From a virus, in the IMG/VR virus record IMGVR_UViG_3300035698_002463, positions 1 through 43,180 of that record: a DNA stretch of 43,180 nt. The stretch is one strand, 5' to 3'. The notes under the pieces were generated by a model, which was not told the origin of the DNA, did not search any database, and worked only from the letters and a program-made list of their open reading frames with translations. The translations under genes were made by a program, and so were the position numbers. This document shows, in pieces, positions 1 to 43,180 of the stretch (position 1 is its first letter; the number at the start of each line of letters is the position of its first letter).

Positions 1-32
1 AAATTTAACTGATTAATTAAGGAGCTCTAACA

Positions 33-503
33 ATGGACGAAAAAGAAAAGAAAACTTGTAAAGTATGTGGTAGAGAAATAACCACAGAATTTGAACAGAT
101 TGATGATATGTGCCTAGCCTGTATGAGTGCCCAGGTCAAAGATCAAATATCTGAGATGGCTAAACTAACTCAGGGTTTTAAAGAACAATTAGATCAGAAT
201 AAGACACCAAGTGGTATCCATATATCTAATCTAAATGATGGTAAGTCCGATGCAGAGAAGATCCAAGAAAACTCTAATTATGTTATAGCTCTAACAGAAA
301 TTATGTTAAGGTCTTTAATGTTTGTTAGTTATCTGGGGAGCAGCCAAGTCCTTATTCATGAGATCATCAAACATAATGATCTTAAGATCGATAACATCGA
401 TGAGTTTATGAGACCTATAATAGAAAGAGCAACAGCTTATAAGAAAGAAATGCTTGCTGATGCTGCTACTGCTAAATCAGAAGATAAACCCTCATCGGAA
501 TAG
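33..503 (+). CDS. Small zinc-ribbon-like protein, function unknown
   Basis: This 156-residue protein begins with two CxxC pairs (Cys9/Cys12 and Cys27/Cys30), the spacing of a small zinc ribbon, followed by a mostly helical, charged region. No family is recognised beyond the metal-binding head. The start is supported by AAGGAG at 19-24, eight bases before the ATG. It is the first of three consecutive genes with cysteine clusters upstream of the terminase, so a role in packaging or in regulating the structural genes is possible, but this is inferred from position only. The C-terminal tail is Ala/Lys/Glu/Ser-rich and probably disordered. There is no signal peptide or membrane segment. Confidence 0.75.
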   Translation: MDEKEKKTCKVCGREITTEFEQIDDMCLACMSAQVKDQISEMAKLTQGFKEQLDQNKTPSGIHISNLNDGKSDAEKIQENSNYVIALTEIMLRSLMFVSYLGSSQVLIHEIIKHNDLKIDNIDEFMRPIIERATAYKKEMLADAATAKSEDKPSSE

Positions 504-514
504 AGTAGGATATT

Positions 515-724
515 ATGGACGACATTTATGTGGGCATTGGTAATTGTGACTTTTGTAATCATAAAGACACCATGATCGTGACGATCATAGATAATCGTGG
601 TCAATCATATAACATATGTTATCTCTGTGTTCAAGACATTAATGCGATAGCATCAGATGTTGATCTATTATCCAAAGACGACGAAGACAATCCATTATAT
701 AATATTGGTGTGAACGATGGCTAA
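515..724 (+). CDS. Small CxxC/CxxC zinc-finger-like protein
   Basis: A 69-residue protein with Cys11/Cys14 and Cys35/Cys38, a spacing typical of treble-clef or zinc-ribbon folds in which four cysteines hold one zinc ion. The segment between the pairs looks like beta strands, and the rest is acidic. It starts 11 bases after the previous stop and overlaps the next gene by eight bases, so it is probably translated in concert with its neighbours. No specific function can be assigned; binding to nucleic acid or to a partner protein are both common for such mini-zinc proteins. Confidence 0.65.
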   Translation: MDDIYVGIGNCDFCNHKDTMIVTIIDNRGQSYNICYLCVQDINAIASDVDLLSKDDEDNPLYNIGVNDG

Positions 725-1349
725 AAAAGATCATTCAACTACAGATATAGTTCTATCTAATCCTACTAATCCAAATGATAAAGACACAGATAGCTTAGTA
801 GGATTACTTGAATTATTACCAGATAAGACGGTTGAATATCTTAAAAAGAATAAACCTAAAATTAATCTATATGTTCAATCATTTATTAATGGATTTAGTG
901 GCTCTATTATAATATGTAATGATAATTGTCCTTATGGAAAACGGTGCCCTTTTATTGAAAATGATAATGCTCCAATTGGTTCTTTCTGTCCACTAGAAAT
1001 AGGGTTTATGTATAGTAGGGTTGAAAAATATATAGCATCTGGTAACTTCACTGATCAATTTGAAATTCTTAAAGTGAATGAGTTAGTTTCTTTAGAGTTA
1101 ATAGAAAATAGATTAAAAGCTATGATAGCTAATGATGGAATTATATATGATCAGGTTATTGGTGTTGGGGCTAAATCAGAATCGATAATATATGGGCCAC
1201 AACTCAATCCTCTTCTAACCCAATTAACTATAATAGGTAAAAAGAAAGATGATTTAGCTAAATCTCTTAATTTATTTAAGAAAACCAATACTAAAGATAC
1301 TGATAATACTTTCCAAGAAATGGTTAATCAAATGGAACAGGTGAAATAA
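717..1349 (+). CDS. Cysteine-cluster protein upstream of terminase
   Basis: A 210-residue protein whose middle carries four cysteines (Cys67, Cys71, Cys77, Cys91), three of them followed by proline (CPYG, CPF, CPLE). This pattern could bind zinc or an iron-sulfur cluster. The C-terminal part is helical and charged. Its position one gene before the large terminase is where a small terminase subunit is often found, and I recall similar CP-rich segments in phage proteins near terL, but the identity is an inference and no helix-turn-helix is obvious. The start overlaps the previous gene by eight bases. It could equally be an unrelated metal-binding accessory protein. Confidence 0.7.
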   Translation: MAKKDHSTTDIVLSNPTNPNDKDTDSLVGLLELLPDKTVEYLKKNKPKINLYVQSFINGFSGSIIICNDNCPYGKRCPFIENDNAPIGSFCPLEIGFMYSRVEKYIASGNFTDQFEILKVNELVSLELIENRLKAMIANDGIIYDQVIGVGAKSESIIYGPQLNPLLTQLTIIGKKKDDLAKSLNLFKKTNTKDTDNTFQEMVNQMEQVK

Positions 1350-1352
1350 ATC

Positions 1353-2399
1353 ATGATGTTAAATATTCCTTCACCAGCTAAAAGAGAAGAGCCTGAAAAT
1401 ATTGAGAATAGAAGAGGTATCTTCAAGTCAGTTGTTGGCTACACACACCCTTTTAGTATTAAAAATCAAGCAAGATACACTGCTTTAAACTACTTAGTTC
1501 ATAGATCTTACTTTAACAATATTATGGAACAGGGTTTAAAATGGCAAGGTGTTACTGGTTTTAGAGGTCTTGCTGGTGGTACAGATCTAACTTCTGTTGG
1601 TTCGGGTGTAACAGGAAGGTTTGGTAAAGGTATAAGTAATTTATCTGCTAGGGCCGGCTCTAAGATCATATCTAAATACTATGGTCCAGAATATGGTGGG
1701 GCTTTTTATAAAAGAGGCCTGAAAGGAGTTGTTGAATTTGCTAGAGCCACCAGTGGAAAGAAAAATGCACATAATATAATATATCGTGCTGCTCAGATTG
1801 CTTCTGGTGGTAATGAAGCTACTTTATTTGCAACTAAAGAAACAGCAGAAAGACTTACATCTACAAGAGGCTTTATGGATTTCTTAAGGACTTCACCTGA
1901 AGCAAGAACGATTCATGCACAAGGAGGCAGAGCAGCTAGGACAGCTAGAGACGCAGCAAGACAAGCATTTATAAAAGCAGGAAAAACTGTTAATTTTGAT
2001 GTTTTAGATGATGTTGGTAAAAGTGCTTATGGTAAAGTTACCCAAGGAATGAGAGCACCATTTATGAAAACTCCTTTAGTAGGTAAAGTGGTTTCAAAAG
2101 GTTGGATGAGAGGAATAAAATTTGCTGGTAAAACTGCTAATTATGCTGGATGGATAGCTCTAATTGCTTCAGCAAGTTATAAACTAGGCAAGTTTACAGT
2201 AGGTGTTGTAGATAAAAGATTAGCTAGGTTAGCTAATAGATTACAATCTTTGAGTAGTCCAGATGTATTTACTGTTCCTCAGTTAGCTAATAAATATTCT
2301 ATGAGTATGCGAGAACGAGCCCTTCAAGAAATACATAGATCTAATTTTTCTCCAAAAAATATGATGTTAGGAAATGAAGCACAATATATGCATAAATAA
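1353..2399 (+). CDS. Basic Gly/Ala-rich protein, possibly virion-associated
   Basis: A 348-residue protein, strongly basic, rich in Gly, Ala, Arg and Lys, with a hydrophobic stretch near residues 250-275. The central region is a run of small-residue helices with many basic side chains. In composition it resembles the N-terminal part of the giant protein at 32647-38517, although I cannot align the two. Two adjacent ATG codons (1353 and 1356) are possible starts; only a weak AGGTGA lies upstream. The gene sits between the cysteine-cluster gene and the terminase with short gaps on both sides. No enzyme motif is visible. A DNA- or membrane-associated virion protein is a reasonable guess, not more. 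Confidence 0.7.
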   Translation: MMLNIPSPAKREEPENIENRRGIFKSVVGYTHPFSIKNQARYTALNYLVHRSYFNNIMEQGLKWQGVTGFRGLAGGTDLTSVGSGVTGRFGKGISNLSARAGSKIISKYYGPEYGGAFYKRGLKGVVEFARATSGKKNAHNIIYRAAQIASGGNEATLFATKETAERLTSTRGFMDFLRTSPEARTIHAQGGRAARTARDAARQAFIKAGKTVNFDVLDDVGKSAYGKVTQGMRAPFMKTPLVGKVVSKGWMRGIKFAGKTANYAGWIALIASASYKLGKFTVGVVDKRLARLANRLQSLSSPDVFTVPQLANKYSMSMRERALQEIHRSNFSPKNMMLGNEAQYMHK

Positions 2400-2413
2400 T
2401 ATTAAGGAAATAT

Positions 2414-5281
2414 ATGACCGATTTAGATATTCAAAAATTTTTAAAACTTATTAAAGATCCTCTTAAGTTTGCAAATTTATTAAAAAGCCCAGATGATCCT
2501 ACTCAATATTTTATTCCAAGAGATTATCAAAAAGAAGTGCTATCATCTGACAGTAAGAAGATTGCTTTACGTTTTGGTCGTCAGACTGGTAAAACTGTAT
2601 CATTAGTAGCTTACATGACACAATTTGCTATGGTTAGTCCATACAAAAGTATTGTTGTGGTAGCCCCACAGGAAACACATTTACAGAATCTGTTTAATGT
2701 TTTTGAACGTATGGTTTTACAATCCGAATATCTTAAACCTTTTATAGTTGAAAACCACGTAAGAAGAAATCAATCCCCAAGAGTACCATTTACTAATCAT
2801 TCAACAATCTTAGGATTTGTGGCTGGAAAATTGGGAACATCTGTTAGAGGACAAAGAGGAGATTTACTAATACTAGATGAGTGTTTATCTGGTGATACTG
2901 TAGTCTATACAGAATCAGGCCCAAAAGATATTAAAGATATTAGAATTGGTGAAAAGATATTATCTATTACTACTCAAGAAGATATTCAAAACACAGATCG
3001 GTTTGGTTTAAATCTTGAAATCGTTGATAATCATATAGATCAAGCTTATAAAAACAATGATAGTTCTTTAAAACCTATTGATAGAAAATTACATGATCTT
3101 AAAATTTTATCTAAAATAGAACCAGTACATTTTACTACTGTTCAAGATTCTAAATATGTTGGTTATAGAGATCTTTATCTATTTAGAACTGAAACGGGTC
3201 GATATATTAAAGCTACAGGCAATCACCCAATTCCAACAAGAGACGGTAAGTATATTCCTATAGGAAATGCTACAGAAATCGGCATTGTTCCTCAAACAGA
3301 TTTAATATATCAGAATCAAACTCTTAAAGAAATTAGAGCGGCCATATATGGCGCATTAAGAACAGGGCGTTTTCCAAATGATATAGATCAATTTGAAGAT
3401 ATGATTGAACTTATAGGATTAGAAACACCAGAAGCTTTTGGTAGAATCAAAGAAGTTACTAGTAAAGGTAAAAAATATAATCAAGCAATTTTTGATAGGT
3501 ATCCTCCAATTAACGAAGTTCCAGATTGGGTTTTTAGTAAAAAAGAATATGCTGCCGCTTTTATTGGTGGTTATATTGGTTGTTGTGAAGAAATTGTCGA
3601 TGATAATCTGTATCTAAAACGTGCTCTAGAATGGTTTCCTGAACTTGTTGTTTTAAAAGGGAATCTACAATTAAATCAATTAGAATATTTCTTTGATAAT
3701 ATTAAATATAGATTCAATAATTTTGATAACAAACGAGTTTTTAATATTATTGAGTATATACACAGTAAATCAAAACAAGAATTACGAGAATGGTTAAAAG
3801 AAAGATGGCACTCTAATTTTTTATTTGAGAAGATTGTTCAGAAAGTTTATATAGGTTCAAGTAAAGTATATGATCTAAAAACTGAAAATGGTTTATTTGT
3901 AGCTAATAAAGCAATTGTTCATAATTGTGACTATCTAACAGAGCCAGCTTGGGGCTCTATTCTCCCAATTATGAATAACCAAAATACAGTATTATTAATA
4001 TCTTCTACTCCCACTGGTAGAAGAGGCCACTTTTGGAAGATTTTTACAAATCCAGACAGCGGATTTGAAACCCACCATATTCCTTCTTGGTTATCACCTA
4101 CTTGGGTTAGTTACGAAGATGTTAAAAAAAATAATTTACCTCTTAGTGATTCTTCAGAACATCTATTCAGAAACAATTTAGCTCCTGATGAATATATACA
4201 TGAAATTGCTGCTGAGTTTGGTGAACTAAATCAAGGTGTTTTTAATATTGAACGTCTTAATGAAGCATATCTTAATATTAGAGAACAAGATTTAATGAAA
4301 CATTTTCCACCAAGTATAACAGTAATGGGAATTGATTGGAATGGTCGTGGTATAGGAACAGGTATTGTTATTCTAAGAAAAATTACAACTGACACGCAAC
4401 TAGAGAATACCTATATTGGAACAGATGGCAAACAGTTTACTATAAAAAAAGAAATGAGTAATGGGTTTGTTTTAATTCATAGTGAGATGTTGAAAGGAAG
4501 ACTTGGTGAACATCAGGAAGATAGTCTTAAACGTATAATATATCTTAGAAAAAAATACCACGTAAATGGTATATATGCAGATGAAGGATATGGAAATACT
4601 AATATTGAATTATTAAGCAAAGCTGGTAAGAAATTAGAAGATCCTGTTCTATATTATATTCTTGGTATATCACAAAATAGTAATTTTAAATTCTATGACC
4701 CTTCTACTGGTAATGAAAAACCTAAAATGGCTAAGGCTCTTTCTGTGTTTCTATTAGCCCAATTAATTAATAATGGGTTATTTAATCTATCTTATCAACA
4801 TGATGATTTAAATCCTAATAGTTATATATATACTAATAAAGATATTCAAAAAACTAACGTTATAGGTTATCAGCTAAGAGAATATTTTATAAAAGATTAT
4901 AGTTCTAATGGTCAGCCAATTTATAGTAAAAATAATGACCATTTTATAGCGGCTCTTGGTTTTGCTATTTTAGGATATAGTTTAGATTTCGATCCTAAAT
5001 TCCAAGGCGTGGGTATGGAGATATATACCGGAGGAGACACATTTAATATATATTTAGAAAGTCGTATGGAAGCTTCCAATGTTCTACTTAATTTAGCCAA
5101 TATAAAAAATCAAGGATTAGAAGGATTACCATTAATTACACACAATAGTCCTGGCTCTAAACCAATAGATATTTACCAACATAAGATACCCAACATAAAT
5201 AGGACAAGTAAATTTAATGATCGCTCAACAAATAGAAATAAAAATTCCAATTTTAGGAATATCTCACGAAGGCATATCTGA
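2414..5281 (+). CDS. terL: Terminase large subunit precursor with intein
   Basis: The ATP-driven packaging motor and genome-cutting nuclease of the phage. The ATPase domain shows Walker A GRQTGKT (residues 55-61), Walker B LLILDE (151-156, Glu156 catalytic) and the coupling motif ISSTPTG shortly after the intein. The RNase H-like nuclease domain follows, with candidate metal ligands Asp641, Asp723 and Asp842 in precursor numbering. An intein occupies residues 157-504; removing it leaves 607 residues, a usual length for the family, and rejoins LLILDE to CDYLTEPAW. The start has AAGGA a few bases upstream. The last 65 bases overlap the next gene. Until the intein is spliced out the ATPase site is interrupted, so packaging should depend on splicing. 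Confidence 0.95.
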   Translation: MTDLDIQKFLKLIKDPLKFANLLKSPDDPTQYFIPRDYQKEVLSSDSKKIALRFGRQTGKTVSLVAYMTQFAMVSPYKSIVVVAPQETHLQNLFNVFERMVLQSEYLKPFIVENHVRRNQSPRVPFTNHSTILGFVAGKLGTSVRGQRGDLLILDECLSGDTVVYTESGPKDIKDIRIGEKILSITTQEDIQNTDRFGLNLEIVDNHIDQAYKNNDSSLKPIDRKLHDLKILSKIEPVHFTTVQDSKYVGYRDLYLFRTETGRYIKATGNHPIPTRDGKYIPIGNATEIGIVPQTDLIYQNQTLKEIRAAIYGALRTGRFPNDIDQFEDMIELIGLETPEAFGRIKEVTSKGKKYNQAIFDRYPPINEVPDWVFSKKEYAAAFIGGYIGCCEEIVDDNLYLKRALEWFPELVVLKGNLQLNQLEYFFDNIKYRFNNFDNKRVFNIIEYIHSKSKQELREWLKERWHSNFLFEKIVQKVYIGSSKVYDLKTENGLFVANKAIVHNCDYLTEPAWGSILPIMNNQNTVLLISSTPTGRRGHFWKIFTNPDSGFETHHIPSWLSPTWVSYEDVKKNNLPLSDSSEHLFRNNLAPDEYIHEIAAEFGELNQGVFNIERLNEAYLNIREQDLMKHFPPSITVMGIDWNGRGIGTGIVILRKITTDTQLENTYIGTDGKQFTIKKEMSNGFVLIHSEMLKGRLGEHQEDSLKRIIYLRKKYHVNGIYADEGYGNTNIELLSKAGKKLEDPVLYYILGISQNSNFKFYDPSTGNEKPKMAKALSVFLLAQLINNGLFNLSYQHDDLNPNSYIYTNKDIQKTNVIGYQLREYFIKDYSSNGQPIYSKNNDHFIAALGFAILGYSLDFDPKFQGVGMEIYTGGDTFNIYLESRMEASNVLLNLANIKNQGLEGLPLITHNSPGSKPIDIYQHKIPNINRTSKFNDRSTNRNKNSNFRNISRRHI
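2882..3925 (+). mobile_element. Intein within the terminase, degenerate homing-endonuclease region
   Basis: In-frame 348-codon insertion with the hallmarks of a self-splicing intein: Cys at position 1 (CLSGDTVVYT, block A), a block B TxxH motif (TGNH, His271 of the precursor), a block F-like segment VYDLKTENGLFVANK, and the C-terminal His-Asn followed by Cys505 as the +1 residue. All four splicing residues are present, so splicing should be active. Between the splicing blocks, FIGGYIGCC (residues 383-391) resembles one LAGLIDADG helix but lacks the acidic residues of that motif, and no clear second copy is seen. The endonuclease is therefore probably degenerate. The insertion point is immediately after the catalytic DE of Walker B. 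Confidence 0.93.
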
Positions 5282-7133
5282 CCAGATCCTTCTGAGGTAT
5301 CCCGATGATTCTACCCGATTTACTACTTGTAGTTATAAAGTAGGAGAATCAGCTATAACCGTTTCTATTCCAGAAACGGGCTCTTTCTATATCATCTTTG
5401 ATGTAGAAACTACTAGTGGAAGTTTTACTATCAGTAGAGCAATAGTCAGAAAAGGAGAAACCTTTGCTCAAATAGATAACCAAGAAGAAACGACTCCAGA
5501 TCCTAATGTTATACATCATCGTTCTAATCAATCAAATGAAATCTATCAACCAAGAGAGGAACGATATTCTACAGGTGTTGATGACTATACAGATAAACTA
5601 CAGAAATCTTCTGATAGTTTAGAAACTACTCTTATTACGAATATTAAAAAAGCTAACAATCTCTTTGAAATATCTTTAGATAGATTAATGAAGTTAGAAC
5701 TCGATTTAGATGTAGAAGATATTGAGTTAAGAGATCAGTTATATAAATTAGGTTATCTTGAGGATGATGTTCTTAGCGGAGAAGTTATTCATAAATCAAT
5801 GGAAATATTAGAAGATATAATGAAACCATTTGGTTATGATTTTGAAGATTATTTATTATATCCTTTAGATAAAAATGGGAATACTTTATTACCTAATTAT
5901 CAAATAGGTGATATTATATGTTCTGAAGGAGCTACTAAGCCTCTTGCTGGTAGTATCTCTCGTGTCACAGCTGAGAGTCTATTAGATAGGAGAAAGAAGT
6001 GGGACTATATTAAAATATTATTTAAATATTTATTAATTCTTATAATTAAATTTAACATGAAAATTATTGATAAATTTCTAGTTTGGCCTCTTAAAGCAAT
6101 AGTAAAATTTATCCTTCGTTTCTTAGGTAATTATCTTAAGAGAACTATAGCCAAAGTTTCTCATATTGACTCTTTAGCTCTAACTAAATTAGCTGAAGAT
6201 AGAGAGCCCGCCGATATAACATTATATCATGATATTACAATGTATAATGATAATAATGGTACAGATAAATATGTGTGGGTTAGACCATTCTATGGTATCT
6301 GGTTTGCTAAATTATATGGATATTATCCTGCCCTAAAATTCTCATATCCATCAGTTAATAATAAAAGATTTGTAAAAAGAATTAATATATTAACAGATTA
6401 TATAGAAGATGGTTATATGCGATATGGTTATAATGTAGCCTATAACCATTCTAATAGAAGTAACGATGATAAATATAATGCTATAGTAAATTTAACAAAG
6501 GCTATTATATTCAATATAGAAGAGTTAGAAGAGACCCATTGGTTACAATTAACAGATATATTAATAAATCCTAATAAAGATTTAAGAACCATATTAACAG
6601 GAATTAAGGATTCTTATCCCGATAAAAAAATTATTGTTAATAAAACTCAATTAAATCTTTCTGAGATATTATCAAGTTCTATCACATCAGATACTAATAG
6701 CATTGATCTATTAGCTAATATTTCTGATATCAAAAAGGATAACCCTTTATATATTGATCCTAATCATGTTTTAGTTATCCCTGACCGAGACTCAATCAAA
6801 TTGAAAAAGACCCCCCGTGTTATTACTATGGATGATGATTTCGATCAGACATATATTACAACAACACTAAAAGGGGTTAAAAAATATATTAGTCCTGAAT
6901 GTGCTTTTGCTGCTACTTCTATAATTAAACATGTTAATTCTAGTAGACGTGGTAAGAGAGCAGTTGTTCAACATCTCTTGAATAAGACCAATCTAGAACT
7001 ACAAGCAACACTAATTGTTAATAAACTAGGTAAGAATCCAAAGTTTGATGAAACAGCAGTGCAAGAACTAAATAAGACAGAGATAGGACAGAAGAAAATT
7101 AGACTAGCAAAAAATCTTAAAAAGATAAGATAA
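5217..7133 (+). CDS. Uncharacterised protein between terminase and portal, with hydrophobic region
   Basis: A 638-residue protein of unknown function. The first ~80 residues look like a beta-rich domain. A charged, probably helical region follows, then a strongly hydrophobic and basic stretch at about residues 262-310 that could form two membrane-spanning or membrane-lying helices. The C-terminus is basic. The ATG lies 65 bases inside the terminase gene, with AGGA at 5201-5204 (long spacing); no better in-frame ATG lies near the terminase stop, so the overlap is accepted with some doubt. Its location between terL and portal suggests a role in head assembly or in the virion, but no motif supports a specific job. 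Confidence 0.75.
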   Translation: MIAQQIEIKIPILGISHEGISDQILLRYPDDSTRFTTCSYKVGESAITVSIPETGSFYIIFDVETTSGSFTISRAIVRKGETFAQIDNQEETTPDPNVIHHRSNQSNEIYQPREERYSTGVDDYTDKLQKSSDSLETTLITNIKKANNLFEISLDRLMKLELDLDVEDIELRDQLYKLGYLEDDVLSGEVIHKSMEILEDIMKPFGYDFEDYLLYPLDKNGNTLLPNYQIGDIICSEGATKPLAGSISRVTAESLLDRRKKWDYIKILFKYLLILIIKFNMKIIDKFLVWPLKAIVKFILRFLGNYLKRTIAKVSHIDSLALTKLAEDREPADITLYHDITMYNDNNGTDKYVWVRPFYGIWFAKLYGYYPALKFSYPSVNNKRFVKRINILTDYIEDGYMRYGYNVAYNHSNRSNDDKYNAIVNLTKAIIFNIEELEETHWLQLTDILINPNKDLRTILTGIKDSYPDKKIIVNKTQLNLSEILSSSITSDTNSIDLLANISDIKKDNPLYIDPNHVLVIPDRDSIKLKKTPRVITMDDDFDQTYITTTLKGVKKYISPECAFAATSIIKHVNSSRRGKRAVVQHLLNKTNLELQATLIVNKLGKNPKFDETAVQELNKTEIGQKKIRLAKNLKKIR

Positions 7134-7134
7134 T

Positions 7135-8352
7135 ATGGGATTTAAAGAAAAATTTACTGATCTATTTAGAACAGATACTCTTAATGATGAATCTTGGTCT
7201 ATTGGAGTTGATGATCTGGCCGAGCATATTGAAAATGAAAAGTCTCGTAAATTTGTAGAAAAGCTAGGCAAATATACTGGTGATAATCTATCAGGCTCCA
7301 TTAATGGAAATCTGGGCTCTCATATGGAATATATAAGTTCGGGAGCCTTTGGAGACGATTTCATTAAACATCTATCAAATAATAGTGATAGATTAGTTTC
7401 TGATTTAGAAGATTGGATGATGGATTTATATCATAACCCAATTGATATAGTATGTTGTGTTATTCGTTATTTCCTGACAATATCAGTAAATCTAAAAGGA
7501 ATAGAATTTCTTATTAAATTATTAGCTTTTCTAGTAGCTTATGTTGATAATTTAGATTTAGATATCGATATTTTTCAAATATTTAAAAAAATGTTTACAT
7601 TAAGTTTTAGTTTTTGTTTAGATAATATCTTAGATAAAATCAGAGAAGTAGCTTCTGATATGATAGATAAGATATCAAAACCTTTGGTTGATAATAAAAT
7701 ACTAAGAGAATGTTTTCATATACCTATAGTATTTGCTAGTATAAAACGATTTGTGCTTGGTTTATTGGATTTCCATTTTGATATTAGGATGGGTTTTCAA
7801 ACAGCATTAATGGGGCAAATAGATTTAAAAGATAGTCTTGCTCTTGAAGTTTCTAGTGATCTATTAAAGCAGTTAGCTGGTCTTATAGGAGCTATTATTA
7901 ATAAAGCTCAGAATCTCTATAATCAAGGACTTGATAAGATACCAGTATATGATATTTGTAATATTTTAGAAATAAATACAGATGTTGAAATTGATAAAGT
8001 TCTAGAAGCGGCTTACTCTGATATTAATAATGATGAATCTATTTGGTGGAATAATACAGTAGAGACACCTCTTGGAGTTTTCAAGATGCCTTCTGAAAAA
8101 TTAATGCACGAAATTTTAACACAAGCTATTGGACATAATCCACAATATGGTAAATTAGTTATGGAGCACTTAGGCACAGAAAATGGATTAGAATATAGGA
8201 TAGAAAATGGATTAGAATATAGGATAGAAAATGTGCGCACTCAATCAGATTTAGGTAGAATTGCGGTAGACTACATTATAGATTCTAACGATTGTTTATC
8301 AGAAGATACAATGAAAAGATTATTACAACAATTTAGCCAGGAAGAAGATTGA
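7135..8352 (+). CDS. Uncharacterised hydrophobic-helix protein before portal
   Basis: A 405-residue protein with several hydrophobic helical stretches at about residues 102-150 and 195-215, separated by acidic segments; no signal peptide. No catalytic motif or family is recognised. Near the C-terminus an eight-residue unit (GLEYRIEN) is repeated twice because of a perfect 24-base tandem duplication. The gene starts two bases after the previous stop with no convincing Shine-Dalgarno site, so translational coupling is likely. Its TGA stop overlaps the TTG start of the portal gene. Together with the preceding gene it forms a two-gene insert between terminase and portal, where most myoviruses have no such large proteins. 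Confidence 0.75.
   Translation: MGFKEKFTDLFRTDTLNDESWSIGVDDLAEHIENEKSRKFVEKLGKYTGDNLSGSINGNLGSHMEYISSGAFGDDFIKHLSNNSDRLVSDLEDWMMDLYHNPIDIVCCVIRYFLTISVNLKGIEFLIKLLAFLVAYVDNLDLDIDIFQIFKKMFTLSFSFCLDNILDKIREVASDMIDKISKPLVDNKILRECFHIPIVFASIKRFVLGLLDFHFDIRMGFQTALMGQIDLKDSLALEVSSDLLKQLAGLIGAIINKAQNLYNQGLDKIPVYDICNILEINTDVEIDKVLEAAYSDINNDESIWWNNTVETPLGVFKMPSEKLMHEILTQAIGHNPQYGKLVMEHLGTENGLEYRIENGLEYRIENVRTQSDLGRIAVDYIIDSNDCLSEDTMKRLLQQFSQEED
8179..8233 (+). repeat. Perfect 24-bp tandem duplication inside a coding region
   Basis: Two identical 24-base units occupy 8179-8202 and 8203-8226, followed by a seven-base partial third copy (8227-8233). The unit is a multiple of three and adds eight residues to the protein without breaking the frame. 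Perfect identity suggests a recent slippage or duplication event, or an assembly artefact. Confidence 0.9.
8339..8351 (+). promoter_or_regulatory. Ribosome binding site setting a TTG start for the portal gene
   Basis: AGGA at 8339-8342 lies six bases before TTG at 8349-8351, the only well-placed start for the portal frame. The TTG overlaps the TGA stop of the preceding gene, an arrangement suited to coupled translation. Confidence 0.6.
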
Positions 8353-9854
8353 GTTTTATAGATAAAATATTTAAGATAAATCAGAATACTCCACATATCG
8401 CGTTTACTGATAGTGTGCCTGAGGAAAAAAATCTTGAAAGTAATAAACCAATCTTTGGTCTTGCTAGATTTTTCTCTGGTATAAATAAAGATAAACGAAC
8501 AGAGAAAACTAAACGTACAGTATTTTTTACTCCTCAAGAATATGATTTAGCACATATTGAAGCCATTTTTTATACAGATGGTTATTTTAAACAATTTGTT
8601 AGTAAGATTCTGCAAAGGATGTTTAAAAACGAAATCAGTTTAGTAGGAGATCCTAAACAGGTAAATTACATCAATAAAAGAATTGGTGTAATGGAAACAT
8701 ATATTGATAGAACATTTAGACAGTGGTTAGAAGATGTTTCATCTGATCTTATTAAATTTGGTAATGTTTTTCTTGAAAAAGTCAGAAATAAACATGCATC
8801 TAAAAGATTATGGAGGACTACAGAATATAAAAACTTAGTTGCACCAATAGCCTATTGTCAAAGGATCAGCCCTCCCACTGTTAAAATAGGTGCTTCAATT
8901 CATGGCCAACCAATTAAGTATCAGCAGTTAGTAGCTGATAGAAGTAATAGTGGTGGGTATGTTAGCAATTCATCTCTATCTTTATTTGAAGAAGATTTTC
9001 CTACTTGGGATCCAATAAACATATTTCATATATTTATGGATAAAGATTCTAATATGCTTTATGGGGCCCCAATTGTAGTACAAACATTAGATGATTTTAA
9101 AGCTATTCGTTATATGGAAGAAGCCAGTGAAATCTTAGTCTTTCAATTTTCTAAACCTACTTTAAAGTATAAAATAGGTACTGAAAAAAGACAGGATATA
9201 TTTCATAAAGATTTTACTGATGCTGAGGAAGCATTAAAACATATGGCTACTTATGGTTATCTAATCTTACCAGGACACCATGATGCCGAATACATTGGAG
9301 CTAATCAAAAAGCTATCAATACTGTACCAATCTTAGAATGGTTTAAAAACAGGATCTATGTGGGTCTAGGATTAGACAAAATTACAATGGGTGAAGGAGA
9401 TACTTCTAATAGAAATACTGCTCAATCAATGAGTGAGAATATGGTATATCTTGTTAGAAGATTTCAAACTTTAATAGCAGAACATATTGAAAATACTTTA
9501 TTTAAAGAATGGTTACAAGAGGCTGGCTATGCTATAGGAAGCGTTAAAATATTCTTTCCTGAGATAGATTTGAATAGTAAACAAATGACCGAAACACATT
9601 TGATTTCACTTTTCCAATCTAATGCTATCACACATGAAGAACTTAGAAAAGGTATGGGGTTAGATCCTCTTCCTTCTAATAAAGATTTATACATAGAACG
9701 TATTCAGAAACCTTTAGCTGAAATGGAAGCCAAAGAAGAGAGTGCCCAGCAAAAAAAGATACAATCTCAAACTAAACCAACTAATCAATATAATCCATCT
9801 GGTAAACCAAAACCAAAAGTAGCTAAAGATAACATATATTTAGAAGAATTATAA
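8349..9854 (+). CDS. Portal protein
   Basis: The portal forms the ring at the unique capsid vertex through which DNA enters and leaves and onto which the neck is built. The 501-residue sequence has the family's usual length and layout: an N-terminal arm, an alpha/beta wing domain with the segment LEDVSSDLIKFGNVFLEKVR, and a helical stem and crown region after residue 320 containing GLGLDKITMGEGDTSNRNTA, typical of portals (compare the substrate-like GDTSN loop). The C-terminal 40 residues are Lys/Gln/Pro-rich and probably disordered. The TTG start overlaps the previous stop. Position between terminase and capsid genes agrees. Assignment rests on recognised sequence style plus synteny. Confidence 0.88.
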   Translation: MSFIDKIFKINQNTPHIAFTDSVPEEKNLESNKPIFGLARFFSGINKDKRTEKTKRTVFFTPQEYDLAHIEAIFYTDGYFKQFVSKILQRMFKNEISLVGDPKQVNYINKRIGVMETYIDRTFRQWLEDVSSDLIKFGNVFLEKVRNKHASKRLWRTTEYKNLVAPIAYCQRISPPTVKIGASIHGQPIKYQQLVADRSNSGGYVSNSSLSLFEEDFPTWDPINIFHIFMDKDSNMLYGAPIVVQTLDDFKAIRYMEEASEILVFQFSKPTLKYKIGTEKRQDIFHKDFTDAEEALKHMATYGYLILPGHHDAEYIGANQKAINTVPILEWFKNRIYVGLGLDKITMGEGDTSNRNTAQSMSENMVYLVRRFQTLIAEHIENTLFKEWLQEAGYAIGSVKIFFPEIDLNSKQMTETHLISLFQSNAITHEELRKGMGLDPLPSNKDLYIERIQKPLAEMEAKEESAQQKKIQSQTKPTNQYNPSGKPKPKVAKDNIYLEEL

Positions 9855-9872
9855 TCTGAAAATGAGGTAACT

Positions 9873-11204
9873 ATGGAACAAAAAATTAATATTGAATTAG
9901 TAACTAATGGTATATATGTATCAGATGATTTATCTATAAATCTATTAGATGCTAAAGGTAATCTTAAGACATTACCAAAATCTATTACTATAGATGCTAT
10001 GGTTAGTCATGTTGGATATGTTAATGAAAACTTTTATTTTTATGATCCTGAATCTGCAGTAAAAGCAGTAGATAGTTTCACTAAACCTTATAGAAAACAA
10101 GTTTTGAAACATCATAAGATGCTGGAAGATGCTATAGGAGAAGTAATAGAATCCAGTTATGTTAAATTAAGTGATAGTAAAGATATTAATAAACCCAATG
10201 GTCAAATTAGATTGAAAATGAAAATAGTAGATCAAGCTGCTATTATGAAATTCTTGGATCGAAGATATAAAAGTTTTTCAATTCACGCATCTAGTGGAGC
10301 AGTACAATGCAGTATTTGTGGACAACATCCTTATAAATGTGACCATCAAAGAGGTCAAAGTTATCTTATAGAAGAAGAGGATAAAAAATCATATAATCAA
10401 CTATGTTATTGGATTATTAAAGATTTTATTTATCCTGAGGTTTCTGTAGTAAACGTTCCAGGTGATCCGCTTAACCATATTAATAATATAAATTCGGAAG
10501 ATTCTCAAAAAGATGGCATCATGATGGACTATCAAACAGGATTAAATCTTGATCAAGCAGATAAAAAAATGGTTTTTATTGATAGTGTCGAACTACCCAA
10601 TTTATTATCCAATAAGGATTTAGGAAAACATGAAAAAATAATTGACAAAATAACTATAAAAGATGGTAAATTAAAGAATAGCAAACAAGAAAAACAAATA
10701 CATAATCAGCCACCAGGAGGAAATCAAGTGGATATTGAAAAAATGGAAGAAATGTATGATCGTTTAAATAAGCAATTGAGTGATCAAGTCGCTTCAACTA
10801 AGACTGATTTATCAGATGCTAAAGAAACTATTAAAACCAAAGAAGAAGAAATAATTACTTTGAAGCAGAATCTCTCCAGTAAAGAGACAGAACTTACAGA
10901 TCTAAAAGATTCAATTGAGACTATTAATGAAAATACTAACATTATCACAAAGAAAGCTGTAGGTTATCTGATTGATAAATTAGTAGATCTTAAAACCAAT
11001 ATGGGTGTCGAAGTTAAGAAAGAAGATCGTGAACATTATGCGACTCTTTCAATGGATGCGCTAGATGCGGCTATAGGAGAATTAGAAAATATTGATATTC
11101 AAAGTCTTCTAGATCATAAAGATTTAGTTAATGGACAGAGTATTAATAAGAAGAAAGCTGGATCTAAAGGTGTCAAAGATATCCTTAATGATTTAGAAGA
11201 ATAA
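9873..11204 (+). CDS. Prohead protease fused to a coiled-coil scaffold domain
   Basis: This 443-residue protein probably matures the prohead by cleaving scaffold and capsid proteins. Residues 1-200 resemble HK97/assemblin-type prohead proteases: NENFYFYDPES, then HH at 80-81 in a context ending IGEV, then FSIHASSG (Ser136), and EVSVVNVPGDP (about 189-199), a signature of the family's last strand. His81 and Ser136 are candidate catalytic residues. Between them and the signature lies Cys146-x2-Cys149-x6-Cys156-x-His158, a probable zinc site. Residues about 288-360 form a long coiled coil rich in Glu/Lys, as expected for a scaffold. TGAGGT precedes the ATG. Gene order (portal, this gene, capsid) supports the call. 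Confidence 0.72.
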   Translation: MEQKINIELVTNGIYVSDDLSINLLDAKGNLKTLPKSITIDAMVSHVGYVNENFYFYDPESAVKAVDSFTKPYRKQVLKHHKMLEDAIGEVIESSYVKLSDSKDINKPNGQIRLKMKIVDQAAIMKFLDRRYKSFSIHASSGAVQCSICGQHPYKCDHQRGQSYLIEEEDKKSYNQLCYWIIKDFIYPEVSVVNVPGDPLNHINNINSEDSQKDGIMMDYQTGLNLDQADKKMVFIDSVELPNLLSNKDLGKHEKIIDKITIKDGKLKNSKQEKQIHNQPPGGNQVDIEKMEEMYDRLNKQLSDQVASTKTDLSDAKETIKTKEEEIITLKQNLSSKETELTDLKDSIETINENTNIITKKAVGYLIDKLVDLKTNMGVEVKKEDREHYATLSMDALDAAIGELENIDIQSLLDHKDLVNGQSINKKKAGSKGVKDILNDLEE

Positions 11205-11243
11205 TTAAACAAGAAATTATGATAATCAACAGGAGGAATCTAA

Positions 11244-12533
11244 ATGTCCGCAATTAATTTACAAGGATATCAGGCGAATAAAGATCTCCATCCAACAACT
11301 GGTTTTGAAGACGATGGCTGGACATCTTATATTGTAGAACAATCAGAAGGTGTTCGACCAGCATTAGCAGTCTATCCTCATCGTTCTTTGCCAGTATGTG
11401 GATTGGTTAGATCTGTAGGTGATTACATTGTAATCCCTAAAGGAAAAATCGTTTCGCTTATTACATCAATCTGTGAACCAGCAACCGGATCAGAGGGTGC
11501 TGAAGTTGCTATTGGTTTGAATCCTAATTCTTGGGAAACCGATGGTGCTTGGTCCGCTCCAATGGATCCTAGTGGTCAGAAACCTTTGAGTGCTATGGAT
11601 CAGACATCATTACCGTTAGAATATACTGCTCCGGTAGCAAATTTTAGTAATTTTAATATGATTACTGATGATACTTTTGGAGGCTATCCAAAGGAAGTTG
11701 GAGCTATTCTTACATATGCTAATGGTGGAAAAACACTAACAACTAACGGCTATCAATATGGAAGTAATGATATTGGTCGTACTCCTTTAGCCAGTAATCC
11801 TGCTAATGTAGTTACAGCCACTACCGACAAGACTGGTACTATTAATGCAAATAAACCTATCGGTATATCTCATCAAGATTTATATGCTGATGTTACTGGT
11901 CACTGGCTATCTTGGCAAAATCAGGCAGCTCAGACATTCCTAACAGACTGGTATATTCGTGTACCTTATGTTAATCTCTGGAAACTTGATGCAGAATTAA
12001 CAACCCTATCAATATCAATGACTTCTGCTTCATTACTTACCGATAATTGTTTAACAGCTAACCCACTATATAAAACATCAAGGTTATGGGCTTTTGCTTA
12101 TCAAACAGAAGATGATGATAGTCAACGTGGTACTGGTTCTGTTGATTGTACGGAAGGTAACGTTGCTTCTGGATCAACCATGTATGCAGATCAGCATGGA
12201 AATTATATTTTCCATCCAGCAGGTTCAACTATATCTGAAGGTGCCATTAGTTATCCAACAGCTAAGGTTATGGACGAACAGAAAGTTGGTAAAGTGGTCT
12301 ATATAGATCATAGGTATCCCAAACAGATGTTAGAACATGTTGATACTTATCCAGCGTCTGGAGCCGGAGCTGGTACAGAGACAGCTGGTTTACCTTGGCA
12401 TTCGTTTACATTTGCTAAAGATCTGTTGCTTAATGAAGGAGTAACTTTGGCAAATAGACAAATTAACGATATTGGCGATATGTTCAAAGATGGTATCTTT
12501 GGTATGGCATATATCCAACTTCATGTATCATAA
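11244..12533 (+). CDS. Probable capsid accessory or decoration protein
   Basis: A 429-residue protein encoded between the protease-scaffold and the major capsid genes, preceded by a very strong AGGAGGA ribosome site at 11231-11237, which suggests production in large amounts, like a structural protein. The sequence is beta-rich, Gly/Thr/Ser/Asp-rich, with few lysines, no coiled coil, signal peptide or membrane segment, and reads like a virion surface protein. No family is recognised. Decoration or capsid-stabilising protein is inferred from location and expression signals. A second capsid-type protein or a vertex protein are alternatives. Confidence 0.8.
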   Translation: MSAINLQGYQANKDLHPTTGFEDDGWTSYIVEQSEGVRPALAVYPHRSLPVCGLVRSVGDYIVIPKGKIVSLITSICEPATGSEGAEVAIGLNPNSWETDGAWSAPMDPSGQKPLSAMDQTSLPLEYTAPVANFSNFNMITDDTFGGYPKEVGAILTYANGGKTLTTNGYQYGSNDIGRTPLASNPANVVTATTDKTGTINANKPIGISHQDLYADVTGHWLSWQNQAAQTFLTDWYIRVPYVNLWKLDAELTTLSISMTSASLLTDNCLTANPLYKTSRLWAFAYQTEDDDSQRGTGSVDCTEGNVASGSTMYADQHGNYIFHPAGSTISEGAISYPTAKVMDEQKVGKVVYIDHRYPKQMLEHVDTYPASGAGAGTETAGLPWHSFTFAKDLLLNEGVTLANRQINDIGDMFKDGIFGMAYIQLHVS

Positions 12534-12550
12534 GGAGGAATGTGAACATG
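12532..12550 (+). promoter_or_regulatory. Strong ribosome binding site of the major capsid gene
   Basis: AAGGAGG (12532-12538) overlaps the stop codon of the previous gene. It lies nine bases before ATG at 12548 but only three bases before the in-frame GTG at 12542, so the ATG is the preferred start. Confidence 0.65.
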
Positions 12551-13894
12551 TTTGAAAAACCAAGATTAAGAACAGACTCTCCGCTTTATGATCCTCGTTT
12601 CGTCCAGACTGAAGATGATCTAAAGCGAGTAGAGAATTTATATGATGTTTTCAATAACACTAATTATCTAGTTAAAGATAGTGAACATAAAATGTTTCCT
12701 AATCAGCTAGAATTCAAAGACTTATTTATGAGTGGCGACATTGCTAAATTAGTTGGAAGTGTTGTACAACAGATAACCTATGAAGCCAACATGATTGATC
12801 TTCAAGTGTTACCCAGACTTTTCAAGAAATTGAACGTTAAGACTGGTACACAGATGATCAAAATCAATGCTATTGGTGAGCTTGAAGCTGCCAAGGTAGG
12901 AGAAGGTGGGGAATATCAGGAAAGGTTCCTCGGCGGTGGAACAAAGGAAGCCATTCGAGTAATCACTGAAAAGTATGGTCTTAAATTTTCAATTACTGAT
13001 GAAGCTCTACAAGACGCACAGTTTGATATTGTTGGATTGTGGCTTAGGGCTGCTGGACGCGCTCTAGCAAGATTGAAAGAACAGATGGCAATAAGTTATC
13101 TTAATGCTACTGGTACTGCTCCAATTTTCGATAATACTGGTGCTGCTTCCGAATTAGGTTGTACAACTGGTAGATGTATTACTGGTGATCAGAATGGAAC
13201 TATGACCTTTGATGATCTATATGAATTATATATTCATATGTTCCTCAGAGGATTTACTCCAGATACCATGATTATGCATCCTCTAGCCTGGAGAATCTTC
13301 TCTTATGATACTACTCTTAGAGAAATTCTTGAAAGTGGATCACATCGTAATGCTATGCAAGGTAGCAGTGCTCCTGGTTGGGATACTGGTTTCGGTGGTA
13401 TGGGTCTTAAAACACAAGCAACTGGTTCTGGTAGTGCGATTGGGAATTCTGGACGTGTTGGTGCTAATCCTTGGGTTACTACATTGAACCCACTTGGCGC
13501 TACTATGTATACTAAACCTATCGGTGGTCCATTTGGTTCTTCGTTTGTGATCGTAACACCTTATGCTACAATGTCTATTGGAAATGGCTCTTACACCTAT
13601 GGTGCTGGTCCTACAACTGTATCTGATCTTAATACATTAGATATCATAGTAGCAGATTCTAATAGATGTGGTTTATTTATTGAAGAAAGTAAACCAATGG
13701 TTAATGATTGGGATGATCCAGAAAGAGATATTCAATACATGAAGATCCATGAGAAATATGGGCTGCATCTATTGGATCAAGGTAAAGGCGTAGCTATTGC
13801 TAAGGATATTAACATTGACAGAAACTTTGTCTTTGATAATGCTAATACAGCTACATTAGATCCCATTGATCGTACTGACACATTTGCAACCTAA
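12548..13894 (+). CDS. Major capsid protein (HK97 fold)
   Basis: The main shell protein, 448 residues from the chosen ATG. The sequence has the style of HK97-fold capsid proteins of large myoviruses: an N-terminal helical arm, a region with FPNQLEFKDLFMSG, a central segment EKYGLKFSITDEALQDAQFD (compare the P-domain helix), the spine helix LWLRAAGRALARLKEQMA, and MIMHPLAWRIF with the A-domain beyond. Length is normal. The GTG six bases upstream would add two residues (Met-Asn), but the Shine-Dalgarno spacing favours the ATG. The N-terminal part may be removed by the protease encoded two genes upstream. A strong rho-independent terminator follows, as is common after capsid genes. Confidence 0.92.
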   Translation: MFEKPRLRTDSPLYDPRFVQTEDDLKRVENLYDVFNNTNYLVKDSEHKMFPNQLEFKDLFMSGDIAKLVGSVVQQITYEANMIDLQVLPRLFKKLNVKTGTQMIKINAIGELEAAKVGEGGEYQERFLGGGTKEAIRVITEKYGLKFSITDEALQDAQFDIVGLWLRAAGRALARLKEQMAISYLNATGTAPIFDNTGAASELGCTTGRCITGDQNGTMTFDDLYELYIHMFLRGFTPDTMIMHPLAWRIFSYDTTLREILESGSHRNAMQGSSAPGWDTGFGGMGLKTQATGSGSAIGNSGRVGANPWVTTLNPLGATMYTKPIGGPFGSSFVIVTPYATMSIGNGSYTYGAGPTTVSDLNTLDIIVADSNRCGLFIEESKPMVNDWDDPERDIQYMKIHEKYGLHLLDQGKGVAIAKDINIDRNFVFDNANTATLDPIDRTDTFAT

Positions 13895-13913
13895 CAATAA
13901 ACGATAGATAAAT

Positions 13914-13948
13914 AAAAATAGGGAGTCTTTTAAGCTCCCTATTTTTTT
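13914..13948 (+). terminator. Rho-independent terminator after the major capsid gene
   Basis: Inverted repeat GGGAG (13921-13925) and CTCCC (13935-13939), extended by flanking A/T pairs on both sides, with a nine-base loop and a run of seven T from 13942. It lies about 20 bases after the capsid stop and separates the head genes from the neck genes. Confidence 0.9.
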
Positions 13949-14009
13949 CTTTAAAACTTAGGTAATATTAAGATAGCATTATATTTTTGTGAACTATGAA
14001 GGAGTAAGA

Positions 14010-14330
14010 ATGATATATTTTAAATTAGTTAAACATTGGTTTTCAAAACAATATAAGACTATCTTCAATAAAAAATATAGAAGACTTAGATTTAAAGATA
14101 TGAGAACAGCTAAAGTATTTATTGAAAGACCAGATAAGTTAATTATAAAAGATTTAAATAAAGGGAAAATTCCTAAAAGAAAATTTAATGATGCTTTCTT
14201 TCATGAGTGTTTAGCTTTAGAAAAGGTTCAAAAACCAGCCGGTGAAATTAGAGATAATATAGTTTTAGCTCTTAAATCGCAATTAAATAGAACAGTGGGA
14301 TCTTCCCCTAGTATTTTAGATATAGGATAA
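14010..14330 (+). CDS. Small basic protein at the start of the neck cluster
   Basis: A 106-residue, highly basic protein (many Lys/Arg in the first 60 residues) with no recognised domain. The in-frame GTG at 13989 would add seven residues, but AAGGAG at 13999-14004 lies between that GTG and the ATG at 14010, so the ATG is chosen. It is the first gene after the capsid terminator. Small proteins in this place in other phages are often head-completion or connector proteins, but nothing in the sequence proves that here. The charge pattern would also suit DNA binding. Confidence 0.7.
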   Translation: MIYFKLVKHWFSKQYKTIFNKKYRRLRFKDMRTAKVFIERPDKLIIKDLNKGKIPKRKFNDAFFHECLALEKVQKPAGEIRDNIVLALKSQLNRTVGSSPSILDIG

Positions 14331-14331
14331 C

Positions 14332-14892
14332 ATGGAATTAGATTCATTAAATAGTATTCTATACGATCCAACCAAGTTAAACGATATTGCTAAAAATCAG
14401 AGATTTATAGTAGATTTTCCTGGTGAAATACAAACATTAGAAATTAGAAAACATAACGTTTTTATCATGGATCAGAATAGCAAAGAAAAGATATATTGTA
14501 ATGTTGGGATAGATGAAGATGATGATAATCAGAGGCTCTATATATATCCATCTAAACTATTAATACAAGAACATAAGATAACTCTGTATATAAATGAAAT
14601 TAGTATATTAATAGATGGTAAAGTAAGTTTAAGTGAGAATAGATATTGGTATTGTACAGTCCAAAATAGATTAGCTCCTTATCCAGACGATCCTCTAGCT
14701 GATTTATACGAAGATACAAGTAATTCTACTACAACAATTACAGATTTAATTTTAGTTAGAACTTTACCAGCATATGGTAATCCCTTCACTGATCCAGATG
14801 ATACTATCATATTAGAATTTAATAAAGCATTAGATTCCACAATGGATATGGCTACATTCATTAAGGTAGAAAAACATCACGTTTTATTTTAA
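14332..14892 (+). CDS. Neck-region protein ending in the first half of an Ig-like domain
   Basis: A 186-residue protein. Residues 1-120 are beta-rich with no recognised family. The last ~50 residues match the first strands of a bacterial Ig-like (Big_5 type) domain: a hydrophobic strand, then DPDDTIILEFNKALDSTMDM and the strand TFIKVEK, after which the protein stops nine to ten residues later. A complete domain of this type needs about 50 further residues, and those appear at the N-terminus of the protein encoded at 17820-18698, beyond an intervening 968-residue gene. The start follows the previous stop by one base with only a weak GGAT upstream. A head-tail connector role is inferred from location. 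Confidence 0.75.
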   Translation: MELDSLNSILYDPTKLNDIAKNQRFIVDFPGEIQTLEIRKHNVFIMDQNSKEKIYCNVGIDEDDDNQRLYIYPSKLLIQEHKITLYINEISILIDGKVSLSENRYWYCTVQNRLAPYPDDPLADLYEDTSNSTTTITDLILVRTLPAYGNPFTDPDDTIILEFNKALDSTMDMATFIKVEKHHVLF

Positions 14893-14910
14893 TCTAAAGG
14901 AGTATAAATT

Positions 14911-17817
14911 ATGATTAGAAAAATATTGAGTCCAGTTGATCTTATAATCGATAGTCAAAATATTAGTAAAGATACAGTAACTTCATTATCATCTGATATT
15001 AATTATCCATCAATTATACCTTTTCAAGCTATAGATGATGATTCAGATATAGTATATAATGGATATATATATGAAACAAGCAGCCCCATAAGCCGTATAT
15101 ATGATGTAACTGGTATTCCTGAAACAATTCAGAATGATACTATAACAGTTCTATTAGTAGATAGTGCCGGTAATCCATCATCTGGAACAATCCGTTTCCA
15201 TGTTGGACCAAAGGGCTCTTCTGAATTTACTCCTATTACAGTTGATACAATTACTGTTGCAGGTATAGCCAGTTATACCTTTACTCAAGGTTTATATGTT
15301 AATAGAATTGATGTAGTTAATACCTTTATATCGCCAACTGGCGAGCCCTATCAAACAATCTCAGCAGTAGAATACAGTACTTCTATTATTGATGAATCAG
15401 CTAGAGTCTTTATTATCCAGCTTACAGATTTAACTCTTCAATATGAAGTAGATTCATCAGTAGAATATGTTGGAATCATAGATGCTGTCACTGGCGTTTC
15501 TATTGGTTTATATACTGTAGATAGTGGGATATTCTATACTGATAGAAACATTACTGGATATAGAGCCATATTATTTGGCAGCACTATAGAACCATACTAT
15601 ATTGCTCAAGTTCCTACAGGTAATGATCTAACAGCATATACACCATTAATAGCTGCTGGAACTGCTCCCTATACAGTAGATTCTGTTGTAGTTGGATTTA
15701 CTCCAACAGGATTAGTTATACATGATATTCTTGGTATATTTAAATTCGTTACACCTTTCACTGGAACCTATGAAAAATTTGGAGTAGAAGCTAGTGACTA
15801 TGTAAGAATAAGTGTTGATGGACACACATCATATTATGGTTTATATAGTGAGTTAACAGGAGTAGACGCTCTACTTAACGAATTAGATTTCATAGAAGTA
15901 ACTGTAGACGATGGAACAGATCCAGTAGAAGATGCTCTAGTTGTTACCAATTTAGGAACATCTATTACTAATTCAGATGGTTTATCTTATTTCGTAGACA
16001 CTTCTCCATCTACAGGCATAACAAATTTAGAAATATATAAATTTGGGTATGAAACATATATTGCCGGGATTATTCCAGGCCACACATATAGTTTAACATC
16101 TCTTGATACAGAATCTGTTCAAATTATTGTAAATGATGAAAGTGGCGAGCCAATCAAATTTGAATATTCTGTTAGACAAGTTGATACAGGTAGCACCGTC
16201 TTTACTGGATTTGGAGATGGTCAGATTATATTAACAGCTATTGATCCTGAGAAAACTTATTTAATAACTGTTGGTTCTTATGGTTACAAACCACTAAGTG
16301 AGTTGTTTGTAGGCACTTCTCTTAAGAACATAATTCTTGTATTAGAAGAGACCAATGTATCTATTCGAGGCGACATCATATTAAACATCTATGATGAATC
16401 TACTGGACGTAAACTCAATGATGTTAATGTTGAACTAGATGATTTAGAAACTAACTATTTCAACTCTAAAACAGATAATTATGGTATAGTTATCTTTAGT
16501 GATGTTATTGTAGGTAAGACTTATAATCTTAAATTAACTAAGGATCATTATGGATATTATGTTGGTAATATCACATTACCTGCTGATCATAGTTCAACTA
16601 TAACGTTTGATCCAATTACTGTTCAGAATAATATAGATCTTTCTTATAGCATGACCCCATCTGTAACACATCCTATTCTAAGTATATCATTAGGATTAGA
16701 ACCAACATATTCCCAAGAGTCAGTTAACATGACTAGTAATATTACTGATGTAAATATTTGGACTAGTATTAATTGGCTGGGGGCTCTAGGAGAAACTAAA
16801 TCAAGTGGGATAAACATTTTCCAATCAGGAAGATTTATCATCCCTAAAAATCAACAGTTTACATTTGGTAGTAATATTTCTACTACTACTAAGGGTGGAC
16901 TAATAGATGATTATATTGTTATTCCTGGTACTATTAATGAATTAGGAGATTACTATAAACTAACTATTGGTGATTCTGTAACTAATTTCACTAATATGAA
17001 ATCGTATAGTTTTACAAAATCTAATATATCTGAAGGTATAGCTTTATACTTTGCTCAGAGTGCAACCATTACATTAGAATTAGAAGTTAATAATTCTTCA
17101 TTAACAGACTATTCATTTGTTATCACATCAGATTTCGATACTCCTATTATCAGTTATGATCAGTCTACTCTTACTATTACAGGATATCTTAATCTTCCTT
17201 ATACTATCACTGTTAGAGGCCCTGGTGTTTATTACACAGGAAAGGTAGTCTTCTCAAGTACATCATGTAAGATGAATATCCCAACAAGCAGTATCCCACA
17301 ATGTGGGTTAACATTAATTGTTGCAGATGCTTTTGGAGAAGTCATACCATCATTATCTGTATTAGTTACTGTTATGAATACAATCAATGGTGGATTAGGG
17401 GGCTCTCTATCAGAAACAATTAAAAGTTTTATAACTAATACTAAAGGAGAACTTATTTTAGATGCTCCTTATCATTCAATATTTACGATTCTAAGCCAAA
17501 ATGATACTTATCCTTTCCTAGGCTTCGGGACAGTCCCTGAGAAGGAGCAGGCAACGTTAAGAATAAGTGCTAATGGTTTAGCTAACGATGTTTATACTTA
17601 TCAGCTAACAGTCAATTCTGTGAACGTGGAGGCTGCTTCAGTATGGATCACATTAGATTTAGAAGGTAAGTATACTATTGCTGGACCAAAGACAACAGAT
17701 TCTTCTGGTAATGTTTCTTTTAATTTGATTAGTACTCTTGGAGTAGTATATGCATGGGCTAATAAGACAGCAAGTAACATAATTAATCATGTTGAATCCT
17801 GGGATTTAAACTATTAA
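14911..17817 (+). CDS. Large multidomain Ig-like / carboxypeptidase-regulatory-like structural protein
   Basis: A 968-residue, beta-rich, acidic protein built from repeated domains. Segments at about 77-150, 328-395, 402-475, 486-560, 799-870 and 896-968 show the pattern of carboxypeptidase-regulatory-like or Ig-like folds: V.V.D..G.P, then T(D/N)..G, then a hydrophobic strand and Y.L or Y.I. Such domains form adhesive fibres or collars on phages. There is no signal peptide. AAGGAG at 14897-14902 gives it a strong ribosome site. It lies between two genes that together seem to encode one Ig-like domain, so it may be a later insertion. Possible roles are a neck whisker, a collar or a capsid-exposed fibre binding cell-surface glycans; none is proven. 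Confidence 0.82.
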   Translation: MIRKILSPVDLIIDSQNISKDTVTSLSSDINYPSIIPFQAIDDDSDIVYNGYIYETSSPISRIYDVTGIPETIQNDTITVLLVDSAGNPSSGTIRFHVGPKGSSEFTPITVDTITVAGIASYTFTQGLYVNRIDVVNTFISPTGEPYQTISAVEYSTSIIDESARVFIIQLTDLTLQYEVDSSVEYVGIIDAVTGVSIGLYTVDSGIFYTDRNITGYRAILFGSTIEPYYIAQVPTGNDLTAYTPLIAAGTAPYTVDSVVVGFTPTGLVIHDILGIFKFVTPFTGTYEKFGVEASDYVRISVDGHTSYYGLYSELTGVDALLNELDFIEVTVDDGTDPVEDALVVTNLGTSITNSDGLSYFVDTSPSTGITNLEIYKFGYETYIAGIIPGHTYSLTSLDTESVQIIVNDESGEPIKFEYSVRQVDTGSTVFTGFGDGQIILTAIDPEKTYLITVGSYGYKPLSELFVGTSLKNIILVLEETNVSIRGDIILNIYDESTGRKLNDVNVELDDLETNYFNSKTDNYGIVIFSDVIVGKTYNLKLTKDHYGYYVGNITLPADHSSTITFDPITVQNNIDLSYSMTPSVTHPILSISLGLEPTYSQESVNMTSNITDVNIWTSINWLGALGETKSSGINIFQSGRFIIPKNQQFTFGSNISTTTKGGLIDDYIVIPGTINELGDYYKLTIGDSVTNFTNMKSYSFTKSNISEGIALYFAQSATITLELEVNNSSLTDYSFVITSDFDTPIISYDQSTLTITGYLNLPYTITVRGPGVYYTGKVVFSSTSCKMNIPTSSIPQCGLTLIVADAFGEVIPSLSVLVTVMNTINGGLGGSLSETIKSFITNTKGELILDAPYHSIFTILSQNDTYPFLGFGTVPEKEQATLRISANGLANDVYTYQLTVNSVNVEAASVWITLDLEGKYTIAGPKTTDSSGNVSFNLISTLGVVYAWANKTASNIINHVESWDLNY

Positions 17818-17819
17818 TT

Positions 17820-18698
17820 ATGCCCAAAAAATTAATTGTAAATATTGTTACCCCTTCTATCTCAACTCCTGTTGCTATACCTGTTGTTTCTGTAGCAACA
17901 ACAGGAGATTTCAATATTGTTATTAATGGTAAAAGAATTGAGATCACACCAAAAGAAACTTTACCATATAATTGTGAAGTAGGAATTGAAATTTCTTCTG
18001 GATTGCCTGCTCAAGATGGCACGGTATTAGCTGATGATATAGATTACTTTTATACAACACATTATAATCCTTATTATTCAACTCCAACAATGGTTAGATT
18101 AACAGAAGGCATTGGTATTTGGATTAAGGATGTTCCTAATGATACTATATGGAGAACCATTTTAAAAAATAGTATGTATGCTGTTAATAAATGGGATAAT
18201 GGTAACGATAGATTGGTTATCAGTGGAACAAATATACCTTATTGTTTGCCAGAATTTGTTACATATGCTACCGTCTTAGATCTTATGAGTTATATAATGT
18301 TCTATCTAATAAGCAATGCGGGCTCTAAGAGATTAGCTGATTTATCAATAACAAATAATGGGCCTTCTTCTTTCCAAGGACCTTTTAGTGAATTTAGACA
18401 ACATGTTGTTAAAAAGTTTGAGGAATTAGAACGTCTTGTAAAAATCAAATGCACACCACCTGGCCCAAGACAAGGTATTAGATCTATAGATTTCTGGGAA
18501 CCTCAACCTATTATCCAATATGATAGAACTTGGAAGAGATACCCTAAAGTAGATAGAATCAATTCTGCTTGGAGTAAGATGTATAGACATAGCCAATATA
18601 ATGTTAATCTAACTAATATTGATAATGCTTATGATAGAGGTGTGTTGGTTGTTCCAAAGTCTAAATCTGGTGACTTCACTAGTTGGACACCTCAATAG
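17820..18698 (+). CDS. Neck protein beginning with the second half of an Ig-like domain
   Basis: A 292-residue protein. Residues about 29-78 match the closing strands of a Big_5 Ig-like domain: GDFNIVINGKRIEITP, then TLPYNCEVGIEISSGL and a DG..L..D..YFYTT ending. The opening strands are missing and occur instead at the end of the protein encoded at 14332-14892. After the domain comes YYSTPTMVRL, which recalls phage neck proteins in which an Ig-like domain leads into a connector domain with a PLYST..DVR-like joint. The C-terminal half is mixed helix and strand. The ATG is two bases after the previous stop and has no good Shine-Dalgarno site, unlike most neighbours. Function as a head-tail joining protein is inferred. 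Confidence 0.75.
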   Translation: MPKKLIVNIVTPSISTPVAIPVVSVATTGDFNIVINGKRIEITPKETLPYNCEVGIEISSGLPAQDGTVLADDIDYFYTTHYNPYYSTPTMVRLTEGIGIWIKDVPNDTIWRTILKNSMYAVNKWDNGNDRLVISGTNIPYCLPEFVTYATVLDLMSYIMFYLISNAGSKRLADLSITNNGPSSFQGPFSEFRQHVVKKFEELERLVKIKCTPPGPRQGIRSIDFWEPQPIIQYDRTWKRYPKVDRINSAWSKMYRHSQYNVNLTNIDNAYDRGVLVVPKSKSGDFTSWTPQ

Positions 18699-19261
18699 TG
18701 TCTAGACTCTTTGGTAAAAATACTGCCAACATTGCCAATATTACTCAGGGTGTTAAACTTTATAGTGGTTTAGATGAAATTATTGGTGGAGATGCTATTG
18801 ATTTAAGAGTAGAGTTTCATAATATTCTAAATGGGGCTCCTAATCTTAAACCTAAAGGTCATTATGTTTCTGTTAAACATAATCTATTAGATAAACCAAC
18901 TAAAGAATTTGACCCAGTTTTTAAAGAAGCAAGAGGCAAAGATCCATGGGAATATGAGATGCAACATGTTTTAACATATAGAGCATCTACGGCTCTTAGC
19001 CAATATAACGAGCAGCCCCTAGCTCCAGGATTAATACAATATGATTATTATATCTATTATTTTGAATATAATATAAAAATTGGACTACATGATTTTATTT
19101 ATGAATATGGTTTAGTCAATGGTCAATCCTTAAATTTAAATAACATACCAACTCCTACTGAAAGATATAATATTAAACTTATTGATCCTAGAAGAGCCGA
19201 TAATGGAAGAATAGAATATATTCGTGTTGTAGCTATCTTAGATCAAGGGCATAGAACTTAA
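18698..19261 (+). CDS. Neck/connector protein, uncharacterised
   Basis: A 187-residue protein from a GTG start that overlaps the previous TAG stop by one base. A TTG at 18683 would add five residues, but the overlap arrangement and the resulting N-terminus (SRLFGKN) make the GTG likelier; no clear Shine-Dalgarno site decides between them. The protein is mixed alpha/beta with an aromatic-rich segment around YYIYYFEYNIKIG. No family is identified. Its place between the Ig-bearing neck protein and the sheath fits a head-closure, tail-completion or tail-terminator protein, which is inference from gene order. Confidence 0.7.
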   Translation: MSRLFGKNTANIANITQGVKLYSGLDEIIGGDAIDLRVEFHNILNGAPNLKPKGHYVSVKHNLLDKPTKEFDPVFKEARGKDPWEYEMQHVLTYRASTALSQYNEQPLAPGLIQYDYYIYYFEYNIKIGLHDFIYEYGLVNGQSLNLNNIPTPTERYNIKLIDPRRADNGRIEYIRVVAILDQGHRT

Positions 19262-19977
19262 TGAGTGAAATCACAGAAAATGCAATAATAGATAAAGAAT
19301 TCATTCCTTATCTTAGAACTGGCCAATCTTATAGCCCAGACGAGCTTATAAGACTTATCACCAGAGCTTTAGAAATATCTAAACCTGGTTTAAAAATAGT
19401 TCCATACAGAAATGAAATACATGTAGGTAAATTAAATGAGATAACAGGTGAGAAAAATGATCATTATGCTAATGAAATACCTGATGAGTTAATAGCATGG
19501 AGATATTTGAAACAGGCTCCTGGCGCAAGAGGATCAGATCCTTTCATAGGCATATCAGAAAGAAAACCGCAGTATAGAGAGTTGATCGAAGATGATAAAG
19601 GAATTAGAATTAGATATGGGTGGATCGTTGATAGTTTGTTAGGTTTTCAATTACTAGCTAAATCAACAGGAGAAAGAATAGAACTTACTAATTGGTTCAG
19701 AAATAGAATGTTGGCTCTAACTCCTATCATTAGGTTTCTAGGTGCTGAAAGATTTTACTGGTTAGGTTGTTCTTTAGCTGATGAAAAAAATTATACAATG
19801 CCGATAAAAGATTTTCCAGAAGAGAAATTCTTCATTCGTACTGGGATAATTTATGAAATAGAAGTTAATACATTAAATAAATTATTCATAGAATTAGGAT
19901 TAGGGCCAGATTTGAGAGAACAATATCAAGAACATATAAATAATTTATTAAGAAGTATGCGAACATACATCAACTAA
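19261..19977 (+). CDS. Neck or tail-completion protein, uncharacterised
   Basis: A 238-residue protein starting with an ATG that shares its A with the previous stop. It has a helical N-terminus, a central segment rich in charged and aromatic residues, and a helical C-terminus. No recognised motif, membrane segment or signal peptide. It directly precedes the sheath gene, the usual location of the tail terminator in contractile-tail clusters, so a tail-completion role is plausible but not shown by sequence. Confidence 0.72.
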   Translation: MSEITENAIIDKEFIPYLRTGQSYSPDELIRLITRALEISKPGLKIVPYRNEIHVGKLNEITGEKNDHYANEIPDELIAWRYLKQAPGARGSDPFIGISERKPQYRELIEDDKGIRIRYGWIVDSLLGFQLLAKSTGERIELTNWFRNRMLALTPIIRFLGAERFYWLGCSLADEKNYTMPIKDFPEEKFFIRTGIIYEIEVNTLNKLFIELGLGPDLREQYQEHINNLLRSMRTYIN

Positions 19978-19992
19978 AAAGGAGATTTTATT

Positions 19993-22900
19993 ATGCCAAT
20001 CCCAAGTGTAACTACAACATATCATGACAATAACTTAGGAATGCTCGCTAGTACTCCAAATACTCGTAAAAGCATATATCTTATTGGAACATCAGAAGAT
20101 GGTCCAATGCATGAACCAGTCTATATTCAGTCCTTAGGAAGAGCTAAGGAAATATTTGGAGACATAAGCAAAGGTAATCTTGTTAGAGCCGTTGCTGAGT
20201 TATTTGACGTACCTGGCAATAAAAGAATTTACTGTATCCGTATAGGTGATGGACGTAGATCTAGTTTGTCCTTAAAGGAACAGACTGGTTATAGTGGAAT
20301 TAATACTCCAACAACCACATCAGTAGGTGATATTAGTACTGCTTTATCAATAGAAGCATTGTATCCTGGTGAAATATATAATAGTACTGTTATTGGATAT
20401 GAAGTTTTAGAAGATTATGGAACAGTTCTATACTTCTACAATCCAGTAACAACCACTAAATCTTACTTCAAGTATAGCACAGATGCTGATGATACTAGTG
20501 TAACAATACACAATGTTAAAGATCTTGAAGATGCAATGAATAATGATCCCAATATTGCTCCATGGTATAGGATTGCAGCTAATACAATCACAGCATCCTT
20601 CGAATGCTGGGTTCTACCAGCTACATCTAATACCGATTATGGAACCGCAGGATATGGTAAATCGTGGAATACTTTGATTCATACTGATGGTGTGCTTCCA
20701 TCAGAATGGTCTGATGGATTTTCCTGGGATGGTTATACTGCACAATTCTCATTGTATGATAGAATTGTTGGTGGTTCTGGAGAAGCTGATGATGATGCTA
20801 TAGAACATCCTGGAAATGTTCCTGTAGGATGGGAGGTTCTAAGAGATGGTATGGTTTCAGGAACCGGCCCTGTTAAAGCAACCGAAACAGCTGTTAATAA
20901 TATTAATAGTTTTAATAAGTTCTACACTTTAGCCTACACTGGTCAAACTTATGTAGATAGTATCACTCCAGATAATAGATTAGATCCGATGCCCTATAAT
21001 ACTAGGGGAACAAGAGGCTATACAGTCGGGGCTATGAACATTTATAGCTACGATGGTCTACAACTAAAAAGACCCAATACATCTCCAGTTAATGAAATTA
21101 TACCTACTGAAGAAGATATTAGTACTTGGGCTTCTGAATACTCTTTATGGTTTGAGAATCAACCTATTAATATAGGTGCAGGTAATAATGGTTATCTTAA
21201 CTTTGGGTGTTTTCTACCTCCAGACTTTAGTGGTTTCCCAAGATATTGGGCAAGACAAATATTCCCAACAGAAACAACTGATCCTTTAAGCAAGATTCTT
21301 ATTGGTACTCCTTTTAAAACTCAGAGCTACGAAGCAACTGGGCTAACAGTTAATGAATCAACAATGTATTCTCCTCATGATGCACAACAGTATAAACTAG
21401 ATGCGCAGACTTCTGGAGTGTATGATTATTGGTTTGGTGTTACTAGAGAAGGACAGAGAACTATTGGTACTGATGAGTTCCTTACCTTACCACCTTTTGC
21501 TCTTGTTAAAGGTAGTACTATAACTAGAGAATATCCTTATGAAGATTATGCTGTTGCTTATGATGAAAGTGATACAACTAAAGCACCATCAGCATATTTT
21601 CCTGTTCCTGCTGCTCTATGGACTTCTAGTAATGCACATCAATATAGCGCATATTTCTTAGGTCCACTATCCCCATCGTATATCTATAGGAATTTAGCCT
21701 ATGATTATGAAGGATCTACCTATGGAACTATTACTTCTAAGCCTTTGCTAGTAACACATAATGGCACAGATAATAGATATGATGTATCTTTTGCTGTAGG
21801 AACCGATATTGATGTTAGTCCTAGTGCTGCTATGACTACAGATCCAAACTATCTCAGACATTCTGTTAGAATGGAAACTGATAAATATTTCCCTGATACT
21901 GATCTAGATAGTGATGAAGGGTTAAATCCTTCTGCTAGAGCATGTGTTCTACCAGTAGAAAAAGGAGTCATTAGCACTTATGGTGGGTTTGAAGTGGATG
22001 AAGTTACTGGCAAGTCGGCTAGTGCTCTAGAAATAACATTAGATAATGGTGATACAAAGACTTTAGGAGCATCTGATAATGGTTCTTTAATTGTTTTTGC
22101 TAATAGAATATATCAGTACTTTAATACTGGGGTAGCCGAATTAGGACCAACCCCATCTTATTATGGATATGTGGCTCCTGTAGATATGGATGGTGCTTAT
22201 GTTATTCTAGTTCCAGATGCTCTTAATACAGCTAACGCATATCACTATGCTGAGATATTAGCTGGTGATGGAGATTATCAGTTCTATACAGAGAATTATG
22301 CAGATAATTCAATTCCAAGATTTGAATATAGTCTTGATGGTAGCAACTGGGAAGAAGTAGAACCAAGATGGATCTCTGGTATATTCTGGGAAGATAATGG
22401 CCAGCTCTATCCTAATGATAACAATGCTACTAATAGACTAAAAGTATTCTTTGTAGGGTGCGACTCTACACAAGCTCCCAGAGATGGAGATTCATATGAA
22501 TATCTAGGATTTGAGAATACTATGTGGAGTCAATGGAAGGCATTGTGGGAATCTGAAAAGGTTACATATCCTACATTGACTACTAGGTATCCTAATCTAG
22601 ATACTTTTTTTGTAGCTGCTGACGGAACAGTTCCAGCTATGACATCTATAATTGAAGCAGAATTCTTAGCATGGGCTAATGACACTGTTCCTCCCTTTAT
22701 GGAAGTAGATAAAGATGGAGAATACTTAACTGTAAAGTCTGATGCTTATTTCAGATATTCTCTAATAACCAATAAAGGTCATCTAAAACAATGTTATATT
22801 AGAACTACTGCCTCTAATTCTAATAGATCAGATTATTACTTTATCTATGGTAACAGAGTCCTATTTGGTTCTGTACCTACTACAAAGTTGATCTTCTCTT

Positions 22901-24030
22901 ATCTAACTAAACAAGATTATAGAGAGAACATTGACTATGTATACGATACTAATGGTATTATCACATTTACTAATGATGAGAAATTACCATTTGGTAACGA
23001 GTATAGTGCCTATAAGAGATTCTTAATAGGTCTTGAATATGAATATACTCCAGAATGGTTTGATCTATCTGCTAATAGGACATTGTATGGTGGCACATCT
23101 GGAATCAATGTTGAATTAGCTGATAGATATCAGGAGCTAGAAGATGTTCTAGATCTGATTGAGGATTTTCCTCCAGAGATTCTTGTTCCTGTAGATTTCT
23201 ATTTAGATGATATCCAGGAAGATTATTCTGTAAAAACTGGTACTAAATACTATAGAAATGCTGGTTTATATAGCATACTAGATCCATGGCTAGAGAAGGT
23301 TAATAGGAATTCTTGGACTACTAGAGCGGTCATCCCAATTAAGAATCCAGAAGATTTAACCCTAGCAGGTATCCAAGAATGGGTTAGAAAAGGTAGCACT
23401 GTATCTGTTTCAGATACTCTTAGAGCGGCTAATGTGTTAGCTCAGGTAGATAATAAATTTATCGATTACTTTAGTTATCCAATGGCTTTCTCTAGTGGAG
23501 GTATTACGTTTACTGTTCCTGGTCAATGTTTCTATGCTGGTAAATTAGCTGTAAATGCTCTGCCTACTCTACCAACTAATCAAAGCCTTAGTAATGGTTT
23601 TAGACCATTAATTACAATGAGGAAAACATTAGTAGATAAATTAGTAACAGCTAGAGTTAATACTATTATTTATAATGATGGTATGAGAAATCCTTATGTT
23701 ATAGCTGACTTTGTTACTGGTGCAGCTTATGGTAGTGATTATAGTAGAGGTCTAAATCGAGAGATGGCTTGCGAAGCAGTGAAACACTGCAGGGAAATAT
23801 GGAATGAGTTTAAAGGAAAGGTTCAGAGTAGCAACTTGATGAAAGTCTTTGAATCTAAAATTAACAATGCTTTAAACAGTATTCCGGCTATCAAACAAGT
23901 TATGATTCAAATTAAACAAACTGAACAAATGAGAGTTAACGGTGAACTAAATCTAATCATAGATATTATACCATTAAACGAATTTAGACACTTAACAATT
24001 GATCTTTCCTTTAAGAGGGAATCAGAATAA
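19993..24030 (+). CDS. Tail sheath protein, unusually long
   Basis: The contractile outer sheath of the tail. The N-terminal 90 residues show the family pattern: SIYLIGTSEDGP, a turn, FGDISKGNLVRAVAELFD and a strand ending RIYCIRIGDG. The C-terminal region from about residue 1100 to 1345 is the conserved domain that attaches subunits to the tube and each other, with NSWTTRAVIPIKNPEDLT, a segment around GLNREMACEAVKHCREIW (about 1250) and the final beta hairpin ELNLIIDIIPLNEFRHLTIDLSF. At 1345 residues it is about twice the length of a typical sheath (roughly 400-700). The extra ~900 residues in the middle are beta-rich, aromatic and Asp/Tyr/Gly/Thr-rich, with no family recognised. They probably decorate the outside of the tail. 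AAAGGAG precedes the ATG. Confidence 0.9.
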   Translation: MPIPSVTTTYHDNNLGMLASTPNTRKSIYLIGTSEDGPMHEPVYIQSLGRAKEIFGDISKGNLVRAVAELFDVPGNKRIYCIRIGDGRRSSLSLKEQTGYSGINTPTTTSVGDISTALSIEALYPGEIYNSTVIGYEVLEDYGTVLYFYNPVTTTKSYFKYSTDADDTSVTIHNVKDLEDAMNNDPNIAPWYRIAANTITASFECWVLPATSNTDYGTAGYGKSWNTLIHTDGVLPSEWSDGFSWDGYTAQFSLYDRIVGGSGEADDDAIEHPGNVPVGWEVLRDGMVSGTGPVKATETAVNNINSFNKFYTLAYTGQTYVDSITPDNRLDPMPYNTRGTRGYTVGAMNIYSYDGLQLKRPNTSPVNEIIPTEEDISTWASEYSLWFENQPINIGAGNNGYLNFGCFLPPDFSGFPRYWARQIFPTETTDPLSKILIGTPFKTQSYEATGLTVNESTMYSPHDAQQYKLDAQTSGVYDYWFGVTREGQRTIGTDEFLTLPPFALVKGSTITREYPYEDYAVAYDESDTTKAPSAYFPVPAALWTSSNAHQYSAYFLGPLSPSYIYRNLAYDYEGSTYGTITSKPLLVTHNGTDNRYDVSFAVGTDIDVSPSAAMTTDPNYLRHSVRMETDKYFPDTDLDSDEGLNPSARACVLPVEKGVISTYGGFEVDEVTGKSASALEITLDNGDTKTLGASDNGSLIVFANRIYQYFNTGVAELGPTPSYYGYVAPVDMDGAYVILVPDALNTANAYHYAEILAGDGDYQFYTENYADNSIPRFEYSLDGSNWEEVEPRWISGIFWEDNGQLYPNDNNATNRLKVFFVGCDSTQAPRDGDSYEYLGFENTMWSQWKALWESEKVTYPTLTTRYPNLDTFFVAADGTVPAMTSIIEAEFLAWANDTVPPFMEVDKDGEYLTVKSDAYFRYSLITNKGHLKQCYIRTTASNSNRSDYYFIYGNRVLFGSVPTTKLIFSYLTKQDYRENIDYVYDTNGIITFTNDEKLPFGNEYSAYKRFLIGLEYEYTPEWFDLSANRTLYGGTSGINVELADRYQELEDVLDLIEDFPPEILVPVDFYLDDIQEDYSVKTGTKYYRNAGLYSILDPWLEKVNRNSWTTRAVIPIKNPEDLTLAGIQEWVRKGSTVSVSDTLRAANVLAQVDNKFIDYFSYPMAFSSGGITFTVPGQCFYAGKLAVNALPTLPTNQSLSNGFRPLITMRKTLVDKLVTARVNTIIYNDGMRNPYVIADFVTGAAYGSDYSRGLNREMACEAVKHCREIWNEFKGKVQSSNLMKVFESKINNALNSIPAIKQVMIQIKQTEQMRVNGELNLIIDIIPLNEFRHLTIDLSFKRESE

Positions 24031-24061
24031 CTATTATTTAATATTAAATGGAGGATAAATT

Positions 24062-24925
24062 ATGGGATTTAGACTAACTAATAACAAGTGGGTAGCTAAC
24101 CGCACCAGCTTTGCTGGTGCTGATATCCAAGTGTTGGCTGAAGATATTCGTTTAGGTGACCTTCAAGCTATCAGTGTTTCTGTTTCAAGAGAAAAGGGAC
24201 CTATCTATGTCTTAGGTAGTGCCACTCCGGTTAGTTTTTCTCGTGGTAAGAGAGGTATAGCCGGAACATTACAGTTTGCTGTATTTGATAGAGAAGCATG
24301 GTACAACATAATGTATGGTACAGAAGAAAATCATATTGCTACATATGCTAGGAAACTGACAGAAATTCAGATACCTGGTATGCAATATAATAATGTACCT
24401 TTGGCTCCCGGTGGAAGAAGTGATATTGTAGGTACTGGCGATTCTCCTATTCCTGGTGCAGGGGGAAGTGCTCCTGGAACAGTTTATGGAACAACCTATA
24501 CCAGTTCTGTACCTCTATCTACAGCATCTGGCGGTTTACCATATGAAGTTGGAGCCGCTGGCCCTAGTGATGAAAACATCTGGGAAATTGGTGTTGCTGA
24601 GTCATATTGTCAATATCCCGATCAGATTATGCCATTTGATATTTCTATCACTGGTCAGAATGAATATGCTCAGATGACAGTAGCACGAGTATTTGGATCT
24701 GAATTACTTAATATGGGTAGTTCTATCAATACAGATGATTTAGATCTAGCAGAAACCTATACTTATATTGCAGCTGCCTATCAGGGGTTTAAGCCAATAT
24801 ATTGGGAAAAGGATTTGGCTATTCCTGTCAATCGTTATCTTACTTTTGGTAAGCCTGGCAGTTTAACTGTTGGGGGTCTTCCTGGTGAAGGTTCAAGTGT
24901 TCCTTGGGCTCCATTTGTAGGTTAA
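24062..24925 (+). CDS. Tail tube protein
   Basis: A 287-residue protein directly after the sheath with a strong GGAGG ribosome site and a terminator behind it, the arrangement expected for an abundant tube protein. Its core matches the two longer proteins at 25400 and 26986: SFAGADIQV, SVSVSREKGPIYVLGS, GIAGTLQFAVFD, and later PFDISITGQNEYAQM followed by a strand. This is the pattern of a tube beta-barrel (gp19-like) in large myoviruses. A Gly/Pro/Ser-rich loop at about residues 115-165 interrupts it. It forms the inner tube through which DNA passes. That it is the main tube rather than one of the paralogues is inferred from its size, position and strong expression signals. Confidence 0.8.
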   Translation: MGFRLTNNKWVANRTSFAGADIQVLAEDIRLGDLQAISVSVSREKGPIYVLGSATPVSFSRGKRGIAGTLQFAVFDREAWYNIMYGTEENHIATYARKLTEIQIPGMQYNNVPLAPGGRSDIVGTGDSPIPGAGGSAPGTVYGTTYTSSVPLSTASGGLPYEVGAAGPSDENIWEIGVAESYCQYPDQIMPFDISITGQNEYAQMTVARVFGSELLNMGSSINTDDLDLAETYTYIAAAYQGFKPIYWEKDLAIPVNRYLTFGKPGSLTVGGLPGEGSSVPWAPFVG

Positions 24926-24943
24926 TTTATACCATTTACTTAC

Positions 24944-24980
24944 CCCCTTCAATAGATTATTCTGTTGGAGGGGTTTTTTA
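24944..24980 (+). terminator. Rho-independent terminator after the tail tube gene
   Basis: CCCCTTCAATAG (24944-24955) pairs with CTGTTGGAGGGG (24962-24973) over 12 positions, including G-T pairs, with a six-base loop and six T from 24974. It separates the sheath/tube genes from the next block. Confidence 0.92.
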
Positions 24981-25015
24981 TTAGGTAATGTAATATTATA
25001 GATTCATATAAGCGT

Positions 25016-25028
25016 AGGAGATTCATTG
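25016..25028 (+). promoter_or_regulatory. Ribosome binding site setting a TTG start for the nuclease-like gene
   Basis: AGGAG at 25016-25020 is five bases before TTG at 25026. This spacing supports initiation at TTG, which keeps the whole N-terminal membrane segment in the product. Confidence 0.6.
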
Positions 25029-25412
25029 GTAGTTAATATTATAGCCTTATCATTATTAGTAATAACAATTTTAACTAACATAATTTTATATCACTATTTA
25101 AAGAAAACAAAAACTAACTTAGATAAGAAAGAATCTGAGAGGATTAAAATATTAGATGATCTTAGATCTGAAAGGACTAAACGTGGAATGATGATAGAGC
25201 AGATATTACCATTTAAAAAAGATATTGGATTTAACATAGATAATTTCAAATTTTTAGGACAACCAATAGATGGTATCGTATTTGAAGAAGATAAGATTAT
25301 TATAGTAGAATTTAAAAGTGGTAAAGCTCGACTAAGTAAGAAACAGAAAGAAATTAAAACACAAATAAACCAACATAAAGTAGAATTTAAGGAAGTGCGA
25401 TGTTCAGGTTAA
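25026..25412 (+). CDS. Membrane-anchored Holliday-junction-resolvase-like endonuclease
   Basis: A 128-residue protein with one hydrophobic N-terminal helix (about residues 4-24), a charged linker, and a C-terminal domain that matches the Endonuc_Holl family, related to archaeal Holliday junction resolvases of the PD-(D/E)XK superfamily. Visible active-site pattern: Glu58 in EQILPF, FLGQPIDGIVF with Asp82, and VEFKSGK with Glu95 and Lys97, followed by a basic helix. Cleavage of branched DNA is expected from the family but not proven. It starts with TTG, sits just after a terminator and overlaps the next tail gene by 13 bases, which ties it to the tail operon. A nuclease with a membrane anchor is odd here; it may act at the cell envelope during entry. 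Confidence 0.8.
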   Translation: MVVNIIALSLLVITILTNIILYHYLKKTKTNLDKKESERIKILDDLRSERTKRGMMIEQILPFKKDIGFNIDNFKFLGQPIDGIVFEEDKIIIVEFKSGKARLSKKQKEIKTQINQHKVEFKEVRCSG

Positions 25413-26983
25413 ACCCTAATAAGACTAGAGGTGCATACAGAGCATTTTCTGGAGTTGATATAATACCTGTAGTCTATGCTGCTGGAGAGACACTTATATT
25501 AGGCAATGTTCAAGTTGTATCTTACTCAGTACATAGAGAGACAGCCCCTGTTAGAGCTTTAGGGGTTGCTAGTAGAAAAGGTTCTGTTACTGGCACTAGA
25601 ACTATAGCTGGAACACTTGTATTTGTAGATTTTGATTATGGGGCTCTATCTGAAATAACAGGAAGATATCAACAAGACTATATGAATGATAATAGAATGA
25701 GATCATTACCTTTAGATATGATACCTCCTTTTGATTTAATTATAACTTACCAGAACGAATATAGTTCACTATCTTATCAAAGAATATTTGGCATTAGAAT
25801 TCAAGATGAGGGTAATACAGCAGGGATCAACCAACTATGGGGAGAAACTACTGTTAACTATACAGCAGATCATATAGATAGGATTACCCCAATATATGAA
25901 AGTGGACAGACTGCTAAATTTAACAATAGTATTTATTATGGTCGTTATGATCTAAATACAATGAGAAATAGTAATGGTGTTTATATTTCCCAAATGTTGG
26001 GGAATCTAAAAAATCTTCAAAGTATGAAAGCATCCTTATTAGCAGAAGTACCTAGTGCTAAAAAGACAGATGGTGAAAGTATACAAGATATTCTAACAAA
26101 GATTAATATTCAAATTAATTTAGTATATGAAGCTATGGAATACTATGACGAAGTAGATCCTTCTCAAGCATTGCAGGCCAACCCTTATCTGAATCGTGTA
26201 ATTGATACTGGGATTGAAACATATCACGATCATGGTGATCTAATAGAATATTTAAAGTCTTCTGATATTAACGAAGAAATGAAACAAAAACTATTGGGTT
26301 ATAGATCAGCAGCCCAACTTAAAAAATATACAGAAGATGAGCAAGGAGAGACAGGATTATATAAAGAGACTCAGACAACAATAGTATCAAATTCACTTAC
26401 TGATTCTGATACATCTAATACTAAGATTGATCAATCTGCTCCAGCTAATAAGATGTTCCAAGGGACTACACAAACAACAGATGAAGGAGTAGATGAAACA
26501 ATTCCAACTACAACCACTACAGATATGTTAGGAAACAAACCATATATGGTAAATTTATCTCAAAGTATATATGATAATCTAAAAAACAGTTTTAACTTTT
26601 TCAGTTTAGAAAAATTACAAGCTGCTACTTATCCTGCTACATATGATTTTGAAGATATAGCTGATGATATGTTTGATAAAGTACAACAATGTAAATTAGA
26701 TATAAATACTCTGATTACAATGTCAGACAGATCTCAAGATTATACAATTAATTCATCTGCTAGAGGCACATTAACTAATATCTTATCAAACCTTAATGGA
26801 ACAGAAATAACATTAAAGAAAACACAATTAATTGATTTATTTGAAAAGATACTTAATGGATCAATTATTACTAATCGAGTCAATACAAATAAAGAGACAG
26901 AAGATACTTCTCAAGACTCACTCTATCAGTGGAATACGGATCCATCTGGTAATCCTCTATTTGATCCAATAACTGGTGATTAA
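25400..26983 (+). CDS. Extended tail-tube paralogue, probably tail tip or tube initiator
   Basis: A 527-residue protein whose first ~175 residues are homologous to the tail tube protein: AFSGVDIIPV, YSVHRETAPVRALG, TIAGTLVFVDFD, and PFDLIITYQNEYSSL. The remaining ~350 residues are an added helical and Thr/Asp-rich region with no recognised family. The ATG has AAGGAAG just upstream and overlaps the nuclease gene by 13 bases. Tube-fold proteins with extra domains commonly form the first rings of the tail at the baseplate hub (compare T4 gp48/gp54 in role), so a tube-initiator role is likely, but the sequence alone cannot say which end of the tail it occupies. Confidence 0.75.
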   Translation: MFRLNPNKTRGAYRAFSGVDIIPVVYAAGETLILGNVQVVSYSVHRETAPVRALGVASRKGSVTGTRTIAGTLVFVDFDYGALSEITGRYQQDYMNDNRMRSLPLDMIPPFDLIITYQNEYSSLSYQRIFGIRIQDEGNTAGINQLWGETTVNYTADHIDRITPIYESGQTAKFNNSIYYGRYDLNTMRNSNGVYISQMLGNLKNLQSMKASLLAEVPSAKKTDGESIQDILTKINIQINLVYEAMEYYDEVDPSQALQANPYLNRVIDTGIETYHDHGDLIEYLKSSDINEEMKQKLLGYRSAAQLKKYTEDEQGETGLYKETQTTIVSNSLTDSDTSNTKIDQSAPANKMFQGTTQTTDEGVDETIPTTTTTDMLGNKPYMVNLSQSIYDNLKNSFNFFSLEKLQAATYPATYDFEDIADDMFDKVQQCKLDINTLITMSDRSQDYTINSSARGTLTNILSNLNGTEITLKKTQLIDLFEKILNGSIITNRVNTNKETEDTSQDSLYQWNTDPSGNPLFDPITGD

Positions 26984-26985
26984 TT

Positions 26986-28791
26986 ATGCCTTATAGAGAT
27001 AAACCATCAACAGATATCAGTAGAGCCCCTTTCTTAGAATATCAGCAGAAATATTATTCAGGTGCAGATCTTCAAATTTACTTTGGCTCTATTTGGTTAG
27101 ATGAAGTAGTCTTCTTAGAATATCAAGTTATCAATGATAAGAAACCAATTTTTGGTTATACTTCTAGTAATCCCGATGCAATAGCTAGAGGCCATGTTTT
27201 TGTTACTGGTACAATGGTTATTAACTTTACTAGAACTCCTTATCTACAGACTATCATTGATTATATACGCAGTGAAAAAACATTAACAGAATCATATGAA
27301 GATAATGTTAAAGGACTAATTGACCAAACTCTACAGGAAGAGATGGCAGCTAATACTGTCAACTATTATAAATATGCTCATGCTGATTTAGCTTATCCTG
27401 TTGGTTATATAGAAGGTTCTGAGATAGCAGATGAATATAATGAGATAACTACCGAACTCAATAAACTTCTAGCTGAAAAGCAAGCTCTTATTCTAGAAGA
27501 CCCATTAATTCAATATCCAGAACATAGCAGTTATAGCACACTGGCGGCTCTAGAAACAGAAATAGGAAGTTGGCAAACTAAACTATATGCTAGTGGAGAC
27601 TATGATATTAGAGGTTTCAATACTCTTACCGATACAGAAAATATAAATAAGCCCCCCTTATTTATGAATACTAAAACATCTCCATATGGAGCATTCTATA
27701 AAACATCTGATGGTAAAGTGGTACCATTTACTATCCAAAAGAATATAGATTCAGCATTACAAAAAAGAGACCCTTCTAATAATAGCCAGTTAGTAACTCA
27801 GACAACATCACAAGATCTTGATCAGTTCATGTCTTATTTAGAACAAAGATTGAAAGGTGGTCCAGAGACAAAACAAGCTAGAATTAAAAGAGTAGATGAA
27901 CATGATATTAAGATAGATGAATTCTATGAGAAGTATGTTGAAAACAATAGTTTTGATATAACCATTACATATGGGGATCAAAATAGTGTAGACAATTACT
28001 CTACAGTAAAAACTATTAATGATATACATTTTATAGGAGAATCTCAAACTCTTAGTACTGATTCTATGCCAGTACTACAAAAATATTCTTTTATAGCTAG
28101 AAACATTGATGAGCGACCACTATCAAGATTAATTGAAGAAACTGAAGCCATCACAGAGAATCAAATGGATTCAGCTAATACTATTCAATTAGGAGATACT
28201 CAATTTAAAGAAGTTGAATGGTTATATGGTCATTTAGAAGATAGTGCCCACTCTTATAATCACTATCAAGATTATGAACCAATTGTTGTAGCTGTGCCAT
28301 TACAGCCACCAGAAAATGATACAGATCTACATTTTCAAATAGATGATGAAGAGATTACTAAGACGAAACAAGATGTTAATATTAGATATAATCCAATTAT
28401 CAAAACATGTCAACTACCTGGTGAAGAGAAACATCAAGTATATTTTGGTGTTATAGCTAGTCTGATTGACCCATCATATGTTCAATCAAAGTTAGTAGAT
28501 AATCCAAGATCAACAGATCCTCATTATTCAAATTTGGATAATGACAATATTAATGTTGCTCCTAATAGACCAGTTAAATTTAGAGTTAGATTATTTGTAA
28601 TTAAAAATAGCGATGATCTATTAGATGAATTTAAAACTAGTTACGATACTGAACTAGATACTCTTCAACAAATGTTCCCTCTTGAAAATAATGATGAAAA
28701 TGATCCTGATGTAATTGATTATGATGAAACCACAAATGATATGAAAGAACAATTACGAGATCTAAAAGAATTCTTTAAAACTGAAGGATAA
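26986..28791 (+). CDS. Second extended tail-tube-like protein
   Basis: A 601-residue protein that shares a more distant version of the tube signature: YYSGADLQIYFG, YQVINDKKPIFGYTS, HVFVTGTMVINF near the N-terminus, and SFDITITYGDQ around residue 325 where the barrel resumes. The inserted region between (about 90-310) is helical and charged. The C-terminus is acidic and may add a further domain. It lacks a good ribosome site and starts two bases after the previous stop, so coupled translation is probable. As a third tube-fold protein in a row, it fits a stack of different rings at the tail tip. Family assignment is by pattern similarity only. Confidence 0.68.
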   Translation: MPYRDKPSTDISRAPFLEYQQKYYSGADLQIYFGSIWLDEVVFLEYQVINDKKPIFGYTSSNPDAIARGHVFVTGTMVINFTRTPYLQTIIDYIRSEKTLTESYEDNVKGLIDQTLQEEMAANTVNYYKYAHADLAYPVGYIEGSEIADEYNEITTELNKLLAEKQALILEDPLIQYPEHSSYSTLAALETEIGSWQTKLYASGDYDIRGFNTLTDTENINKPPLFMNTKTSPYGAFYKTSDGKVVPFTIQKNIDSALQKRDPSNNSQLVTQTTSQDLDQFMSYLEQRLKGGPETKQARIKRVDEHDIKIDEFYEKYVENNSFDITITYGDQNSVDNYSTVKTINDIHFIGESQTLSTDSMPVLQKYSFIARNIDERPLSRLIEETEAITENQMDSANTIQLGDTQFKEVEWLYGHLEDSAHSYNHYQDYEPIVVAVPLQPPENDTDLHFQIDDEEITKTKQDVNIRYNPIIKTCQLPGEEKHQVYFGVIASLIDPSYVQSKLVDNPRSTDPHYSNLDNDNINVAPNRPVKFRVRLFVIKNSDDLLDEFKTSYDTELDTLQQMFPLENNDENDPDVIDYDETTNDMKEQLRDLKEFFKTEG

Positions 28792-28792
28792 G

Positions 28793-31555
28793 ATGATTCA
28801 AGAAATTTATATACAAATATCTCTTAACAATAAGATAGTTAGAATAGTAGAAGCTACCGAACCACCAAATATTTTATATGAAGATAGTATTCAACTTGCT
28901 AATATTACATTAGATCAAGACCATATTAAATTAAATTATCATAGTTACGATGCCGATAATCATCTTATAACATTTAAAAATAGTCAAGATAGTTTTACAC
29001 TAGGAATAACAAACGCCGATTTTAATATATCTAATATTACATATAATGATATTAAAGATAGAATGAATATTAATAATTTAGATTATGTGCCATATCTATT
29101 TATTATAAATGAAGATCCTTTTGAAATTCCTTCTCAAGTAGAGAATCTATCTGATTTTACTTCACAAGATGATGTTACAACAGCAAGTGATATATTTAAT
29201 GAACCAATAGATACTGATAGTAACCCGACTAAGATTAGCACTAATCCGAATGAGCCTATCAAATATACTAAATCTATTCGTAATCTGGATGAAAAGGGGC
29301 TCTATAATATATTACAAATCAACAATTATACCAAAGTTCGTTTTCCAGATATAGTATCTGGATTTTCTTCTGTTGATTGGTTTATCCCTGGAGTCTTTGA
29401 TAAAATTAGTAATACAAATCATTATATATCTCATATGAATGAGAATCTCAGTCAAACAGATCATATTCTAAATTTCTTAGAGACAGAATCTAATATATCA
29501 TATGAACCAGATATCAATACTATTAGGAACAGCACAGATACTATCTCTCAATTAGTATTTGTAGTTAGTCATTATCTAGCCTTCCAGATACTACACGAAC
29601 CAAATGGTAGAAGTTTAGGTTTTAATGAAGATAAGATACATTTTGGCCCACCTTTTGATACAACCTTATCTTTAACAGAACAGATCAATATAGTAAAGAG
29701 TTCAATAGATATTAATAAATCAGTATTTGAATTAACATCAGATCGATATTTAGATAGTAGATGGATATATTATCTTGGTATTTTATTAAATAAGATGACT
29801 CATGAATATAGTGTAAATGATAATACTATCAGTGTAGCCGATTCATCAAGTCTCGCTCTATCTACTATACCACCAGATGAATTAGCAAAAATTAATGACG
29901 ACCAAAATGGAGAGGCCCCTAAAATAAGATCATATCAAAATGAAAACTTGAAGAAAGTTTTATTTAGCCCTCTTTCAATAGGTAAACTATCTGGTAATCC
30001 ACCAGGCACACCATTAGCTGATACAGTATTTACTACTACACTGAAAGACTTAAGAGAAAATAATATTTTAATGAGTGCTACATCTCATGTTGAGTTACAA
30101 GCTTCTGATATAGTATATGCTATAGTAGAACCAATTACCGATAGTAACACAAACGAGATACAAGATACTGCTAATATAGCAGCTACTTACTATCATTGTC
30201 CTTGTGATTCAACATTACCACCAGAACAGGAATGTATATGTGATATTAGAACAGGATTTGAGTTAGAGACTAGTGATATAACAGATTTTGATATTATATT
30301 AAATGATATAATGACTGATACAACAATTCCTAATATATTTTTATATAATCCATTATCAGATGGATGGAATATTAAATATAGAGAACTATTATCAGATCGA
30401 GAGTTTAGTCTAAAAGTATATTTAAAGTATTTAATGAATACAACTTCTGATAGGGGCTTAGTTCATATAGCTTATCGAATTATCCAAGATGGGATTGATG
30501 GGAGATTATATCATAATTTTTGGGTTAGATATTTCTATCATTTTATTAATACTATCCCTGATATTTTCTTCAATGGTTTAACCCAACACAATCATAAATA
30601 TTTTAAATTTATATTATATTTATTGTGTGTTGGAGAATTAGAACGAAATTATACTAATAGCTATAGAAAAGAGAATTGTTATAACTATAAGTATATGGAA
30701 AAGGGAGTACCACACCATGAACTAGATACAGGAAGATTTCATTATAGTATGAAAAAATATATTGATGAATTTGGTTTCAATTATAATGATTTCAAGAATG
30801 GTCATGGTGTATTTAATCTATTAGGAAGTGATTATATTGCTCCTATAACAGCACCATTCTGGAGTGGACCAGCATTTAAATATAAAAATATAGAAAATTC
30901 ATTAGCTATAAAATTAGGATTCATTGGCACATATGAATATTATGATGAAGCTAGTGAAAAATACATTACTAAAAACACCGATCCGTCGGCTGAATTTAGA
31001 GCTTTCTGGAACTTTGCTGAAGATAATGGTTTATTTATTCCTCCTGCTTTATTATTTAACAAGTTAACTAATCCTGCTGAATATTTTGAATGCCCATTAG
31101 TTTGGGCCCCTATCTTAATTACTTATTTAAGAAACAATATCTTAAATTATAGTAAAATACGAAAAGGTTTAACTTCAGCAGATCACATATTACCTTGGTA
31201 TATGCTGGTTAATAATCCAGATGCTGTATCTGATTCATATATTAATAACACTTTAGATTATAATTACTTAATTAATAGAGCCAACGAGTTAGGAGTATTA
31301 AATAATGTTATTGATGGTGTAAATAATAGATTTAATAGTTTCTATAAATATGTTTTTAATGCTGGCAGTGAAATCAAATCAATTAGTATTATGTTAATGG
31401 TATGTGCAGGAGAACAAATTATACCAAATACAGACATTACAGACATGTTAGATTCTAATATCTATAATGAATTAAAAAAACAGATGCAAGATTTCTTTAG
31501 TAATATAGAATTACCTGTAGAAGATAATAATATTCAAACTTATGATTGGAATTAA
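28793..31555 (+). CDS. Large uncharacterised tail or baseplate protein
   Basis: A 920-residue acidic protein, Asn/Asp/Ile/Tyr-rich. GAAGGA lies seven bases or so before the ATG. The N-terminal ~150 residues look beta-rich; the rest is mainly helical with many aromatic residues. A cluster of cysteines (CPCD then CICD, about residues 465-485) could bind a metal. No membrane segment, signal peptide, lysozyme or peptidase motif is seen. Located at the end of the tube-paralogue block and before the chaperone-like genes, it probably belongs to the tail or baseplate, but no specific function can be assigned. Confidence 0.72.
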   Translation: MIQEIYIQISLNNKIVRIVEATEPPNILYEDSIQLANITLDQDHIKLNYHSYDADNHLITFKNSQDSFTLGITNADFNISNITYNDIKDRMNINNLDYVPYLFIINEDPFEIPSQVENLSDFTSQDDVTTASDIFNEPIDTDSNPTKISTNPNEPIKYTKSIRNLDEKGLYNILQINNYTKVRFPDIVSGFSSVDWFIPGVFDKISNTNHYISHMNENLSQTDHILNFLETESNISYEPDINTIRNSTDTISQLVFVVSHYLAFQILHEPNGRSLGFNEDKIHFGPPFDTTLSLTEQINIVKSSIDINKSVFELTSDRYLDSRWIYYLGILLNKMTHEYSVNDNTISVADSSSLALSTIPPDELAKINDDQNGEAPKIRSYQNENLKKVLFSPLSIGKLSGNPPGTPLADTVFTTTLKDLRENNILMSATSHVELQASDIVYAIVEPITDSNTNEIQDTANIAATYYHCPCDSTLPPEQECICDIRTGFELETSDITDFDIILNDIMTDTTIPNIFLYNPLSDGWNIKYRELLSDREFSLKVYLKYLMNTTSDRGLVHIAYRIIQDGIDGRLYHNFWVRYFYHFINTIPDIFFNGLTQHNHKYFKFILYLLCVGELERNYTNSYRKENCYNYKYMEKGVPHHELDTGRFHYSMKKYIDEFGFNYNDFKNGHGVFNLLGSDYIAPITAPFWSGPAFKYKNIENSLAIKLGFIGTYEYYDEASEKYITKNTDPSAEFRAFWNFAEDNGLFIPPALLFNKLTNPAEYFECPLVWAPILITYLRNNILNYSKIRKGLTSADHILPWYMLVNNPDAVSDSYINNTLDYNYLINRANELGVLNNVIDGVNNRFNSFYKYVFNAGSEIKSISIMLMVCAGEQIIPNTDITDMLDSNIYNELKKQMQDFFSNIELPVEDNNIQTYDWN

Positions 31556-31576
31556 TAGGTCTGCAAAATACAAAAA

Positions 31577-31614
31577 AATAGTGGTAGTATAATTTATAAT
31601 TGATGATCACTATT
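31577..31614 (+). promoter_or_regulatory. Candidate promoter within an inverted repeat
   Basis: The 78-base gap before the chaperone-like gene holds two TATAAT boxes (31588-31593 and 31595-31600) inside the loop of an inverted repeat, AATAGTG (31577-31583) and CACTATT (31608-31614). No convincing -35 box is visible, so this is a weak promoter call. The repeat could be an operator or a hairpin in the leader RNA. Confidence 0.35.
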
Positions 31615-31633
31615 AACCTAATGAGGAGGCATC

Positions 31634-32023
31634 ATGCCAGAGGAAAATATCACTGAAACAGAACTAATTGATCAAGATCTATTCTTTTCTACTAGACCTA
31701 GTGCTGAAGCAATTGCTGATCTGAAATCAAAACATCAGCAAGAAGGTTCTCATCTCTATCTAATTAATTTTGGATCTGATGAACCAAGATATGTTATTAT
31801 AAGACGAGTTAACTCTAGGATATATAGAGAATGGCAACAGAATGTTGCTAATAGTATGGTGGAAATAGATCAAGGAAAAAACATGCTGAGTTTCTTTATT
31901 GTGTATCCTCAGATGTTAGATTCTATCTACGATGCAATGTTACCAGGAGAAATAGATAACCTAATCCAGATTATTTCGGAAAAACATGGATATGTTCAAT
32001 ACCCAATTATAGAAAAACTATAA
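31634..32023 (+). CDS. Tail-assembly-chaperone-like protein
   Basis: A 129-residue acidic protein with a strong GAGGAGG ribosome site. The layout resembles small tail assembly chaperones: a strand pair ending YVIIRRVNSRIYREWQ, a helix, then FFIVYPQMLDS and LPGEIDNLIQIISEKHGY, comparable to the (x)YP...L..G....L...I...SG pattern of those proteins. These chaperones coat the tape measure protein before tube polymerisation. Position shortly before a giant tape-measure-like gene agrees. The match is by pattern and context, not a strong motif. A terminator follows, so it may be made in excess over downstream genes, as chaperones are. Confidence 0.62.
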   Translation: MPEENITETELIDQDLFFSTRPSAEAIADLKSKHQQEGSHLYLINFGSDEPRYVIIRRVNSRIYREWQQNVANSMVEIDQGKNMLSFFIVYPQMLDSIYDAMLPGEIDNLIQIISEKHGYVQYPIIEKL

Positions 32024-32045
32024 TTTGGAGGATATATTAATTCTC

Positions 32046-32086
32046 AAGGAAGTGATATAGGGATAGGTATTGCTTCCTTTTTTTTA
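32046..32086 (+). terminator. Rho-independent terminator between the two chaperone-like genes
   Basis: AAGGAAGTGATA (32046-32057) pairs with TATTGCTTCCTT (32068-32079) over 12 positions including two G-T pairs, with a ten-base loop and a run of T to 32085. It probably acts as an attenuator, since a well-spaced gene begins 18 bases later with no obvious promoter in between. Confidence 0.88.
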
Positions 32087-32103
32087 TCAGAATAGGAGAT
32101 AAC

Positions 32104-32646
32104 GTGGACATATATAAAGAACAGAAAGATATCATTCTAAATAGCTATCAAAAAAGAATGATTATTGATCTAAATAAGAAGGGATTTGAAATAATTAAAA
32201 TTGATATTGGTGATGTATATCTCCTATGTAGATCAATGACTGTGCGTGAATATATCCACTATGTTACTGGTATAAGTTCAGATAATCAATTAGCAAGATG
32301 TTTATTTATAGGAGATCCACAAGATTTCTTTGATCTAAAAGATGGACTACATCAAACTATTGTAGATAACGTCTATCATAATATGACCCATCCTTTAGAT
32401 GGTAAGATACATGATAGTATTGTTGAAAAAGGAAAGATCTCTACTGAAATAGGTAATGGTTTATCTTTATTAGCTAATGTTGTAAGTGAAATCGGCTCTA
32501 TTTTAGATCTACCAGCTAAGGACGCTCTAATATATCAATCAGCAGCAACTTTCATGGAATATATTATTAAGAGTAAACCACATATAAACAAAAATCCTAA
32601 TAGCGAATATGAAGAGGAAACAGTTAGTTTCACATCAGCTAAATAG
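32104..32646 (+). CDS. Second tail-assembly-chaperone-like protein
   Basis: A 180-residue protein with a GTG start; AGGAG at 32094-32098 is five bases upstream. The N-terminal half has the segment VYLLCRSMTVREYIHYVTG followed by LARCLFIGDPQDF, again similar in layout to tail chaperones (aromatic-Arg-x-hydrophobic-T..EY, then a helix and a short Pro segment). The C-terminus is helical with an acidic tail. It ends directly at the ATG of the giant protein. In many phages the tail chaperone pair is made by a -1 frameshift; here the second protein is a separate gene with its own start, separated from the first by a terminator. Assignment is tentative. Confidence 0.58.
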   Translation: MDIYKEQKDIILNSYQKRMIIDLNKKGFEIIKIDIGDVYLLCRSMTVREYIHYVTGISSDNQLARCLFIGDPQDFFDLKDGLHQTIVDNVYHNMTHPLDGKIHDSIVEKGKISTEIGNGLSLLANVVSEIGSILDLPAKDALIYQSAATFMEYIIKSKPHINKNPNSEYEEETVSFTSAK

Positions 32647-35600
32647 ATGTTAAAATTTAGAGATACATATGTTTCACCTTATAATAATAGATTAAGAGGT
32701 TATACCCAACTACCTAGAAGAACTACTACTACATCTGATCCTGAGCAGAAATCTAATCTAAAGCGATTTATTATTGGTAGTACTCTTAGTATATTAGCAG
32801 TTGGTGTTGCTACTAAGTTTGCCAGTCCTGCTGTTGGAAAAGTAGTTCGTAATATGGCTACTAGAGGAACTGGTAAACTAGCCAGATCTGCTTCTAGTGC
32901 TTTAGGAGCTAATGCTTTAAAAGGTAGATTTACTGACATATTTAGATTATCTTCTGGTTTTAGAAAGATGGAAGGTAGAGCTGCGTTAGCTACAGCTGCT
33001 CCAATTAAAGCATTAGAAGCATTTCGTAAAACCACGAAAGCAGCCGGCACTGGTCGTATAAGAAACCTATATAATTTCTGGTCTCCTGAGCAAATTGGAG
33101 GTTATAGTAGAGCTCAAAGAGCTGGTGGTTATTTCTATAAAAGAACAATAGAAAATGCTGCCACTCTACCGATCTACTATGGTGTAGATAGAGTAGCCAA
33201 TTTAAGAGGAGGAAAACAACCTAAGTGGTATGATGTCAAAGGTAATCTGAAAGATTTTGCACAATATGCTGCTTTTGATGTAGCTTACTCTTACTTACCG
33301 GGAGCAGTAGGAGCTTCGACTGCTATACTTGGAAGAAAGGGTCTTAATACTATTTCAAAGATAACTGGTTCTGATACTGGTAAATATGTTTTTGAAAAGG
33401 CTCTAAAAACAGCCTCTAAATCTAGAAAGTATTATGGATCATTTACTAATGCACTTAAGAACACTTTACATAATATAAACAAAAGACCAGAAAGAGTTCT
33501 ACCTATAAGAAGAACTAATAATAGATTTAAAAGATATAACTATGGTCCACATATTAAAGGATATGGATCTAAACTTAAATCTATGAAAGATTATTTCCAA
33601 GGGGAATATCGTTCAACATTCCAGAATATCAATTCTAGATCATATATACATAATTCGGGAACAGTGTTTGGATCATCTCATCTACAAGAGTTTTTAAAAG
33701 CAACTGATAAAATAACCCCACAATCATCTACTCCATCAGAAGTGAAAGAGTATGTTGGGGGGCTCTTAAAAACATTTGAGAAAGGCCCCAAAACCTTTAG
33801 AGAGAAACTATTAGGAATAGAACGTAATACGTTAGCTAAGAGTCAGGTTAAAGAGATAAAGAATGTTTTACAGAATACTGGGTTTGATAATGATGAGATT
33901 AGACACTATATAACTCAAGGATTATATCAACAAGAAGGTATTTTTAAACATAGAGGCAAAATCTATGATTTACAAAATTTAGATAAAAATCATGTTGCTA
34001 AATATCTAGATAATAAACTTAAAGATTCAAGATTTAAGTTTTTTGGTAACATGTTGGGTGTAAATCGATTCTTAAATAAAAGAATCAAGACTCCATTTGA
34101 AACATTTATACCTGACACAGCTGGTAAACAATATATATCCCCACACTTAGGAAACTTAGGAACTGGTGTTAAAGTAGATAGGGATATTATTACACAGAAT
34201 GGGACTAGAAGATATATTAGAAGAGCCACGGCTATCAGAAGAGATGAAAGTCTATGGTATATAGCAAGAGGTTTAGTTGATAATGGTGAAGATGAGGCTG
34301 TCTCTAAGTTAATAAAATACGATAGTCAAAGTAAATATATATACGAAGCTGGACATAGTAGAGGGAAACGAACTATGTCAGATCTATATAAATATGCTAA
34401 AGGTGAATTTAGAAACGAAGAAAAAATATCATCAGAGACATTACTACATAGAACAGCTGTCAGTTTTAAAAATTCGATTGTTGGAAAGTTCTTTACTAGT
34501 AAGAAAAAATCATTTTCAAGTATATTAGATACTATAGCTTCCGGTGATGAAATAACAGATTCAATGGATGTTCTTAGAGAGAACTTCTTCCATTTCAAAA
34601 AAATATATGGAAACATGGTAGATCAATCTATATCATCTCTAGATCATCCTGGCGTTAAAAAAGCTTATCAACAACTTTTAACTGATAATAATGTTGATAA
34701 AGCTAAGGATATATTTAATCTAAATAATAACGACTTAGTTGAATTCTCTCAAGAAATAATTAATAAAAATAAAGATCTGGCCTATGTTACTAAATGGCAG
34801 AACCATATCAATCAATTATCTGAATCAGCTAAATTCTCTCCTGCTAAAGATTTAGGAGAATATCTAGGTGAAGCTCCTAGCAAAAGAAAGATATTGGAAT
34901 TATTTGCTATAGGTGGACAACTTAAAGACTTGAATATTTCTACTAGCCAGATTGTTGATAAATTACCTAAGACTACTGGTTTAGTTGACGAGATGTTTAT
35001 TGGAGGATTAGATACATTAACAGGAATTAAAAAAATTGACCCCATTAGTCCTAATCAGATCGATGACCTAAAAGATTTCTATCTAAAAGCTAAAAGCCAA
35101 AAATCTAGATGGCGAGAATTTGCTGAATATTATAGAACTGAACGTAATTTTGCTGGAAAGATTAAACAAGCAATAACCATAGACGATCCGATGCAAGTTA
35201 TCTATGGTGGTGATTTACCATTTAGATTTATATCAAGTAAATCCAATGGTGTAGCCGAAATAGCAGGATCTTATTTTAATATGTTCAAAGGAGCATTAAC
35301 AAAATATGATCCTAATAAACCCAGTATTAAGAAATTACCTATCATGTCTAATGCTTATAGTTGGTGGTCTGAAAAGACTTCGACTATGAAACATTTAGCT
35401 GGTTTAGTTGGTGTTGGTCCTTCCAAATTAGAGATTACTCCAGATATTGCCCACACTAATATGGAGTGGGTTGGTAGAAGAGTAAAACAAATGACAGCAT
35501 TGGCAGTTGGTTATACAGTAGCAGATGCTTTAGTTGATGAACTGGGTATATTTGATAATACTGCTTTAGATGAAGGGTTAAGTGTTTATGCTGGAGAAAA

Positions 35601-38517
35601 GGTAGCACAAGCTAAAGTATTAGGTGCTACTATAAGAGATACATTAGGTATTACACAAGGAGCCCAATATTTAGAAGGACTAATGCCCGGATCATCTACT
35701 CTACTACCAGCAATGGCTCTAGGAACCATAGGAGGAATGTCTGGGGGTATAACTGCTCCTATAACTGCGGCTTTGATAAGTGGGGCTCTTGGACAATCAG
35801 CTAGATCTGTTGGACTAGTAACTCCATATAAAAGCGCACAAGATCTAAAAGATGAATATAGTGGAAAGAAATTAGTAGGTCGTAAACGACATCGTTGGTG
35901 GACATTATCAATGGAACCTTTTGCTGGTTCTGGTGTAGATTATTATATGCCTTCTTGGTTATCTAGACTAAGAGCACAATATGATTATACCCCATCGGGA
36001 AAAGGCTCTAAAATGCAATCATTGTTAACTAGACCTTTACCTATTATTAATTGGAATCCTATTAGTAGTATTATTGGTGGTAAATATTCAGCTGAAAGAC
36101 AACACTATTTTACAAGACCAGGAGTATATTCAAGCACACCTTTTTCAGATATCCCATTTGTTGGCCCTCCTAGCTCAGTAATAGGTAGAGCATTGAAACC
36201 AAGACAAATGATGCATCAAAATATCTTAAGAACTGCACAAGAAACCAACCCTCCACCAATAAATCCAAGTATTCCTGGATCAAGTGGGGCTTTACTCACA
36301 TCCACATATTACCAAACAATGGTTAAAATGATTGGTTTTAGTGGATATAAAATTCAACAAATTGGTGGTAGATATCCCTTGTCTCCAGATCTTACTTATG
36401 AGGAAGCAGGACGAGAATATTTAATGAGCCAGAAATATCATCAAGCAAGTTTTGGCGATATTGCTCTTAGTGGAACAGAATTAGGTCGTCGTTTTATACC
36501 AGATGAAAAATCCACATTACAATATAATCCGATTCCTAATATGATCGGGGCCCATCTACCAGAAGAATTTACCTCAGGTAACCCTTATGCTAGAGTTGAA
36601 TATGCAGATGCTAGATTACCTGGCTATGGTTATGAAACTCTCCATAATGTTAGCCACGAATTTCCTGTTGGTTCTTCTACTTTAGGTTATTCTATCCCTG
36701 AATATGTAAAAAAGATGATTGGTCTAAAACCAATTGATGATGAAGAACTATATGAAAGCTCTGTACTTGGAAAAACTATTCACCATCAAATTCAAAGTCG
36801 TTTCCAATTAGAGAATAGGTTAGTTGCTTCTGAAGAGATGGTTTATGATGCTGCTAATGATGTGGTTGGTTTTGTTGATGCTATTCTAAGAGGTGAAAAT
36901 GGTGAAGAAACAGTAACAGAGATTAAGACATTTTCAGAAGACAATCCTCCAAATGCTCCAAGAAGTAAACACATACACCAATTGAACTTCTATTTGGCTA
37001 TGCTAGGAAAGCAAGAAGGAGAACTATTATATCTTCCTAGAGGTCTCCAAGACTATATGTCAGACTCAACTATGAAACATGCTAGACGTTTTAACGTGAA
37101 GTTAGATTTACAAATGTTAGAACGGGATATGAAGATACTTAAACTAGCAAGAATGAAAGCTAAAAAGGCTATAGAGAATAAGATAGGATTAAGAACAGGT
37201 AGTAGTTATGGTTGGTTAGATAGATTCAAAATCTTATCTGATGTATCTCCTACCTCTGATGCATATAGAAGAGCTGAAATTCTTGTTCAAACACAAATGA
37301 AATTTGGAAAACTTAGTCAAGATGAGATCAAAGAATATAATTATTATAAACAATTAAGAAATAAAAGACTTCGTAGATATGATGTCTATCCTTATAGATT
37401 TAGTGGACAGAGTTTCATGACAGATACTCCTGGAATTAAATTAGTTGAGCCCGACTCTGGAGATGATACCTATTTGGCTAAGAATCTTAGACATAGTGAA
37501 ATGAAGTTTATTAATTATTATAATGATAATCCAGAAATGCGTCCTTCTTATGATTATAGTCTTCCAGAAAGAATGATTGGTAGAGCATGGGAACTTGGAT
37601 CACACAGTAAAACTATTTGGCATAGAAAATTTTTGAATCAATATACTCCTAGACAGTTATATGAAATGCAACACATTTATGGTGATGATTTTAGACCTTG
37701 GAATGAGCCAATACAATCTTGGGTAAAACCCCATATGAGAGAGATGGTTTCTGGAAACGTAATTCAGGGTATGTATAAAGGAGCTGCAGCTGGTACTGTT
37801 GCCTATGGTCCTGCTGGTGGTATGATAGGAGCAGCAGTAGGTTTGGGCTCTAATCTAACTAATAAGATGGTTGAAAGTATTAAAGGTAATCCATATATAC
37901 CTCAGAATGTTACATTTAGAAATGAACTAAATGAATATATGGATCAGATGGAATATTGGAAATCTCAATATGAACTACAAACAACCGGAGATCCTCAAGC
38001 TTATACAAGAATGCACGAAACAATGATTGGTGCTGAGACTAGATCGCAGTTATTTAAAGCTATGCCTACTCCAGAAAAGAGTTATTTGGGAGATTTTATA
38101 GATGAAAAAGATCCTATTGAACAAAGAAAAATATATCAAATAGCTCCTAGATATTTAAAACCAATACTAGCTAGGGAATGGGGTCTTCCAAGAGATAAGA
38201 TAGAAGCATATACTCCCACTATGCCTAATGCCGATTGGAGTGGTTGGGATGAATCTGTTCCTACAGATGATATTAAAGCTTCGTTAGTTAGAAACGAAGG
38301 ATATAATCTACATGATTTTGGTGTAGGCTATGGTTATGATAAGATCAAAATGTCAGATGATTATCTGGCAGATCTAGCTATAAAAGATGAACCACCTGTA
38401 GACACAAAACTAAACGAAAATGTAATTATTGATTATGTTAAAAAATTAGTTGGTGGTGCAGGTAGAGTAAGTGTGAGTGGTAGAGATAGCAATATGATAG
38501 AGGTTATACTTACATGA
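32647..38517 (+). CDS. Giant virion protein in tape-measure position with RecB/Cas4-type nuclease domain
   Basis: A 1956-residue, basic protein following the chaperone-like genes, where a tape measure is expected. Hydrophobic, Gly/Ala-rich stretches at about 41-60, 1020-1052 and 1704-1740 resemble membrane-inserting parts of tape measures. Residues about 1370-1455 form a complete PD-(D/E)XK nuclease site of the RecB/Cas4 kind: GKTIHH (His1379/1380), GFVDAI (Asp1411), TEIKT (Glu1425, Lys1427) and HQLNFYL (Gln1445, Tyr1449). Other parts are helical and Lys/Arg/Tyr-rich without a recognised family. It starts directly after the previous stop with no clear Shine-Dalgarno site, and its stop overlaps the next start (ATGA). 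It may be ejected into the cell with the DNA. Tape-measure status is inferred from location and size. Confidence 0.85.
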   Translation: MLKFRDTYVSPYNNRLRGYTQLPRRTTTTSDPEQKSNLKRFIIGSTLSILAVGVATKFASPAVGKVVRNMATRGTGKLARSASSALGANALKGRFTDIFRLSSGFRKMEGRAALATAAPIKALEAFRKTTKAAGTGRIRNLYNFWSPEQIGGYSRAQRAGGYFYKRTIENAATLPIYYGVDRVANLRGGKQPKWYDVKGNLKDFAQYAAFDVAYSYLPGAVGASTAILGRKGLNTISKITGSDTGKYVFEKALKTASKSRKYYGSFTNALKNTLHNINKRPERVLPIRRTNNRFKRYNYGPHIKGYGSKLKSMKDYFQGEYRSTFQNINSRSYIHNSGTVFGSSHLQEFLKATDKITPQSSTPSEVKEYVGGLLKTFEKGPKTFREKLLGIERNTLAKSQVKEIKNVLQNTGFDNDEIRHYITQGLYQQEGIFKHRGKIYDLQNLDKNHVAKYLDNKLKDSRFKFFGNMLGVNRFLNKRIKTPFETFIPDTAGKQYISPHLGNLGTGVKVDRDIITQNGTRRYIRRATAIRRDESLWYIARGLVDNGEDEAVSKLIKYDSQSKYIYEAGHSRGKRTMSDLYKYAKGEFRNEEKISSETLLHRTAVSFKNSIVGKFFTSKKKSFSSILDTIASGDEITDSMDVLRENFFHFKKIYGNMVDQSISSLDHPGVKKAYQQLLTDNNVDKAKDIFNLNNNDLVEFSQEIINKNKDLAYVTKWQNHINQLSESAKFSPAKDLGEYLGEAPSKRKILELFAIGGQLKDLNISTSQIVDKLPKTTGLVDEMFIGGLDTLTGIKKIDPISPNQIDDLKDFYLKAKSQKSRWREFAEYYRTERNFAGKIKQAITIDDPMQVIYGGDLPFRFISSKSNGVAEIAGSYFNMFKGALTKYDPNKPSIKKLPIMSNAYSWWSEKTSTMKHLAGLVGVGPSKLEITPDIAHTNMEWVGRRVKQMTALAVGYTVADALVDELGIFDNTALDEGLSVYAGEKVAQAKVLGATIRDTLGITQGAQYLEGLMPGSSTLLPAMALGTIGGMSGGITAPITAALISGALGQSARSVGLVTPYKSAQDLKDEYSGKKLVGRKRHRWWTLSMEPFAGSGVDYYMPSWLSRLRAQYDYTPSGKGSKMQSLLTRPLPIINWNPISSIIGGKYSAERQHYFTRPGVYSSTPFSDIPFVGPPSSVIGRALKPRQMMHQNILRTAQETNPPPINPSIPGSSGALLTSTYYQTMVKMIGFSGYKIQQIGGRYPLSPDLTYEEAGREYLMSQKYHQASFGDIALSGTELGRRFIPDEKSTLQYNPIPNMIGAHLPEEFTSGNPYARVEYADARLPGYGYETLHNVSHEFPVGSSTLGYSIPEYVKKMIGLKPIDDEELYESSVLGKTIHHQIQSRFQLENRLVASEEMVYDAANDVVGFVDAILRGENGEETVTEIKTFSEDNPPNAPRSKHIHQLNFYLAMLGKQEGELLYLPRGLQDYMSDSTMKHARRFNVKLDLQMLERDMKILKLARMKAKKAIENKIGLRTGSSYGWLDRFKILSDVSPTSDAYRRAEILVQTQMKFGKLSQDEIKEYNYYKQLRNKRLRRYDVYPYRFSGQSFMTDTPGIKLVEPDSGDDTYLAKNLRHSEMKFINYYNDNPEMRPSYDYSLPERMIGRAWELGSHSKTIWHRKFLNQYTPRQLYEMQHIYGDDFRPWNEPIQSWVKPHMREMVSGNVIQGMYKGAAAGTVAYGPAGGMIGAAVGLGSNLTNKMVESIKGNPYIPQNVTFRNELNEYMDQMEYWKSQYELQTTGDPQAYTRMHETMIGAETRSQLFKAMPTPEKSYLGDFIDEKDPIEQRKIYQIAPRYLKPILAREWGLPRDKIEAYTPTMPNADWSGWDESVPTDDIKASLVRNEGYNLHDFGVGYGYDKIKMSDDYLADLAIKDEPPVDTKLNENVIIDYVKKLVGGAGRVSVSGRDSNMIEVILT

Positions 38518-41500
38518 TACCAGACAAAAATACAGAAGATTATCTACATCGGAGAAGATCTCCCAGTCAAAGAGCATGGGCCACCAATGCTTTCTTATTG
38601 ATGGGTGGAGCTATCTATCTCAAAAAAGGTCATCTAAAGCCTAATCTAGAAAGTGCATACGATTTCATAGATACCATTTTAGATCCCGCAGCTACAGATA
38701 GGATGATAGAAAAACTATCTCAGAATCCTGTTCAAACATATAAAGCCGCTATTAAAAGACCAGATCTCTCTCAGGTATTCTTAGTAGATCCTACTGAGTC
38801 TAAAATAATAGGACAACAGTATGCTGAAACTGCTACTAATAATGCTATGAGTGAGATTAAAAGACATATTGAATATATCTCTAAGAATAAAACAGCTTAC
38901 GATATTAGCGAAGCTTCTGACCCAATATTGGTTTTCCAGGAAACAGTAGATGCTTATCTTAATAGCCCAGATATTGGTAAAATGTCTAATGGTGATAAAC
39001 GAGTAAGAGCTTTGGCTAAGAAAGCTATTAGTCAGAATGACATCCCATCATTTCTTGAAGAAGCTAGAGCCTTTCCTAAGTTCCTAGTATTGTTTAAGAA
39101 TAAGTTAAGAAATCAAATTAAACATGTTAATCAAGAAATCAATTATAATCTTATAGACGGAGAACATCCTAACATATTTAAATTTCTTGGTTTTGAGAAA
39201 ATGACAGAAACTCCTTTTGATAGATTAAATAAGGAGATTATTAATCCTGCATATAAAGCAGGTCAAAGTATCTTTCAAGATATTCCCGAAGAGACTAGAA
39301 AAAAGATAGGATTAACAAAATATACTTTCTGGAAAGGTGTACATGAATCTAGAGCCGATGATGAACTAGATATATTATTTAAAGGATTAGAATCAAAAGA
39401 TCAAAGAAAGGTTCATGAATTCATAGAAAGGTTACATCATTTTGGTATTCATAAAACACCAAATGGTATGAATGTTGATCAGATTGCTAAAGGACCCAAT
39501 CAACAGAAACTAGGAGAATTCTTTGAGTATAGTAATCAGGTTGGTATCCAAAGTAATTTAGATATGGTTGATGATAGAGTCTTAAAGAAGTTAGCAAATA
39601 ATTTCTTAAAGACAGATTATGGGCGCAAATATCTTATTCCTATGAAAGGAGTTACTCCAGATCGGGCTCTATCTTACTTATTAACAGACGAACAATTTAT
39701 ACAATTTGTAGGCAAAAAAGCAATACCTACAGGAAGTATGATGGGGGATATTTCTGTTCAAGGAATACTTAATAATAATCCTTATAATAATATTATAGAA
39801 TCATCTAAGACATTTAAATTTGAAAATCCTAGAAAGCTATCAAGATTTATTGAAGAAGGTCCCGGTGCTGGTAATCTGAGGAAAACAGATCCAATAGACA
39901 TAATTCTAAAAACTAACTACGGTTCTAGGTTTAAGAAATTATTAAAAATTAGAACCTTTGAAACACAAGATGATTATTTAAATGCTATGCTTAATGCGAA
40001 TGATAAAAATCTTATTAAGAAAGGCGAAGCAAATATAACTCATAAAGTATTAACTTGGGCCAGAAATAAAGGAATTGGTGATGAGTTAGATATTAGATAT
40101 GAAGTAACTAAAGATAGAACACAAGGAACTAAATTATTTTATACTGTTAGTATATTAGGAGGTGAAGGTAAAGAATTTCAATTAGCAGAAGAAAGGTCGT
40201 TTACTGGTGTAATAGCATTAGCTGATCAATATGATATACGTTACAAGGGAGGAGTTCCATATAAAGCTAAAGGCAGAGCTTCATATGGGAAGTTCCAATT
40301 ATCAAATGATATCCAAATAGAAACTCATGCTACAGGAATTAGTAAAGTGATGGATGCTTTAGTAGAATATGATCCAGTAGCTAAGAAATTTGTTAATGGT
40401 GAAAGTGAGTTAATGAAAGCAGCTAAACAACATATATATGGAAGAAACAATATTCATATATTTGGCGATCCTATAGTAATGGATGCTATGAGTTTATATG
40501 AAACATCTGTTGTTGTAGAAGAATTTGCGTTGCCTTTAGGCAAACAGAAACTAAAAAATAAAAGTGCTAGAGCCACCTCTAATATTATAAGAAGTGAGGC
40601 AGAACAAACATTAAGATTTATATCAGATTTAAAGAGTAGAAAAAGATTTGGTGTTATAGACTTTGAAGATGTTATGTTAAATATTCGTGGTCTACAACAA
40701 ACTGGCCGCCCTTATGAAGTTGGAATTTCTGTCTATGAGCCAATTATGAATAATGGAAGATTTCAATTAAAAGAAGTATCACACACCCAACTGTATACAG
40801 ATTTATCTGATATATTAACAAATAAAGCAGCTAAACAACAATTTATTAATCAGAGATTGAAGTTAGGTTTTACAGAAGAAGAGACTATAAGATTAATGGA
40901 CGAATCTTTATCTAGTTCTACTGCTATTAGAAGCAAAGATTTCTATCATGAAATGAATAAAATAATGGATGATGCTGGTATCACCAGAATATTACATAAA
41001 TCTCCACATGATCAACAAGTTCTATTTCAAGAGCAGGCTAAAGAAAAAGCAGAAAAGCTTTTTATATTAGATAGTCTAGGTCTTAATAGTTTTGATGTTC
41101 AAAACTTCTATAGAATCCAAAAAAGATTTGGTATAAGAGGTATAGGTGTTGGTAGTGCATATGGACAAGAACAATTTAATATGGTTACTCAAAGATCTAT
41201 CAGGAAAGCTAAAGCAACTCATAGTAAAGCTGTTAGTAGAGGCGACAAGATAAATAAAATATTTCATTCACACTCTAGTGTTCCAGATAATATGAATGAA
41301 ATAGAAGTCACTAATATTGGGTTAGCAAAGATTGCAGATATAGACGACTATCAACGTCAATTAGAAGATATTGTGGCTCTAACTCAAATGAAAGTTAGTG
41401 ACGATTCATACGATCATAAAGTTAGTGAAATATTACGAACTTATGGTATTAGAAGAGTAAGTTCTGCCAATGCAATTAGTAAAGGAATCATTGCTATAAC

Positions 41501-43180
41501 TCCCAGTCGTGGATATATGTCTAAAGAATTTGCTAAATTACCTTTAGGAACAGATCCTTATGATTTTCTATTTGGGGATTTAAATAGAAGTGATAGAGGA
41601 CTATATCAAAAGAAACCAATGACTTTTAGTGTAGCGCAGGTTCAGAGAATCAGAAGAAATATTAATAGATATCATAGACTTAATCGTGAAAGATATGAAA
41701 CTAACTATGCTCAATCAGTAAAAGAATTTGATCCAAAATTACTTAGAAGAAATATTAAATATGATATAGATCCATTTAATCCAAATATTACAACACTTTC
41801 TGCTCATATAAAAAGACAACAATTAAATAATTTATTTATAGACAAAAGTCTTGGACAGAGAACTGGAACTCTGCAATTACCTACTTATGTTATGTATGGA
41901 AGTACTGCAAGAGGCATGGGTCAAGGATATGCGCCAGCAAGCATGAGACCCAAATTCTTGGATCTCAAAGAGACTAGAACAATTACTTTAAAGAATATTA
42001 AAAACATTGACACTAAGAACTTTAATAGTGGCGATGTCTCTATGGATAAAAGTTTACTTAAATTAACTAATAGATATTTTGATTTGATTGATAATTATAA
42101 GAAACAAGGTTTTGATCTACAAGAAGCTCAAAAGAAAACTAGATCTAAAATGATTGAAGAATTAGAAGATGGGTTAAAATTTGTTACAGATACTATATCT
42201 GTAACTGAAGAGGGTGTGCGTAGAAGGGAAGCTAATGAAAAAATCTATAATTTTATGATTAATCAAAATCAAAAGGAAACAATTTTATCTTATCAAACAG
42301 GAGTAGAAAGAAATTATAGTTTATTTAATGTTGGATATGGTAAAGGTTCTTTAAGTTCTGTTGAAGGACTAGAAGATTTTATTCTTCCAGACGTATCTGC
42401 TCTTAAAGGTGAAATAGGAAATATTGCTAGCGCAAAAGTCAAGAGTATAGATGCTAGAATCCTAGGTATGGTAAGTACTATTCAAAGAGTTGATCCTGAT
42501 TCCGCAGATATATTAATAAATATTAGAAAGAAACTACACACTATGATAGCTGAAAAAAGCTCTCATAGTGTAGCAGCTACTTCTGTAGGATATGATAATA
42601 TTGAAACAATGATATATCATTCAAATTATGAGCATATGAGTAAATCCAAGATGATGCAGATGGGTTTTACAGAAACCGATCTTAACAAATTCTTTAATAC
42701 TAAAATTACAGATTTATTAAACATAAATAAATCAGATCCTAGATATGGTATGATTGGTAATCAAACAACTTTTGATTTAATGCATAAACAAGGAGTACAA
42801 AAGTTTGATGTTGCTTGGGATGCAAATGTATTAAAACATAAGTTAAGACTGATGGAAAAACCAGATCTATATAATTTTGCACGATTAAATGGTATCAATA
42901 CTATTCCTAATAATAGTAAATTAAATGATTATAGAGATAATATATATAATTATTTTTTTGATGAGAATGATAAAAATAGAAACCGTTTAAAAATACATGA
43001 TATTCAAGAAGATCCTGGAAGTGGAAAGTTAAGACCGGCTTTATATATGTATCAAACATTCTTTGGTAAAAAAGGTACACCTATGCCTGGTTGGACTGGT
43101 AGCTATATAATGGATGCATCAGGAAAACCATCTAGGACAGGATTTAAAGCAAATCCTGATGTATTAGCTCACTGGTATTC
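38514..43180 (+). CDS. Giant uncharacterised virion protein, truncated by the window end
   Basis: An uninterrupted reading frame of at least 1555 codons, beginning at an ATG that overlaps the previous stop (ATGA) and still open at the last base. The N-terminus is basic with one short hydrophobic stretch (about residues 24-36). The rest is helical, Lys/Arg/Asn/Asp-rich with Tyr- and Ile-rich strands, similar in composition to the giant protein before it. No clear enzyme motif was found. A segment near residues 712-735 (VIDFEDV, then EVGISVYE) superficially resembles the first motif of DnaQ-type exonucleases, but no later motif is seen. Close coupling with the upstream gene suggests the two act together in the tail or are delivered together. 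Confidence 0.88.
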   Translation, partial: MIPDKNTEDYLHRRRSPSQRAWATNAFLLMGGAIYLKKGHLKPNLESAYDFIDTILDPAATDRMIEKLSQNPVQTYKAAIKRPDLSQVFLVDPTESKIIGQQYAETATNNAMSEIKRHIEYISKNKTAYDISEASDPILVFQETVDAYLNSPDIGKMSNGDKRVRALAKKAISQNDIPSFLEEARAFPKFLVLFKNKLRNQIKHVNQEINYNLIDGEHPNIFKFLGFEKMTETPFDRLNKEIINPAYKAGQSIFQDIPEETRKKIGLTKYTFWKGVHESRADDELDILFKGLESKDQRKVHEFIERLHHFGIHKTPNGMNVDQIAKGPNQQKLGEFFEYSNQVGIQSNLDMVDDRVLKKLANNFLKTDYGRKYLIPMKGVTPDRALSYLLTDEQFIQFVGKKAIPTGSMMGDISVQGILNNNPYNNIIESSKTFKFENPRKLSRFIEEGPGAGNLRKTDPIDIILKTNYGSRFKKLLKIRTFETQDDYLNAMLNANDKNLIKKGEANITHKVLTWARNKGIGDELDIRYEVTKDRTQGTKLFYTVSILGGEGKEFQLAEERSFTGVIALADQYDIRYKGGVPYKAKGRASYGKFQLSNDIQIETHATGISKVMDALVEYDPVAKKFVNGESELMKAAKQHIYGRNNIHIFGDPIVMDAMSLYETSVVVEEFALPLGKQKLKNKSARATSNIIRSEAEQTLRFISDLKSRKRFGVIDFEDVMLNIRGLQQTGRPYEVGISVYEPIMNNGRFQLKEVSHTQLYTDLSDILTNKAAKQQFINQRLKLGFTEEETIRLMDESLSSSTAIRSKDFYHEMNKIMDDAGITRILHKSPHDQQVLFQEQAKEKAEKLFILDSLGLNSFDVQNFYRIQKRFGIRGIGVGSAYGQEQFNMVTQRSIRKAKATHSKAVSRGDKINKIFHSHSSVPDNMNEIEVTNIGLAKIADIDDYQRQLEDIVALTQMKVSDDSYDHKVSEILRTYGIRRVSSANAISKGIIAITPSRGYMSKEFAKLPLGTDPYDFLFGDLNRSDRGLYQKKPMTFSVAQVQRIRRNINRYHRLNRERYETNYAQSVKEFDPKLLRRNIKYDIDPFNPNITTLSAHIKRQQLNNLFIDKSLGQRTGTLQLPTYVMYGSTARGMGQGYAPASMRPKFLDLKETRTITLKNIKNIDTKNFNSGDVSMDKSLLKLTNRYFDLIDNYKKQGFDLQEAQKKTRSKMIEELEDGLKFVTDTISVTEEGVRRREANEKIYNFMINQNQKETILSYQTGVERNYSLFNVGYGKGSLSSVEGLEDFILPDVSALKGEIGNIASAKVKSIDARILGMVSTIQRVDPDSADILINIRKKLHTMIAEKSSHSVAATSVGYDNIETMIYHSNYEHMSKSKMMQMGFTETDLNKFFNTKITDLLNINKSDPRYGMIGNQTTFDLMHKQGVQKFDVAWDANVLKHKLRLMEKPDLYNFARLNGINTIPNNSKLNDYRDNIYNYFFDENDKNRNRLKIHDIQEDPGSGKLRPALYMYQTFFGKKGTPMPGWTGSYIMDASGKPSRTGFKANPDVLAHWY

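Follow-up and report, generated by a model that had tools for sequence, protein, structure and literature searches.

An Ig-like domain of a phage neck protein apparently encoded in two pieces on either side of an adhesin-like gene

Bacillus phage vB_BauM_KLEB27-3 encodes, between its capsid and sheath genes, a neck protein (gp021; Accession No. OM634661) that is homologous to the two proteins described here, as do approximately 30 relatives from IMG/VR (e.g. L008 and L072; L numbers denote the loci compared in this study). These proteins differ from the pair described here in that each is one unbroken chain with complete Ig1, Ig2, and adaptor domains. In Moorella phage MTATph1 (CDS0014/CDS0015; Accession No. 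OR602862), Ig2 is broken in the C-D loop and distributed to two genes as in our window, but the genes are only 15 nt apart, carry no cargo between them, and are annotated as two hypothetical proteins. The neck adaptors of HK97 (gp6), SPP1 (gp15), Mu, and phage 812 have a helical fold like that of the C-terminal part; however, they are single chains, for which neither an Ig2 half nor a break has been described. The adaptor of phage 812 has an outer beta-sandwich, and densities on its neck were taken as whiskers (PMC12886913), by analogy with which an Ig-like shell carrying appendages on the adaptor ring is plausible. In Bacillus phage 0305phi8-36, a module of virion genes (orfs 126-134) that includes curly-fibre candidates is absent from BtI1, and one of its junctions lies within orf135, at a domain boundary (PMC2147016). 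This module is removable and consists of virion genes, and it is probably located beside the capsid gene in a phage of this lineage, but a split Ig domain is not mentioned in that study (PMC2147016). In Campsomeris mitochondria, cox2 has been divided into genes for two complementary chains with approximately 3 kb of other ORFs between them (PMC5374615); this is a single organelle case, whereas the division described here is recurrent, lies inside one virion Ig domain, and is accompanied by structural cargo. No published description of a split neck Ig domain was found in the open-licence literature.

The window, i.e. the whole 43,180-base stretch analysed here, is a fragment of a contractile-tailed phage from a virus record and contains genes for the terminase, portal, capsid, neck proteins, a 1345-aa sheath, and more tail proteins. 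The split-neck region is located between the capsid gene (12542-13894) and the sheath gene (19993-24030). Its three ORFs, which encode proteins of 186, 968, and 292 aa, have the coordinates and strand motifs given in a preliminary description of this DNA (Table 1), which had also correctly read a strong ribosome site (AAGGAG) before the 968-aa gene and a poor one (GGA) before the 292-aa gene. Because only this GGA is present and the 292-aa gene starts 2 nt past the TAA of the 968-aa gene, translation of the former is probably coupled to that of the latter. The protein encoded by the next neck gene (192 aa) is, to judge from gene order, probably the stopper/head-closure protein.

Table 1. Features of the split-neck region (coordinates are those of the window).
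Feature	Coordinates	Strand	Basis
Gene for the N-part, 186 aa: divergent Ig1 and linker, then Ig2 strands A-C at the C-terminal end	14332..14892	+	fused-only profile; L072 model
N-terminal half of Ig2, residues 131-186	14722..14889	+	A-B-C sub-profile
AAGGAG ribosome site of the 968-aa gene	14897..14902	+	read from sequence
968-aa cargo gene separating the two halves; product beta-rich and adhesin/fibre-like	14911..17817	+	SpaA, Big_1, and PHROG tail fibre matches
Stop-start junction TAA-TT-ATG, without a good ribosome site	17815..17822	+	read from sequence
Gene for the C-part, 292 aa: extension at the N-terminus (1-28), then Ig2 strands D-G and the head-tail adaptor	17820..18698	+	profile; AlphaFold model
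C-terminal half of Ig2, residues 30-82	17907..18065	+	Big_5 59-105, 14.6 bits alone
Helical head-tail adaptor domain, residues 85-210	18072..18449	+	structural matches
Next neck gene, 192 aa	18683..19261	+	adjoins the adaptor gene 3' in many loci; PHROG virion structural 5.6e-4

Several other features of the window were observed. The terminase gene (2414-5281; 955 aa) shows, by eye, an intein-like interruption (CLSGDTVVYTESGPKDIKDIRIGE ... FVANKAIVHNCD); a terminase intein has been reported in the related phage BtI1 (PMC2147016). The 1345-aa sheath compares with sheaths of 357-665 aa in three isolate relatives and is similar to these at its ends only. A 128-aa gene located between two tail genes (25026-25412) encodes a protein with a membrane segment at its N-terminus and a part that is possibly nuclease-like (IDGIVFEEDKIIIVEFKSGKARL). 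Finally, a 113-aa frame (13989-14330), which begins with GTG, lacks a ribosome site, and matches only a PHROG homing-endonuclease family weakly (E 0.12), may not be a gene as called.

The preliminary description had proposed that a Big_5-type Ig-like domain is divided between the genes flanking the 968-aa gene. The two proteins together tile, without overlap, a profile made exclusively from fused relatives (the fused-only profile): the 186-aa protein covers positions 16-200 (29.8 bits, against 1.3 for the best of 50 shuffles), and the 292-aa protein covers 218-431 (100.6 bits). Against strands A-C of the fused relatives, profiled separately, the tail of the 186-aa protein scored 16.2 bits (best of 100 shuffles, 8.2); it contains the strand-B motif TIILEF and the strand-C motif TFIKVE, after which the protein ends; the motifs of the remaining strands, FNIVI (D), RIEITP (E), CEVGIEIS (F), and IDYFYTT (G), are found in the 292-aa protein. 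When compared separately with Pfam Big_5 (PF13205), the 186-aa tail gave no match and the 292-aa part gave 14.6 bits (profile 59-105). The cut-off was reached only when the halves were joined, i.e. 25.9 bits over positions 4-105 against a gathering score of 23.6, in a joined sequence that omits residues 1-29 of the 292-aa protein (22.6 bits with them). The proposed division was therefore borne out, with the refinement that, of two Ig domains, it is the second (Ig2) that is broken; a full but divergent Ig-like domain (Ig1) precedes the half domain in the 186-aa protein. In an AlphaFold2 model of the fused relative L072, obtained with a 36-row alignment (mean pLDDT 80; approximately 95 in Ig1 and 90 in Ig2), Ig2 forms a seven-strand sandwich (A, 152-156; B, 180-184; C, 199-205; D, 220-224; E, 228-232; F, 247-253; and G, 269-275) after which come the helices of the adaptor, and the Ig matches were CopC-like and S-layer-like. 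Since the 186-aa protein ends at the equivalent of L072 residue 207 and the 292-aa match restarts at residue 220, the break in the window is placed in the predicted C-D loop of Ig2. That the two genes arose by fission of a single ancestral neck gene (Ig1-Ig2-adaptor) is thus well supported at the level of sequence.

In an AlphaFold model of the 292-aa protein alone, strands were predicted at the places of D, E, F, and G, together with the adaptor helices. The four strands form a half sandwich of moderate confidence (pLDDT 80-90), and residues 1-28 are poorly predicted, with a possible low-confidence strand at residues 4-10. Structural comparison of residues 85-210 using VIA-align identified the necks of phage 812 (Z 9.6 over 123 residues, rmsd 4.6) and Mu (Z 8.9) and HK97 gp6 (Z 7.2), values to be read with caution because Z is under 13 for helical domains; phage necks nevertheless made up nearly all of the top rows, and these residues have the helical adaptor fold. 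Foldseek alone gave no match under 0.001 for the 292-aa model and listed HK97 gp6 and the Sf14 neck weakly. The 292-aa protein matched none of the adaptor sequence families, its relatives weakly matched PHROG Ad1 (E 0.0046) and DUF4054 (E 3e-4), and a sequence-profile search of the PDB with the adaptor returned nothing meaningful. Judging from the predicted fold, the 292-aa protein should be a head-tail adaptor that forms a ring on the portal.

Direct searches of the phage and IMG/VR collections with the 186- and 292-aa proteins detected no relatives, and none was confirmed in IMG/VR contigs when KLEB27-3 gp021 and the Moorella C-part were used as queries. Relatives were reached by way of the capsid protein, with matches in Bacillus phage KLEB27-3, Moorella phage MTATph1, and Acinetobacter phage ME3; the capsid alignment then gave 80 IMG/VR contigs and four bacterial genomes. 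A profile search identified an adaptor-region homologue of the 292-aa protein in approximately 50 of these loci. Identity is low, at most 28% over the adaptor, and the window has no close relative. The existence of homologues in which the flanking proteins are one polypeptide had been set beforehand as a test on which the proposal could fail. Such homologues were found and are in the majority (32 of the 47 rows of the tree described below): Ig1, Ig2, and the adaptor are on a single chain in KLEB27-3 gp021 (492 aa) and in approximately 30 contig proteins, mostly of 450-600 aa.

Fourteen of the 47 loci are split, and the break sites are confined to the C-D and E-F loops of Ig2. The halves are separated by 10 nt to 11 kb, and the cargo comprises fibres, decoration genes, and an endolysin. 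C-D splits are present in MTATph1 (L003), in L006 (22-nt gap), and in three Bacillota genomes, namely Oceanobacillus (L086; 18 nt), Alicyclobacillus (L087; 327 nt with a 94-aa gene), and Paenibacillus (L103; 2,326 nt with three genes). E-F splits are present in L078 (10 nt), L050, L059, and L060 (60, 51, and 20 nt, respectively), L057 (1,386 nt), and L100, L101, and L102 (11,036, 10,442, and 10,238 nt, respectively); the C-parts of L100-L102 and Paenibacillus were found by applying the adaptor profile to whole records. Among the cargo products of L100, a 613-aa protein matches families of tail fibres and head decoration in PHROG (best 8e-54), and one of 1017 aa matches a tail fibre (2e-15). 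In another three contigs (L024, L053, and L070), an N-part with the same ending was found, and no C-part up to the end of the contig. The gap of L057 (12803-14190) holds a lysis-like set, i.e. a peptidase M15 gene (Pfam 1e-12), a holin-like frame, and a 177-aa gene.

Extra domains precede the half Ig2 in the C-parts of L086, L050, and L100-L102. The one in the Oceanobacillus C-part (L086:18990-20096), weakly MG2-like, has homologues that lie between the halves as genes of their own, namely the 198-aa gene in Paenibacillus (L103:4349-4945; 1.5e-9) and the 94-aa gene of Alicyclobacillus (L087:18918-19202; 5.6e-5), indicating that the content of the C-D break can be either a domain in the chain or a gene of its own. 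In Acinetobacter phage ME3 (L004:16561-18601), an Ig-like gene (350 aa), a 95-aa gene, and an adaptor gene (235 aa) lie in a row, which is another, different division of the neck protein; both proteins match the fused model in BFVD. Two models of the A7KUQ series in BFVD, with accessions eight numbers apart, also match the fused model; if this series is that of 0305phi8-36 proteins, a split of the kind described here may also be present in the type phage of the lineage. The neck protein is whole in L010 (12021-13448) and broken in the near-identical L011 (12021-13431) by a frame difference in the adaptor domain, probably a sequencing error or fresh mutation. Stop read-through was considered for the Moorella phage and rejected in view of two in-frame stops and a ribosome site between the genes, and a group I intron or ribozyme was rejected as there was no Rfam match.

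The tree of the adaptor region contains 47 rows (32 fused, 14 split, and one other). The distribution of split and fused forms requires at least five changes, or seven when the two break sites are told apart. The placement of all split rows in one clade was rejected (p-AU 0.0009), as were single clades of all C-D rows (p-AU 0.021) and of all E-F rows (p-AU 0.012), although these values are guides only because several branches, including that of the window, are long and the groups were named from the trait. On these data a single origin is rejected, and the split appears to have arisen repeatedly. The position of the window itself is unsupported. L100-L102 form a supported clade with L050, L059, and L060, and since L102, the first to branch off, has cargo genes with homologues in L100 and L101, the simplest reading is that L050, L059, and L060 probably lost their cargo yet stayed split. 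The fused KLEB27-3 protein sits amid split Bacillota rows, for which re-fusion and separate splits are both possible.

All 16 N-part tails scored 13 to 40 bits on the profile of strands A-C, and none of 100 shuffles of each scored as high; on the same profile, fused proteins scored without relatives of >40% identity gave 0.3 to 43 bits. The tails stop abruptly after reaching strand C or E, and the pattern of the fused proteins is kept in 16 of 16. In L050, L059, and L060, pN/pS is 0.16-0.30 in the half domain compared with 0.30-0.48 in the rest of the N-part, ratios that are rough because synonymous sites are near saturation. By these measures, the split half-domains are under purifying selection. 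In an Ig sandwich, strand B pairs with strand E in one sheet, and strand C with strand F in the other. A break in the C-D loop therefore leaves both sheets common to the two chains, and neither half should be stable alone. As a useless leftover would be expected to decay, folding of the conserved halves together in trans, which the preliminary description had suggested, is the best explanation of their retention and is likely. The E-F class calls for caution, as the C-parts of L050, L100, and L101 also align upstream of strand F; in this class, overlap between the halves or replacement of strands is possible.

The 968-aa protein has one SpaA prealbumin-like domain (23.7 bits against a Pfam cut-off of 23.1; 5.5e-5) and weak matches to Big_1 and to a PHROG tail fibre family (E 0.11), and is rich in T, S, V, and I. 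Direct searches for its homologues in the phage and IMG/VR collections found none. A recent foreign origin was rejected, as the GC content (0.326) and GC3 (0.168) are within the range of the neighbouring genes, and an anchor domain common to this protein and the domains inserted in the C-parts of relatives did not rise above shuffles. The protein is most likely an adhesin or fibre displayed on the virion; by analogy with the islands of L100-L102 it is likely a virion appendage, and we infer its location to be the neck.

We favour, with a probability of roughly 0.78, fission in the C-D loop of Ig2 with the halves rebuilding this domain as a non-covalent heterodimer on the neck. The ancestral neck gene would have been cut in its second, Big_5-type Ig domain. 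The 292-aa protein, as the adaptor ring on the portal, would supply strands D-G, and the 186-aa protein would supply Ig1 and strands A-C, so that Ig2 would be restored in trans on the outer side of the neck. The 968-aa gene would be cargo of the late structural operon, its product made in step with the C-part through coupling. The modest score of the 186-aa tail, the half sandwich predicted for the 292-aa protein alone, and the alignment of some E-F C-parts before strand F count against this reading. A rather unlikely alternative is that the fission is real and the halves do not pair. In that case the N-part tail would be a leftover or would pair elsewhere (with itself as a dimer, with Ig1, or with a strand donated by the cargo protein), and the C-part would close itself with its N-terminal extension or an inserted domain. 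The low-confidence strand at residues 4-10 of the 292-aa model and the extra domains in the C-parts of L086, L050, and L100-L102 are consistent with such closure, but the sharp and uniformly kept ends of the N-part tails and the low pN/pS of the half-domains argue for pairing, and L006, L078, and L003 keep both halves with little or no inserted domain. An origin of the whole pattern in chance similarity to Ig strands, or in assembly or frameshift errors, might be suspected from the low identities and from the L010/L011 pair, which shows that frame differences occur in such contigs. It is nevertheless highly improbable, given that the profile matches and the strand A-C tails passed the shuffle controls, that the break recurs in an isolate, bacterial genomes, and independent contigs, and that the genes have their own ribosome sites, with the two in-frame stops in Moorella and the negative Rfam result pointing the same way.

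The order of events is a separate matter. The preliminary description had supposed that insertion of the cargo gene into an intact Ig2 caused the split; we place this at somewhat below even odds relative to fission first and insertion later at the new boundary. In the clade of L100-L102 the cargo appears ancestral and the cargo-free L050, L059, and L060 are nested inside, so that cargo-free splits can be remnants of cargo loss. On the other side, L003, L006, L078, and L086 are split by 10-22 nt with no cargo, and for the window, with its unsupported tree position, there is no empty-site relative. The 968-aa protein may dock at the split domain, as the preliminary description had imagined. Beyond the favoured heterodimer, the split Ig2 might act as a clasp that captures or licenses the fibre or decoration cargo encoded between its halves; we regard such a clasp as unlikely.

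Gene fission and fragment complementation are each known already. In the present case, several lineages carry cuts in one virion Ig domain, placed in the same two loops, and both pieces have been kept, even across up to 11 kb of structural cargo. These loci, i.e. fused, split, split with one gene, and split with an island, provide a natural series for how appendages enter a virion operon, as well as ready natural split-Ig pairs, the halves of which automatic annotation leaves as unrelated hypothetical proteins. If the split Ig2 does act as a clasp, the break would be the site at which exchangeable neck appendages enter the genome and also the site at which they dock on the virion.

Follow-up and report, generated by a model that had tools for sequence, protein, structure and literature searches.

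Giant virion proteins that carry enzymes are a kind already known, and in our rating the case described here belongs with them. In phage 0305phi8-36, mass spectrometry identified 55 virion protein genes; orfs 143 and 144 encode its two tail chaperones, orf146 has been assigned as the tape measure (mainly on the strength of a length correlation), orf147 is the hub, and near the tape measure only orfs 143 and 144 are stated to be non-structural (PMC2147016). The baseplate-hub protein BtI1 carries a staphylococcal nuclease-type domain and is, in the open-access literature that we searched, the one precedent for a nuclease-type domain on a virion protein of this lineage (PMC2147016). In P23-45 the virion RNA polymerase is fused to the tape measure, is injected, and is proposed to act at the entry pore (PMC10770324). 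Polyvalent phage proteins are described, in the part of the source available to us, as virion-packaged enzymes for early conflict with the host; the domains named there are ParB-like DNases, PBECR and RadC, and that part holds no match for RecB, REase or tape measure (PMC5512222). Virions of Bacillus phage BpSp contain a Holliday junction resolvase, as mass spectrometry showed (PMC4870245). Nucleases have rarely been documented as tail components.

The window analysed here, a virus fragment of 43,180 bases, encodes a 1956-aa protein of the tail region into which a predicted nuclease of the PD-(D/E)XK type is inserted. With BtI1 it shares the fusion of a nuclease-type domain to a virion protein within one phage lineage, but BtI1 is another protein (the hub, gp147) and has another fold (staphylococcal nuclease). 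As in P23-45, a giant protein of the tail incorporates an enzyme, whereas the enzyme of P23-45 is a polymerase and the tail of that phage is non-contractile. The open-access literature that we searched yielded no earlier report of a Cas4/lambda-exo-type domain in a gp145-type tail protein; one may exist elsewhere.

Gene context of the giant protein

Upstream of the gene for the 1956-aa protein, the window encodes a terminase, a portal, a tail sheath, three paralogues of the tail-tube type and two proteins resembling chaperones. The features of the tail region are:

19993 to 24030, plus strand: tail sheath, 1345 aa (profile match)
24062 to 28791, plus strand: three tail-tube-type paralogues, at 24062-24925, 25400-26983 and 26986-28791 (PHROG matches, KLEB27-3 relatives)
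31634 to 32023, plus strand: putative tail assembly chaperone 1 (weak XkdN-like match to Phage_TAC_5, E=0.023; synteny)
32104 to 32646, plus strand: putative tail assembly chaperone 2 (position, weak similarity; synteny)
32647 to 38517, plus strand: giant protein of the tail region, 1956 aa, homologous to the gp145-type virion protein of 0305phi8-36 (colinear homology)
38514 to 43178, plus strand: next giant protein, at least 1555 aa, running off the window, in the place taken by gp146, the assigned tape measure (synteny)

For the three tail-tube-type paralogues, the PHROG label reads 'major head protein' and the KLEB27-3 annotation 'tail tube protein'.

The 1956-aa protein is colinear with CDS0026 of Moorella phage MTATph1 and with gp031 plus gp033 of Bacillus phage KLEB27-3, and has a weaker similarity to ME3_35 of an Acinetobacter phage. 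KLEB27-3 gp031 and gp033 are annotated as structural proteins, and ME3_35 as a virion structural protein by homology to 0305phi8-36, in agreement with a preliminary description of this DNA that had placed the domain inside a structural protein. The same description had assigned the protein to the tape-measure position, which proves to be off by one gene: since the chaperones of 0305phi8-36 are orfs 143 and 144 and its assigned tape measure is orf146, the window protein takes the position of orf145, one gene before, and its candidacy as the assigned tape measure was rejected because by synteny that assignment falls on the next gene (PMC2147016). Its membership among the gp145-type virion proteins is supported both by colinear homology and by its position between two tail chaperones and the tape-measure/hub genes.

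One member of the family, L056, has a gene order and protein sizes (218, 265, 1930 and 2537 aa, then a peptidase_M23-containing protein) that fit gp143 to gp147 of 0305phi8-36, and from this match it is very probably that phage. L056 resembles the window in gene position, colinear sequence, insertion site and intact residues, its insert having kept all catalytic residues; it differs in that the nuclease insert is longer, with an extra segment between motifs. From the annotation of relatives, the synteny and the statements in PMC2147016 we infer that gp145 is a virion protein, and annotation together with synteny likewise suggests that the nuclease-bearing protein is present in the virion. As relatives, very probably including 0305phi8-36, share the insert, some phages probably bring a ready-made nuclease to the cell in the virus particle. 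Since the insert very probably occurs in a model phage that is in culture and whose virion proteome has been published, the question of nuclease injection is directly testable in an existing system.

The gp146-type proteins of relatives hold a region with an invariant R, P and DxDxD. Among the matches listed for its profile in the PDB there are solely RNA polymerase beta'-type chains, the best being the PhiKZ polymerase (7.1e-5). This region was detectable in most complete neighbours, and was not detected by the same comparison in the neighbours of L056, L002, L012 and L054. MTATph1 CDS0027 contains a DEDDh exonuclease domain (RNase_T 5.4e-5, phrog_192 5.3e-11), as do many other gp146-type relatives. 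Judged from these matches, the gp146-type protein of many relatives carries an RNA-polymerase core and/or a DEDDh exonuclease, and the distribution suggests that the assigned tape measure of the lineage often has the polymerase core. In the window the next protein breaks off after 1555 aa, which leaves the polymerase region out of view. It contains a possible DEDD-like motif at aa ~714-870 (model pLDDT 37), for which there was no match in the PDB or NCBIfam and which the exonuclease queries of relatives failed to reach.

The PD-(D/E)XK domain

The domain and its surroundings within the gene are laid out as follows:

36613 to 36645, plus strand: upstream anchor RLPGYGYETLH, conserved with and without the insert
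36652 to 37203, plus strand: PD-(D/E)XK insert, aa ~1336-1519, in place of which most relatives have a short linker (alignments, structure model)
36781 to 36783, plus strand: His1379, motif I (alignment of inserts)
36877 to 36879, plus strand: Asp1411, motif II, G-x-x-D (alignment of inserts)
36919 to 36927, plus strand: Glu1425-Ile-Lys1427, motif III, [D/E]xK (alignment of inserts)
36979 to 36993, plus strand: Gln1445-x3-Tyr1449, QxxxY motif (alignment of inserts)
37219 to 37257, plus strand: downstream anchor DRFKILSDVSPTS, conserved with and without the insert
37564 to 38346, plus strand: conserved C-terminal scaffold, used for the family search

The 1956-residue reading frame is real, and H1379, H1380, D1411, E1425, K1427, Q1445 and Y1449 stand where the preliminary description had put them (nucleotides 36781-36993). 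The order of these motifs, taken alone, is weak evidence for a nuclease domain; an equally loose order arises in 147 of 2000 shuffles of the protein. In profile searches phrog_1706 ('CRISPR/Cas system associated') matches aa 1374-1510 (E=1.2e-11), and the crystal structure 4ic1 of the Cas4 protein SSO0001 matches the insert by sequence (E=1.9e-6), with 4r5q at 0.012. An AlphaFold2 model built from 14 aligned inserts has a mean pLDDT of 87.8 and a pTM of 0.83. When this model was compared with the PDB by Foldseek, the best match was again 4ic1 (E=1.1e-7, probability 1.00); lambda exonuclease followed with E=1.9e-6 and probability 1.00, and further matches were MGME1, LHK-Exo, AdnAB, Dna2, EXO5 and RecE. 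Profile search and structure prediction have in this way both recovered the PD-(D/E)XK fold of Cas4/RecB type that had been claimed. By its sequence and its model, the insert is a genuine Cas4/RecB/lambda-exo-type PD-(D/E)XK domain whose active site is intact and whose nuclease activity is predicted, having the fold and the H-D-[D/E]xK-QxxxY signature in common with Cas4 (SSO0001, 4ic1), lambda exonuclease, RecE and MGME1.

The insert was also considered as a CRISPR Cas4, and this identity was rejected. The NCBIfam cas4 model (TIGR00372) scores 29.3 bits (E=6.8e-7), below its equivalog cut-off of 65, and Pfam Cas_Cas4 reaches 14.9 against a cut-off of 22.7. The four Fe-S-binding cysteines of Cas4 are missing; not one of the 17 inserts in the family contains any cysteine, and so the Cas4-type Fe-S cluster is absent. 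Judged from the matches listed, the gene is flanked by phage tail genes instead of cas1/cas2, and unlike Cas4 the domain is embedded in a protein of a virion family. Known enzymes of the Cas4/RecB/lambda-exo fold group are mostly end-acting.

Insertion site and distribution

The family was collected by alignment-based scans of viral contigs and comprises 54 non-redundant members. Single-protein scans of viral contigs, whether the query was the domain by itself, the full window protein or the Moorella homologue, gave nothing usable, and a scan of genome contigs gave one relative alone, its site being empty. Window residues 1335 to 1521 correspond to residues 1343 to 1351 of MTATph1, a clean insertion of ~184 aa, and the anchors RLPGxGYExL and DRFKILADVAP are conserved over the 54 non-redundant proteins. 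The PD-(D/E)XK domain is thus inserted at one conserved, permissive site, which is empty in 37 of the 54 and occupied in 17. On the family tree three changes suffice to explain the presence of the insert, two of them forced by well-supported branches; with just three changes the insert is old and goes back to either few gains or few losses. The window protein groups with L054, L053, L070 and L071; the branches are long and support for the grouping is modest.

Active-site conservation and selection

Retention of the catalytic residues in an alignment of homologues had been set beforehand as a test of the nuclease reading. In this alignment all six positions (H1379, D1411, E/D1425, K1427, Q1445, Y1449) are intact in 11 of the 17 inserts, namely the window and 10 others, while one (L028) has lost the His alone and five (L019, L051, L054, L070 and L071) are decayed, several catalytic residues having gone together. 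Among the diverged copies with all six positions, identity to the window insert is merely 23-37%. At a fixed site of a giant tail protein, phages that have diverged deeply from one another, very probably the cultured 0305phi8-36 among them, retain a nuclease domain with all its catalytic residues. The closest relatives of the window protein (L054/L055, L070, L071) are decayed versions. The decayed inserts are still in frame and keep the fold-defining positions, and their survival indicates that the fold may also serve a second purpose other than catalysis.

Purifying selection acts on intact inserts with the same strength as on their flanks: in the intact pair L047/L048 the insert has a dN of 0.12 (dS 1.65) and the flanks a dN of 0.13. 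As dS is near saturation, we rely on the contrast in dN. Between the decayed L051 and L047 the dN of the insert rises to 0.74, with 0.34 and 0.44 in the flanks; this contrast, from a single decayed pair, points to catalysis as what selection maintains.

Possible function

The explanation towards which we lean, at somewhat better than even confidence, sees in the 1956-aa protein a giant component of the tail of a jumbo myovirus in the 0305phi8-36 lineage, and in its insert an accessory nuclease that would act on DNA ends and be delivered along with the DNA-entry apparatus. As part of the gp145-type protein, the nuclease domain would be incorporated into the tail and held by the DNA path, alongside the neighbouring giant protein with its RNA-polymerase core and/or DEDDh exonuclease in many relatives. 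At infection the domain would either lie exposed at the host membrane or cross it, together with the entry apparatus, and would there act on DNA in the newly infected cell. Delivery is plausible because the adjacent protein has an RNA-polymerase core in many relatives, as in P23-45 (PMC10770324), and it is by analogy with P23-45 that action of the tail nuclease on DNA at entry is proposed. Its job would be of a conflict type, either damage to host or competitor DNA or the blunting of a DNA-based defence; the patchy presence and repeated inactivation of the domain fit an accessory role in conflict better than a universal step. Several points speak against this explanation: with a nuclease next to the DNA channel the phage's own genome is in danger of being cut, the closest relatives of the window protein are decayed versions, and the loss of catalytic residues in 5 of the 17 inserts, with the fold kept, may indicate a non-catalytic role as well. 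As a more tentative extension, possible though on balance doubtful, the lineage may deliver a whole tail-borne enzyme set (the nuclease plus the RNA-polymerase core and/or DEDDh exonuclease next door) that would act on DNA at the entry pore, be it the host's, a rival's or incoming, ahead of any phage gene expression. The findings also suggest that the tail proteins of this lineage are platforms for exchangeable enzymes.

The main rival to a conflict function, which we regard as unlikely, is processing of the phage's own ends during entry, the domain resecting the incoming genome termini, much as lambda exonuclease or RecE would, so that terminal repeats can anneal. Its fold neighbours lambda exonuclease, RecE, MGME1 and Dna2 are end-dependent recombination or repair exonucleases, the phage's own end is the nearest free one at entry, and the 0305phi8-36 genome has a terminal repeat (PMC2147016); for a universally needed step, however, 37 empty sites among 54 and five decayed inserts would be odd.

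Improbable is a non-catalytic or structural part, in which a captured nuclease fold would lend the tail protein a domain for DNA binding or packing. The reading frame and fold-defining positions kept by the five decayed copies are what one would expect of such a domain, but not the retention of all six catalytic positions in the eleven diverged copies (window included) despite their low identity to the window, nor a rise in divergence confined to the insert where the active site is lost. Quite improbable, too, is a nuclease acting late, in tail or head assembly or in DNA cleanup, and present in the virion only incidentally. The gene does sit in the late structural block, and T4 gp4 offers the precedent of a virion-associated nuclease needed for packaging (PMC7824862); yet the protein that harbours the domain is a giant linked to the tail chaperones and not a head-completion protein, and most relatives dispense with the domain. 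A selfish or accidental insert, intein-like or a homing element, was considered and rejected as very improbable: although an HNH gene splits the homologous KLEB27-3 gene close to the insertion place and inteins occur in L053 and, by profile match, in the window's terminase, the search that reported the terminase match found none for intein splicing in the 1956-aa protein at E<=1, the fold is of the Cas4/RecB type and not of a homing family, and the insert clusters on the tree (three changes) and is under purifying selection.

A degenerate SNase-like domain lies downstream of the PD-(D/E)XK insert in L056 and is absent from the window protein. A straight swap between the SNase-like and PD-(D/E)XK domains was considered and dropped, because several relatives have both.

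RNA-polymerase core and other domains of the giant tail-region proteins

In this jumbo-phage lineage the tape-measure-position protein, the next giant protein after that of the gp145-type gene, carries an RNA-polymerase core with invariant RxP and DxDxD motifs, and the PDB matches listed for a profile of the core region are solely RNA polymerase beta'-type chains. By locus, the distribution among relatives is:

RNA-polymerase core, gene 3' of the gp145-type gene: L004, L005, L014, L017, L021, L028, L036, L044, L047, L048, L050, L051
RNA-polymerase core of this protein not detected: L002, L012, L054, L056

The core and its matches suggest that many relatives bear a virion RNA polymerase on the tail. 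The window copy (38514-43178) contains VIDFED...HKSPHD...DSLGL at aa ~714-870, which by motif resembles a DEDD exonuclease; neither profile nor model confirmed one there, and a DEDD exonuclease is found in the same protein of Moorella phage MTATph1 and others.

Judged by eye only, most relatives (L002, L003, L005-L031) have a staphylococcal-nuclease-like OB domain downstream of the site where the gp145-type protein of the window holds its nuclease insert; by the same inspection this domain lacks the usual catalytic DxPE residues, and the window protein is without it.

Tail-tube-type paralogues, intein-like regions and HNH elements

Three consecutive tail-tube-type paralogues, two of them much enlarged (527 and 601 aa), occur in the window, as likewise in Bacillus phage KLEB27-3. 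Features here and in the terminase are:

24062-28791: tail-tube-type paralogues
25026-25412: 128-aa protein with hydrophobic N-terminus and Endonuc_Holl (Holliday-junction-resolvase-related) domain (Pfam 3.9e-15), with one of the paralogues on each side of its gene
2414-5281: intein-like region interrupting the large terminase; it matches the Pfam intein splicing domain at 1.2e-5 without reaching the cut-off

The nuclease-bearing protein of locus L053 shows by eye an intein-like sequence, with a cysteine start and terminal HNS, downstream of the insert in the protein's C-terminal half. In KLEB27-3 an HNH endonuclease gene (L003 12458-13554), probably an intron, splits the homologue of the nuclease-bearing gene directly upstream of the nuclease insertion site used in other phages.
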